From: a virus
Virus record (IMG/VR): IMGVR_UViG_3300042556_002685
Coordinates: 1-43,699 of that record
Direction: 5' to 3' (one strand)
DNA: 43,699 nucleotides
The translations under genes and the position numbers were made by a program. Positions 1-43,699 of this stretch are shown here, one piece after another. Position 1 is the stretch's first letter, and each line of letters opens with the position of its first letter. The notes under the pieces were generated by a model. The model was not told the origin of the DNA. It searched no databases and was given only the letters and a program-made list of their open reading frames with translations.

Positions 1-3000
1 TTAAGGGAATTAGCGGAACCTACGTAGATATTGGATCACCAGATTCTGGCCTTGTAAACGGCATAAAAGTTACCTCTCCAACAACTTTTACCTTCGTGCG
101 CACTGCAGCGGCAACAGAAAGCGGCGCTTGTCAGATAAGAACAAGGAAGGCATACGTGCCAGATTCTACGCATTTGACTATGCCAAGAAACCCAGGGGTG
201 TATGTAAGCGGAAGAACTGCAATAAAGTTTGTTGCCAGCCAGTGGTCTTCGCTGCGCGGCGACCGTTTCTACCTGGACGGCAGCGTTCCGACTGCCGGCG
301 CTGGCACCTCAAAGCTAAGCTCCACCTGGACAATTGTAATGCAGGCAACAGCGCTCCCGACTGCGGGAAACTACGCAGCCATATTCCAGCACGGAACACC
401 CGCGGGCGCACCCTATCTTTCGTTTGGCCTTGACAGTGACGGTCACCCCTGGGCAAGTTTTGTAACTACTGGTGGAAGAACAAAATACACCGCCACGGAC
501 ATTACGCTTGTTGCAGAGGAAGATTGCGTATTGCAGCTAAGAGTTGCCTACTCTACGTCCACGGCGGCTACTGTATACATCTCAAAAAACACTGGAGCAG
601 AACAGGCGCTGTCGGTTACAAACATTTACCGCGGCCTTTGGGATAGCGCACTGCCAGTCCCCTGGAGCAGCTCAGGCGCTGGTACGCTTGTTTTGGGAAT
701 GGAGCAAGACAGTGACTCCACTTACAGATACCCAATCACTGCTCACATTGGCGAGATTATTGCTCACGACATAGACCTTGGGGCAGCGCCAGCACTGGAA
801 CTCCGCGCATGGATGATGCACAAGTGGGCGCTTGTTAACTTCATCGACAGCGACCTAGTGCCGGACTACAGGGACTTGCGCAACGTCCCAAACAACGAGC
901 TTTCTGATTCCAGTCAAGTAAAGAACGCACAGTTTGGTGGGCGAACCCTGAAGCAGGTCCTGGACTCTATTGTCAAAACTACTGGCGCAAGGTTCTGGGT
1001 AGATAAAAACAAGAACTTGCAATACAAAGAACTAAACACCAAGAACCTTGTTAAGAACTCTATTCTGCAGGATGAACGGGCCGTCTCTTCTTCTAGGTAT
1101 TGGAACCTTACTAACTTTGCCGTTGTTACACAGGACCCAGCAGACGCAACAAGGCAGCCAGGTCCGTATGGCTATGGCTACGCGCTGGGCTTCTCTGGGA
1201 CTGCTGCTGGTGAAGCCCACACCGATTTCATTACAGAGAACCCCGACAAGACAACCATCTCGGCAGACGAATACTACTTTGTCTCTGCCTACATGAAGAC
1301 ATCCGACACGACTAAGGCAGCCTTGCGCGTGCACTTCTACGCCTCAGGAACTAACACCGTTGGCTCGTCACACGACATCTCGTTCGTGGACGCAACCCCA
1401 TTGACGCGCAATAACGAGTGGCAGAGAATCTGGTCTATTGTAAAAACCCCAGCAACTACAGCCAAGCTCAGCGTTGGGGCAATAAAGCTTTCTTCCGCAG
1501 CGGCAGTAAGCGTCTACGCAACTAATTTCTCTTGCGTGCAGCTAACAGGCGCTTACGGCTTTGCGGATGAGGGGCTGGCATACGAGCTTGCCCCCGCAAG
1601 ACCCTTCTTGAACAGCGGAGAAACTGACAGCAGCTTTATCCCAATGCCGACGTATCCGTTTGAATCTCCCGACACAATTAGAAGCGGCGGCGCGGTTGCC
1701 AACAGGCTGTACCTCTACGCATCAACAGTTAACTCAGACGAGAACGGCAATACCATTACCAACGAAACCCTTGGCCAATCTGTTCTTGAATACACATACG
1801 ATTACGTGCAGGGTATTTGGAAGTCTCATGGGAAAATCATTGAGGCAAGCCAGGCAGAGGATAAGGCCTCAACGCAATATGAGCTCACTGGGAAAGCGGA
1901 GGCGTTCTTCAAGGATAGCGGGGACACTATCAACTCATACGAGTTTGATCATCCGTATAACGGGTCGGACGCAATCCTTGAAGTTGGCTCTGTAGTCCCA
2001 TACATCTGGTCAGAGGTGGGAGTTGTTGAGCCAATGATCGTAAAGAGCCACAAGACATCCCTCATTGGTTCGGAGCTATACCATCACGTTTCCTTGGAGC
2101 AAGAGCCCGACTATCAGAAAAATGCCCTTGTTCTTATTAGCCGAAGGCAGATGCAGGTTGACCTTGCAACCGCGCCAGAGGCAAGAGACAGGCCGCCTGC
2201 TGTAAGAAATTTCCGTATTGAAAGCGTTGACGCAGATGGTAAACTATCTACCATTGCCAATGAGTTCCGCATGTCGTGGCAATACCCATTTGATGATCCA
2301 CTCGCCCGAGGCGTGCGCGAATCTGGCTTTGAAGTTCAGGTCCGGTGGCGCAAGCGAACTGTTAAGGATATGAACAAGAAAAAAATGGGCGTTCTTCCTG
2401 CAAAAACGCACATTTCTGTCGGTGCCAGCACTGGCGGCGAGCCAGTGCGGATTAAGATTTTTTCCAGGACAACTAAGTTCTCAGGGTTGGCAGTTGGTCA
2501 GCCAGTGGTTATTTCTGGGGCCCCCTACAACGCGGCGGCATCTACGGAAGTTAATCCAAACGGCAGTTATCGCGTTTCTTACGTTGCGGCAAACGGGCTT
2601 TCGTTTGCGTATGAAGTCTTGGCACCAAAGACCACCACCCCAGATGGGCAGGTTACTTACGTAACGAGAAAAGCGGTAAATATCTTGGCAAAGGCCGTGG
2701 CTGTTAAATTCATGGTTAGCTACACGGCCAGGCAGGGCGGCACATTTGGCGAGTGGAAAAACATCAACACCAAGATTACTGGGACAAGCTTTGCGTGGAA
2801 CCCCGTGAGCAGCGGCCCTATTAGCGCGACGACCGCCTCGGAGATCAGCAGCATTGGCGGGCAGGCAGACCTGGACTTTCAGTTCAGAATCCGCGCAGTG
2901 GCCACAAATTCATCTAACGTATCTGTTTACTCAGTGTATACTGTATACCCATCTGGCGATGACTTTATGACAATCGCTACAACTAAAACCCTGGAGGGGT

Positions 3001-3002
3001 AA
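1..3002 (+). CDS. Large tail/baseplate protein, 5' end missing
   Basis: The reading frame is open back to the first base of the window, so the N-terminus lies upstream; at least 999 residues are present. The first ~250 residues look like a concanavalin/LamG-type beta sandwich (alternating hydrophobic strands, a Trp/Tyr-rich jelly-roll style). A central beta-rich part follows, and the C-terminal ~250 residues look like fibronectin type III modules split by an insertion. This architecture is usual for phage tail-tip or central fibre proteins that contact the host surface. The stop codon overlaps the next start by one base (TAATG), so the next gene is probably translationally coupled. The structural role is confident from context; the exact virion position is inference. 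Confidence 0.75.
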   Translation, partial: KGISGTYVDIGSPDSGLVNGIKVTSPTTFTFVRTAAATESGACQIRTRKAYVPDSTHLTMPRNPGVYVSGRTAIKFVASQWSSLRGDRFYLDGSVPTAGAGTSKLSSTWTIVMQATALPTAGNYAAIFQHGTPAGAPYLSFGLDSDGHPWASFVTTGGRTKYTATDITLVAEEDCVLQLRVAYSTSTAATVYISKNTGAEQALSVTNIYRGLWDSALPVPWSSSGAGTLVLGMEQDSDSTYRYPITAHIGEIIAHDIDLGAAPALELRAWMMHKWALVNFIDSDLVPDYRDLRNVPNNELSDSSQVKNAQFGGRTLKQVLDSIVKTTGARFWVDKNKNLQYKELNTKNLVKNSILQDERAVSSSRYWNLTNFAVVTQDPADATRQPGPYGYGYALGFSGTAAGEAHTDFITENPDKTTISADEYYFVSAYMKTSDTTKAALRVHFYASGTNTVGSSHDISFVDATPLTRNNEWQRIWSIVKTPATTAKLSVGAIKLSSAAAVSVYATNFSCVQLTGAYGFADEGLAYELAPARPFLNSGETDSSFIPMPTYPFESPDTIRSGGAVANRLYLYASTVNSDENGNTITNETLGQSVLEYTYDYVQGIWKSHGKIIEASQAEDKASTQYELTGKAEAFFKDSGDTINSYEFDHPYNGSDAILEVGSVVPYIWSEVGVVEPMIVKSHKTSLIGSELYHHVSLEQEPDYQKNALVLISRRQMQVDLATAPEARDRPPAVRNFRIESVDADGKLSTIANEFRMSWQYPFDDPLARGVRESGFEVQVRWRKRTVKDMNKKKMGVLPAKTHISVGASTGGEPVRIKIFSRTTKFSGLAVGQPVVISGAPYNAAASTEVNPNGSYRVSYVAANGLSFAYEVLAPKTTTPDGQVTYVTRKAVNILAKAVAVKFMVSYTARQGGTFGEWKNINTKITGTSFAWNPVSSGPISATTASEISSIGGQADLDFQFRIRAVATNSSNVSVYSVYTVYPSGDDFMTIATTKTLEG

Positions 3003-5047
3003 TGGCCGAAGAGTACCTGGCAAATAGTAAAATACGAAGGATTGTTTCCGCGCCAATCCCTGGCGCCGAAAATCCTGTAAGCGCACTTACTGTTGAGAAC
3101 GGCGAGATTCGCATTGTTAATCCAACTGACGTTACGGATTCCTCTGGCAATCAGGTTGCCGCTGGCGCTGGGACCCTTCTTTCCGCCGGCAACGGCGACG
3201 CCTCAATTAATGCTTCGTACATTAAGACTGGCGTGCTTGACGCCAACCTTGTCCGTACCGGTCAACTCCAAACTATTGCCTCTTGGAACAACAAAAACTA
3301 TGGCTCTGTTGAAGATTCCATTGAGGCTCAGCAGGGATATACGGGCGGATACCTCTACCTGACTGACTGGTTAACCGTATCGCCAAACGTAGTGTATGCC
3401 GCCTTTGCCACCTGGGGAGACTACCTGAGCGGCACCACGACTGGCACTACCGCTGCTGCAACATACTTTTCTGTTGGCGACTACATCCGCGTTACTGGCG
3501 CAAACTTTGGCACACCTGACGACAACACGCAGGCAGATGGGGAGAATGCAAACGTCGGTGTTGTTGACCAAGATGACGGCCCAGTTGCATACGGGCGGGT
3601 CGTTGCCGTAGACACAGCTGGTACGGGAATCTTTTACACGGTAGAAGACACTGGCAAAACCGAACTTGAAGCAGGCAAGGTGGCAAGAAGCCAAGCATTT
3701 ATTCCGACAATGTCTAAGGCCCATAAGATTATTAGCGTTACCTCTGCTCAGTTGCCCGCTCCAAACCCGGCCCAGGTCTATGAAGTTATTGTCACCACAT
3801 CAGATGCTCATTACTTTGTCCCAGGCGATTACATAGAGCTTTACAACTGCGGCGCAATATATAGCGGTGTTTGGTACGTTGTAAATACACCAGCAGAGGA
3901 TGTCTTTACTTTCCGCCATCGCTTTGGCGTTGATTCAGCGGCAGCACTTAACGGGGCAGAGCTCCCGTCAATCGAGACACCTGTTGCCATTCGCGTTCGC
4001 AAGACTTACGCGGTGTCCGCCAACGGCGACCTTACGGCTGCTTCTTTGAATATCCAGACTGCTCGCACGCAGGAAGGCGGCGATCCAATCTTCCAGGTGT
4101 TGAACGACAGCGTCATCATCCGCAAGCCAGACGGCACCATCCTTCTCAGCGCCAACACCGTCGGGTCATCTATTGACGTCGGCACCGTGACTGCGGACGA
4201 GATTACCGTTGGGGGAGACATTGACGCAAACCAGGTTGTGCGCGTCGGCACTAACGTCAGCCCATCCTTCCAGGGTATCTGGGCAGGCAATGCCAACCCA
4301 GACTTGGCAGAGTTCTCTGTCGACCTTGACGGCAATCTCAGGGCGGTCTCGGGGGCAATCGGCGGCTGGACCATTGGCGCAACGGAACTGTACAGCTCCG
4401 AAATTTACCTGAACAGTGGCGGGCGCCTGCAAATTGGCAACTCCGCCGAGATTACTAATCAGGACGGAGTGACCACCGGCAACAACGTTTTCTATATTGA
4501 CGACGAGCAAGGTATGTGGATAGGAAACGCCGACATTGAGCAGGCTCCGTTTAGGGTCAACCTAGATGGCTCTATTGCCGCAAACAAGGCAACCATTACG
4601 GATTTGAGCGTTGACTCCCTGCGAATGGACGGCCGCGTCAGATTTGGCACAAGCAACGGCCAGCTTGAATCCTTCCAGGTTTTGAGTGGCGACCTTCAAG
4701 GCGTAGCCGCCCAGTGGAATCAGGACGGTTTGCAGATCTCCAATGGGGATATTACAAACTCCGACAAGATATATATTAACGGTAGCCAGATTGAGCTTCT
4801 TGCGGCAGATGGGACATCTCTAAATGCGATTACCGCGCAAGGAATTAACGCAAGCACTATTACGTTTGGGGCTTTGCCTGGCGGCTCTAACTTGATCCCA
4901 AACTCTTCTTTTGAGTTCGCTCCATTCTCACTAGGAGCAACCGGAATCCCAAACAACACCGCAGGAATTGGAACAGCGTTTAATATTACAGAAACAGGAA
5001 ATACAACGGCAGGGTTTACAATGGTGCTGAGCTATTATGGCTACTAA
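3002..5047 (+). CDS. Tail fibre/baseplate-type structural protein
   Basis: 681 residues, start coupled to the preceding tail gene by TAATG. The sequence is beta-rich with repeated short motifs of the type 'ITADEITVGGDIDAN' and 'GGWTIGATELYS', which recur in phage tail proteins as fibre-shaft repeats. No enzymatic motif is visible. The N-terminal ~40 residues (MAEEYLANSKIRRIV) may be the attachment segment. It ends with a 10-base overlap into the next fibre gene. The protein is most likely part of the same distal tail structure as its two neighbours. Receptor-binding versus shaft role cannot be decided from sequence alone. Confidence 0.7.
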   Translation: MAEEYLANSKIRRIVSAPIPGAENPVSALTVENGEIRIVNPTDVTDSSGNQVAAGAGTLLSAGNGDASINASYIKTGVLDANLVRTGQLQTIASWNNKNYGSVEDSIEAQQGYTGGYLYLTDWLTVSPNVVYAAFATWGDYLSGTTTGTTAAATYFSVGDYIRVTGANFGTPDDNTQADGENANVGVVDQDDGPVAYGRVVAVDTAGTGIFYTVEDTGKTELEAGKVARSQAFIPTMSKAHKIISVTSAQLPAPNPAQVYEVIVTTSDAHYFVPGDYIELYNCGAIYSGVWYVVNTPAEDVFTFRHRFGVDSAAALNGAELPSIETPVAIRVRKTYAVSANGDLTAASLNIQTARTQEGGDPIFQVLNDSVIIRKPDGTILLSANTVGSSIDVGTVTADEITVGGDIDANQVVRVGTNVSPSFQGIWAGNANPDLAEFSVDLDGNLRAVSGAIGGWTIGATELYSSEIYLNSGGRLQIGNSAEITNQDGVTTGNNVFYIDDEQGMWIGNADIEQAPFRVNLDGSIAANKATITDLSVDSLRMDGRVRFGTSNGQLESFQVLSGDLQGVAAQWNQDGLQISNGDITNSDKIYINGSQIELLAADGTSLNAITAQGINASTITFGALPGGSNLIPNSSFEFAPFSLGATGIPNNTAGIGTAFNITETGNTTAGFTMVLSYYGY

Positions 5048-8000
5048 AAACTTTACTATTTCTAAGGACGCTTCGGTAGTTTATACCAGCTCGGGCCAAA
5101 ACCTCGGCCAGGGAGCAGGAGACAACGTTGCGGTTGGCTATATCAGCTCTACGGGCTGGTTGATGCGCGGCCTTATGGAATTTAACTGCGATTTTACTGG
5201 TGTAACTTCAATTACCAGCGCAACGCTTTATGTGCAGGCATATAACCGCGCCGGTCAGAACAATACAATCTGGGAAATGGGTAGCGGTATGGACATCTAC
5301 CGCAACACATCTTCTTGGTCCGAGGGAAACAAGGGCGCAGATGGAGTTTGGTACAGCACAAACGCTGTTACCTGGTCAAACAAGCCAGCCTACACCTCTA
5401 CGGGGTTTAAGCGCATTACCACTGCGCAAATTCCAAACGCAACCCCGGACCTAGGCGACGTTTACGCACTGGACGTTACGGACATTGTTCGATCTTGGGC
5501 ACCTGTTACCGTAACTGGCGGCAGCGGCTCTGCAAACTATGGCGTTACATTGAAGATGGTAAACGAAACGTCGGCCAACGGCGGCGGCGTTGAATTCCGC
5601 ACAAAGGAAGACAGCTCAATCAATGGCGGCTCTTCCTATGCTGGGGCTTTTATTGTCCTCACGTATGACTCCACAACCGCCCCAACTGCAACTCCGTCAG
5701 AGCCAACAATTACGGGTGAAGTTGCATCAATTTACAACCTTGGCGACACAGAACTTACCTGGAGCGAGACAAGCAAAACAGCGCTTCCGGTTCTTGCCTG
5801 GTCTTACGCTGCCAACGGCGGTGGCGCGCAAACCTCTTGGCGCGTTAGGATTTATGACAATTCTACTGGCGGAAGTACAATCTTTGATTCCGGAACGGTA
5901 ACTGCTTCTGGCTATCAAAATGCAAGCTCACTAAACGTCCCGAGATACAACAATACCGCTGGGGGAAATACTGATTATGTGGCAACCTATTGCCCTGGCC
6001 CAACAGCGCTGCAAGGAACACTTCCCGACAACGGGGGAATTTGGGCATCTGGCTACGACGGCCTTGAAGGCGGAGATCAGTATTGGTGGAACGTTGAGGT
6101 AACTAGTGCCGCCGGTTTGACTAGCACCGCCACCACTAGATACCCCTTTAAGGTCCGCTGGGGCCAAGACGCATACTACTTTGACCTTGGCGCCTCATAT
6201 GCAACCACCGCCGAACATCAAACAACCATTAACGCCGCGACTGGCGGAGCACAGGCCGTTCGACTATACGCGTCAAGCTCTTCATCTACCGTTGTCCCAA
6301 CAGTTTGGTACTCCTCGCTAACCGCAGCGACGCCAGCAGACAATCAGTACATGTGGGTTCTGGTAAGGCTTGCGCAAAACGCAAATGCAACGGGAGCCCC
6401 ATCAGTTTCTGGCCTTGATGCATCTTGGAATTCCTCCACAACGCAACCAGACGGATGGGCAATTGACACTACGGCTGGTGCTCACGAACTTGCGCTGACC
6501 CCCTCGCGCAAAAGATTTGGAACGAGGTCTGCAAAGTTTACCGTCGCGGGAACATCTGGTTCAATTAGCGCCTATAGAAATACAGTAGGCGACGGCATTC
6601 CCGTAAGCCCAAACACTGTGTACACTTTTTCCTGCTACGTCTATGACAATGGCACCGCTGGGGTTAGCACTACTGGAATTATCAAGCTAAAAGTATTCCA
6701 GGGTGACGGGTCAAGTGCCGTCTTGGCTGATGCAGACCTGCTTGCGACCTCTGACCCGCACACATCATTCCCTGCTATTGACAAAGATCCAACAAGCGGC
6801 ATTGGCTGGCGCAGAATGTCTGTTACGTTTTCAAGCGGCGGAGTTTCTGTTATTCGACCAGCAGTGGAGTGCACGGATTTCACTCCCGGAAAAATTATCT
6901 TTGTTGATGGCGCTCTTGTTGAGGAAGGTTCGGTTATCCGATCTTACACTCCGGGCACTGTTAACTCCCCAGCCGTTGTTGAGGGGATGGGCGTTCAGAT
7001 TGACGCGGCTGCTGGCGGAAAGATGCGCCTTCGCGGGTCTGGCGGTGGGGAGCGGAATGTCGTTGAGTTGGGCGTAGACGGACTGTCATTTGGCGGCTCG
7101 GCCAGCCCAGCAAACCTTTACTCGCCCGAAGCAGATGTTCTTGCTTCAGATCAGCAGATCCGATCTTACTTCTCTCCCGCATTCAGGGCAGAGACTGGAA
7201 CCTCAACTGGAGGTGCGTTTAGGTCTCAGGCCGAAACAGACACTGCAGCAAGGTTTAACATTAGGACAGACGGTCAGCTTACTTGGGGAGATGGTTCGGC
7301 GGCAACCGATACTAACCTATATCGCTCGGCGGCAAACGTTCTTAAAACAGACGACACTTTCAATGTCCCAAGCATCGTTATGCCCGGCTCTACGTCAGGT
7401 ACAATTACCGTCAATCCAACTGCTGCTGCCGGAACCACCGTACTTACGTTGCCGGCCACTACTGGAACAGTTGCCCTAACAAGCCAGATCCCAAGCATTG
7501 CCGGAACTACATTTGACCTTACCGGGGACGTCACAATGACCGCCGCTGCGCTGAACATTGGCTCAGCCAACAGCTATGTTGTTTCCGTTGACAATGATAG
7601 TCATAGCCATACGGGGGCGACCCTCTCTGCAATTCCAGGGGGGGACATTAACGCCGGATCAATAACTGGCACACAGATTGCTGGACTAACAATTACTGGC
7701 GCAAACATTGCAGCGGCTACCATCACCGCTGCAAAGATTGCGTCAAACACCATTACTGCCGCTGAGATTGCTGCTGATGCCATTGGGGCATCCGAGCTTT
7801 CAGACACCATTTCAATCACAACAAGCGGCACCATGACCCCAACCGGTACCGCCGACATTACCGGCACTTCGGGCTACAACTCCGTCTACATGGGCGGTTC
7901 GAGCGGTGTCTCAAAGCGTTTCTATCGCTTTACTGGTGTGTCTGAAGAGCGATTAAAGGAAAATATTACACCGACGTCTCTGGCGGCAGATGCCATTTAC

Positions 8001-8267
8001 GGATTAAACCCTATCGACTTTAACTTTAGGGCCTCCGCCAGCGAGTTGTACCCAAATATTGAATTCCCAACCACCCGACAGTGGGGTCTAACCGTTGAAA
8101 ATGCGCGCGAGGTATTCCCCTCTGCCGTTAGCGGCGGACAAAACGGCGAACCTTACGGCATCCACTGGGAGCGCATTTACTTTGGCATGCTTGTAGCCAT
8201 TAAAGACCTAAACGCTCGCGTGCTTACCCTTGAAGAAAAAATAGCAGAACTCGAAGGGCGTGAATAA
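5037..8267 (+). CDS. Tail fibre with DNRLRE-like N-domain and C-terminal S74 chaperone
   Basis: 1076 residues. The first ~210 residues resemble a DNRLRE-type beta domain. Ig/Fn3-like sheets follow, then a segment around 480-640 resembling a carbohydrate-binding jelly roll, and then a fibre shaft with TIT/AKIA-type repeats (about 870-930). The last ~108 residues match the intramolecular chaperone of endosialidase (peptidase S74): the motif SEERLKENI places the Ser and Lys expected for self-cleavage near residues 969 and 974, and the protein ends in a heptad coiled coil (LNARVLTLEEKIAEL). In that family the chaperone trimerises the fibre and is then cut off. The protein is therefore probably a trimeric host-binding fibre whose mature form lacks the C-terminus. 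Confidence 0.85.
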   Translation: MATKNFTISKDASVVYTSSGQNLGQGAGDNVAVGYISSTGWLMRGLMEFNCDFTGVTSITSATLYVQAYNRAGQNNTIWEMGSGMDIYRNTSSWSEGNKGADGVWYSTNAVTWSNKPAYTSTGFKRITTAQIPNATPDLGDVYALDVTDIVRSWAPVTVTGGSGSANYGVTLKMVNETSANGGGVEFRTKEDSSINGGSSYAGAFIVLTYDSTTAPTATPSEPTITGEVASIYNLGDTELTWSETSKTALPVLAWSYAANGGGAQTSWRVRIYDNSTGGSTIFDSGTVTASGYQNASSLNVPRYNNTAGGNTDYVATYCPGPTALQGTLPDNGGIWASGYDGLEGGDQYWWNVEVTSAAGLTSTATTRYPFKVRWGQDAYYFDLGASYATTAEHQTTINAATGGAQAVRLYASSSSSTVVPTVWYSSLTAATPADNQYMWVLVRLAQNANATGAPSVSGLDASWNSSTTQPDGWAIDTTAGAHELALTPSRKRFGTRSAKFTVAGTSGSISAYRNTVGDGIPVSPNTVYTFSCYVYDNGTAGVSTTGIIKLKVFQGDGSSAVLADADLLATSDPHTSFPAIDKDPTSGIGWRRMSVTFSSGGVSVIRPAVECTDFTPGKIIFVDGALVEEGSVIRSYTPGTVNSPAVVEGMGVQIDAAAGGKMRLRGSGGGERNVVELGVDGLSFGGSASPANLYSPEADVLASDQQIRSYFSPAFRAETGTSTGGAFRSQAETDTAARFNIRTDGQLTWGDGSAATDTNLYRSAANVLKTDDTFNVPSIVMPGSTSGTITVNPTAAAGTTVLTLPATTGTVALTSQIPSIAGTTFDLTGDVTMTAAALNIGSANSYVVSVDNDSHSHTGATLSAIPGGDINAGSITGTQIAGLTITGANIAAATITAAKIASNTITAAEIAADAIGASELSDTISITTSGTMTPTGTADITGTSGYNSVYMGGSSGVSKRFYRFTGVSEERLKENITPTSLAADAIYGLNPIDFNFRASASELYPNIEFPTTRQWGLTVENAREVFPSAVSGGQNGEPYGIHWERIYFGMLVAIKDLNARVLTLEEKIAELEGRE

Positions 8268-8330
8268 ATAATCACCTCCAGGTAAAATACTGTTCTGCCT
8301 CGTAGCGGGCAATTCAGCATGGAGGTTCTT

Positions 8331-9071
8331 ATGGGAGTTCAGTTTAGGGTTAAGTCACAGCTAGAATCGGACGCTGAGGCCAAGAAAGGCATTCTTGATG
8401 ACTGCGGGCCTTCGTCTATGGCGGCATGCGTGTCTTGGGCGTTTAAATACGCCCCAGGGAAGGATTTCTCTGCTGCGGATGGCGTGGCCGCAAAGGCAAA
8501 GGCAACGGGAAAAGTCGAGAAGCAGGGCGTGTCCGACAACGGCTCGTCTCTCGGCGATCTCATTAAGACTGCTCGTGTTCTAGGCGCCGAAGCCCGCTGG
8601 GCGAAGGACTGGAACGACGTCATTGCAAGCGCCAAGGCTGGCGCAGCAATCGGCGTGTGGGTTGAACAGCCAGCCGGCTACCCAAAGGGTCTTGAAATCT
8701 CCGAGTGGCACGAAAAGTGGAAGCGTTGGTGGTGGGTTAAGCAGAAGCAGCCTAACCGAACCTACGGCCACATGACTGCTGCTGTCTGGGACAAGGATCT
8801 CGGATGGCAATGGATTTGCCCAACGCGTTCCGGCAAGGGCAAGGAGCAGTTTGGGGTCCTCATTAGCGAGGATACTCTGCTTAAGCTGGCCGATAGCAAG
8901 CGTGTTTCCAAGAAGCACGTTGCCCCGGCATTTAAGCACGTCATCATCGTCTCTGCGCCAAAGGGATGGGTCGCACCGACCCCAGCACCAACACCAGCGC
9001 CTGCACCAGCACCAGTTCCGGTTGCGCCGGTTCCGTGCCCTGCGTGCGGCGGCACTGGCATCAAGAAGTAA
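8331..9071 (+). CDS. C39-like cysteine peptidase, candidate endolysin
   Basis: 246 residues. The ATG at 8331 is chosen because GGAGG at 8321-8325 sits five bases before it; the ATG at 8319 is itself part of that ribosome-binding region. A Cys in DDCGPSSMAA (residue 25) and a His in YGHMTAAVWD (residue 147) fit the Cys/His pair of C39/papain-like peptidases. A Pro/Ala-rich linker follows (about 212-236), and the protein ends in CPACGGTG, a small zinc-knuckle-like motif resembling those of DnaJ. The gene precedes a holin-like gene, which supports a peptidoglycan cross-link hydrolase role. No signal peptide is seen, so export would need the holin. A virion maturation peptidase is the main alternative. 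Confidence 0.6.
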   Translation: MGVQFRVKSQLESDAEAKKGILDDCGPSSMAACVSWAFKYAPGKDFSAADGVAAKAKATGKVEKQGVSDNGSSLGDLIKTARVLGAEARWAKDWNDVIASAKAGAAIGVWVEQPAGYPKGLEISEWHEKWKRWWWVKQKQPNRTYGHMTAAVWDKDLGWQWICPTRSGKGKEQFGVLISEDTLLKLADSKRVSKKHVAPAFKHVIIVSAPKGWVAPTPAPTPAPAPAPVPVAPVPCPACGGTGIKK

Positions 9072-9085
9072 TTAGGAGGTTTATC

Positions 9086-9478
9086 ATGAGCGCAATTATT
9101 GCAAAAGTTAAGTGGATTTTTGATAACACGGGCATTGACGAGGCGCTTCTCGAAGCGTTCCGCGTTGGTCTTGCAACCGGTATCGCCGTGATGCTTGCTA
9201 CTGGCGCCCCAATTCTGGACATGACCAACGACGACTTCCGAACCGTTGCGTCGGGTGCCATTGCGGCTACCCTCCAGGTTATTGTTCGGGCCCTCAACCC
9301 AGAGGACACTAAGTTCGGCGTCGGCAAGGCAAAGGCCGTTAAGGCTGAGGAGAAGGCCGCCCTTGCGGACACCTCCCACATTGCCGGCTCCGCCATCGAC
9401 ACCGACGGCGACGGCATTGCCGACGAGCTTGCTGGCAGCCTTGCTGGCGAGGCCTGGGACGAAGAGACTACCAAGTAA
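9086..9478 (+). CDS. Holin-like small membrane protein
   Basis: 130 residues with a strong SD (AGGAGG) six bases before the ATG. Two hydrophobic stretches are visible: about residues 23-43 (AFRVGLATGIAVMLATGAP) and 54-68 (ASGAIAATLQVIVRAL). The C-terminus is acidic and soluble and carries DTDGDGIADE, a calcium-binding loop of the thrombospondin-3/dockerin type. Position directly after the endolysin candidate, size and membrane topology suggest a holin that times lysis. The calcium-loop tail is unusual for holins. Function is inferred from context only. Confidence 0.5.
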   Translation: MSAIIAKVKWIFDNTGIDEALLEAFRVGLATGIAVMLATGAPILDMTNDDFRTVASGAIAATLQVIVRALNPEDTKFGVGKAKAVKAEEKAALADTSHIAGSAIDTDGDGIADELAGSLAGEAWDEETTK

Positions 9479-9483
9479 TGTGG

Positions 9484-9509
9484 TATAGTGCACTTACGGC
9501 AAAAAGCCG
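9484..9509 (+). promoter_or_regulatory. Possible promoter with 5' hairpin before the H1-like gene
   Basis: A TATAGT hexamer at 9484-9489 has its predicted start near 9496. A hairpin CGGC-AAAAA-GCCG occupies 9497-9509, the same promoter-then-hairpin layout seen throughout the right-hand region. No good -35 box is visible, so the promoter may be weak or activator-dependent. Confidence 0.35.
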
Positions 9510-9530
9510 CAAGTCGCAAGGAGGCCACTG

Positions 9531-9716
9531 ATGGTCAAGAGCAAGAAGGTAGCCCCAAAGGCTGCCGCCAAGCCGGCTGTGAAGCCTGCTGCCAAAGCCG
9601 CCGCTAAGCCAGCTGCAAAGCCGGTTAAGAAGGCGCCAGCAAAGAAGGCCGTAGTGGCCCCAAAGGCTGAAAAGAAGTCCCTTCTTGGGAAGGTCGGGTC
9701 CTGGTTTAAGCGTTAA
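9531..9716 (+). CDS. Lys/Ala/Pro-rich histone-H1-like small protein
   Basis: 61 residues, SD AAGGAGG upstream. Most of the protein is repeats of the AAKPA/KKAPAKKA type, like the tails of histone H1 and of bacterial H1-like proteins. It ends in KSLLGKVGSWFKR, a short amphipathic basic helix. Low complexity makes homology unsafe. Nucleic-acid binding is the obvious guess; the amphipathic end could instead contact membranes, since the gene follows the lysis-type genes. It lies convergent to a histone-deacetylase-fold gene 260 bases away. Confidence 0.6.
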   Translation: MVKSKKVAPKAAAKPAVKPAAKAAAKPAAKPVKKAPAKKAVVAPKAEKKSLLGKVGSWFKR

Positions 9717-9744
9717 CGCCAACTAGGGCGGCTGATACGGAGTA

Positions 9745-9775
9745 CGCCCCGCATGTGCGGGGCGTTTCTCTTTCT
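9745..9775 (+). terminator. Rho-independent terminator
   Basis: Perfect stem CGCCCCGC (9745-9752) and GCGGGGCG (9757-9764) with loop ATGT, followed by TTTCTCTTTC. It closes the plus-strand tail and lysis unit where it meets the convergent minus-strand genes. Confidence 0.85.
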
Positions 9776-9974
9776 ACAGGAAAATATCCGTACCGTTACC
9801 GCGCTTGTCGGTAGTAGCCCAGCCTTCACCCTTGAAGACAACGCCAGCACCGCCAATAAGAATGCGCATAGGCTCCGCACACTTCTCGCACGGATACTCA
9901 GACTCATCGCTCATAGGGTGAACGACCTCAATGACCGATTCACACTTGTCGCACTTGTAGTCGTACGTTGGCAT
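9774..9974 (-). CDS. FmdB-type zinc ribbon protein
   Basis: 66 residues, starting at the ATG of MPTYDYKC (9974), the canonical start of this family; GAGGG lies just upstream. Two CxxC pairs (YKCDKC and YPCEKC) and the segment ending VFKGEGW match the FmdB/CxxC_CxxC_SSSS putative regulatory domain (PF09723), which is about this size. Its molecular role is unknown; zinc binding is expected. It sits one base downstream of the deacetylase-like gene in the same direction, so both are probably on one mRNA. Confidence 0.85.
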   Translation of the reverse strand: MPTYDYKCDKCESVIEVVHPMSDESEYPCEKCAEPMRILIGGAGVVFKGEGWATTDKRGNGTDIFL

Positions 9975-9975
9975 C

Positions 9976-10899
9976 TTACCCTCGCTCGTATGCTTTCTGC
10001 TCTTCCGCAAGTGCGGTCACCGCAGTCGCCCAGACCCTAGGAGTAACGTCATCAGGACGGTACCCGCCAGCCCCACCGTACAGGATTGGCATGTCGTGAA
10101 GTCCATCACGCATAGTCCGCATGGCGTTGTCGTAGCCCTTATAACTATAGTCGATTGAGGCAAGGGGGTCGAGCTTGTGCCCGTCCGCGCCGCCAGCAAT
10201 GAACACATAGTCTGGACCAAAGTCGTCCACTACCGCAAGGAACTCGTTTACTGCAATCAGGAACTGCTTATCGCCATCCCCTGAGCGCAGCGGCAAGTTA
10301 TAGACGTGGTCTTCTGGGTGAGACTCGTTGCCCGTGCCTGGGAAGATGCCCTTCTGGTGGACGCTATACGTCAGCACGTTAGGGTTCTTGCGCAGCAGGT
10401 TTTCCGTGCCGTCGCCGTGATGGACGTCAAAGTCAAACACTGCAACGCGCTTGCGGTCCCCGTAGGCGCCCTCTGTAAGCATGGTGGCAGCCATGGCTAG
10501 GTCTGCAAACACGCAGAAGCCACTGGAGTAGTCATGCTGGGCGTGGTGCTTGGCACCAGCAAAGTTGACGGCAAGCTTGGTGCGGCCTGCAACCAGCTCA
10601 TCAAGGGCAACAATGGTGCCGCCAGCCATAAGCTGGGCAAGGGAGCCTAGGTCTAGTCGCTCGCCGCTCCACTCGCCAGAGAAGCCGCTCAGGACTTCGC
10701 CAATGTACTGCTTGTCGTGTACAATAGCAAGCTCATCAGGCGTGGCTGGGCGCGGAAGCACCTCGGCAATAGCCAGGTTCTGGAGTTCGGCCATCTCATA
10801 GAGACGGTCCTTGGCGTTCATAAATCGACGCCCCTGGGTAACCGTGAGCACCCAGTTTGCATACTCGTCGCTGTGGACGAGGGTAATATCACTCTTCAT
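9976..10899 (-). CDS. Histone deacetylase/AcuC-fold zinc amidohydrolase
   Basis: 307 residues, ATG with AGGAGG upstream. The arginase/deacetylase fold signature is complete: the His pair in AGAKHHAQHD (118-119), DFDVHHGDG with Asp158 and His160 as zinc ligands, GGADGHKLDP with Asp239 as third ligand, and the catalytic Tyr in GGAGGY (Tyr280). Family members remove acetyl groups from lysines, acetyl-polyamines or related substrates; the substrate here is unknown. It is shorter than AcuC (about 370) but no core motif is missing. It has its own TTGACA/TAAGAT promoter and an unusual inverted repeat around its SD. Such an enzyme is uncommon in phages. The nearby Lys-rich protein is one possible substrate, which is speculation. 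Confidence 0.9.
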   Translation of the reverse strand: MKSDITLVHSDEYANWVLTVTQGRRFMNAKDRLYEMAELQNLAIAEVLPRPATPDELAIVHDKQYIGEVLSGFSGEWSGERLDLGSLAQLMAGGTIVALDELVAGRTKLAVNFAGAKHHAQHDYSSGFCVFADLAMAATMLTEGAYGDRKRVAVFDFDVHHGDGTENLLRKNPNVLTYSVHQKGIFPGTGNESHPEDHVYNLPLRSGDGDKQFLIAVNEFLAVVDDFGPDYVFIAGGADGHKLDPLASIDYSYKGYDNAMRTMRDGLHDMPILYGGAGGYRPDDVTPRVWATAVTALAEEQKAYERG

Positions 10900-10904
10900 T
10901 GCTT

Positions 10905-10962
10905 CCTCCTACGTGTATTGACATGCCTCATTTGGCGTAGTCACATCTTAACACGTAGGAGG
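10905..10962 (-). promoter_or_regulatory. 12-bp inverted repeat that can mask the deacetylase SD
   Basis: CCTCCTACGTGT and its exact complement ACACGTAGGAGG lie 34 bases apart (10905-10916 and 10951-10962). In minus-strand RNA the downstream arm contains the AGGAGG SD of the deacetylase gene. The upstream arm lies inside the promoter spacer, before the predicted transcription start near 10938. Only RNA reading in from the upstream operon would carry both arms and hide the SD. Confidence 0.7.
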
Positions 10963-10973
10963 CGCCTTGTCAA
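10945..10973 (-). promoter_or_regulatory. Sigma70-type promoter for the deacetylase gene
   Basis: On the minus strand: TTGACA (10968-10973), a 17-base spacer, and TAAGAT (10945-10950). The predicted start is near 10938, giving a leader of about 38 bases before the ATG at 10899. Confidence 0.75.
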
Positions 10974-11173
10974 TCCCCGTCTTCGTCAAACGAAACGCGG
11001 AGCGGCATTGTTACAGCCCAAGCGAAGGTGAGCACAGCAAGGGTTGCCCCAACGAAGTCTCGCGTATCGCCATCTGGCAGAACAATCCAACCAACCATAA
11101 GACCGAAAATGGTCCACGACTGGCTGACTATATCATTAGTCGCCTGAGCCAAAAGGCTCTTCCACTTGCTCAT
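10970..11173 (-). CDS. Small two-helix membrane protein
   Basis: 67 residues, GGAGAGG upstream. Two hydrophobic segments (about 20-33 and 43-58) with a short polar turn and an acidic C-terminus (FDEDGD). Its ATG overlaps the stop of the upstream surface-protein gene (ATGA), so it is probably translationally coupled to it. Holin or accessory membrane roles are possible; I do not recognise the family. Confidence 0.6.
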
Positions 11174-12702
11174 TTTCCACCTCTCCTCTGCCCGTTTTGG
11201 GCTGTTTTAGCCTGTTGTGGCTTGGGCCCGCTGGATCGTCCTGCCCCTTGGCGGCGACCACCTGCTCGGCCCTTGCCTTTACCGCCACTGTCACCGCCGC
11301 CACTGAACCCGCCACCGCCAGAGCTTGATGCCCCGCGTGCGGCGGCTGCAGATACTGCGGCCTGTGCGATGGTCGTCATGATTACGGCTGGACCGACTAC
11401 GGTTCTAGCCTCTTCTTTTTCTTCTTCGGTGATATCATTACCAAGATTGGCAACAGTGTCAATAGCGGCATTTACTGCCTCGCTCACTGCCGCAACAGCC
11501 TCTCCAACCGCCTCCGTAACCGCTTCTACTGCAGCGCCCGGATCAATTGGTCCAGGTGTGTCAGTAGGTACAGGGCTGGGATCAGGAGAAGGGGACGGAG
11601 AGTCCGTAGGGGTGGCCGTTGGCTCGGGCGTCGGCTCGGGTGTGGCAGTCGGGTCTGGTGTCGGCTCATTGGTTACCTCCGGAGTTGGCGTCGGTGTTGG
11701 CACCGGCGACGGGCTTACAGACGGCTCTGGCGTGGGCGTAGGGGCCACGCTAGGGCTCGGTGTTGGTGGTTCTGGTGTCGGTGTAGGTGTTGGCGTAGGG
11801 GTAGGCTCTGGGGTCGGCGTAGGAGTAGGCTCGGGCGTTGGGCTTGGGGTTGGTGGTGGCGGGGATGGGACAAACACAGAAACTGTCGCTGAGATGGGCG
11901 AATACACGCTAAGCGTGTCGTTGTCAGACCTTACCCAGAATGTGTACGTTTGATCGACGCCGCCGGTAATGGCAAAGACGTTGCTGCTAATGCCCATATT
12001 GGTTTCGCTGGAAGCAACAGCCCAGCCAGCAAAATCCCCAGTGGTCCAGAACACTCCGTATCGCTCAATGTCGGTGCCACTTGCTTCTGGAGCATTCCAC
12101 GTCAGATAAACATTCCCATCGGTGTAGACGGTCACCATAAGGCCGGTCGGCGCGTTCAAATACGGGTCAGGTACTGGGGTAGGGGTTGGCTCCGGAGTTG
12201 GCGTTGGCGTTGGTGTCGGAGTGGGCGGTGGGGTTGGCGTCCACGTAGCTGATGGCGTTCCCGGCGCAAGTTCCGCTGCAAAGTTGCTGATCATGTAGTA
12301 GTGGTTTCCGCCAAAGCGGTCAGCCGTTGGGTCTCCGCAGCACACGCCCGCACGCACTCGGTATTCGCCCGCAGGCACAGAAACACGGATTGTTGAAGCA
12401 AGGGAGTATCCGCCCGTGTGCTCGGTAAACGAGTCGTCGTTAGCGGCAATCAACGTGCCGCTGCTGTCATACAGCCACAACATGGAATCAACTGTGCCAG
12501 GGCACCAGGGGGCAGTAGTGTCGTCGCACAGGTCGGTCCAGAGGTGCAACTCTCCCTGCTCTGGAACGGTAATCCAGAAATCCTGAGTGCGATCAACGTA
12601 ATTATTTTGGCTTCCGGAAACCGGATTTACCACTACGCCGTAAGCGAGTGTTGCCAAAATAATCCAAATGGTAGCGGCAATAGCAAGAAACTTAGTATTC
12701 AT
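11170..12702 (-). CDS. Secreted Pro/Thr-rich surface protein with PPC-like and Fn3-like domains
   Basis: 510 residues. The start MNTKFLAI at 12702 is chosen because its ATG overlaps the upstream stop (ATGA). Residues 1-25 form a signal peptide or membrane anchor. Then come a beta domain resembling bacterial pre-peptidase C-terminal (PPC) domains, a TPTPTP linker, one Fn3-like domain, a second ~120-residue linker of PTPEP/TPTP repeats, an Ala/Val-rich helical part, and a Gly/Arg/Lys-rich basic tail. Such linkers are typical of exported proteins of some Gram-positive bacteria and Chloroflexota. It could be a phage moron acting on the host surface, or a virion decoration protein. No catalytic motif is seen. 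Confidence 0.7.
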
Positions 12703-12884
12703 TGTCCCTGCCCCGACATCCACGTAATGAGTCCGCCGACTCCTGAAAGTCCGAGAATGGCAAGGACAAACTTTGCAAGTCGAAAGGCCCCCCTCGTTTC
12801 GGCCATTTCGTTTTTGAGCGCGTCAATATCTCGCTGAATGCGGTCGAGCCTATCGAGAATGATGTCTGATTGGGATTTTGTCAT
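12699..12884 (-). CDS. XhlA-like coiled-coil/membrane protein
   Basis: 61 residues, starting at MTKSQSDI where AAGGAGG lies upstream. Residues 6-35 form a heptad coiled coil ([19 protein letters not shown]), followed by one transmembrane segment (about 37-56). This layout matches the hemolysin XhlA family found next to phage lysis genes, so a role in lysis or holin function is plausible. First gene of a three-gene coupled set with the surface protein and a membrane protein. Confidence 0.6.
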
Positions 12885-12925
12885 GCGTCCTCCTTCTCCT
12901 TGGTGACGCATTGATTATCTCAAAT

Positions 12926-12954
12926 AAAAAACGCAATTGCATCAGCAATTGCGT
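12926..12954 (-). terminator. Rho-independent terminator (minus strand)
   Basis: Perfect 10-bp stem ACGCAATTGC (12931-12940) and GCAATTGCGT (12945-12954). On the minus strand it is followed by TTTTTTATTTG. It ends the minus-strand fibre module that starts at 16023. Confidence 0.9.
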
Positions 12955-12979
12955 CTACGAAAAAAAGATTATGTTTGTA

Positions 12980-13144
12980 TTATTCTTTAGGCGTTGACGT
13001 AATGTCTTCAATAATGTGTTGGCATTGTCCGCAATGCACGACAAAATCAACGCCAGACTCTTGCTCATACACGTTTGGAATGCCGTTTGCCTCACACTCA
13101 GCTGTCCGGCAAATTGCAGTCATGATAAGAATAACGTCGCTCAT
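12980..13144 (-). CDS. 54-residue zinc-ribbon protein
   Basis: A short gene with a near-ideal SD (AAGGAGGAGAT) before the ATG at 13144 and a stop at 12980. Four cysteines, in ICRTAEC and HCGQC, could bind one zinc. It is last in the minus-strand fibre module, just before the terminator. Function unknown. One of several very small Cys-pair proteins in this genome. Confidence 0.7.
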   Translation of the reverse strand: MSDVILIMTAICRTAECEANGIPNVYEQESGVDFVVHCGQCQHIIEDITSTPKE

Positions 13145-13153
13145 ATCTCCTCC

Positions 13154-13645
13154 TTATGTTAGCGGTACGGCGTTGATCCGAGGATATGCTGTGCTTACTG
13201 TAACGCCAGTGCTGCTTTGCATGCGAACACCAACCGTAACTTCTACGGCGGTTGTGCCGACAGATGTGTAGACATCCATTCCGCTGACATTGGTTGAGTA
13301 GTTAATTCCGCTTTCAATGTTAACTGTTCGCGTGAAGAAGAGTAGACTACCGTCAACATAAATTTGATAAATAATGTATTGGTCGGTGTTTGTATTTGTA
13401 TAAGATGCTGCCGTGTAGGTAATTAGCCACCGCTGACCAATATAGTTAGGCGTGAATGTTACTGCGTAACCAGCAATATCTGAATAGGCAGTACCAACGC
13501 TAGTTGTTTGGGTAACACCACCACCGCCGTTATAGCGCTGGGCAGTCATGCCGCTCTTGATAAATCCAGCAGACGTGATAGTTCCGTCAACCGTTAGGTC
13601 GTCTGTTGCTCCGTCAAGTGTTAGGTCGCTAAGAATTCTTACCAT
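13154..13645 (-). CDS. Fibre-tip/receptor-binding type beta protein
   Basis: 163 residues, beta-rich, ending in a segment (about 33-163) that looks like a C1q/TNF-like or head-domain sandwich (alternating aromatic and small residues, 'GTAYSDIAGYAVTFTP'). The N-terminal part (LTLDGATDDLTVDGTIT) resembles fibre-shaft repeats. No clear SD is visible, and the gene starts nine bases after the previous stop, so translation is probably coupled. Likely the distal binding piece or an assembly partner of the 490-residue fibre upstream. Confidence 0.6.
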   Translation of the reverse strand: MVRILSDLTLDGATDDLTVDGTITSAGFIKSGMTAQRYNGGGGVTQTTSVGTAYSDIAGYAVTFTPNYIGQRWLITYTAASYTNTNTDQYIIYQIYVDGSLLFFTRTVNIESGINYSTNVSGMDVYTSVGTTAVEVTVGVRMQSSTGVTVSTAYPRINAVPLT

Positions 13646-13654
13646 GGGGGTATA

Positions 13655-15127
13655 TTACCCTAGAACAACAACCCGGTAGGTTCCGGCAAGGCTGATCGTG
13701 ACGGTCAGGGTGTTGGTCGTGGCCGTTACCACGTCACAGAGCACCGCAGCATCGCCAGAATCGTACACGGAAACAACAACTGCCTTAGTCCCAAGGCTGT
13801 GGGTGACCGTCTTGGCCTCTCCGGCCGTCCAGGTGGCGCTGGTGTTGTAGCGAAGCGCTCCGCCGTAGGTTGAGGCAATGGCGGTGCCCTGCCACGTACC
13901 AGCAGAGATTGTGCCGACGGTTGTAATGCTGTCATCGCCGCTGTATGTTCCGCCAGCTACTGCGGCCAGGGTTGCGTTGTATGCCTGAACGTCCGTGCCA
14001 ATCGCAAGGCCAAGGTTTGTGCGCGCCGTTCCAGCATCGCTTGCCCCGGTACCACCATCTGCAATTGCAATGTCAGTGCCGTTCCACACGCCGGTGGCGA
14101 TTGTGCCAACCGAGGTCAGGCTTGATCCGGTGACTCCGCTGCCAAGGGTTGTTGCATTGAGGACGCTTGTTCCAGCAATCTCGTAGGCCTTGCCAGCGAC
14201 CAGGTTAACGTCCTCTGAGAAGGTCCACGCGTCGGTAGCATCAACCCAGGTAATTGTCTTGTCGGTTGCGCCCTTAAGGGTAATACCGCCGCCATCGGCA
14301 CCGGCATCCGTTGGGCTCACGACAGAGCCAAGCTCAATGTTCTTATCGTCCACCGTGAGGGTAGTTGAGTTGATGGTGGTGGTTGTTCCGTTGACCGTAA
14401 GGTCACCAGAAAGCACAAGGCTTGTACCAGTTGCTACGCCAATGTTTGGCGTGACAAGGGTTGGGGTGTTGGCAAAAACCAACGCACCAGTGCCCGTCTC
14501 GTCGGAGATGACACCAGCGAGTTCTGCGGATGTCGTTGCGGCAAACGCGCTTAGCTTGTCTGCGGTGAGCGCAAGCGTGCCGGTCGAGGCTGGAAGGGTA
14601 ACCGTTCCGCCTGCCGTGGCGGCTGGCTGAAGGGTGGTTGTGCCAGACGACGAGCCCGGGAGCGCAACGCTTGAAATCCCCGTAAGGGCAAGGTTTGCAG
14701 ACGAGCGGTTTAGCGCAACGCTGGTAGTACCAACAAAGGTTGTGTCAGATGGGTTTGCCTTGCCACTTGCAAGGTCATAGGCAGACTTGACCGACGCAGG
14801 CGTTGCCGCCTTGCTCGTTGAGGTGCTAGATGTTGAATCTTCAAGCTGGACTGCGCCCTTGACGGTCGTCGACGCGTCGGCAATGCTGATGGCTGGGGTG
14901 GTGCCACCTGTGGAGGAAATTGCGCCAGTTCCAGTAACGGCGGTAACCGTTCCTGAACCAGTTGAGAGGTTTGCCCATGCGCCGTTGGCGTATACGCGAA
15001 CTACATCAAGAGCGGTGTCGTAGTAAACCTGTCCCTCAACGGGGGTTTCCGGAGCGGTAGCAAGGTTCTGTAGCCGAGCGTTCTGCAGCTCATTCTTCTG
15101 AAGGTCAAGATTGGCTAAAAACTTCAT
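13655..15127 (-). CDS. Tail fibre protein
   Basis: 490 residues, SD AGGAGAG upstream. The N-terminus (MKFLANLDLQKNELQNARLQNLA) is a typical attachment segment of phage fibres, followed by 'EGQVYYDTALDVVRVYANGAW', a common phage fibre motif. The rest is Gly/Thr/Ala-rich fibre shaft. A central segment (PGSSSGTTTLQP...TLPASTGTLALT) closely resembles one in the plus-strand 1076-residue fibre. Part of a second receptor-binding module transcribed opposite to the first. Confidence 0.8.
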   Translation of the reverse strand: MKFLANLDLQKNELQNARLQNLATAPETPVEGQVYYDTALDVVRVYANGAWANLSTGSGTVTAVTGTGAISSTGGTTPAISIADASTTVKGAVQLEDSTSSTSTSKAATPASVKSAYDLASGKANPSDTTFVGTTSVALNRSSANLALTGISSVALPGSSSGTTTLQPAATAGGTVTLPASTGTLALTADKLSAFAATTSAELAGVISDETGTGALVFANTPTLVTPNIGVATGTSLVLSGDLTVNGTTTTINSTTLTVDDKNIELGSVVSPTDAGADGGGITLKGATDKTITWVDATDAWTFSEDVNLVAGKAYEIAGTSVLNATTLGSGVTGSSLTSVGTIATGVWNGTDIAIADGGTGASDAGTARTNLGLAIGTDVQAYNATLAAVAGGTYSGDDSITTVGTISAGTWQGTAIASTYGGALRYNTSATWTAGEAKTVTHSLGTKAVVVSVYDSGDAAVLCDVVTATTNTLTVTISLAGTYRVVVLG

Positions 15128-15136
15128 TTCTCTCTC

Positions 15137-15670
15137 CTAGTTTAAATATGCTTTGCCGCCAAACGCAGCAACAAAGCTGACAGTCAGGCTATTATTATCT
15201 ATGTACGAGATATCGCCAATGACTAGCGTTCCTGCGCTATCAACCACCTCTACCGATGGAAAACACGCCAAGTTGTGCGTAATTGTCCACGTTGCCGAGG
15301 CGGAGTTTTGTGTAAAAACATAGGTTGAGTGGGAGGCGCCGCTACCCTGCGCTCCCTGGGGACCAGTTGCTCCCGTTGCGCCAGTGGCACCAGCTGGTCC
15401 CTGCACACCTTGCGGGCCCTGCGGTCCGGTTGAGCCGGTAGCCCCAGTGGCACCCGTTGACCCCGTCGAACCGGTGGGCCCCGTTGCGCCCGTCGGGCCC
15501 TGCGGACCAGTGGGGCCTTGCAAGCCCTGCACTGTGCCGCCGCTGGCGGTAGTAATGGTTAGCGTTGGGGCATTAACTGATACGGAGACGGGGCTAGTTG
15601 TAGCCGTTACGCTATTGCTTTGCTGCGTAACGTTAATAGTTTTCGCTTGCTCGGAAACCTCAACGGTCAT
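15137..15670 (-). CDS. Collagen-like tail fibre protein
   Basis: 177 residues. An N-terminal beta segment (about 1-45) is followed by ~22 Gly-X-Y triplets ([16 protein letters not shown] type), then a C-terminal domain with [17 protein letters not shown], a motif common in phage fibre heads. Collagen-like repeats form triple helices in phage fibres and suit a trimeric spike. Its ATG overlaps the previous stop (ATGA). Likely built onto the baseplate together with the preceding Ig-like protein. Confidence 0.8.
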
Positions 15671-16023
15671 CTGGTCACTTCTCCGGCCACTGTAAACAGG
15701 CCAGAGATGAGCTTCACCATGGCGCCGCCAACAGGGTTGACCTCCAGGTCGTAGACATACGTGCCTGGGGCAATAAGGCTAAGGGCCTCGTCTGATACGT
15801 AAACATCGACGGCACCGTTTGTGGTGCCAAGGACAATGCCCGTTGTGGTTCCATTTGAGCTGGATAGCCTAAGGAATGCCTCTTGGGCACCCTGTCGCCT
15901 GCGAACCTGCATAGACGCAGTGGCACCTGTCAGGTTGACTAGGTTTCCGGACGCGTCTCTATAGACCAGGCTAATGCTTAGATAACTTCCCTGCTCGGCC
16001 GTAATGTCATAAGTAGTCGACAT
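15667..16023 (-). CDS. Baseplate-upper/Ig-like small structural protein
   Basis: 118 residues. The start MSTTYDI (16023) is supported by CGGAGG upstream. The sequence [36 protein letters not shown] matches a widespread phage beta-sandwich domain of the BppU-like/Ig type found at baseplates. First gene of the minus-strand fibre module and translationally coupled to the collagen-like fibre; it may anchor that fibre. Confidence 0.7.
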
Positions 16024-16094
16024 GTGGCACCTCCGGAGAGCATTGTAATGTTCGCTGGCCGAAAGTGCCAATAGGTATTTTCTGCTATTCAATA

Positions 16095-16103
16095 TGTTAT
16101 GAT
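16095..16103 (+). promoter_or_regulatory. Extended -10 promoter, leaderless, for terS
   Basis: TGT-TATGAT (16095-16103) is an extended -10 element exactly six bases before the ATG at 16110, and no SD is present. Transcription would start at or next to the A of the start codon. Confidence 0.65.
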
Positions 16104-16109
16104 ACTTAT

Positions 16110-16628
16110 ATGGCAAGACCCGGACGTGTCCCAGCAGAGCAACTAGCAGCCCTCCGTGAGCGCATCAAAATGCTCATGTTGCAGGGCGTCTCTCTGTCTG
16201 AGATAGCGCAGGTCGTTGGTTTGAGCGAGGAAACCGTCCGTAAGCATAGCTATGTAATCAAGAAGTCCTGGGTTGACCCCACGGAAGACCCAGCAAGCAA
16301 CAAGCAGGAGCTTATTGAGCGTGCCAACCTTGTGGCAAAGATGGCTGCCGCCGCTGCCGCGAGGGCAAAGGGCACCAATAACGAGGCGCAATTCTTGAAA
16401 ATTCAACTCGAAGTCATCGACCGCATCGCCCGGCTTACGGGGGCCTACGAGCCAGACCGCACAGAAATCACGGGCAAGGATGGCGCCGCCATTCAACTTG
16501 CAGCCGTGCCGCATGAGATCGACACCCTCGCCCCGGCCCAGCTTGCTGCCCGTATGCAGGCTTGGGCAGACGCCATGAAGGAAGAGCCAATCGAAGGGAA
16601 GGCTGAGGTTGTTGAACAGCACGATTAG
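16110..16628 (+). CDS. terS: Terminase small subunit
   Basis: 172 residues starting at MARPGRV. A helix-turn-helix of the DNA-binding type occurs at about 28-50 (SLSEIAQVVGLSEETVRKH), followed by a helical, Ala-rich oligomerisation part. It directly precedes and overlaps the large subunit gene, which is the usual pairing. The small subunit recognises the packaging start on concatemeric DNA and loads the large subunit. The start appears leaderless (see the promoter entry). Family identity is inferred mainly from position plus the HTH. Confidence 0.8.
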   Translation: MARPGRVPAEQLAALRERIKMLMLQGVSLSEIAQVVGLSEETVRKHSYVIKKSWVDPTEDPASNKQELIERANLVAKMAAAAAARAKGTNNEAQFLKIQLEVIDRIARLTGAYEPDRTEITGKDGAAIQLAAVPHEIDTLAPAQLAARMQAWADAMKEEPIEGKAEVVEQHD

Positions 16629-18036
16629 CAACGCCGAGTACCGAGATTGGCTTAGGAAGAAGGCGGTTTCCTCAGACGCCGCCTTTGCCGAGTACATGAG
16701 CGGCCTGGTTTTCCCCAAGCACCTTCGAGACATGGAAAAGTTTATGGACGAGCACGACCGTGCTTTGGTGCTTATGCCCCGCGGCCACGCCAAGACAACT
16801 GCCCTTATGTTCCGTGCCGCAAGAATCATTGGAATGACGAAGGGAAATATCCGCATCGGCATTCTTACCGCGGTGCTTTCCGACTCGCTCTCTCGTTCAA
16901 GGGCAATCAAAATGCTTATTGAAAGCCCGCTGTTTGCTGAAATATTCCCATGGGCAGCATCTGGCGTGATCGGCAGCAAGTGGACCGACGAAACCTGGAC
17001 CATTAAGGGTGTAAACATGGGCAAAGATGCTACGTGTTTTGCCGACGGCCTTGGCTCTATTAAGCCCGGCGCCCGCCTCGACCTTCTCTTCGCGGACGAC
17101 ATGGTCGGGATGAAGGAGAACGCCACCGCAGTGCAGCGCCAAAAAGCATCTGACACCTATTGGCAAGTGGTTGACCCAATGCTTGTTCCTGGCTCAAAGA
17201 AGTGGTACGTGGGAACGCGCTGGCACGAAGATGATTTCTACGCAGAACTTATGCGCAAGGGTATTAAGGAGTACCAGCGCAGGGCCCTGGAAGATGGTCA
17301 GCCGTTGTGGCCAGAGATGTACACCGTAGAGACCCTAAACCAGAAGAAAGAAGAACTCGGAACCCCAATCTTCATGCTGCAATTCCAGAATGACGTTAAC
17401 GCCATGGGCGGGAACATCTTCCGGCACGACTGGTTCCAGCGCGTCAACACCCTGCCGGAAGGAACCCGGCGTGTGGGCGTAGACCTTGCCTCGTCCGTTA
17501 GTGAGCGAAGCGACTACACCACAGCAGTTGAGGTCCTAGAAGATGCTGACCACAACCTCTATGTGGTCGGAGCCTGGAAGGATCGTATCAATGAGGGGCA
17601 CCAGGAATGGCTTACTGGCGTCAAGCGAGACGGGAGCATGGGGAACGCCAAGGGTCCAAAGCTTTTGTGGCCGCAGCGGATGCTTGGCATGCGTGGGCTA
17701 AACCACGAGGCGGAAGAGCCGCGCTTTGTTGAGTCGGTAAACATTGAGGCCGTCCAGCATCAGAGCACATTCGTGCGAGAGATCCTTGGCGACACTACGC
17801 TCCCTGCGCGTGCGGTACGCCCCGACAAAGACAAGGTCAGCAGAAGCCGAGCGCTTGCAGCCAGGTACGAGTCGGGAAAGGTTTTTCACCTTACTGGTGC
17901 GCCAGGCATTGACGACCTAGAGCATGAGTTGATGTCGTTCCCGAACGGAGAGCATGACGACCTTGTTGATGCCCTGGTCTACTCTGCAGACCTCAGCGGA
18001 GCGTCGTTCTACTTCACGTCCGGGAATCGATTCTAA
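16609..18036 (+). CDS. terL: Terminase large subunit (ATPase and nuclease)
   Basis: 475 residues from a TTG start overlapping terS by 20 bases. Walker A MPRGHAKTT (about 56-64) and Walker B LDLLFADD (157-164) mark the packaging ATPase. The C-terminal RNase H-type nuclease shows VGVDLAS with Asp292, SDYT with Asp302, and the late acidic motif HDDLVDAL near 452-459. It pumps DNA into the capsid and cuts it. An adjacent alternative TTG at 16612 cannot be excluded. No portal or capsid gene follows; the next gene is on the opposite strand. Confidence 0.95.
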   Translation: MLNSTISNAEYRDWLRKKAVSSDAAFAEYMSGLVFPKHLRDMEKFMDEHDRALVLMPRGHAKTTALMFRAARIIGMTKGNIRIGILTAVLSDSLSRSRAIKMLIESPLFAEIFPWAASGVIGSKWTDETWTIKGVNMGKDATCFADGLGSIKPGARLDLLFADDMVGMKENATAVQRQKASDTYWQVVDPMLVPGSKKWYVGTRWHEDDFYAELMRKGIKEYQRRALEDGQPLWPEMYTVETLNQKKEELGTPIFMLQFQNDVNAMGGNIFRHDWFQRVNTLPEGTRRVGVDLASSVSERSDYTTAVEVLEDADHNLYVVGAWKDRINEGHQEWLTGVKRDGSMGNAKGPKLLWPQRMLGMRGLNHEAEEPRFVESVNIEAVQHQSTFVREILGDTTLPARAVRPDKDKVSRSRALAARYESGKVFHLTGAPGIDDLEHELMSFPNGEHDDLVDALVYSADLSGASFYFTSGNRF

Positions 18037-18984
18037 CTACCAGGCCCACCACTCTTCGTGCCAAGGAGTCTCTCCTTGCGGCGCAAATAGGTCTGGGCCG
18101 AGATACAGCAGGTCTCGCGTGCCCCAGCGGACGGAGCAGCACATCACATCCACGGTTGCCCCGCTGAGAAGGATGCTTGCAGCCTCATCGGTTGTCACTG
18201 CCGCAGCAGAAGCTACCGCAGCAATCGCACCGCTAACGTATGCGGCGGCGCCTGATGTTCCGCTTGGGTAAAAGGTTCCGCGATTAGGGTCAAAAGTTGG
18301 AATCTTGTCTCCTGGCGACCAAATGCTAAGGCATGGCCCATGATTGCTGCTATACCAACGCATGTCTAGGGCGTTAGAGGCGCCAACAGTAATTGCGTAT
18401 TCGGAACGCCCTGGGGAATAGTTGCAAGCGTTTTTTGAATTGTTTCCGGCCGCAACCACCACGGGGAATCCTGCTTCCGCAAGATTGTTTACCCAGAGAT
18501 CAACGGTTCTGTTGGCAGGGCCGCTAAGGGACATGTTTACAACAGAGGTTTCAGGGTCTCCGTTTTTGTAAATCCACTTTAAGCCCTTAACAATGTTGGC
18601 AGGCGTGCCGTTTCCATTGCACGCAAGGACGCGAACAGAAACCATACTGACCGACCAGGCAACCCCGTACTGCTCGCTACCAATAAGAGAAGCAATAGAG
18701 GTGCCGTGGTTAGAGCCACATCCCTCAGTCCCGCCCTTAATAGCTGAATAGCCAGGAAGAATCCTGCCGCCAAAGATTGGCAAATCAGAAACCCCAGAGT
18801 CAACAATGTAGACAGTGATGTCTCTTCCGAGACCAGTTCCGTCCCAGGCGCTGCCGTCTGTCATCCCTTCGTGCTGGTCGATGCGGTCAAGTCCCCACTG
18901 TCCAGAGTACAAAGATTCCGCTGGCGCGCCAAGAGGCGCAATCACTAGGATTGCCGAAAGAAGAAGCTTAAACATTGTAATCAC
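18037..18984 (-). CDS. Secreted subtilisin-like serine protease (S8)
   Basis: 315 residues from a GTG start with AGGAAG six bases upstream (an ATG at 18975 is the alternative). A signal peptide of about 20-23 residues ends near APAES. The catalytic triad is intact: Asp62 in VYIVDSGV, His93 in SNHGTSIASL and Ser244 in SGTSGAAA, with oxyanion Asn181 in AAGNN. The order and spacing fit proteinase-K-type subtilases. It is the last gene of a ten-gene minus-strand operon and would be exported by the infected cell or released at lysis. Possible targets are host surface proteins; this is inference. Confidence 0.92.
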   Translation of the reverse strand: MITMFKLLLSAILVIAPLGAPAESLYSGQWGLDRIDQHEGMTDGSAWDGTGLGRDITVYIVDSGVSDLPIFGGRILPGYSAIKGGTEGCGSNHGTSIASLIGSEQYGVAWSVSMVSVRVLACNGNGTPANIVKGLKWIYKNGDPETSVVNMSLSGPANRTVDLWVNNLAEAGFPVVVAAGNNSKNACNYSPGRSEYAITVGASNALDMRWYSSNHGPCLSIWSPGDKIPTFDPNRGTFYPSGTSGAAAYVSGAIAAVASAAAVTTDEAASILLSGATVDVMCCSVRWGTRDLLYLGPDLFAPQGETPWHEEWWAW

Positions 18985-19300
18985 CGACCACTTCCTGGAT
19001 TAACGCAAAGGTGTTTACTTCTTCATCAACAAAGATTGGCGTGCCCTCTCCAAGCCAGCCGCCTTGAATGTTAAACGAGAAATACTCTTCGGCTTCTAGG
19101 AAGAAGTCGCGTTCCTCTCCATCAAATGGAAAGGACTCATCCCTGCTGCTCTCAAATTCAGCGGCAAGTTTGGCAATGATTTTGTTCTTGCTGTACACAA
19201 CAAACGGTTTATTGAATTGCCAGCCAAGGCCAATGATGCAATCTTCAAAGCCGTCCGCAACCAGGATTGGGTCTTTGTGGTTAACGCTAGAACTAGACAT
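18968..19300 (-). CDS. Conserved small phage protein
   Basis: 110 residues from the ATG at 19300 with AAGGAAAGAAG upstream. The segments DGFEDCIIGLGWQFNKPFVVYS and EEAEEYFSFNIQGGWLGEGTP have the pattern of a small family common in unrelated phages (acidic, with a DGFxDAIIGVG-like start), to which no function is assigned as far as I know. It overlaps the downstream protease gene by 17 bases and the upstream gene by 8. Confidence 0.75.
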   Translation of the reverse strand: MSSSSVNHKDPILVADGFEDCIIGLGWQFNKPFVVYSKNKIIAKLAAEFESSRDESFPFDGEERDFFLEAEEYFSFNIQGGWLGEGTPIFVDEEVNTFALIQEVVGDYNV

Positions 19301-19478
19301 CTTCTTTCCTTTCCTTTCTTTGAAACACCGTTTTCTTAGAGCACACTCCGCAGTATGCGTTTCTGAATCCCTCAACCAAAGTGTTGTTTGGGTACTCTTT
19401 TATTGCCTCGCTTTGTCGATCATCTCCACACAGGCCACAAGCCCATACGTAGTTGTCAGTCTTGGGAGTTGATGACAA
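19293..19478 (-). CDS. Small zinc-ribbon protein
   Basis: 61 residues from a TTG start inside the end of the previous gene (23-base overlap). Two CxxC pairs, ACGLCGDD and YCGVCSKK, are 29 residues apart and probably bind one zinc; the tail is basic. GAGG lies upstream of the TTG. Function unknown; could bind nucleic acid. Confidence 0.6.
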   Translation of the reverse strand: MSSTPKTDNYVWACGLCGDDRQSEAIKEYPNNTLVEGFRNAYCGVCSKKTVFQRKERKEDV

Positions 19479-19767
19479 GTCGCGCCTCGCAAGTGTTGAC
19501 TAAAGGTGAAACGGAAATAATTCCGTCATCGCGTGTTTCAATAATGTTGGCCGCAACAAGCTGGCGAACAAGGTCGTCGTTTTCGCTCCACCACTTTAGA
19601 TAGAACCAGCCTTCGATAGGAGTCTTCCCCTTGACTTTGCAGGATAGCCGTGCGTATGGCTCGCCGGTGGTGGCGACAATGGCCGTGCAGTCCTCGCCGT
19701 CTTGGTCAACGTAAATAAGCTCGTCGCCAAACTTCTCCGACTTGTATTGATATTCGCGTCTACTCAT
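19456..19767 (-). CDS. Unknown small protein
   Basis: 103 residues from the ATG at 19767 with AAGGAG upstream. Mixed alpha/beta composition with a basic start (MSRREYQYKSEKFG) and a Trp-rich middle (GWFYLKWWSENDD). No family recognised. It overlaps both neighbours by 8-23 bases in the minus-strand operon. Confidence 0.6.
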   Translation of the reverse strand: MSRREYQYKSEKFGDELIYVDQDGEDCTAIVATTGEPYARLSCKVKGKTPIEGWFYLKWWSENDDLVRQLVAANIIETRDDGIISVSPLVNTCEARLVINSQD

Positions 19768-20209
19768 CTTCACTCCTTCTGCGCGCGTGGCGCCTGCGGC
19801 CAGTATGGCCGAGCACCTGCAGTGAGTCAAGCCTGTCCATGAGCCTAGTTGCTCTGTCATATTTTTGTTTAAAATGATTGGCCCAGGTTGTTGCCTGATC
19901 TAGCAATGCCTCAGGACTTCTGGCTTCTATCATGCACGTAACTGGACCAAACTCAGTGCGCACAACCCCGATGTATCGCCATTTACTGCTTGGCGGCACG
20001 GGCGAAAGCACGGCTGCGGTGAGGGACGCGAGGATACCGCAAGAAATTAATATAGACTCTATGTGTGCTGTAACCTCTTGCTCTGCGCGCTCATCGTCGC
20101 CGTGACCAACGGGCTTAGAAATAATTCCAAGGGTGGCCGCAGTCGACATGAAAGAAGCAGCAAGCCAGCCGTATGACCAGTCGTCTGGGATCTTATTCTT
20201 TTTCTTCAT
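19760..20209 (-). CDS. Unknown protein with two hydrophobic segments
   Basis: 149 residues from the ATG at 20209 (GGAG about ten bases upstream; a TTG nine bases earlier is an alternative). Hydrophobic stretches at about 13-32 and 51-68 suggest membrane association. The C-terminus is very basic (GRRRHARRR) and ends acidic. No family recognised. Confidence 0.55.
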   Translation of the reverse strand: MKKKNKIPDDWSYGWLAASFMSTAATLGIISKPVGHGDDERAEQEVTAHIESILISCGILASLTAAVLSPVPPSSKWRYIGVVRTEFGPVTCMIEARSPEALLDQATTWANHFKQKYDRATRLMDRLDSLQVLGHTGRRRHARRRSEDE

Positions 20210-20423
20210 CAGCCACAAAATCTCCTAACAACGATGGCATGGCATCGTACAGCATGGAAATGCTAATAAGACGATCAGCACGGCGGTGAGCTTGCGCTTC
20301 GGGCATTGGCTCGACTACGCCAATAACCTCTTTGCTTTCTGCGTCAATAATCCTTGCCGACCACAGCAGCACCCCGTCATCGTCTACGCCCTCGCGGGAA
20401 TAGACAACTATTGCGCTTGGCAA
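20193..20423 (-). CDS. Unknown small acidic protein
   Basis: 76 residues from a TTG start directly after the upstream stop (TAATTG), with no SD, so translation probably depends on coupling. The sequence looks like a short beta hairpin followed by a helix (PEAQAHRRADRLISISMLYDAM) and an acidic end. No family recognised. The start codon is uncertain. Confidence 0.5.
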   Translation of the reverse strand: MPSAIVVYSREGVDDDGVLLWSARIIDAESKEVIGVVEPMPEAQAHRRADRLISISMLYDAMPSLLGDFVADEEKE

Positions 20424-20927
20424 TTAAATGCTCTGTGCTTTTTCTGCCAGTGGCATGTCGCTGTATGCGCGAAGGGGGCAGTTCTTCCACCAGCAGGTAT
20501 TGCCCGGCTCGCCTGCGGGTCCACCCGCGCAGTCTTCACACATAGCCCTAATCGCCAGGAGCATCCCGGTTGATTGAGTCGCCGCCTGGAGCTTGTCAAT
20601 GTTTTTTTCCATCTTGGCAAGAACTTCTTCAAAGTTTACGGTTGGCGAAACAACCTTGCCCACTACCCCTGGGTCCATGCTGACCTTTGGCTCTATTTCC
20701 GAATAAAGCTCTGGCTGGTAGGACTGAAGGTAGCTAAGAACCACCACGGAATACTCCATTGGGATCTTTCTTTGACCTTGGCAATAGGCCTCAACCGTGC
20801 GCTCTGACCTCTGGGCTTCTTTGGTTGAGGTCTTGTTCACTGCGTCTGCAAGGTTCCTTGCAGCCTGCACCCGAGTGCCGTTTGGAAACAGCGTGAGGGC
20901 TATTTCCATAAGGTGCTCAGCCTTCAT
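20424..20927 (-). CDS. Helical protein with C-terminal four-Cys motif
   Basis: 167 residues; its ATG overlaps the upstream stop (TAATG). The N-terminal half is helical with an HTH-like segment. Near the C-terminus four cysteines, in MCEDCAGG and TCWWKNCPLRAYS, reproduce the pattern RxxCxxCxGG...CxxxxCPLxxYR seen in phage-encoded zinc-binding proteins of unknown function. DNA binding or assembly of a small zinc domain is likely. Confidence 0.65.
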   Translation of the reverse strand: MKAEHLMEIALTLFPNGTRVQAARNLADAVNKTSTKEAQRSERTVEAYCQGQRKIPMEYSVVVLSYLQSYQPELYSEIEPKVSMDPGVVGKVVSPTVNFEEVLAKMEKNIDKLQAATQSTGMLLAIRAMCEDCAGGPAGEPGNTCWWKNCPLRAYSDMPLAEKAQSI

Positions 20928-21724
20928 TACTTGCCACCGTTTGCTTCGCTAATGGCAACGGCCAACGCCTTCCAGTCAAAATCAATAGCGATTTGCCCGT
21001 GGTGTTTTGTCTTGGCGGCAAGCAAGAGATCGATTGTTCCACCAAGAGCGCGCCATCTGTTGCAAAACGTATAGTCCTCTCCGTACTGAATTTTTGTTTC
21101 CGGATCAACGGTATAAGAAAAGAACTCGTACAGTTTCTCCCCGCTTGGCTTTATAATGTAGTCATCTGGGCGCTCTCGCATAATCTTTTCAAGGGTTTCT
21201 CTCTTTACCATCATTGCACCAGTGCCCACTTTGAGAACCTTTGTAAAGCCATCTGCGTCAACGTTAAAAACGTCTTCAGTCGTGTTGAAATTTCCTTCGG
21301 CAATTAGCGCCGGGTAAACCTCGTGGGAGGTTCCTGGATAGCTGGTAACGAATTGCCCAAGGCGCTCCCATGTGACTTCGCGCTTTGCGCAGGGAAGGGC
21401 GGATATGTCTCGGTCGTGCCCTAGCAGGTACATAACGTGCCTGGGGTCAACTTGAATGTCGCTATCAATCATGAAAAGGTGTGTTGCCTTGCTTTCGAGG
21501 AAGCCAGACGCAAGTTCGTTGCGCGCAAGCGGCAGGATTGAGTTGCCGGAAATTACTTTCCAGGTAAAGCCAACACCGTTTTCAATGCACATCCTTTGCA
21601 CGCCCATGATTGAGGCGATTGATCCAGCATGAAGACGGCCATCAAGTGTTGGGGTAGCAACAAAGATTCCAATTTTCTTTGCTGTGGCGGAGGGAGCGGC
21701 TTGCCTCTTGCTTTTTTTGCTCAT
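20927..21724 (-). CDS. Glycosyltransferase, GT-A fold
   Basis: 265 residues; ATG coupled to the upstream stop (ATGA). A basic N-terminus is followed by a nucleotide-sugar-binding start (IGIFVATPTLDGR), the metal-binding DxD in FMIDSDIQVDP, and an acceptor-side motif GEDYTFCNRW. This layout is typical of phage GT-A glycosyltransferases. It could glycosylate virion proteins or host surface glycans, perhaps using the GDP-fucose made by gmd/fcl elsewhere in the window; the link is inference. Confidence 0.8.
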   Translation of the reverse strand: MSKKSKRQAAPSATAKKIGIFVATPTLDGRLHAGSIASIMGVQRMCIENGVGFTWKVISGNSILPLARNELASGFLESKATHLFMIDSDIQVDPRHVMYLLGHDRDISALPCAKREVTWERLGQFVTSYPGTSHEVYPALIAEGNFNTTEDVFNVDADGFTKVLKVGTGAMMVKRETLEKIMRERPDDYIIKPSGEKLYEFFSYTVDPETKIQYGEDYTFCNRWRALGGTIDLLLAAKTKHHGQIAIDFDWKALAVAISEANGGK

Positions 21725-22170
21725 TTCTTCTTACCCCCTAAAAGATCTACTCGCAGCGTTGCCAAATTCTTTGGTAGCTTATCCTTCCTGGCTTCACTTA
21801 CAGGAAAATCGTTAGGCTTTTCCTCTGCCCTAACCAGCGTGCGCTCCCCGTCGTCCATTTTCCTGCCCCATTTTCCGCGCTGTAGCGCAATTGCAATCAG
21901 GGCATAGTTGGCAATGTCCATTAGTGTGTCAGACATTGATTCGTCCTCCCCGTCGTCAAAGGGTTCAAGGACTACCTTCCCGCCGACAATCTTCCCGTTT
22001 AGGAACTTCTTTGCTCTCGCCGATTTGTCGTGAGCAATTCTGCTAATGACGCCATGAATGCCTAGCTGCTCAATGTTGGCGTCCCCATACCGCTCCTGCT
22101 TGTCGCAAAGAAGCTTGTAGGCCTCGGAGTATATCTCCGCAAAGGTCTGCTCAAAGCTCTGATCGCTCAC
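21721..22170 (-). CDS. DUF1599-like protein
   Basis: 149 residues from a GTG start with AGGAGGG upstream, overlapping the previous stop (GTGA). The pattern KQERYGDANIEQLGIHGVISRI and, after an acidic run, SDTLMDIANYALIAIAL matches DUF1599, a helical phage/bacterial family discussed in connection with modified-nucleotide metabolism. Activity is not established. The C-terminal 40 residues are basic and probably disordered. Confidence 0.75.
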   Translation of the reverse strand: MSDQSFEQTFAEIYSEAYKLLCDKQERYGDANIEQLGIHGVISRIAHDKSARAKKFLNGKIVGGKVVLEPFDDGEDESMSDTLMDIANYALIAIALQRGKWGRKMDDGERTLVRAEEKPNDFPVSEARKDKLPKNLATLRVDLLGGKKK

Positions 22171-22379
22171 TGTCCAGCCCTCCTTTTAATAATCCAGTTA
22201 GCCTCGGTTTCGCTGATCCGCATAAGGACAGCGGCCTCAATGTCGGCCCCGCACACAATGACGTATGGCTCCTCATCTTGGGCGCTTCGTTGGTCGAGCA
22301 GCAGGGTAATGGGGTTGTCCTCGGACCACAAAAGCCAGATGGCCTTGACTCTTTGGCTTGGGAATAGGTTGTTTTCCAT
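22167..22379 (-). CDS. First gene of the minus-strand 22.4-18.0 kb operon, unknown
   Basis: 70 residues starting at MENNLFPS. There is no SD; the ATG is exactly six bases after the TACACT -10 box, so the mRNA is predicted to be leaderless. The protein is alpha/beta with a Trp-rich start and no recognised family. It overlaps the DUF1599-like gene by four bases. Confidence 0.65.
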   Translation of the reverse strand: MENNLFPSQRVKAIWLLWSEDNPITLLLDQRSAQDEEPYVIVCGADIEAAVLMRISETEANWIIKRRAGQ

Positions 22380-22385
22380 GTGCGG

Positions 22386-22415
22386 AGTGTAGCGCAGATT
22401 TTCCCAGGATGCCAA
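22386..22415 (-). promoter_or_regulatory. Promoter of the 22.4-18.0 kb operon, leaderless
   Basis: Minus strand: TTGGCA (22410-22415), an 18-base spacer, and TACACT (22386-22391), then six bases to the ATG at 22379. Divergent to the promoter proposed for the structured leader at 22447. Confidence 0.75.
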
Positions 22416-22432
22416 ATGGAATTTCAGGGTGA

Positions 22433-22610
22433 TAGCATAAACGTGTGATGCCCCACCTAACCGGGCATCGCCGCTGGTCGGGAGCAGTAAGCCCGGCTTA
22501 GGCGGGAAGGGCAACGGGGATGTTGGGTCCCCTGTACGGTGTTGGCGGCCGCGCGAGCCGACGGGCTGCGTCGCAACCAGGCGTTCCTCCGTCCCCTTCC
22601 CGCTGAAACC
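22433..22610 (+). promoter_or_regulatory. Structured 5' leader (candidate riboregulator)
   Basis: A possible -10 TAGCAT (22433-22438) would start RNA near 22445. A hairpin follows: GATGCCC/GGGCATC (22447-22453/22463-22469). A second hairpin is GTCGGG/CCCGGC. A long-range 10-bp stem GCGGGAAGGG/CCCTTCCCGC (22502-22511/22594-22603) encloses GGGGA/TCCCC and GTTGGC/GCCGAC. The SD AAGGAGG follows directly. I could not match it to a known riboswitch class. Confidence 0.55.
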
Positions 22611-22623
22611 CTAAGGAGGAAAC

Positions 22624-22812
22624 ATGGCAGGAAAAAAGACACTCGCAAAGAATCAACCAGGGGACAAGCGCCCTGACAGCCTGACGCAAAGAGTTTGCGC
22701 GCGTTGCGGTGAGCGCATGCTTGCAAAGCAAATTAGAGCCACCTTGGCAATTAACTTTGTCGGCGAACGCGCATCAAAAGGCTTTATTCACCACCACGCT
22801 AAGTGCGCTTAG
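22624..22812 (+). CDS. Small basic zinc-binding protein
   Basis: 62 residues, SD TAAGGAGGAAAC. A basic start (MAGKKTLAKNQPGDKR) is followed by VCARCGERM and a C-terminal HHHAKC, so one zinc could be bound by C/C and H/C. It is a single gene behind a structured leader of about 170 bases, which suggests regulated expression. Function unknown. It overlaps the convergent gene by four bases. Confidence 0.7.
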   Translation: MAGKKTLAKNQPGDKRPDSLTQRVCARCGERMLAKQIRATLAINFVGERASKGFIHHHAKCA

Positions 22813-23327
22813 TCCCATAGGCTATAGGGATCGTCCTTAACTGGCGGCGTGTACCCAGGTACCTTGGTAATGTCGTTAAGAAGGTAGCCTGGAACAAACC
22901 AGAGCCGCTTGTCTTCGTGATAGAAACGTGGCGTCATTGCCTCTTTGCCCTCAATCCAGCCAACAACCTCAAAGATAAAATTTCTTGGATCCGCTGGTAA
23001 GACCAAAACAAAAACATCAGACTTCTTGTCCCCATGCCTAAGGGATAAGTCTTTAAAGTTTCCTGGGCGATATCGCACCTGGACGTTTTCGCCAATATCT
23101 GCGCCTTTGAACTGGTCAATATCCTCTCCGCTCCACGGCATGCCCAGGGCAAACGAGGCCGCAAGCTCACCCATGGCGCCCTCGACATGCTGCTTCCACC
23201 CGTCGCGCTCCCAGCCGTACTTATCCTTTAGTCCATCCTTGATGGCGCGCAGCTCCCTGCGGACCCCGGCAATTGCTGCACGGTCTGCGTCTTTTTCCAT
23301 CAGTTGAACGTAAACAGAGTTAGGCAT
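22809..23327 (-). CDS. Conserved phage protein, possible nuclease-like fold
   Basis: 172 residues starting at MPNSVYV. The order WKQHVEGAMGELAASFAL, then DIGENVQVRYRP, then DVFVLVLP and VVGWIEGKEA resembles a phage family with the E-x-D-x-x-R-like spacing of PD-(D/E)xK proteins, but catalytic competence cannot be read from this alone. Last gene of the lipoprotein operon; overlaps the upstream gene by eight bases. Confidence 0.6.
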   Translation of the reverse strand: MPNSVYVQLMEKDADRAAIAGVRRELRAIKDGLKDKYGWERDGWKQHVEGAMGELAASFALGMPWSGEDIDQFKGADIGENVQVRYRPGNFKDLSLRHGDKKSDVFVLVLPADPRNFIFEVVGWIEGKEAMTPRFYHEDKRLWFVPGYLLNDITKVPGYTPPVKDDPYSLWD

Positions 23328-23682
23328 TTTCTCTTTCTTTAATCCTTTTCTGTAATGTGTTGCGCATTTCCGCGAACTGCTCTGACACCTGCCGAAGCGA
23401 GCGGGCATGAAAGTCCAACGCTTCAGCAAGGCGCTTCTCTGATTCTGAAACCAGACGCCAGCCCGACTCTTCGTACCGCTTCATGTCGTCAACGTCAGCG
23501 GCTATAGAATTGTAGGCTTTGCTCCTGTAGCCAATGCCGTTATATACGTATGTCCTCATTGTTTCGGCGCTTAGCCCGTAGACTTTTGCCGCCGCCGCGC
23601 ACGCCTCTGTGACGCTTTTAGCCTGGGGGAATTTCCATACAAGCAACTGATGCAACTCAATTGGCAACAAATTTTTAGCCAT
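23320..23682 (-). CDS. HTH plus coiled-coil small protein
   Basis: 120 residues starting at MAKNLL with AAAGG upstream. An HTH-like segment occurs at about 24-50 (SVTEACAAAAKVYGLSAETMRT), then an acidic/basic coiled coil over the last 50 residues. Likely DNA-binding; no family recognised. Confidence 0.6.
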   Translation of the reverse strand: MAKNLLPIELHQLLVWKFPQAKSVTEACAAAAKVYGLSAETMRTYVYNGIGYRSKAYNSIAADVDDMKRYEESGWRLVSESEKRLAEALDFHARSLRQVSEQFAEMRNTLQKRIKERENA

Positions 23683-23995
23683 TGTTTTTCCTTTCAACAA
23701 GAAAAGCCTTCATCTTATCCATGGCTGCCGCTGGGGTTTTGCCTTGCTCGGCAAAAACTTCACCCGTGGAGTTAACAACCTCAACTCTCCAGCCAATCAA
23801 AAGAAAACTTAGGCGGTCAAGCCCCCATTGGGGGGGCATGGCTTCCTGCAGCTCGGTCCACGCGCAATGGATGCACCGTGAATCTTCAGGGTTTTGGATA
23901 AAGCCGACAGAAGGGGAAGCGAGAAACCCCGCCTCCCCCTCATGCCCACACTCTTTGCCCTTAGTTGGCAACGGTAAAAGTCCACTCGCCATCAT
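23675..23995 (-). CDS. Small zinc-binding protein
   Basis: 106 residues; start uncertain because no SD is visible and the gene begins within the end of the lipoprotein gene. ECGHEGEAGFL and SRCIHCAW give a C/H/C/C zinc site. The C-terminal half contains a short beta hairpin (WRVEVVNSTGEVFAEQG) and a basic helix, resembling a tiny dsRBD or KTSC-like fold. Function unknown. Confidence 0.6.
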   Translation of the reverse strand: MMASGLLPLPTKGKECGHEGEAGFLASPSVGFIQNPEDSRCIHCAWTELQEAMPPQWGLDRLSFLLIGWRVEVVNSTGEVFAEQGKTPAAAMDKMKAFLVERKNNG

Positions 23996-24470
23996 GAGTG
24001 AAGTCGGACAGCACCAAATAGAACGTTGTTTCTGCCTCTGGGACCTGGAACGTCAGCCACCCCTTGGCCTTGCGCCCAGCCATCAAGGCATTGCTTGAAT
24101 CAAGCGCCGGCTCCTTGCCAATAAAGTAGTAGTCATAACCGTACGACTCGCTATCAACGAGTTTCCAGTACAGGGGGTTATAGGACACGCCATCAACAAG
24201 CGCCTCGTACTCCACCAGCACAGAGACAAACTTAAAGCCCTCATCTGGCCCAAAGTATTCGTTGTAGTCCGTATAAACGCTTGCCTCCAAGAGGCTGACC
24301 TTTACATCCGTCCACTCAATGTAGTAGCCGACGCCAGCAATCTCCTGCGTGGGCGTTGGCGTTGCCGTTGGCTTCTGCGTTGCCTGCGGGGTATTGACTG
24401 CGGTTCCTGCTGAGCCGCCGCACGCTGCCAAGAGCAGTGCTACTGCGAATAGGCTTAGAGCCTTCTTCAT
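23961..24470 (-). CDS. Lipoprotein with DUF4352-like domain
   Basis: 169 residues starting at MKKALSL with AAGGAAG upstream. The signal peptide ends in the lipobox LLAACGG, so the mature protein would be lipid-anchored at Cys17. A Thr/Pro linker (TPTPTQE) leads to a beta domain with GFKFVSVLVEYEAL and KGWLTFQVPE, typical of DUF4352/immunoglobulin-like lipoproteins. Phage-encoded lipoproteins often block superinfecting phages; that role is inference. It leads a four-gene operon from its own promoter next to tRNA-Ile. Confidence 0.85.
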   Translation of the reverse strand: MKKALSLFAVALLLAACGGSAGTAVNTPQATQKPTATPTPTQEIAGVGYYIEWTDVKVSLLEASVYTDYNEYFGPDEGFKFVSVLVEYEALVDGVSYNPLYWKLVDSESYGYDYYFIGKEPALDSSNALMAGRKAKGWLTFQVPEAETTFYLVLSDFTHDGEWTFTVAN

Positions 24471-24482
24471 GGTTCTTCCTTT

Positions 24483-24547
24483 CATCTACAGCCCAGACAA
24501 ATTCCAGGCAATGTGTAGATGATAGCCCCTCATGTTGTGGTTGTCAA
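24483..24547 (-). promoter_or_regulatory. Promoter of the lipoprotein operon with overlapping inverted repeat
   Basis: Minus strand: TTGACA (24542-24547), 17 bases, TATCAT (24519-24524), predicted start near 24512. An 8-bp inverted repeat CATCTACA/TGTAGATG (24483-24490 and 24514-24521) has one arm overlapping the -10 box and the other beside the SD, so only read-through RNA could form the full stem. Confidence 0.75.
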
Positions 24548-24550
24548 CAG

Positions 24551-24627
24551 TGGTGAGGAAGCCTGGACTCGAACCAGGGCCTAGCGAGATATAAGCTCGC
24601 TGCTCTAACCAATTAAGCTACTTCCCC
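24551..24627 (-). tRNA. tRNA-Ile (anticodon UAU)
   Basis: A full cloverleaf on the minus strand: acceptor GGGGAAG/CTTCCTC with one G-U pair, D stem GCTT/GAGC, anticodon stem GCGAG/CTCGC with loop CTTATAT (anticodon TAT), T arm CCTGG-TTCGAGT-CCAGG, discriminator A and an encoded CCA. It reads AUA codons. Its first base is the last base of the upstream gene's TAG stop, and the lipoprotein promoter begins five bases after the CCA. Confidence 0.95.
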
Positions 24628-24866
24628 TAGTTGACGCCGCGCTTTTGAGCAACCTTTGGCGCTGCCGGAGTGGGCGCTGGCCTTTCTACGGGTGTCTTGC
24701 CCGTTGATGCCCGAGCGTCCTGCACACCTGCCCACCAGCCCTCACGAAAGGCTGCGTCTGCCTCCGACTGAAGCTTGGCATACCTTATCGACCCGCCAGA
24801 AGAGGCCATAAAAGCCCCCACGGCAAAGCCGAGCAGGAAAATACCAATGACCTGAATGATGTCCAT
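24627..24866 (-). CDS. Single-span membrane protein
   Basis: 79 residues from the ATG at 24866 with AAGGAGG eight bases upstream. One transmembrane helix near the N-terminus (IIQVIGIFLLGFAVGAFMASS), then a helical part and a Pro/Ala-rich tail. The stop codon overlaps the tRNA-Ile gene by one base, so RNase P cleavage of the tRNA would trim the mRNA right at the stop. Function unknown. Confidence 0.65.
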   Translation of the reverse strand: MDIIQVIGIFLLGFAVGAFMASSGGSIRYAKLQSEADAAFREGWWAGVQDARASTGKTPVERPAPTPAAPKVAQKRGVN

Positions 24867-24906
24867 TTGCAAATCCTCCTTGCTAGTGATTCTATCTGCT
24901 GGGCAT

Positions 24907-24912
24907 TACAAT
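24907..24912 (+). promoter_or_regulatory. Possible -10 box for the metallopeptidase gene
   Basis: TACAAT about 30 bases before the ATG at 24944. No -35 hexamer is convincing. Confidence 0.35.
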
Positions 24913-24943
24913 AGCACGAATCAGCCGTGTAGTGGGGGTAACC

Positions 24944-25450
24944 ATGCCTGGAGAGTGGAAACGCTTTCGGACCGTATACGACCCTGCCGCTCCCAAGAGT
25001 GATCGGCTGGAGTGGCGCCCCACCCTGCGGTTTGTTGCCAAGGTTTGCCAAGAGCAGGGCATTGCCCTAAAGCGCGTGCATGTTCACTACCACCCGGAAG
25101 GCGAAGACAGCATTCCAAGCAGCCATCCTTTTGGAGAGGCAGAGTATTGGAACGGCGTGATCTACCTGTGCGCCTGGGACGAAGACACAATCCTTCATGA
25201 GCTTGCCCACGTCTGGTCTGAGAGCTGGCACACGCCCAAATGGGCGTCCCTCTATCTGTCACTTTGCGAACACTACATGTCCCGCGAGGATTTTATGGAG
25301 GCCGTTGTTGGCACCGCAGCAGAAATGCCAGTAGTCCGGCACGCGCTAAAAAGGATTTACGGTATTACTGTTAAGGTCGGAAAGAGAACCCCTAAGGAAA
25401 GCCGGCCAATGTCCGACGAACAAAGAGTTCACGGTCGGCATTGTAGCTAG
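24944..25450 (+). CDS. HExxH zinc metallopeptidase-like protein
   Basis: 168 residues starting at MPGEWKRF with GGGGG upstream. The zinc-binding motif is HELAHVW (about residues 86-92) after an acidic AWDEDTI strand. Further His (WHTPKW, CEHYM) could be the third ligand. Small phage proteins of this type resemble SprT/WLM-like metallopeptidases, but no broader match is certain. Substrate unknown. The gene overlaps the convergent glycosyltransferase by 59 bases. Confidence 0.7.
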   Translation: MPGEWKRFRTVYDPAAPKSDRLEWRPTLRFVAKVCQEQGIALKRVHVHYHPEGEDSIPSSHPFGEAEYWNGVIYLCAWDEDTILHELAHVWSESWHTPKWASLYLSLCEHYMSREDFMEAVVGTAAEMPVVRHALKRIYGITVKVGKRTPKESRPMSDEQRVHGRHCS

Positions 25451-26072
25451 AAGCGCTCTCGTTTCGGTCGCATAGCTCGTCGCGACCGTTGACGCCAATC
25501 CATCTGTGCTCAACAATTTTGTCTTCCACCCTAACTATTTTATTGTAAGACAAAGCTACGTCAGTAAATTCATTGTCGCAATACACGGAGATATAGTCCG
25601 GGTGGTAGATGTAATTAAACCTTTCGTACCAGTTTCTTCCGATAAGGATTACGGTGGAAACGGTTTGGCTATTGCCATACCCGTCCGGCGGCCACACCGC
25701 CCCGTCCAGGTCGGGCCAGCTTTGCTTAACTAGGTTAATCATCTTTTCATCCCAGTCTTGAACAATCGGAATCATGTCGTCCTGCGCAAGGAAGAGCACT
25801 TCCCAATAGGGGTTTGCCTTGTCAATGTCTGCATTGATTGCCTGGATTTTTGTTTTCGATTGGCCATAAAAGTATTTTAAGTCGGTCCCAAAGGCAACCA
25901 TTTTGTCAAATGTTTCTCGTACCTCTGGGTTGTTCATTGAGGAGTCATCTTCGTCCATGGAAATTACCCACTCAACATGATGCCTGCCGGATGCTAGGCG
26001 CATATATTCCGCCAACGTTTCAAAGAACTTCTTCTGCCTAGACCTAGTTGGGAACTTTACTAGCAGGTGCAT
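25392..26072 (-). CDS. GT-A glycosyltransferase-like protein
   Basis: 226 residues. The segments MHLLVKFPTRSR, VISMDEDDSSM and LFLAQDDMIP fit a GT-A nucleotide-sugar fold with DxD-like acids, followed by an acceptor-site motif (VYCDNEFTDVALSYN). It lies two bases after another glycosyltransferase gene and in the same operon as gmd and fcl, so it probably transfers fucose or a related sugar. Confidence 0.75.
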   Translation of the reverse strand: MHLLVKFPTRSRQKKFFETLAEYMRLASGRHHVEWVISMDEDDSSMNNPEVRETFDKMVAFGTDLKYFYGQSKTKIQAINADIDKANPYWEVLFLAQDDMIPIVQDWDEKMINLVKQSWPDLDGAVWPPDGYGNSQTVSTVILIGRNWYERFNYIYHPDYISVYCDNEFTDVALSYNKIVRVEDKIVEHRWIGVNGRDELCDRNESASSYNADRELFVRRTLAGFP

Positions 26073-26074
26073 TG

Positions 26075-26668
26075 TTATGCCTTGCTTGGATAGTAGTAGT
26101 AAATCTCACCAGGTATTCTTACTTCCTTATGCAGGACGATCCGAATGCGCTTTGAGAAGTCTAGATCCTCTCCGCTGTTGATTGGCTTAAAACCAAAGCG
26201 CTGAGCAATCTCAGTCTTTATGGCGTTAAGATGATTTGGTGTTCGGTAATAATTGCCGTCGTCTCCAGTAAACCATCCATCGTGCTCAATGGAATGATCA
26301 AACATTCTTGAAGTCCCATTCTGGAAGTAAATAATACCCGTTAGTGTCGCGCAGTCCGGACCAGACTCCAGGGCTTTCAGGACTTTTTCAACGTAGTCAG
26401 GGCTTACCATGTCGTCGTCATCAATAAAAGCGCAATACTCCCCAGCCGCAGACTGCAGTAACTCGTTGCGCTTCTCCCCTATGGTCATCTCTCCATCGTC
26501 TACGAGGTGTAGGATCTCAACTTCGTTTGTTAGTTGATTAATTAGCACGCCCAAGAGTCTTTCCAGCTTTTCTGCGCGTTCGCTTACGGAGCAGATTAAA
26601 AGCGACAGCCGCTTCTCCTTATGCTCCTCTTCCTGTGCCGCAAATTTGTTAGGCATCCACGTAGACAT
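26075..26668 (-). CDS. Family 2 glycosyltransferase
   Basis: 197 residues starting at MSTWMPN (GAGG upstream). Classic GT2 order: LSLLICSVSERAEKLERLL, LHLVDDGEMTIGEKRNELL, then FIDDDDMVSPDYV with the metal-binding acids, then an acceptor region with SGEDLDFSKR. It probably uses a nucleotide-activated sugar from the gmd/fcl genes immediately upstream. Confidence 0.85.
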   Translation of the reverse strand: MSTWMPNKFAAQEEEHKEKRLSLLICSVSERAEKLERLLGVLINQLTNEVEILHLVDDGEMTIGEKRNELLQSAAGEYCAFIDDDDMVSPDYVEKVLKALESGPDCATLTGIIYFQNGTSRMFDHSIEHDGWFTGDDGNYYRTPNHLNAIKTEIAQRFGFKPINSGEDLDFSKRIRIVLHKEVRIPGEIYYYYPSKA

Positions 26669-26670
26669 AT

Positions 26671-27606
26671 TTAAACCTCGCTGGCCATCCACCGGTATGT
26701 CCGGTCTAGTCCTTCGGCCAGGCTAATCTTTGATTCCCACCCTAGCAAGTCAAATGCTCTCTGCGCATTAACGGAACGGCGTGGCTGACCGTCAGGCTTT
26801 GAGTCGTCCCAAACAAATTTACCCTCATAACCAACTACCCTGGCGATCATCGTTGCCAGTGTTTTGATCGTAATTTCCGCACCTGCGCCGAGGTTAATGG
26901 GCAATGTGGGCACGTTTTTTGCCGCGGCCCTCACAATTCCTTCGGCAGCGTCGTCCACGTAAAGGAACTCCCTGCTTGCCTCTCCCGTCCCCCACAGGCT
27001 TATTGAATCCGCCCCGGACCTCTTGGCCTCAATGCACTTTCTCATGATTGCTGGGATTACATGGGAGGTTTCGGGGTTGATGTTGTCGCCAGGACCGTAA
27101 AGATTTGTTGGAATTACGTAGGCGATGTTCATACCGTATTGCTGGGCATAGGCCTCTGCCTGCACCAGCAGCATCTTCTTGGCCACCCCGTAAGGCGCAT
27201 TGGTCTCCTCTGGGTACCCCGCCCAGAGCCCCTCTTCTACAAAAGGCGGCTTTGCGTATTTGGGGTAAGAGCAAACGGTGCCCACCACAACGACCTTGGA
27301 TGTCTCAGCAATGCGCGCCTGCTCTATGACGTTTAGTCCCATCATGGCGTTGGCATACAGAAATCTTCCGGGAGACTTCATGTTTGCGCCGATGCCGCCA
27401 ACCTCCGCCGCAGCGTGAATGACAACGTCTGGCTTTGCTTCTTTGAAAAGTTGAGCAGTTTGGACCTGCGACGTCAGGTCCCAGTCCCAGGATCTTGGGA
27501 TAAGGACGTCTGCGGTGTTGTGCAAATCTAGTCGCTCAACGATCCGCTCTCCAAGAAAGCCTCCGCCGCCCGTTACGAGAACTACTTTGCCGCGAAGCTT
27601 GCTCAT
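26671..27606 (-). CDS. fcl: GDP-L-fucose synthase (epimerase/reductase)
   Basis: 311 residues; ATG overlaps the gmd stop (ATGA). The Rossmann motif VLVTGGGGFLGERIV binds NADP. The family signatures AAAEVGGIGANMKSPG, CSYPKYAKPPF and the catalytic YGVAKK are present, with the Ser/Tyr/Lys of short-chain dehydrogenases. It converts GDP-4-keto-6-deoxymannose to GDP-L-fucose and follows gmd in the pathway. Confidence 0.95.
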   Translation of the reverse strand: MSKLRGKVVLVTGGGGFLGERIVERLDLHNTADVLIPRSWDWDLTSQVQTAQLFKEAKPDVVIHAAAEVGGIGANMKSPGRFLYANAMMGLNVIEQARIAETSKVVVVGTVCSYPKYAKPPFVEEGLWAGYPEETNAPYGVAKKMLLVQAEAYAQQYGMNIAYVIPTNLYGPGDNINPETSHVIPAIMRKCIEAKRSGADSISLWGTGEASREFLYVDDAAEGIVRAAAKNVPTLPINLGAGAEITIKTLATMIARVVGYEGKFVWDDSKPDGQPRRSVNAQRAFDLLGWESKISLAEGLDRTYRWMASEV

Positions 27607-28583
27607 CTTGCTTTCTCCATGTCTGCTTTAAGCATGATCTCAACAACCTCTTCGAACTTAACCTTTGGCTCCCAGCCAAGGATGTTCTTTGCCCGAGTGG
27701 CATCGCCACAGAGCTCATCAACCTCGGCCGGTCTAAAATATCGCTGGTCGACCTCAACATAATCTTTCCAGTTGAGACCGACCAATGAGAAAGCCCTTTC
27801 GCACAGTTCCTGAACTGTATGCATCTCCCCCGTGGCGACTACGTAGTCTCCGGGCTTGTCCTGCTGCAGCATGAGCCACATAGCCTCGACGTATTCAGGA
27901 GCGTACCCCCAGTCCCTTTTTGCTTCCAGGTTTCCCATAACAAGTTTGCTTGCGCGTCGTGCCGCAATATCGGCAACCCCGCGGGTAACTTTGTGGGTAA
28001 CAAAGGTGTTGCCACGCCTTGGTGATTCATGGTTAAAAAGAATGCCGTTGCTTGCATGAACTAGGTATGCGTTGCGGTAAAGCCTTGTCATGTCGTGAGC
28101 AAACACTTTTGATATGGCGTACGGGCTTTGTGGGTTGAACGGAGTTGACTCCCGCTGAGGGGTTTCAAGCACCTTGCCGTACATTTCGCTGGAGCTTGCT
28201 TGGTAGTAGCGGACATCCCAGTCTGCCCACCTGACTGATTCAAGTAGGCGCAAGGTCCCAATGGCATCTGTCTGTGCGGTGAATTCCGGGATGTCAAAGC
28301 TCACCTTTACGTGGCTTTGGGCGGCAAGGTTGTAAACCTCGTTTGGCTTGATCCTTTGCATCAGGGCGTTGATGGAGCTGCCGTCAAGCATGTCTCCGTA
28401 GTGCAGGGCAAACGGCACAGAGCCCTCTTTTGCCTGCTCAATGAGGTGGTCTATTCGCTGCGTGTTGAAGTTGCTGGCACGTCGAATAACACCATGGACT
28501 TCATAGCCTTTGCTGAGCAACAACTCAGAAAGGTACGATCCGTCCTGGCCAGTGACCCCAAAGATCAATGCTTTCCTTGCCAC
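27603..28583 (-). CDS. gmd: GDP-mannose 4,6-dehydratase
   Basis: 326 residues. The start is placed at the GTG at 28583, giving MARKALIFGVTGQDGSYL, the normal family start. This GTG lies six bases after a TATACT box, so the mRNA is probably leaderless; an upstream GTG at 28598 overlaps that box. Rossmann motif GVTGQDGSYL, then SSSEMYG, YAISKVFAHD with the Tyr/Lys pair, and NHESPRRG are all diagnostic. It makes GDP-4-keto-6-deoxymannose from GDP-mannose. Length is slightly below the usual ~345. Confidence 0.95.
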   Translation of the reverse strand: MARKALIFGVTGQDGSYLSELLLSKGYEVHGVIRRASNFNTQRIDHLIEQAKEGSVPFALHYGDMLDGSSINALMQRIKPNEVYNLAAQSHVKVSFDIPEFTAQTDAIGTLRLLESVRWADWDVRYYQASSSEMYGKVLETPQRESTPFNPQSPYAISKVFAHDMTRLYRNAYLVHASNGILFNHESPRRGNTFVTHKVTRGVADIAARRASKLVMGNLEAKRDWGYAPEYVEAMWLMLQQDKPGDYVVATGEMHTVQELCERAFSLVGLNWKDYVEVDQRYFRPAEVDELCGDATRAKNILGWEPKVKFEEVVEIMLKADMEKAR

Positions 28584-28589
28584 GCCGGG

Positions 28590-28595
28590 AGTATA
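28590..28595 (-). promoter_or_regulatory. Leaderless -10 box for gmd
   Basis: TATACT on the minus strand, six bases before the GTG start at 28583. A -35 (TTACGG, 16-base spacer) is weak. It is divergent from the promoter at 28631. Confidence 0.6.
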
Positions 28596-28630
28596 CACAC
28601 ATAAAAGTAGCCCGTAACTTGCGTGTCGTG

Positions 28631-28636
28631 TAGTAT
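28631..28636 (+). promoter_or_regulatory. Leaderless -10 box for the 28.6-31.3 kb unit
   Basis: TAGTAT six bases before the GTG at 28643; no SD and no clear -35. Mirrors the gmd promoter 36 bases away. Confidence 0.55.
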
Positions 28637-28642
28637 CTTTGT

Positions 28643-28795
28643 GTGGTAGAGGACAAACAGATTCCCCAGGAGCCAGAAGTAGACCCAGAAGAAGTTATAA
28701 TGACTTGTCTGAATTGTGGAAGGCGAATGAGCCACCGAAGCTGTAAATTGATTTGCGAATGCGGCTACTATGCCTCCTGCTCAGACTACTACTAG
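28643..28795 (+). CDS. 50-residue Cys-rich zinc-ribbon protein
   Basis: A leaderless GTG start after TAGTAT, stop at 28795. An acidic N-terminus (QIPQEPEVDPEEV) is followed by TCLNCGRRM, SCKLICECGYY and SCSDYY. The second half matches a small bacterial zinc-ribbon pattern, CxxC...CKLxCxxCGYxxSCSD, that I recognise only as a widespread uncharacterised type. It precedes a glycosyltransferase with its SD inside the stop region. Confidence 0.7.
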   Translation: MVEDKQIPQEPEVDPEEVIMTCLNCGRRMSHRSCKLICECGYYASCSDYY

Positions 28796-28803
28796 GAGTA
28801 ATA

Positions 28804-29358
28804 ATGACTAGCAAAGTGACTGTCATTACGGCAACCATCCCCGGCAGGGAGGAGTTGCTGGAGCGCGCCCGGAAATCTGTTGGAGAGCAGACGGTGCAGC
28901 CGCATGCCCATTTGATGAAGCTTGACGTTGACAGAGACGGCGGCGCTGTTACAAAAAATAGGCTCTCTGATTTTGTTGATACAGAGTGGTTTATGGTGCT
29001 GGACGATGACGACACGCTGTTGCCTAACCACATTGAAACACTGCTAAGGCATTCAGATAACGCCGACGTTGTGTATTCGTACGCAGAGGGCAACGACAGA
29101 TACAACCGCCCGTACAGCATGGAAGAGCTCATGCGCGACTCTATTGTTTCGCACACCGCCTTAATCAGGAGTAGCCTGTTTAGAAAACTTGGCGGCTTCC
29201 CCGTTGAGAGCGGTTACGACTGGGAACTCTGGAAGGCTGCTGCTGCTGGCGGGGCTCGGTTTGTCTGCGTCCCAGAAAAGACATGGCACTACGACCTCGA
29301 CCTTGCGCGCCCCCACGAAAGCCTGGGGGGTCTGCCATGGGCGAGCGAGAACGCCTAG
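28804..29358 (+). CDS. Family 2 glycosyltransferase
   Basis: 184 residues starting at MTSKVTVI with AGGAG upstream. GT2 signatures: VTVITATIPGREELLERA, QPHAHLMKLDVDRDGGAVTKNR and the metal-binding MVLDDDDTLLP; a Trp/His-rich end includes GYDWELWKA. A second sugar-transfer unit, divergent from the gmd/fcl operon. It overlaps the next gene by 22 bases. Confidence 0.85.
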   Translation: MTSKVTVITATIPGREELLERARKSVGEQTVQPHAHLMKLDVDRDGGAVTKNRLSDFVDTEWFMVLDDDDTLLPNHIETLLRHSDNADVVYSYAEGNDRYNRPYSMEELMRDSIVSHTALIRSSLFRKLGGFPVESGYDWELWKAAAAGGARFVCVPEKTWHYDLDLARPHESLGGLPWASENA

Positions 29359-29960
29359 TCATTCTTTCTGCTGGTAAGGCGACGCGCCTTGACGGTAGAA
29401 ACAAGTTGCTTGTTGAGGCTGGCGGGATGTCGGTGCTCGATTGGCACAGGCGCTCTGCTGGCGAACTCATTACCGACATTGTTGTTCGCTCACCTGACTG
29501 GGCCGAAGTAAACAAGGCTGGGGAGCACTGGGTTTCCGGCGTCCTTATCCACGACGGCGTTGATGGCCCCGCAGGCGCGCTGCGCCACTACGTCTCTCAC
29601 CATTGGCACAACGGTCCGCTTACAGTCATTTTTGCTGACACACTTCTCCCATCAATCCCCACTCACGTGGGCTCCTGGGTAGGCGTTGCGCCAAACCCTG
29701 GCCGAGTCTGGGATTACCAGCACGACTGGACATGGGTCCGCGGCGTACCCGGGGGAAACGTTTGCATTGGGCTGTATCGCTTTGAGAACACGGCTGCGCT
29801 TCGACAAGTCCTTGCCGACATTCCAAACTATGGGCAAGAGACCCCGATGGTTGACGTGCTCAACGAGTACGAAAAGATTTACCATATGCGCTCAGTTAAG
29901 ATTGATGGCTGGCAAGATGCTGGAGACTTTTCGGCAATAGAGAAAGTAAAGGGGCTATAA
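29337..29960 (+). CDS. Sugar nucleotidyltransferase-like protein
   Basis: 207 residues starting at MGERERL. The opening LVILSAGKATRLDGRNKLLVE fits the NTP-transferase/MobA-like signature (GxGxR...PK) with GKATRL in place of GGxGTRL. LTVIFADTLLP is the nucleotide-binding acid motif, and the C-terminal GWQDAGD is typical of sugar-nucleotidyltransferase ends. It could supply an activated sugar (for example a GDP- or CMP-sugar) to the neighbouring glycosyltransferases. Substrate uncertain. Confidence 0.75.
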   Translation: MGERERLVILSAGKATRLDGRNKLLVEAGGMSVLDWHRRSAGELITDIVVRSPDWAEVNKAGEHWVSGVLIHDGVDGPAGALRHYVSHHWHNGPLTVIFADTLLPSIPTHVGSWVGVAPNPGRVWDYQHDWTWVRGVPGGNVCIGLYRFENTAALRQVLADIPNYGQETPMVDVLNEYEKIYHMRSVKIDGWQDAGDFSAIEKVKGL

Positions 29961-30526
29961 TGTCTTACATTTTGCGCAAGCTTTCAGAAGAGCTGGTTGT
30001 AGTCCTGCTGATTGGCCTTGTCTCGACTACCACCGCCTGGACTGCAATCCAAGCATCCTTTCATAACAACGCATCGTCTGCCGCCTATGGCGACTATCAG
30101 TTGATTGTTGCGGATGCGAATAATCTGTGGATCACGGCAGAGGTCAAGTACCGGGCCGACCTACTGACGTGGGACACCGGCCTTGGTGGCTCATATGAGT
30201 TCAGCGTGTACGCGGTGCCGTGCCAGACCAAAATCTTCCCCGCGACCCAACTGCCAGACTGCGCGGAGTATATGGACGCCGTGTATGGCCCATATAACCA
30301 GATGTACGACAGCGGAGACGAGCCGCTTGCGGTGTCTGAGACTGAGGGTAACTACAGCAACCGACTGCAGGTACTTACGGGCATTTTTGCCGTCGCCCTT
30401 TTTGCCCTAGGCGTGACCTCGCCCATGAAGAGCAGGAAGAACGCCTCTTACCTTGTCGCGTTTGCCGCAGCCCTTTGGGTGGTTGGCATTGGCCTGATGG
30501 TCACAATCCCCGTCATTTTGCTGTAA
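29960..30526 (+). CDS. Three-span membrane protein
   Basis: 188 residues; start coupled to the previous stop (TAATG). One N-terminal helix (about 11-30), an exported domain of ~100 residues with two cysteines (PCQTK, PDCAEY) likely forming a disulfide, and two C-terminal helices (about 136-155 and 164-186). No family recognised. Position after a sugar cluster suggests a cell-envelope role, perhaps altering the host surface; inference. Confidence 0.65.
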   Translation: MSYILRKLSEELVVVLLIGLVSTTTAWTAIQASFHNNASSAAYGDYQLIVADANNLWITAEVKYRADLLTWDTGLGGSYEFSVYAVPCQTKIFPATQLPDCAEYMDAVYGPYNQMYDSGDEPLAVSETEGNYSNRLQVLTGIFAVALFALGVTSPMKSRKNASYLVAFAAALWVVGIGLMVTIPVILL

Positions 30527-30535
30527 GGAGAACAT

Positions 30536-31282
30536 ATGTCATACGCTCTTGCTAACATTCCGCCGGTCTCCTGCTACGTTCGCAGGGAGTATCTGCGTGA
30601 CTTTCAGGATGGCTACGGTGAATTCACCCCAGCATATTGGGTCACGGTCAAAGCCATTCGAGCCCGCGCCCTGTACATTGAGGCATTCCTTCCTGAGTAC
30701 GGCGCCCTGTACGACAAGCTGCCAATCAGCGCGTTTGTTTGGAAGCCAGAAACCCCAAAGCCAGACCTTAAGCTTGGCGACCTACAGCTTTGGGATGCCA
30801 TCTCGCCGCAGTTAGCCGTGGTTGAGAAGGCAGTATTGAAAAACATGCGCTGCAAATTCCGAACGCCCGCAGGGGTGTGGAGCGAAGGGCACTACTTGTT
30901 TACCGTTGACATGGTGCACAGCGACCCCAATGAGATTGACGCAAACTGGGCACGCGTTCCGTCTGAGCATAAATCCTATAACTTTATGCGCTTAGACAAC
31001 GGGCAATTTGCCGCCCAGCCAAACAACAGGGTGCTGTGGTTGGACGAAGCACTTGTCTACAAGGAAACCAAGATGCCGGACTTCAAGGTTTCTACAAGGG
31101 AGTTCTCGGCGGAGGGGGCCCGGTGGAGACTTGGTGATAGCGATGCCTGGGGCTACGACGACCAAGACAAGAAGGCTGAAATCAAATTTGTTCAGCCAAT
31201 TGACCAAGACCCGATTAAGGCCATGGCAAAAACGCTTAAAGTAATTGAGAAGAATATCCGCACGGGTTCCGTTTCGGATTAG
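30536..31282 (+). CDS. Conserved phage protein of unknown function
   Basis: 248 residues, SD AAGGAG. Runs such as PVSCYVRREYL, LPEYGALYDKLPISAFVWK, EHKSYNFMRLDNGQFAAQPNNR and PDFKVSTREF give a strongly conserved-looking soluble protein that I associate with a phage family without known function. Last gene of the plus-strand 28.6-31.3 kb unit. Confidence 0.75.
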   Translation: MSYALANIPPVSCYVRREYLRDFQDGYGEFTPAYWVTVKAIRARALYIEAFLPEYGALYDKLPISAFVWKPETPKPDLKLGDLQLWDAISPQLAVVEKAVLKNMRCKFRTPAGVWSEGHYLFTVDMVHSDPNEIDANWARVPSEHKSYNFMRLDNGQFAAQPNNRVLWLDEALVYKETKMPDFKVSTREFSAEGARWRLGDSDAWGYDDQDKKAEIKFVQPIDQDPIKAMAKTLKVIEKNIRTGSVSD

Positions 31283-31283
31283 C

Positions 31284-31319
31284 GCCGCTGGGTAGGAAAG
31301 GAATAACCACCCCAGCGGC
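31284..31319. terminator. Hairpin between convergent genes, possible terminator
   Basis: GCCGCTGGG (31284-31292) pairs perfectly with CCCAGCGGC (31311-31319) around an 18-base loop containing GGAAAGG. No U-tract follows on either strand, so termination, if any, is not of the simple intrinsic type. Confidence 0.45.
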
Positions 31320-31348
31320 AATTACGACTATAACAGAACAGATGTTCG

Positions 31349-31747
31349 TTAGTAACTTGCTGTTGTGCTGTGGTGTTTGTTGGCGTACTCAACAGCGTCC
31401 CGTTCGTACTTACGCACGGGGGTTTCGGCCTCAATAAAGCCACGGTAGAACCCGCTCAACAGTTTCTGGAACTTCGCGGGCTTGTGATAGCCGCCAAGCA
31501 TCATGCGAACCCCACCAGCAAAGTTTATGACTCTGACAAGGGCAATCCCGCCATAGTCCGACATCAAATGAAAGAACCCTGGCGTTGCGGTGCCGTCGTT
31601 AAAGTTTTTATGGCCCGACGGGAAGCCTGCCGCCTGGTTAATTAGGTTGACAGTTGCCTGCAACGTGCTCATGGTTAGCGAGTGGTCGCAGCAGTTACCC
31701 TCCGAGCACCCAACGCACCCACACTCCTGGCAATCTTCAGGCTCCAT
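31349..31747 (-). CDS. Unknown protein with Cys-rich N-terminus
   Basis: 132 residues; ATG overlaps the upstream stop (TAATG). Six cysteines in the first 20 residues (CQECGCVGCSEGNCC) may bind metal; the rest is soluble alpha/beta with a Gly/aromatic-rich middle. No family recognised. Confidence 0.6.
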   Translation of the reverse strand: MEPEDCQECGCVGCSEGNCCDHSLTMSTLQATVNLINQAAGFPSGHKNFNDGTATPGFFHLMSDYGGIALVRVINFAGGVRMMLGGYHKPAKFQKLLSGFYRGFIEAETPVRKYERDAVEYANKHHSTTASY

Positions 31748-32064
31748 TATGCCCTCCCCTTTTCATCCTGCTGGATGTGGCTAAGCTTTATATCGGTCAA
31801 CAGGTTAATAAGGGCTTGATACAAGGTGTTGCCCTTACCGTACCCAACGTTAAGGAGCGTTTTCTCTTCAACGCCCGGGTACACCTTGCTCTCTTCCATG
31901 CGTTCAACAGCCGCAGAGGCGCTCCAGCGCCCCTCCTTGCTCTGCTCAATCAGCCACAGCCGCTCGCCGTCGCGCAGTTCTCTTTCCACGCGGGCGTATG
32001 CGTCAGTGATGCATTCTGGGTCGCCACACGTGTGGCGGAAACCGTGCATACTTGTGCTTGCCAT
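31747..32064 (-). CDS. Unknown small protein, first of a promoter-hairpin unit
   Basis: 105 residues, AAGGG SD. Starts MASTSMHGFRHTCGDPEC and is otherwise helical. Expressed from the TTGACA/TATCAT promoter at 32110-32138, with a hairpin early in the mRNA. Function unknown. Confidence 0.65.
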   Translation of the reverse strand: MASTSMHGFRHTCGDPECITDAYARVERELRDGERLWLIEQSKEGRWSASAAVERMEESKVYPGVEEKTLLNVGYGKGNTLYQALINLLTDIKLSHIQQDEKGRA

Positions 32065-32084
32065 GTAGCATTCCCTTCTTATAG

Positions 32085-32138
32085 CCGACTGGTCGTCGGG
32101 TTCTTTTGGATGATACGACCGTTATCTTATCGTGTCAA
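32085..32138 (-). promoter_or_regulatory. Promoter with 5' hairpin (minus strand)
   Basis: TTGACA (32133-32138), 17 bases, TATCAT (32110-32115), start near 32103. A hairpin CCGAC-GACCA-GTCGG (32085-32099) begins at about +5. Confidence 0.8.
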
Positions 32139-32145
32139 GCGCTAT

Positions 32146-32451
32146 TTACTCGTTGGTGATCAGTTTTGCCGCGCCGATAATGACGCCAATTACAGAAATA
32201 ATTATCCCGGCCTGCGTTGCCCACCAAACAAGTGCCCAGTTGGGTGAGGCAATTGCGGCGTAATGACCGTCCTGCTCTACTTCTGCTGACTGAAGGTATC
32301 GCTTTACAACCTCTTTGCTGTACTGCCGTAAAAAAATAATCATGCCTGCGCTCATGACCAACAGAATTACTCCCGTACCGCCGTGGTTATAGGTGGGCAT
32401 AAGGTGGCAATACTCCTGAATTACCTCAGCGCAACGTTTCTCCGTCAGCAC
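32146..32451 (-). CDS. Two-span small membrane protein
   Basis: 101 residues from a GTG at 32451 preceded by GGGGGG; a TTG at 32478 is the alternative. Two hydrophobic helices (about 26-40 and 74-95) around a charged middle. Function unknown. TATAAT and TATCAT hexamers lie upstream at 32487-32516, so a separate promoter is possible. Confidence 0.5.
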   Translation of the reverse strand: MLTEKRCAEVIQEYCHLMPTYNHGGTGVILLVMSAGMIIFLRQYSKEVVKRYLQSAEVEQDGHYAAIASPNWALVWWATQAGIIISVIGVIIGAAKLITNE

Positions 32452-32518
32452 AAAATACCCCCCAGATTTTTTACACAAGGTTCGCCAAAACCAGTATGAT
32501 ACAAAACGATTATACTCA

Positions 32519-32740
32519 CTATTTGAGGACTTTTAGCGCACGGGGCGCCTTGGAGTAGCGGGACAGGCGCTTTTCCGCCACCAGGGCAGCGATTGCGCGT
32601 TGAATGGTACTTCGACCGCAGTCCAGCGTGTCCGTGAGCTCTGTGACCGTCGGGGCCTGGTTCCAGCGCTCAATGTGCGCGCGAATCTCGGCGTACACCT
32701 CGTCGGGGCGTGGCGCACCATCTACACGTCGCGCCTTCAC
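32519..32740 (-). CDS. Winged-helix DNA-binding protein
   Basis: 73 residues from a GTG overlapping the upstream stop (GTGA), GGAGG upstream. PDEVYAEIRAHIERWNQAPTV followed by LTDTLDCGRSTIQRAIAALVAEKRLSR is a typical LexA-N/MarR-like winged helix. It lacks any effector or dimerisation domain, so it may be a phage regulator acting alone. Confidence 0.75.
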   Translation of the reverse strand: MKARRVDGAPRPDEVYAEIRAHIERWNQAPTVTELTDTLDCGRSTIQRAIAALVAEKRLSRYSKAPRALKVLK

Positions 32741-32925
32741 GCCTGTGCCTCCAGTTGCTTCTGCTCATGACGAAGGTATGCCTGCTCGCTCTGGTCAAGG
32801 CACTCACGGCACAACGGCTTAGCACCGTACTGGTCAACCCATACGGCCTTTGCCTCATTGAAGCACTTGGCGCACTTAATCTGTGTCTGGGATTGTCCGT
32901 CTCGCTCTAAAATTATTGGCTTCAT
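32737..32925 (-). CDS. Small zinc-ribbon protein
   Basis: 62 residues, AAGGAG upstream, TAATG overlap with the previous gene. Cys pairs KCAKC and LCREC, then a helix rich in Gln/Glu. Function unknown. Confidence 0.7.
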   Translation of the reverse strand: MKPIILERDGQSQTQIKCAKCFNEAKAVWVDQYGAKPLCRECLDQSEQAYLRHEQKQLEAQA

Positions 32926-33128
32926 TAGGCCACGCTCCTTTCGTACTCTTTATGTCGGGTAATTCGCGCATCGCAGCACTTGCGGCAGAGCCAATATTCA
33001 AACCGTGCTGGTTCACGGTAGGTGAATTTCACAACTGCTCGGTCTCGGCTATCCCACGGGCAGTCATTGCAGGGGACGCCTTTTTCCAGCTGCTTGGGCC
33101 AGCTTTGGAACCACTCAACCTTCTGCAT
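32925..33128 (-). CDS. Small Cys-rich protein
   Basis: 67 residues starting at MQKVEWFQ, seven bases after the upstream stop. Cysteines in PCNDCPWD and WLCRKCC give a zinc site; the middle is a beta/aromatic stretch. Function unknown. Confidence 0.65.
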   Translation of the reverse strand: MQKVEWFQSWPKQLEKGVPCNDCPWDSRDRAVVKFTYREPARFEYWLCRKCCDARITRHKEYERSVA

Positions 33129-33135
33129 TATCAGC

Positions 33136-33348
33136 CTACAAATCTTCGCAGGACCCCGTGCACCAGTCGCTTCCGCAACCGGGGCAAAGACCCTGCTCTC
33201 GTGCGGATTGCTGCAGTTCAAACACGTCGACTTTCACCGCGTCCAAGAACCCATTGCAGCAACTGCATGCCGAGTAGCGCGTAGCGCCACCGCTATCGTC
33301 GCAATCAACGTGAATGTGGCCCTCAATGTGACCTATATGACTAGCCAT
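33136..33348 (-). CDS. Small His/Cys-rich protein behind a switch-like leader
   Basis: 70 residues starting at MASHIGHIEGHIHVDCDD with AAAGGAAC upstream. Many His, plus SACSCCNGF and LCPGCGSDWCTGSC, point to metal binding. First gene of the 33.3-32.5 kb operon with a leader of about 110 bases. Confidence 0.65.
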   Translation of the reverse strand: MASHIGHIEGHIHVDCDDSGGATRYSACSCCNGFLDAVKVDVFELQQSAREQGLCPGCGSDWCTGSCEDL

Positions 33349-33369
33349 GTTGTTCCTTTCTACTAAATA

Positions 33370-33496
33370 CCCCGCTGGGTTATGGCGAACCGCTTCCTTC
33401 GAGCAGAGAGGTCCCACATGGTCTTTCTCTTTTCCCCAGAAATTGTTCCCCAGCGGGGATAGTCGTATGGTACGACGGGATGGTACGGGTTGTCAA
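33370..33496 (-). promoter_or_regulatory. Promoter with 5' hairpin and alternative long-range stem
   Basis: TTGACA (33491-33496), 18 bases, TACCAT (33467-33472), start near 33460. At +2 lies the hairpin TCCCC-GCT-GGGGA (33447-33459). The same 5' arm CCCCGCTGGG (33449-33458) is also an exact 10-bp complement of CCCAGCGGGG near the SD (33370-33379), giving two exclusive folds. Confidence 0.7.
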
Positions 33497-33497
33497 G

Positions 33498-33573
33498 TGG
33501 TGACCCCGGCAGGATTCGAACCTGCGACCAACTGCTTAGAAGGCAGCTGCTCTATCCCCTGAGCTACGGGGCC
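33498..33573 (-). tRNA. tRNA-Arg (anticodon UCU)
   Basis: A full cloverleaf on the minus strand: acceptor GGCCCCG/CGGGGTC, D stem GCTC/GAGC, anticodon stem GCTGC/GCAGT with loop CTTCTAA (anticodon TCT), T arm GCAGG-TTCGAAT-CCTGC, discriminator A and encoded CCA. Reads AGA. The -35 box of the next promoter starts one base after the CCA. Confidence 0.95.
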
Positions 33574-33587
33574 GCGGAACCTAATCT

Positions 33588-33821
33588 TTAGCGGGTAGGA
33601 AGCGTTTTTTGCTTTTCGCGGGTTGCTGCACTCTGGGCTAACTTCTTCGCCCTCAGCGCGGGGTCATTCTGCTCGCGAATGGTACGCTCCTGGCGCTGCT
33701 CAAACTTGCAGGCACGGCAGATATGGTCCCCCTCTGCCTTGTAGAATTCATGATCGTGGGGCCAAGCTTCCTTGCATCTTTTACACGTTCTCTCCACGGG
33801 ATTCTCGTCGTAAAAGCCCAA
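33588..33821 (-). CDS. Small zinc-binding protein
   Basis: 77 residues from a TTG with AGGAGGACACC upstream. TCKRCKEAWPHDHEFY and HICRACKFEQRQ resemble phage zinc-finger proteins with a C..C...C..C site; the C-terminal half is a charged helix. Function unknown. Confidence 0.7.
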   Translation of the reverse strand: MGFYDENPVERTCKRCKEAWPHDHEFYKAEGDHICRACKFEQRQERTIREQNDPALRAKKLAQSAATREKQKTLPTR

Positions 33822-33833
33822 GGTGTCCTCCTG

Positions 33834-33932
33834 CTATGCGGTGGTCCAAAACGCAAATAACGCCAAGATGATCCCCACCAGGACGGTTATCCCGCCGATG
33901 AGTTCCAGCAAGTGTTGCTCCTTTTCGTCCAT
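33834..33932 (-). CDS. 32-residue membrane peptide
   Basis: Starts MDEKEQHLLELIGG with GGAGGACAACC upstream and ends after one transmembrane helix (IGGITVLVGIILALFAFW). A very short single-span protein between two coupled genes; possibly a toxin-like or regulatory peptide, but nothing more can be said. Confidence 0.6.
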   Translation of the reverse strand: MDEKEQHLLELIGGITVLVGIILALFAFWTTA

Positions 33933-34007
33933 GGTTGTCCTCCGCAGTCTAGGGGATGTTGGGTTCTTTCGCTTGCGTGCCAGTATCCATGCTGTGATTA
34001 AGGATAA

Positions 34008-34078
34008 ACCAGCCAAGGAGCCTCGGGCTCGGCCCGAAAACGCCGAAGGCGGTTGAGCCGTGAGGCGAGGGTCCTGGT
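34008..34078. other. Structured intergenic element
   Basis: ACCAG/CTGGT (34008-34012/34074-34078) could close GCCTC/GAGGC (34020-34024/34062-34066), inside which CGGGC-TCG-GCCCG and CGCC-GAA-GGCG are perfect hairpins. On the minus strand the last is followed by TTTT, so it may partly act as a terminator. Strand uncertain. Confidence 0.4.
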
Positions 34079-34097
34079 GCTGTGAAGCAGGCTCCAC

Positions 34098-34190
34098 TTA
34101 CTCTTCGTCCTCTGGCTCACACCACCCACAGTAGTTATCATCGCCTACAGAGCCGTTAAACTCATACCCGCAGACGATACACGCGCTCAT
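34098..34190 (-). CDS. 30-residue zinc-ribbon micropeptide
   Basis: ATG overlaps the upstream stop (ATGA), so expression would be by coupling. ACIVCGYE and YCGWCEPEDEE give a minimal four-Cys zinc knuckle. Too short for homology, but the overlap and Cys spacing support a real gene. Confidence 0.55.
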   Translation of the reverse strand: MSACIVCGYEFNGSVGDDNYCGWCEPEDEE

Positions 34191-34834
34191 GGCAGATAAC
34201 GTACTTCAATCTTCCCGCCAGGCTTCCCCTTCCGACCAAGTGCCTCCCATACCTGTGGAGAGAGGTCAATCAGCGACCATGCAGACGTCGGTCCATTCGG
34301 ATGACGCTGTCGGCAATCGCAGTAGTCGGCAATCCAGACCTCTACGGAGATGCCTGTCTGCAGCGAGGTAACGAGGACCTTGTGCTGGGGGACGCCATGC
34401 CACCCTGGCATCTGGTCGCCAATGCGCTTACGGAGTAGGGGCCCAAGTGCTGCGTACATGTCGTTCAGCGTGGTTGACCATGGGCGAACCAACTTTAGCC
34501 AGCCACCCATATCGCGCTGATAACAGTTGTATTCGGGATGCTTTGCACAGAGTGATGGGGTCAAACGGTTGCCTGCTGGGTCTTCTTGTACCCAGGTCTT
34601 TGGGCTGTCGTACCACGAGCCTGCAAAGTCGAAGGCGTCATACGTGGTGCCGAATCCGGTCAGGACTGGGGCGTTTGCCCAGATGCTGACTTCTTCCGTT
34701 GGTGTTGGTGCTGGTGTTTCCAGATACCAACTGTCGCGTTGGTCGGGCGTCGTGCCAAGCGAAATGACTGGCGACGGTACCGACGTGTAGATAAGAACTG
34801 CCGTCCATACGGCGGTGAGAATCTTGGTGACCAT
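34187..34834 (-). CDS. Secreted RlpA/double-psi-barrel-like protein
   Basis: 215 residues starting at MVTKIL with AAGGAGG upstream. A signal peptide of ~27 residues is followed by a Pro/Thr spacer. The C-terminal part, VEVWIADYCDCRQ and LIDLSPQVWEALG, is the hallmark of RlpA/expansin-type double-psi barrels (conserved D-x-C and IDLS). Such domains bind or cut peptidoglycan. Secreted at the start of the minus-strand region, it may weaken the host wall. The catalytic Asp is plausible but not proven. Confidence 0.75.
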   Translation of the reverse strand: MVTKILTAVWTAVLIYTSVPSPVISLGTTPDQRDSWYLETPAPTPTEEVSIWANAPVLTGFGTTYDAFDFAGSWYDSPKTWVQEDPAGNRLTPSLCAKHPEYNCYQRDMGGWLKLVRPWSTTLNDMYAALGPLLRKRIGDQMPGWHGVPQHKVLVTSLQTGISVEVWIADYCDCRQRHPNGPTSAWSLIDLSPQVWEALGRKGKPGGKIEVRYLP

Positions 34835-34857
34835 TGCTGCCACCTCCTTCTGCAAGC

Positions 34858-34888
34858 ATGGTACCACGGGCTTGACTGGCGTTGTCAA
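34858..34888 (-). promoter_or_regulatory. Promoter of the double-psi-barrel gene
   Basis: TTGACA (34883-34888) and TACCAT (34858-34863) with a 19-base spacer, longer than usual. Short leader with strong SD. Confidence 0.5.
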
Positions 34889-34935
34889 ATGGTATTTTTC
34901 TAAACGACCTACAGGGAGTGGTGGTTATTTGTGGT

Positions 34936-34976
34936 GGGTAGTGGGGTGGAAAGGGGAAGGAACAGGGTTACGGGGG
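34936..34976 (+). other. G-rich tract, possible quadruplex
   Basis: Runs GGG, GGGG, GGGG, GGG and GGGGG within 41 bases with loops of 4-8 bases. Located between divergent promoters next to the iteron array. Confidence 0.4.
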
Positions 34977-35107
34977 AAATGTGATATTCGGGTGGAAAGT
35001 TTGGCGAACCGTTTACATCGGTCGCGACTGTCCAGGGGTCTTACCTCTCACCTCAATACCCCATTCCACGTTATATTCGGGTTATTTCACGCTGCAACTA
35101 TCTGCCC

Positions 35108-35251
35108 TCGCATGCATAAAACCCCAGTTATGCACCAAGTTATGCATAAAACCCAGTTATTCCAGTTATTTGCCCCCTTTTATGCAAGTTATGGCCCCAG
35201 TTATGCCGGCAGTTAGTTATTTTGTGTAGTTATTGGAGTTATTTGAGTTAT
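35108..35251. repeat. AGTTAT iteron array (origin or switch candidate)
   Basis: Ten exact AGTTAT hexamers (35126, 35138, 35155, 35164, 35187, 35199, 35215, 35228, 35237, 35246) in 126 bases, spaced 9-23 bases, with looser GTTAT copies further left. Two fall in a direct repeat of the form ATGCATAAAACCC-AGTTAT. TTATGCA segments resemble partial DnaA boxes. It is AT-rich and sits in the largest divergent gap, so a replication origin or a repressor-binding array is likely. Confidence 0.65.
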
Positions 35252-35264
35252 TTCGTGCACATAT

Positions 35265-35337
35265 TTGACAAACTGATACAAATTTGGTAGAATGAGGGAG
35301 TAGGCCCTGTTCTCAGCCCTATAGGGGTCTGGCAGGG
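35265..35337 (+). promoter_or_regulatory. Early promoter P1
   Basis: TTGACA (35265-35270), 17 bases, TAGAAT (35288-35293), start near 35300, followed by CCCTG/CAGGG pairing (35305-35309/35333-35337) enclosing CCC-TATA-GGG. Confidence 0.75.
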
Positions 35338-35343
35338 GGGTAC

Positions 35344-35392
35344 TTGACAAGATACGACTGGGCAGAGTAAGATAGTGAAGCCTCAGTTGAGG
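35344..35392 (+). promoter_or_regulatory. Early promoter P2 with AGTT-loop hairpin
   Basis: TTGACA (35344-35349), 18 bases, TAAGAT (35368-35373); start near 35380. Hairpin CCTC-AGTT-GAGG at 35381-35392. Confidence 0.8.
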
Positions 35393-35416
35393 TTGTTAGA
35401 GAGTAGGAGGATGGAG

Positions 35417-35977
35417 ATGTCCCTAAACTGGTATGTCGCAAACATTAAGAATAGTGATGATGTGTGTTGGCTCACTGCCACCAAGAACAGCGTCATGGAT
35501 GGGCGTGTTCGAGGTGAGGAGTACCTACACCCCATTACTAATACCCTGATTTGGGCAACGATGGCGATTGGCCTGAGTGAGATTACCGCGGAGAACCTTG
35601 ATGAGTGGGAGGCGCGCTATGCCCTTGCCTATAAGGTGGGGTGGCTCTCTCCTCTGACGGTATGGAACGGCGAGCCAGTCGGCCCTGATGGGAAGAACGC
35701 TCACTGCTTCACCGAGCGGTACATCACCCGTGCGGACTTGGAGCAGCACATTGGGCTCTCGACGAACGCCAACGATGAGTCGGCTTCGGCGTGGCGCAAG
35801 CGGGTTATCGAGCGCATCACCGAGGAGGCCCTTAGTGAGTCGAAGCACCGCTCTGAGGAGAACGTTGCGATTGACGCCATCTGGCAGAAGGAAGGCATCG
35901 AGCTACGCGACCGCATCCGACGTGGGGAGACCACCAAGGAGAAGGAAGCCCTGCCAGAGTCCCAGCCAAACGACTAG
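35417..35977 (+). CDS. Early protein, unknown
   Basis: 186 residues. The ATG at 35417 is placed after AGTAGGAGG as in other cassettes. The N-terminal half (NWYVANIKNSDDVCWLTATKNSV, ITNTLIWATMAIGLSEITAENL) is soluble alpha/beta; the C-terminal third is charged helix. No confident family; first gene rightward of the origin-like region. Confidence 0.65.
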   Translation: MSLNWYVANIKNSDDVCWLTATKNSVMDGRVRGEEYLHPITNTLIWATMAIGLSEITAENLDEWEARYALAYKVGWLSPLTVWNGEPVGPDGKNAHCFTERYITRADLEQHIGLSTNANDESASAWRKRVIERITEEALSESKHRSEENVAIDAIWQKEGIELRDRIRRGETTKEKEALPESQPND

Positions 35978-35984
35978 TCAATGG

Positions 35985-36008
35985 GGGGCTGCCCTTCGGG
36001 GTGGCCCC
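35985..36008 (+). terminator. Strong hairpin, possible terminator
   Basis: GGGGC (35985-35989) and GCCCC (36004-36008) enclose CCC-TTCG-GGG (35992-36000). Only a short T-containing run follows, and the next -35 box starts two bases later. Confidence 0.55.
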
Positions 36009-36010
36009 TC

Positions 36011-36039
36011 TTGACTTGATGATACTTTTCTTGTATGAT
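36011..36039 (+). promoter_or_regulatory. Early promoter
   Basis: TTGACT (36011-36016), 17 bases, TATGAT (36034-36039). No 5' hairpin is obvious in this copy. Confidence 0.75.
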
Positions 36040-36060
36040 GGTTGCGAAAGGGGGTAGCGT

Positions 36061-36120
36061 ATGATTCGGACATTTGTATACATTTGTATCTGGGGTATGT
36101 TCTTCGGAATGTTCCTCTAA
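36061..36120 (+). CDS. Possible 19-residue hydrophobic peptide
   Basis: MIRTFVYICIWGMFFGMFL, with AAAGGGGG upstream and directly after the promoter. Could be a leader peptide or tiny membrane toxin. Length makes this uncertain. Confidence 0.35.
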   Translation: MIRTFVYICIWGMFFGMFL

Positions 36121-36147
36121 AGAATAGTTGATAGATAGGAGGACGCT

Positions 36148-36447
36148 ATGTACGTTCATCAGTGTGCAGAAGACACCACAACGGAGATTGAGCTCCTAGC
36201 AGCAGTTCAGGCGACCCTTCGAACGGCAGTGTTTGGCAATGGCCGGACATTCTGGTTGAAGGATGACTCCGACATCCATGAGGATGCCGCGGGGGTTATG
36301 GTCGCGTCAATCTATTGCTCGGAGTGCGAGAAGTTTGTCGTAGACTTTAATAGCGACTACGTCAATGGCAAGAGTTTGTCTGACGTCGAAGATGCCCTTA
36401 CTGAGGGTGAGTTCGAAAAAGACGGCATCGTATGGATGGAGGAGTAG
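36148..36447 (+). CDS. Early small protein
   Basis: 99 residues, AGGAGG upstream. Contains YCSECEKF, possibly half of a metal site, and an acidic end. No family recognised. Confidence 0.65.
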   Translation: MYVHQCAEDTTTEIELLAAVQATLRTAVFGNGRTFWLKDDSDIHEDAAGVMVASIYCSECEKFVVDFNSDYVNGKSLSDVEDALTEGEFEKDGIVWMEE

Positions 36448-36449
36448 TT

Positions 36450-36644
36450 ATGGCTCGTAGTTATGTCATCACGCTACGTATGGACGTAGATGAGCGTGCA
36501 GACCACCCAGCCAACTGGGATTGGGCTACCTTGCTTGACCTGCCGGATTCCGGGGGCGTCGAAGTTTTGTCTGCCGAACCCCTTGACAGCGAGGGGTCGG
36601 CTGAGGTAAACTATCTAACGGCGGGTTTCCGCTCTAATAAGTAA
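36450..36644 (+). CDS. Early small acidic protein
   Basis: 64 residues starting at MARSYVITLRM; GGAGGAG lies in the end of the previous gene, three bases upstream. Beta-alpha composition with an NWDWATLLDL stretch. Unknown. Confidence 0.6.
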   Translation: MARSYVITLRMDVDERADHPANWDWATLLDLPDSGGVEVLSAEPLDSEGSAEVNYLTAGFRSNK

Positions 36645-36656
36645 GTAGGAGGATGT

Positions 36657-37130
36657 ATGGGTCAGTATCACGGACTATTTAACATCGACAAGAAGGAAAT
36701 GATTTTCCCCCACGAGCTGGGCTTTGGGGCGAAGCAGTGGGAGCATACCGGCTTTGCGGGTTCGCTCTCTGACATTCTGTATGCGCTCTGCGCCTATCGG
36801 ACACATCGTGGCGGCGGCGACTTCGCTGACGACAACGGTGAGTTCAAGGGGCGTTGGCACGGCGACCGCGTCGCGGTCATTGGCGACTACGCTGAACTCG
36901 GCGACCTGCCAGAGGTATGGAACGATGCCTTTGTCATCAAGGAGTACAACGGCGAGACGTTCAAGACCTTCAACAGCGCGCGCACTAGCGAGGACGGCTT
37001 CGAGCCATTCTTCCGCGACATTGCGGGGGAAGTTAGACCTCACATTGCGAAGCTCTGGGAGCGCGAGACGGATGACTTGCAGTCCCTGAGCAAGAAGTAC
37101 GAGCACGTCAGCCAGGCGATTGCTCGGTAG
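36657..37130 (+). CDS. Conserved early protein (MGQYHGLFNIDKKE type)
   Basis: 157 residues, AGGAGG. The start MGQYHGLFNIDKKEMIFPHELGFG recalls small proteins of actinobacterial phages and plasmids that begin MGQYY...NLDKKEYL, without assigned function. Soluble alpha/beta. Followed immediately by a promoter cassette. Confidence 0.65.
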   Translation: MGQYHGLFNIDKKEMIFPHELGFGAKQWEHTGFAGSLSDILYALCAYRTHRGGGDFADDNGEFKGRWHGDRVAVIGDYAELGDLPEVWNDAFVIKEYNGETFKTFNSARTSEDGFEPFFRDIAGEVRPHIAKLWERETDDLQSLSKKYEHVSQAIAR

Positions 37131-37181
37131 TTGACAGAATGATACTGGTGCGGTATACTCCCCTTCGGGGGAGATACCCCC
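37131..37181 (+). promoter_or_regulatory. Early promoter with 5' hairpin
   Basis: TTGACA (37131-37136), 17 bases, TATACT (37154-37159), start near 37166. Hairpin GGGGG-AGATA-CCCCC at 37167-37181; an alternative CCCC-TTCG-GGGG overlaps it (37160-37171). Confidence 0.85.
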
Positions 37182-37200
37182 AGTAGAGTAGGAGGACGAG

Positions 37201-37518
37201 ATGGCAGTAAGTTGGGACAAGGTAGAAGTCGCCGTAGAGTTGGCGAAGGGCATCGCGTTTGACGAGTGCCACAAGATTTACGTCTTGATGGACGACGAGC
37301 AGATGAAGTTGATGAAGGGCTACGGGTACGACCCGCTGTTCTCATCTAACGACCTTACGCCGAAAGAGATGCTGGAAACCATTAAGACGTGGTGGGACGC
37401 ATCGTGCGGCTTGCGGTTCGTCAATGGTGTTCGCACTGTTGCGGGAGACCCAAACGAGGGCTTTATCAACTTGATTCCGCAGGGTGCGGAGTTTGAGGAG
37501 GAGGAAGCTTATGCGTAA
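37201..37518 (+). CDS. Early protein, unknown
   Basis: 105 residues, GAGTAGGAGGACGAG SD context. Helical with an acidic C-terminus (EFEEEEAYA). Overlaps the next gene by eight bases. No family recognised. Confidence 0.65.
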   Translation: MAVSWDKVEVAVELAKGIAFDECHKIYVLMDDEQMKLMKGYGYDPLFSSNDLTPKEMLETIKTWWDASCGLRFVNGVRTVAGDPNEGFINLIPQGAEFEEEEAYA

Positions 37519-37801
37519 GGTACTCGCCCATAAAGGCTGCGAGCACCGAGGGGACAACCCACGGGGCGTCTATGCCTACACCAAGCTGTACGCTTCTGCG
37601 AATCCAGAAATCTCTGAGACGGGTGAAATCGTCTGGGAGACTGGAGCCCCTTGGGAGGGGCCCCTGTATGCGTACGAACTTGTCTGTTTCGATTGCGACA
37701 CCACCATCCTGTTGATGGAGGAGATTGAGACCTACAAGTTGACCTATGCGGTTGGGCATTACCCAGCCGACTACAATGTCGAAGTTATCGACATCGCGTA
37801 G
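37511..37801 (+). CDS. Early protein, unknown
   Basis: 96 residues starting at MRKVLAH with GGAGGAAG upstream. Contains HKGCEHRG and CFDCDTTIL, suggesting a metal site. Beta-rich. Unknown. Confidence 0.6.
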   Translation: MRKVLAHKGCEHRGDNPRGVYAYTKLYASANPEISETGEIVWETGAPWEGPLYAYELVCFDCDTTILLMEEIETYKLTYAVGHYPADYNVEVIDIA

Positions 37802-37802
37802 T

Positions 37803-37886
37803 TAGGCTTCACGCCTAGCCTGCAGGACACCCCTAGTTAGGGGTTGCGGGTAATACGGGGCTGGTTGGTGTCCTCCGGCCAGTCCC
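37803..37886 (+). promoter_or_regulatory. Pseudoknot-like structured leader
   Basis: Hairpin TAGGC-TTCAC-GCCTA (37803-37817). CCCCT-AGTT-AGGGG (37830-37843). AGGACACC (37824-37831) is the exact complement of GGTGTCCT (37867-37874), which itself lies in the loop of a hairpin GGGCTGG/CCAGTCCC (37858-37864/37879-37886), so a pseudoknot or two exclusive folds are possible. SD AAGGAG follows at about 37895. Confidence 0.6.
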
Positions 37887-37905
37887 AACAACTTAAGGAG
37901 CACGC

Positions 37906-38106
37906 ATGACGGAGAAGCTAGGGCCGAAGTTAGAAACCAGACGCGACGTAGGGGTGGCCTACCTCCGGAATGAGGAGCTACTTCTTTTAAGCGTGCCGCT
38001 TGAACTTATCGACGAGCTTTGCGAGCAGCTTGGGACTGCGTCTGAACTTTCGAAGGTCATCAAGGCGCAGGTTGCAGGGCCGGACATTCGCAAACTAGAC
38101 GCTTGA
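37906..38106 (+). CDS. Small acidic early protein
   Basis: 66 residues, SD AAGGAGCACGC, placed behind the structured leader. Helical (PLELIDELCEQLGTASELSKVI). No family recognised. Confidence 0.6.
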   Translation: MTEKLGPKLETRRDVGVAYLRNEELLLLSVPLELIDELCEQLGTASELSKVIKAQVAGPDIRKLDA

Positions 38107-38150
38107 CAAACTAATACCTGTAGTTTATACTGCCCTAGTGGCAGTTGCCA
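38103..38150 (+). promoter_or_regulatory. Early promoter with AGTT-loop hairpin
   Basis: TTGACA (38103-38108), overlapping the previous stop, 17 bases, TATACT (38126-38131). Hairpin TGGC-AGTT-GCCA (38139-38150) begins at +2. Confidence 0.9.
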
Positions 38151-38176
38151 TAGTAATAAGTATGTAGGAGGACGAG

Positions 38177-38971
38177 ATGCCTAACTGGTGTGTCAATCAA
38201 CTAGATGTTCAGGGCGACGAGGCAGAGGTCGCACGGCTTATCGAACTGGTCAAGGGCGACGACGATGCCTTTGACTTCTCGAACATTGTGCCGATTCCCG
38301 ACAGCCCCTATTACGCGACCAACGAGGGTCAGAACGATTTCCTCTGCGGCTGTAAGAAGGTCTGGGTCGAGACGAAGGCGCAGGTCGGCAAGTACGACGA
38401 GGAAGGCTACGAGAAGGCTGAAGGACATTGGGAAGTAAACGGCTTGCCTATTGTCAAGGAGATGCTGGATAACGGCACGCTTCACGACTCGGTGGCACAG
38501 ATGTTCGGCGGCTCTGAAGTCTGCCCAACCCACAAGGTCGGACAGATTTCTTCGCAGCCTGACTGGTGGTACAACTGGAATGTTGCCAACTGGGGTACGA
38601 AGTGGAACTGCGGTGATGTGTGGCACGACCGCGCCGACGATTCGGTTGTCGAGGGTAAGACCTCATACAACTTCGACACGGCGTGGAGTCCTGCGGAGCC
38701 TGTGGTTGCCGCTCTTGCCGAGCAGTTCCCGACACTCTCGCTTACGCACCGATACTGCGAAGGCGGTATGGGGTTCGCAGGTGAGGTCGAGTACGCCAAC
38801 GGCGCAGAGGTTGACCGCAAGTCGTACGACGATGGCGGTTCGCTGCCAGACGAGGCGTACTTCCCAGACGAGGATGGCACTCGCGGCTACGAGCGGGACT
38901 ACGACAAGGTTCCGATGACCGAGTTCGAGTCGTTCTGCGACGAGCACTTCGGCGGCGTGGTCGGCGGATAA
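38177..38971 (+). CDS. Api92/YubB-like protein (DUF1281 type)
   Basis: 264 residues. The start MPNWCVNQLDVQGDEAEV and the later NVANWGTKWNC and FDTAWSPAEPVV reproduce the layout of the phage P1 Api92/YubB family, which has a ferredoxin-like C-terminal part. Family members occur in phages and on plasmids near leading regions; function is not settled. Acidic C-terminus. Confidence 0.8.
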   Translation: MPNWCVNQLDVQGDEAEVARLIELVKGDDDAFDFSNIVPIPDSPYYATNEGQNDFLCGCKKVWVETKAQVGKYDEEGYEKAEGHWEVNGLPIVKEMLDNGTLHDSVAQMFGGSEVCPTHKVGQISSQPDWWYNWNVANWGTKWNCGDVWHDRADDSVVEGKTSYNFDTAWSPAEPVVAALAEQFPTLSLTHRYCEGGMGFAGEVEYANGAEVDRKSYDDGGSLPDEAYFPDEDGTRGYERDYDKVPMTEFESFCDEHFGGVVGG

Positions 38972-39028
38972 GAGTTAGGAGTTATGCGTCGTGCCCACGC
39001 GGGCGCGTCGCAGCTCCGGTTTGTCTTC

Positions 39029-39064
39029 GGTGGGGTCGGTGTTCTGGCGGGTGCCGGCCCCACC
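39029..39064 (+). terminator. Long hairpin, probable terminator
   Basis: 11-bp stem (one G-T) GGTGGGGTCGG/CCGGCCCCACC. A smaller hairpin TGCG/GCCC...GGGC/CGCA lies just before (38985-39012). Weak U-tract (ATTTACTACTTG). Confidence 0.55.
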
Positions 39065-39073
39065 ATTTACTAC

Positions 39074-39125
39074 TTGACAAGATAGCATTCATACCTTATG
39101 ATACTGGTATGGCGAATCACGCCAT
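39074..39125 (+). promoter_or_regulatory. Early promoter with 5' hairpin
   Basis: TTGACA (39074-39079), 17 bases, TATGAT (39097-39102). Hairpin ATGGCG-AATCA-CGCCAT (39109-39125) begins at the predicted +1. Confidence 0.9.
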
Positions 39126-39141
39126 TGAGTAGGAGGACAAG

Positions 39142-39618
39142 ATGAGCGGACAAATGGATAAATGTATTGCGTGCGGCGACATGCTGTTCTATGCCGATGA
39201 GAAAGTCATTGGCACTTGGAACGGCTTCCCGTACACGCGGTTCGACACGCTGGAATTTGCCCAGTATGCCGATGGCGTACCAGAGGGCTACCAGACCTAT
39301 TGTCTGAACTGCGCTCCGTGCGAGTGCGAGTTCCACCCACCATTCATGTCGGACAAGCAAGCCGCTGCCGATGGTTGGTGCTTCCGCCCACAGTCAGCGT
39401 GCGAGTATGCGCTAACGCGAGATGGCGAAGCCAACTGGCATCGGCACTACAACGACATCCCACGGGAGTCGGCGAGTGAGTGCTTGTGCCGAGATGTCGA
39501 TTATGCCCCGTGCGGATTGTGCGACCCTGCTGAGGGCGTGGACACAGGCGACAACCCAGAGGGTTGCTCTGCCCCAGTCTGTATGGCGTGCGGGTACACG
39601 ACGAACCAAATCCAGTAG
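39142..39618 (+). CDS. Cys-rich early protein
   Basis: 158 residues with many cysteines in pairs (KCIACGD, YCLNCAPCEC, CGLCDP, VCMACGY), so several zinc ions could be bound. Aromatic-rich middle. No family recognised; possibly a nucleic-acid-binding scaffold. Confidence 0.65.
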   Translation: MSGQMDKCIACGDMLFYADEKVIGTWNGFPYTRFDTLEFAQYADGVPEGYQTYCLNCAPCECEFHPPFMSDKQAAADGWCFRPQSACEYALTRDGEANWHRHYNDIPRESASECLCRDVDYAPCGLCDPAEGVDTGDNPEGCSAPVCMACGYTTNQIQ

Positions 39619-39620
39619 GG

Positions 39621-39647
39621 TATACTGCTCGCAAGGGCAGTTGCCCT
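39621..39647 (+). promoter_or_regulatory. Possible promoter with AGTT-loop hairpin
   Basis: TATACT (39621-39626) and AGGGC-AGTT-GCCCT (39634-39647). No good -35 is visible within the preceding gene. Confidence 0.6.
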
Positions 39648-39665
39648 GCTAATTAGGAGGGTGTT

Positions 39666-39974
39666 ATGACATACCGGAACGAAAAGGGTTATCTCACATA
39701 CTCAGGGCTTGCTGTTGAGCGAGCGCTGGCTGCTGTGGGCGCACACACCGGGAACCCAGACCAGGAGGCGATTGCTGCCGTTGCGGACCTTACGATTCGT
39801 GGCAAGCAGGAAGACTCCGACATGACTGCCGCTGCGCGATTTGAAGCTGCGCTTGGTGAGCTTGTTGCCGACCTGCTTCATACGGCCGATGCGGCTTCTG
39901 TGTCATTCGACGCAGCACTGACGTTTGCCAAGAAGAAGCATGAGAGCGAGAAGGCACTCGACGCAGCCAAGTAA
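39666..39974 (+). CDS. Early helical protein
   Basis: 102 residues, AGGAGG SD. Ala-rich helices after a short TYRNEKGYLTYSG start. Unknown. Confidence 0.6.
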   Translation: MTYRNEKGYLTYSGLAVERALAAVGAHTGNPDQEAIAAVADLTIRGKQEDSDMTAAARFEAALGELVADLLHTADAASVSFDAALTFAKKKHESEKALDAAK

Positions 39975-39979
39975 TCTCC

Positions 39980-40042
39980 GCCCCGTGGGGGCTTGACAAG
40001 ATAACACCTGTGGTTTATACTGCCCTTCGTGGCAGTTGCCAC
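39980..40042 (+). promoter_or_regulatory. Early promoter with AGTT-loop hairpin
   Basis: Hairpin GCCCC-GTG-GGGGC (39980-39992) abuts TTGACA (39993-39998); 17 bases; TATACT (40016-40021). The transcript then starts with GTGGC-AGTT-GCCAC (40029-40042). Confidence 0.9.
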
Positions 40043-40066
40043 AGGTGTTTTTAGTAGGAGGATGGA

Positions 40067-40426
40067 ATGAAAGCAGAAGTTTACCCAGACGACGAAAAAG
40101 GGTTGGAGAACTTTCTTACTGACGGCGTTCGCAACAAGTTGGTTGCTGCGCGTGGAGACCTTGCGTCAGCAGAGTTGCGAGACGCGCATTACCTCTTCAC
40201 CGAAATGGTCAGCCCGTTGTACGGCGCGGTCATCATCGGTGGCAAGGTCATCGGCGACGGCTCATCGGAAGAGCCACTCATGCCTGTCCTGTTCGTTGAG
40301 CAGGGCGGCAAGCAGTATGCCCTCATCATCTCTTCTGATGATGAGATGAACGATGGTGGGCGCATCATGATTGAGCGTGGACTCCACGCCTTTCAGCACC
40401 CGACCATCCTTGACGGGGCGCGCTAA
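40067..40426 (+). CDS. Early protein, unknown
   Basis: 119 residues, AGGAGGATGG SD. Beta-rich with VLFVEQGGKQYALIISSDDE. Its TAATG overlap couples the next gene. Unknown. Confidence 0.6.
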   Translation: MKAEVYPDDEKGLENFLTDGVRNKLVAARGDLASAELRDAHYLFTEMVSPLYGAVIIGGKVIGDGSSEEPLMPVLFVEQGGKQYALIISSDDEMNDGGRIMIERGLHAFQHPTILDGAR

Positions 40427-40779
40427 TGAACGACTATGTTGTTCTTCTGCGAGCCAACGGCGAAATCGAATACCCGTCCTTCGGGTCGGGATTCGAGTCG
40501 CTCCGCAAGCATGTCGAGTACCAGTGGTTTGAGGTCATCAAGCGCGGCAAGGCTGTGAACCCAGACACAGGTGCGGAGGTTCAGTCGGTCATCCTTGGCG
40601 ACGAGGAAGGCTTGATGAACACCCCAGCGGCAATCAACTGGGCAGCGTCCAAGGTGGTTGGTGCGCCAATCGTGGGTGATGTCTTTATCTGTGGCACAAC
40701 GAAGTACGACCTTCGTGGTTTCACCGAGGAAGAACTATCCACAGTTCGGGGTGCCACTATCAACAGTACGTTGGCGTAA
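40426..40779 (+). CDS. Early protein, unknown
   Basis: 117 residues. Pattern of a small alpha/beta protein (FESLRKHVEYQWFEVIKRGK, VVGAPIVGDVFICGTTKYDLRG). Unknown. Confidence 0.6.
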   Translation: MNDYVVLLRANGEIEYPSFGSGFESLRKHVEYQWFEVIKRGKAVNPDTGAEVQSVILGDEEGLMNTPAAINWAASKVVGAPIVGDVFICGTTKYDLRGFTEEELSTVRGATINSTLA

Positions 40780-40936
40780 AACGGAGGGACTGGCTGAGCA
40801 CAAACTTGGCCGGTCTCATACGTTTTTGGGCATTTTCGGGGCTAGGAGCGATGGTACGCAGACGGGTGGTACCAAGACACTACTTTGGGGTCTAAAAGGG
40901 CTTAGCGTGGCGCAAATCGGCCAGCTAGAAAGTTTT
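40780..40936 (+). other. Non-coding stretch before the tandem terminators
   Basis: No gene with an SD is visible here. One perfect hairpin TGGTAC/GTACCA lies around 40853-40875. It may be the 3' end of the preceding transcript or a short RNA. Confidence 0.4.
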
Positions 40937-40981
40937 AGTGGTGGGGTCCGGGTGCCACTTTTTTCTGGGCCCCCGTTTTTT
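40937..40981 (+). terminator. Two overlapping, mutually exclusive terminators
   Basis: First: AGTGGTG/TGCCACT (40937-40943/40953-40959), two G-T pairs, then TTTTTT. Second: GGGGTCC/GGGCCCC (40943-40949/40967-40973), then TTTTTT. They share bases, so only one can form at a time. Confidence 0.65.
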
Positions 40982-40985
40982 CGGT

Positions 40986-41182
40986 ATTAGGGACTATGAG
41001 AATCTTCAAGCTATGCACTGAAGATATTCCTAATCGCTGAGCATTCCGAACGAAGTGAGGAATGACTCAGCACCGTAAGGTGAGGTTAATTCCTATTATT
41101 TCCTATATGACCTTTCTAAGCGTATAGGAACTAACTAATAATATATATCCCTATTCCGGTGGCCCCCAGCATAGCACACCGG
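40986..41182 (+). ncRNA. Candidate structured non-coding RNA
   Basis: No plausible gene in ~400 bases, but consecutive stems: ATTAGG/CCTAAT enclosing ATCTTCA/TGAAGAT (40986-41034); GCTGAGCATTCC with GGAATG-A-CTCAGC (41036-41071); ACC-GTAA-GGT (41072-41081); TATTATT/AATAATA enclosing TTCCTATA/TATAGGAA (41094-41143); CCGGTG/CACCGG (41156-41182). The strand is assumed plus; the promoter is not identified. Could instead be an origin-type element. Confidence 0.55.
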
Positions 41183-41199
41183 TCAAAGCCCGGTCAAAG
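41179..41199. repeat. Tandem operator-like repeat
   Basis: CCGGTCAAAG occurs twice (41179-41188, 41190-41199), 11 bases apart (one helical turn), ending eight bases before a -35 box. Likely a protein-binding site. Confidence 0.5.
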
Positions 41200-41206
41200 A
41201 AAGTAC

Positions 41207-41270
41207 TTGACATAGTTAGACTTACGTGTTATGATTCGTGGGCAGACGCTGTAATTTACTGATTAGTAAA
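41207..41270 (+). promoter_or_regulatory. Promoter preceded by tandem repeat
   Basis: TTGACA (41207-41212), 17 bases, TATGAT (41230-41235). A hairpin TTTACT-GATT-AGTAAA (41255-41270) follows. No gene starts before the next promoter, so it may make a leader or small RNA. Confidence 0.75.
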
Positions 41271-41313
41271 ACTGTGGATGATTCGGCATCAAAAGTATCT
41301 CCGAACAAGGGGC

Positions 41314-41367
41314 TTGACGAATCGCTAAATCCGAGCGTACAATGTTGGCAAGCGGGGTTTACTCCGC
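41314..41367 (+). promoter_or_regulatory. Second promoter with 5' hairpin
   Basis: TTGACG (41314-41319), 18 bases, TACAAT (41338-41343), start near 41350. Hairpin GCGGGG-TTTA-CTCCGC (41352-41367) with one G-T pair. Confidence 0.8.
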
Positions 41368-41388
41368 AAAGGAAAGGTAGGAAGTGTT

Positions 41389-41664
41389 ATGGGAATCGAG
41401 AACGACTCCGTTCTGTATGCCGTGGTGCACGACCATTTGGTCTTCAACCACATCCCTGCATTCCAGTCCAGCCTAGTGCCGTACGCGGTAGAGGCTATCC
41501 GCCTCGCCGTAGACGAGCAGTGGGATGAGGCTGTGGTTGTAGAGGGCAAGCGGCTGAAGAACGGCGAAGGTAAAGCGGCAACTGCTGCCGATTTGGTACA
41601 GCAGTTTCATTTGGACAACTTTGTGGAGTCCATCAAATTCGATACAGAGGAAAGGGTAAACTAA
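41389..41664 (+). CDS. Early protein, unknown
   Basis: 91 residues. SD AGGAAG. Alpha/beta; coupled by TAATG to the HTH protein downstream. Unknown. Confidence 0.6.
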   Translation: MGIENDSVLYAVVHDHLVFNHIPAFQSSLVPYAVEAIRLAVDEQWDEAVVVEGKRLKNGEGKAATAADLVQQFHLDNFVESIKFDTEERVN

Positions 41665-42188
41665 TGAACGACGTAGTAGCAGTACAGGCACAGGTGCGCG
41701 AACTTATTTCATCGCGCAACGCTGAGATGGCAAAGGATTATTTGGACAACCAGATGTCCCTTGCGCAGCTATCAAAGAAGTACAACCTAAGCCGACAGCG
41801 GATTAGTCAGTTGTTTAAGAAGATGGGCGTTCAGACGCGACCAGTCAGTTCGTCGGCGAATTATCGCGGCGAGCCAAAGCGCGACTACAATGCCATCGCT
41901 CTCCGTGCCGTGGAACTTGGTTCCATCTCGGCTGCGGCAAGCGAGTTCGGTCTGACCAAGGGGCAAGTTAATTACGCGCTCCAGAAGACTGACCAGAGCA
42001 TCTACCTCCAGAAGTTCCGTGAGCCTAAGGTGGTTGCGGGAATCCTCGCCGCTTATTCGGATGGCGTTATGACGCTGAAAGAGATTGGCGAGAAGTTTGG
42101 GACAAGCGCGCAGTACATCAACACCATCCTTCGCCGCAACGGCGTGATTGGTGGACGGAAGCGCGGACGACGCCCAAAGCAGAAGTAG
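41664..42188 (+). CDS. Triple-HTH regulator with AT-hook-like tail
   Basis: 174 residues. Three helix-turn-helix-like segments: SLAQLSKKYNLSRQRISQLFK (32-52), ISAAASEFGLTKGQVNYAL (88-106), TLKEIGEKFGTSAQYINTILR (137-157). A basic end, GRKRGRRPKQK, resembles an AT-hook. No nuclease or recombinase motif is visible. Placed behind the tandem-repeat promoter, it is a good candidate for an early-region repressor or activator, perhaps binding the repeat or the AGTTAT array. Confidence 0.75.
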   Translation: MNDVVAVQAQVRELISSRNAEMAKDYLDNQMSLAQLSKKYNLSRQRISQLFKKMGVQTRPVSSSANYRGEPKRDYNAIALRAVELGSISAAASEFGLTKGQVNYALQKTDQSIYLQKFREPKVVAGILAAYSDGVMTLKEIGEKFGTSAQYINTILRRNGVIGGRKRGRRPKQK

Positions 42189-42212
42189 GGGCAACACGGG
42201 AGGGGGTGGGGC

Positions 42213-42261
42213 TTGACAGCCTCACCCTTTTCCTTTATACTGGCTCTAATCCCCGTTGGGG
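42213..42261 (+). promoter_or_regulatory. Early promoter with 5' hairpin
   Basis: TTGACA (42213-42218), 17 bases, TATACT (42236-42241). Hairpin CCCC-GTT-GGGG (42251-42261). Confidence 0.85.
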
Positions 42262-42281
42262 TAATCAAGTAGGAGGATGAG

Positions 42282-42668
42282 ATGGCAACAGGTTGGAATC
42301 TAGTACACGACGAGGCTCTACGGGCTGACCGCACGCTGACGATTTGGCGCAACGACAGCACCGACCGCACGCTCTTTGAGGTCAATCGTGAAGGTCTATA
42401 CATCATGTATTACTACACGGCTGCCGACGCAATGAACAACGACAATCAAGCCGCAAACATTTGCTATGGCTGGGACTTGTTGATGTCCGAGGGCGAGGAC
42501 TCGGTACGCGGTGCTTGGATGAACAGCGTTGCCGACAACATTGGCAACGATGTGATGACCTGCGAGCACGGCGCGGTGGACTGCGAGCGGATGTTCCACG
42601 CGGCTCAGGTGCTTCTCGGCAACGAGGATGAGGATGAGTGCGATGTCTGTAAGGCTTGGGGCGCGTAG
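42282..42668 (+). CDS. Early protein, unknown
   Basis: 128 residues, AGTAGGAGGATGAG SD. Cysteines in TCEHGAVDCER and ECDVCKAW may bind metal. No family recognised. Confidence 0.65.
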   Translation: MATGWNLVHDEALRADRTLTIWRNDSTDRTLFEVNREGLYIMYYYTAADAMNNDNQAANICYGWDLLMSEGEDSVRGAWMNSVADNIGNDVMTCEHGAVDCERMFHAAQVLLGNEDEDECDVCKAWGA

Positions 42669-42673
42669 CCCTA

Positions 42674-42722
42674 TTGACAAGCAGAATACAAACCTTTATA
42701 ATGGGCATAGCCCAGTTGGGTT
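42674..42722 (+). promoter_or_regulatory. Early promoter with AGTT-loop hairpin
   Basis: TTGACA (42674-42679), 17 bases, consensus TATAAT (42697-42702). Hairpin AGCCC-AGTT-GGGTT (42709-42722), with one G-T pair, begins at +1. Confidence 0.9.
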
Positions 42723-42740
42723 GATAAGTAGGAGGATGAG

Positions 42741-42998
42741 ATGAGCGAAGAGAAGTTGTACGAAGTTCACGTTTCTAGCGTTTCCGATTTCACGGCGTAT
42801 GTCCGTGCCAAGAGCGCGATTGACGCTGCCCACGATGCAACGCAGCAGGGCATTGGCGATTGGAACTTTGAGCAGACCGAACACATTGCCAACGCTGTTG
42901 CGTACATTGACGAGGTCAGCGACGAGCGTTTCCCAGAGTGGGAAAATCCACGCGGTCTGGGCTACTGCCCAAACTGCACGCATTGCAACGCGTTGTAG
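42741..42998 (+). CDS. Early protein with C-terminal Cys motif
   Basis: 85 residues. An alpha/beta start (LYEVHVSSVSDFTAYVRAKSAIDAA) is followed by a YCPNCTHCNAL end that may bind zinc. Unknown. Confidence 0.65.
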   Translation: MSEEKLYEVHVSSVSDFTAYVRAKSAIDAAHDATQQGIGDWNFEQTEHIANAVAYIDEVSDERFPEWENPRGLGYCPNCTHCNAL

Positions 42999-43006
42999 GG
43001 GGCGGT

Positions 43007-43288
43007 ATGGCAAGTATCAAACTTTCGGAGATTCAGCAGTACGTATTAGGTCAGCACCTTAACGATTGGGGCGATAAGCCCTACGCCGAGGTGATGGCTG
43101 GAATGATAGGCGACGACAAGCCAGAGAACGATTATGCGGGTTGGGATGCTACGGGTGTTATTCCGTGGGAGCCGTTTGAGGATGCGTTGCCACGGAACAT
43201 GGTTTCGTGGATTAGCAACGGCGTGTATACGCTGCGCGGACTCTTTGAGTCGGCTGGCGTTGTGGTTCTTGACGACACCGCGAAATAG
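43007..43288 (+). CDS. Early protein, unknown
   Basis: 93 residues starting at MASIKLSE, nine bases after the previous stop (GGGGGCGG upstream). Acidic/aromatic. Unknown. Confidence 0.6.
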   Translation: MASIKLSEIQQYVLGQHLNDWGDKPYAEVMAGMIGDDKPENDYAGWDATGVIPWEPFEDALPRNMVSWISNGVYTLRGLFESAGVVVLDDTAK

Positions 43289-43316
43289 TGGTACTATCTA
43301 TTGGCTGGGAATCAGC
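43269..43316 (+). promoter_or_regulatory. Early promoter with 5' hairpin
   Basis: TTGACG (43269-43274, inside the previous gene), 17 bases, TACTAT (43292-43297). Hairpin GCTG-GGAAT-CAGC (43304-43316) begins at +1. Confidence 0.75.
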
Positions 43317-43334
43317 AAGAAGTAGGAGGATGGA

Positions 43335-43610
43335 ATGAGCAAGAACATTCATGCGAAGACACGGGACGTTCAGCAGCCGTACGCGGTCTTTGTCCTGGGC
43401 GATTGGGAGTGGCGTGTATTGAAGCGCTATCAGTCGGCTGACAACGAGAAGAAGAATCCATACGCGGTATGGTTCTGCGCGGTTCAGTCGCCAATGACTT
43501 ACGGGTCGTGGGAATACGGCGACACTTACATCAGCGACATCCCTGGGGCTGTGGCTGGTCAGGACTTTGGGGCTGACGAGCACAGCATCGCGGTTAGTAT
43601 CGCGGGTTAG
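43335..43610 (+). CDS. Early protein, unknown
   Basis: 91 residues, AGTAGGAGGATGG SD. Aromatic-rich beta stretches (YAVFVLGDWEWRVLKRYQS, NPYAVWFCAV). Last gene before a terminator. Unknown. Confidence 0.6.
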   Translation: MSKNIHAKTRDVQQPYAVFVLGDWEWRVLKRYQSADNEKKNPYAVWFCAVQSPMTYGSWEYGDTYISDIPGAVAGQDFGADEHSIAVSIAG

Positions 43611-43635
43611 TTAGTTAGGTTAGGCATTACGCAAG

Positions 43636-43661
43636 CACCTCCGGGCGACCGGGGGTGTTTT
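43636..43661 (+). terminator. Rho-independent terminator
   Basis: CACCTCCGG (43636-43644), GCGA loop, CCGGGGGTG (43649-43657) with one G-T pair, then TTTT (43658-43661). Ends the last cassette. Confidence 0.85.
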
Positions 43662-43699
43662 GCTATGCCGGCCCAGCTGGGGGCGTATCCAGCATGCAT

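Follow-up and report, generated by a model that had tools for sequence, protein, structure and literature searches.

The window analysed here is the whole of IMG/VR record IMGVR_UViG_3300042556_002685 (G000), a linear stretch of 43,699 bp, and the element under study (40986-41182) sits in it between two co-directional early operons. The element had been described as free of genes, and inside it only scraps of reading frame of 20-27 amino acids are found, an unsupported frame of 110 amino acids contributing just its last codons, which end at 40990. The gene order around the element is common to the window and a related phage represented by a linear contig of 90.8 kb (G007), which contains homologues of the genes at 39666, 40067, 40426, 41664, and 42741 in this arrangement and the homologue of 42282 elsewhere. 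A 91-amino acid gene between the element and the gene of a helix-turn-helix (HTH) protein (41389-41664) is missing at that place in G007. The following features were annotated.

40735-40743, + strand: CTATCCACA box, DnaA-box-like (8/9 to TTATCCACA), left of the element and inside the 3' end of a 117-amino acid gene
40786-40817, + strand: terminator-like hairpin of 13 pairs at the end of the upstream operon (z -4.7)
40818-40924: ungapped non-coding block of 107 nt, 80% identical in G007, with an identical core of 27 nt, CATTTTCGGGGCTAGGAGCGATGGTAC
40943-40981, + strand: terminator-like hairpin with a TTTTTT run after it, immediately ahead of the element; in G007 a hairpin of 13 pairs occupies this position
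40988-40993 and 41148-41153, + strand: predicted closing stem P1, 5' arm TAGGGA and 3' arm TCCCTA
41002-41025, + strand: predicted hairpin P2, ATCTTCA/TGAAGAT; G007 also has a hairpin here (GAAGCT/AGCTTC)
41036-41071, + strand: 12-bp stem P3 with a bulged A at 41065 and a GAA triloop, covarying with G007
41072-41081, + strand: GNRA mini-hairpin P4, ACC-GTAA-GGT, directly on P3 and identical in G007
41100-41130, + strand: predicted AT-rich stem P5, TTCCTATA/TATAGGAA
41112-41125, + strand: loop sequence CTTTCTAAGCGTAT of 14 nt, identical in G007
41136-41148: tract of A and T only, TAATAATATATAT, inside the stability minimum; G007 has ATATATATATATAT at the same place
41168-41197, minus strand: extended -10 promoter-like site (TTGACC-18-TATGCT with TG), from which the AT-rich tract would be transcribed
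41179-41199: two direct copies of CCGGTCAAAG, 11 bp apart (starts at 41179 and 41190)
41207-41235, + strand: strong sigma-70-like promoter of the next operon (TTGACA-17-TATGAT), a consensus match
41273-41281, minus strand: TCATCCACA box, inverted relative to that at 40735
41664-42188, + strand: HTH gene with two helix-turn-helix domains, 73% identical in G007, a conserved neighbour for which a link to the element is not implied

The delimiters named in the original prediction are in place, with terminator-like hairpins upstream and the CCGGTCAAAG repeats and the TTGACA-17-TATGAT promoter downstream. A stem followed by a run of T, as in intrinsic terminators, is seen at 40943-40981 and in none of the stems P1-P5. 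The promoters predicted at 41207 and at 41314 point away from the element, and neither a sigma-70-like promoter on the + strand before it nor a T-tailed terminator after it was found. The promoter-like site on the minus strand has a degenerate, partly kept counterpart in G007, as judged by eye from the alignment. The early region as a whole (35265-42702) contains 17 strong sigma-70-like promoters compared to 5.2 expected by shuffling, such consensus matches not being evidence of function. Several of them (e.g., 39993 and 42213) are located within the terminator hairpin that precedes them, in its arms or between these, and are followed by a common (A)GTAGGAGGATG leader.

A second contig of the same phage (G003, 99.99% over 34.8 kb) extends the window leftwards. 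It carries a head-tail adaptor gene and, at 5376-20846 (loci L173/L174), a single reading frame of 5,156 amino acids, whose tape-measure domain (TMP_3, PHROG tape measure) would mean that the tail is extremely long. In G007 portal and head maturation protease genes are found together with a single reading frame of 5,435 amino acids (26473-42780). The frame after the giant one encodes 2,454 amino acids in G003, with no family match, and 2,812 in G007. The tape-measure and head-tail adaptor genes of G003 and the portal and protease genes of G007 make a siphovirus probable, one with a very long tail, and on the same grounds a T4-like phage, hinted at by a 'ferredoxin' gene, was discarded. The window also encodes a protein with histone-deacetylase fold on the minus strand (9976-10899; Pfam Hist_deacetyl, E 3.4e-55).

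Fold of the element and its conservation

The + strand of 40986-41182 yielded a minimum free energy of -62.8 kcal/mol compared to -40.6 +/- 3.6 for shuffled sequences (z -6.2, with 0 of 200 shuffles as good), and the minus strand one of -67.3 kcal/mol (z -4.8). The stems originally proposed were all recovered: the 12-bp stem with one bulge at 41036-41071, the GTAA hairpin at 41071-41082, which is P4 with its outer pair (CACC-GTAA-GGTG), and the AT-rich stem, for which there are two registers, 41085-41096 or 41096-41107, pairing with about 41123-41135. In folding windows of 180 nt the element reaches only z -3.4/-3.8, and folding energy alone is not decisive since other stretches, including coding DNA, score as well or better (40321-40500, coding, z -7.2 on the + strand; the terminator area at 12841, z -6.8). 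The case rests on the comparison with the related phage and not on folding energy.

DNA similarity at the element was found in one contig, G007, among 42 related contigs searched, and apart from short blocks the two sequences have diverged past plain BLAST significance. When a covariance model of P3-P4-P5 (102 nt) was made from the window alone, it detected G007:88075-88173 (38.9 bits, E 1.8e-7); a sequence-only model yields 24.7 bits on G007 and aligns solely from inside P3 onward. The covariation check suggested along with the prediction was run by counting pairs, and P3 proved to covary. On the covariance-model alignment, which was made to fit the structure and is biased in its favour, with the stem anchored by identical sequence on both sides, 14 pairs of P3 were compared: five are changed on both sides, none is broken, and one is lost on both sides. 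In the two sequences 44 of 44 cells are paired, and when the partners were slid by 1-3 columns as a control no double changes remained.

P3 reads GCUGAG-CAUUCC-GA-ACGAAGU-GA-GGAAUG-A-CUCAGC in the window and GCUGG-AGUUCU-GA-AU-GA-ACGUAGU-GA-AU-GA-AGAACU-A-CCAGC in G007. The bulged A is kept, and the loop of G007 adds one symmetrical AU+GA module, that is, a second G·A module. The design with tandem G·A mismatches (41048-41049 opposite 41057-41058 in the window) and a GNA loop is common to both phages, and ACC-GUAA-GGU is stacked directly on P3 in both. CUUUCUAAGCGUAU occurs in the P5 loop area of both phages, and P5 itself is not clearly kept in the alignment, three of its eight pairs being lettered in both phages and the other five falling in gaps. 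Base pairing conserved by compensatory change, as in structured non-coding RNAs, is thus seen in P3 across two sequences. From this conserved pairing it follows that a single-stranded folded state matters and is under selection.

With RNA parameters P3-P4 is more stable on the + strand than on the minus strand by 4.2 kcal/mol in the window and by 5.8 kcal/mol in G007, because only the + strand has the tandem G·A pairs and the GNRA loop; with DNA parameters the strands differ by about 1 kcal/mol. As modelled, this contrast favours an RNA of the + strand. GNA triloops and tandem G·A pairs are very stable in DNA too, which the DNA parameters used may miss, so that the folded molecule may also be single-stranded DNA.

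The element was said to match no known class, and in the region the Rfam 15 covariance models yielded nothing above threshold and no more than chance matches below it. A blastn search of the phage collection found no match in annotated phages. Exact motif scans of the viral and genome collections returned, besides G007, only unrelated sequences lacking the fold or the loop, and motif and covariance-model searches of 41 further relative contigs gave nothing beyond chance. In protein searches with the HTH gene, alone or as a two-sequence alignment, and with the 117-amino acid gene, G007 was the only close relative, and the element is absent from other contigs with distant HTH homologues. A packaging RNA, one of the roles first considered, found no support: there is no match to the Rfam pRNA of the phi29 type, and the element is located among early genes, with no terminase recognised nearby, rather than by packaging genes. 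Group I introns, retrons, type III antitoxins, and HK022 put sites were set aside, as no supporting neighbour or Rfam match was seen for them.

Stability, repeats, and the flanking block

In nearest-neighbour calculations no stretch of the window at 50, 80, or 200 bp is less stable than that within the element, which ranks second at 120 bp, and the corresponding region of G007 is the least stable DNA of its contig at all four sizes. The minimum in the window starts at 41097 (50 bp) or 41076 (80 bp). An A+T-rich unwinding region of lowest duplex stability, as found in theta origins, is present here, its rank being partly explained by the fact that the element is a long gene-free stretch and intergenic DNA is expected to be AT-rich.

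The element is also the densest cluster of YCCTA/TAGGR in the window (6 in 220 nt compared to 0.5 expected; p 0.007 from shuffles), and the G007 region contains 8 in 310 nt (p 0.0005), a G-rich repeat region elsewhere in G007 being denser; as the motifs were picked after looking, these numbers and those for the boxes below are suggestive only. The cluster is unphased. Inverted copies of the motif build the arms of P1 and P5, and P3 and P4 contain none. Degenerate telomere-like G-rich repeats (GGGGTTAGGG) are found in a gene-poor region of G007 (6628-6676 and 7024-7090, L152), which also harbours inverted CCCTAACCCC-like copies at 7104 and 7214.

Boxes related to CTATCCAC flank the element. A poorer copy, CTATCAACA, follows the box at 40735 by 22 bp (40757), and two copies with the same spacing are present in G007 (L081:1254 and 1276). 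The arms around the two window boxes (40732-40746 and 41270-41284) are 15 nt long and 87% complementary, and G007 has a perfect inverted pair of 14 nt (L081:1273/1839). Both phages have a pair of ACTATC(C/A)AC(A/G) spaced by 22 bp plus an inverted copy, as initiator repeats might, degenerate in the window. The left box CTATCCACA lies within coding sequence, and the G007 homologue of that gene lacks it. CTATCCAC is also found elsewhere in G007, including a pair at 6180/6200 beside another promoter-like sequence, and may be a transcription-factor site.

The 107-nt block shows no coding pattern, its mismatches being spread evenly over codon positions, no small reading frame, and no RNA covariation or shared fold, and an exact 18-nt pattern from it was absent from other viral contigs. 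Its conservation is as expected of a protein-binding region, for which it is a candidate.

A possible origin of replication or structured RNA

The DNA-level features point at least as much to a replication element as to a free RNA. The explanation put forward as the best, tentatively and at somewhat less than an even chance, is an element like an origin, folding as a single strand or in its transcript. With the same reserve, the element could be the folding half of an intergenic region of ~550 bp which serves as the replication origin of the phage. Proteins would bind the 107-nt block and/or the flanking inverted CTATCCAC boxes, and the adjacent AT-rich stretch would open, perhaps aided by transcription from the promoters at the right edge. 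The P2-P3-P4-P5 hairpins would then form in the + strand thus exposed or in an RNA made from it, and they may keep the site from closing, serve as a signal to the priming or helicase machinery, or act as a primer. As only two genomes carry the element, its function is something we infer: protein binding, opening, and priming, with a single-stranded DNA or primer RNA rather than a free small RNA.

A replication element had been among the original suggestions, and it gains from a stability minimum seen in either genome at sizes of 50, 80, and 200 bp, the YCCTA/TAGGR cluster in both phages, the inverted CTATCCAC-like boxes on either side, with perfect arms in G007, and the 107-nt block conserved without a coding or RNA-structure signature. 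The covariation of P3, taken as the mark of a selected single-stranded folded state, speaks for it too, as do the terminator-like hairpins ahead and the failure to find a + promoter of its own. Theta origins commonly pair an unstable A+T-rich region with repeated sites for protein binding (PMC5043065), a general plan that speaks for an origin here. The locus differs from theta-type phage and plasmid origins such as ori lambda and the iteron plasmids in having no regular iterons and no identified initiator, and in its covarying hairpin group within the unstable stretch (PMC5043065). A weak profile match to a 'replication initiation protein' (E 7.7e-5) lies ~77 kb off on the linear G007 contig, and cumulative GC skew does not turn at the element. 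The gene-free, AT-rich nature of the stretch, the coding position of the left CTATCCACA and its absence from the G007 homologue, the further copies of CTATCCAC in G007, and the occurrence in only two genomes count against an origin as well. With the R-loop origins of the ColE1 RNA II type (PMC5043065) the locus would share a structured transcript and an easily opened tract, a resemblance of plan only, and the promoter of a preprimer RNA was not found. In T7-type phages the early region combines RNase III hairpins with a primary origin that is AT-rich; the present phage, not T7-like by its genes, likewise has hairpins and an AT-rich intergenic stretch in its early region.

A free small structured RNA from the + strand (~40985-41182), which could arise when the upstream operon is read through or its transcript processed, or start at a promoter that went unrecognised, is possible and somewhat more doubtful than an origin; such an RNA might, at the same level of doubt, bind a host or phage protein or RNA with P4 and the P5 loop as contact sites. 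The folding z of -6.2, the five double changes in P3 with no broken pair, the RNA folding preference for the + strand of about 2-6 kcal/mol in both phages, brought about by the tandem G·A pairs and GNRA loop, the second symmetrical G·A module of G007, and the identity of the GTAA loop and CTTTCTAAGCGTAT all fit it. The structured RNA originally predicted accordingly stands as a conserved, base-pairing non-coding element, and its existence as a free RNA is weakened by the missing + promoter and T-tailed terminator and by the terminator-like hairpins in front. In addition, misfolding is favoured by the AT-rich sequence and by P1 and P5 arms that reuse the YCCTA motif, no antisense target for the conserved P5 loop was found above chance elsewhere in the phage, and there is no Rfam match. 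Phage-borne structured RNAs (manA, wcaG, and c4) have been described, with STAXI left undecided between RNA and single-stranded DNA (Weinberg et al. 2010, PMC2864571); the likeness is that of a conserved structured element in phage or mobile DNA, and the present element has neither pseudoknot repeats nor UUCG loops nor an Rfam 15 match. It is unlikely, though conceivable, that P3, with modular tandem G·A units on a GNRA mini-hairpin, represents a new class of structured phage RNA or folded single-stranded DNA in a narrow group of long-tailed phages, serving a host protein as decoy or scaffold or acting as an undescribed origin primer. Improbable is a mere boundary of early operons, in which terminator-like hairpins and P3, as a hairpin for RNase III-type or 3'-end processing, only separate transcription units: P3 does lie between two operons, a terminator-like hairpin directly precedes the element in both phages, and many early operons have their own predicted promoter, but the GNRA hairpin, the 14-nt loop, the multi-stem fold, and the 107-nt block would be left unexplained. 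Least probable is an operator region of the neighbouring HTH gene, with the YCCTA and CTATCCAC repeats as its binding sites and the hairpins as by-products of inverted operators. The motifs occur in both orientations, the HTH gene is a conserved neighbour, and the CTATCCAC pair at G007:6180/6200 adjoins another promoter-like sequence; yet P3 and P4 contain no motif and P3 covaries, and operators need no compensatory double changes.

An origin is ranked above a stand-alone RNA gene because it accounts better for the melting minimum, the repeats, the boxes, the 107-nt block, and the missing promoter of the element; a folding strand or primer RNA can be part of an origin as well. The comparison of two genomes already tells selected pairing from chance folding. 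Should the element be an RNA, it would be a structured phage RNA absent from Rfam; should it be an origin, it would be the replication start of an uncultured phage group, marked by compensatory mutations and not just by AT content and repeats.
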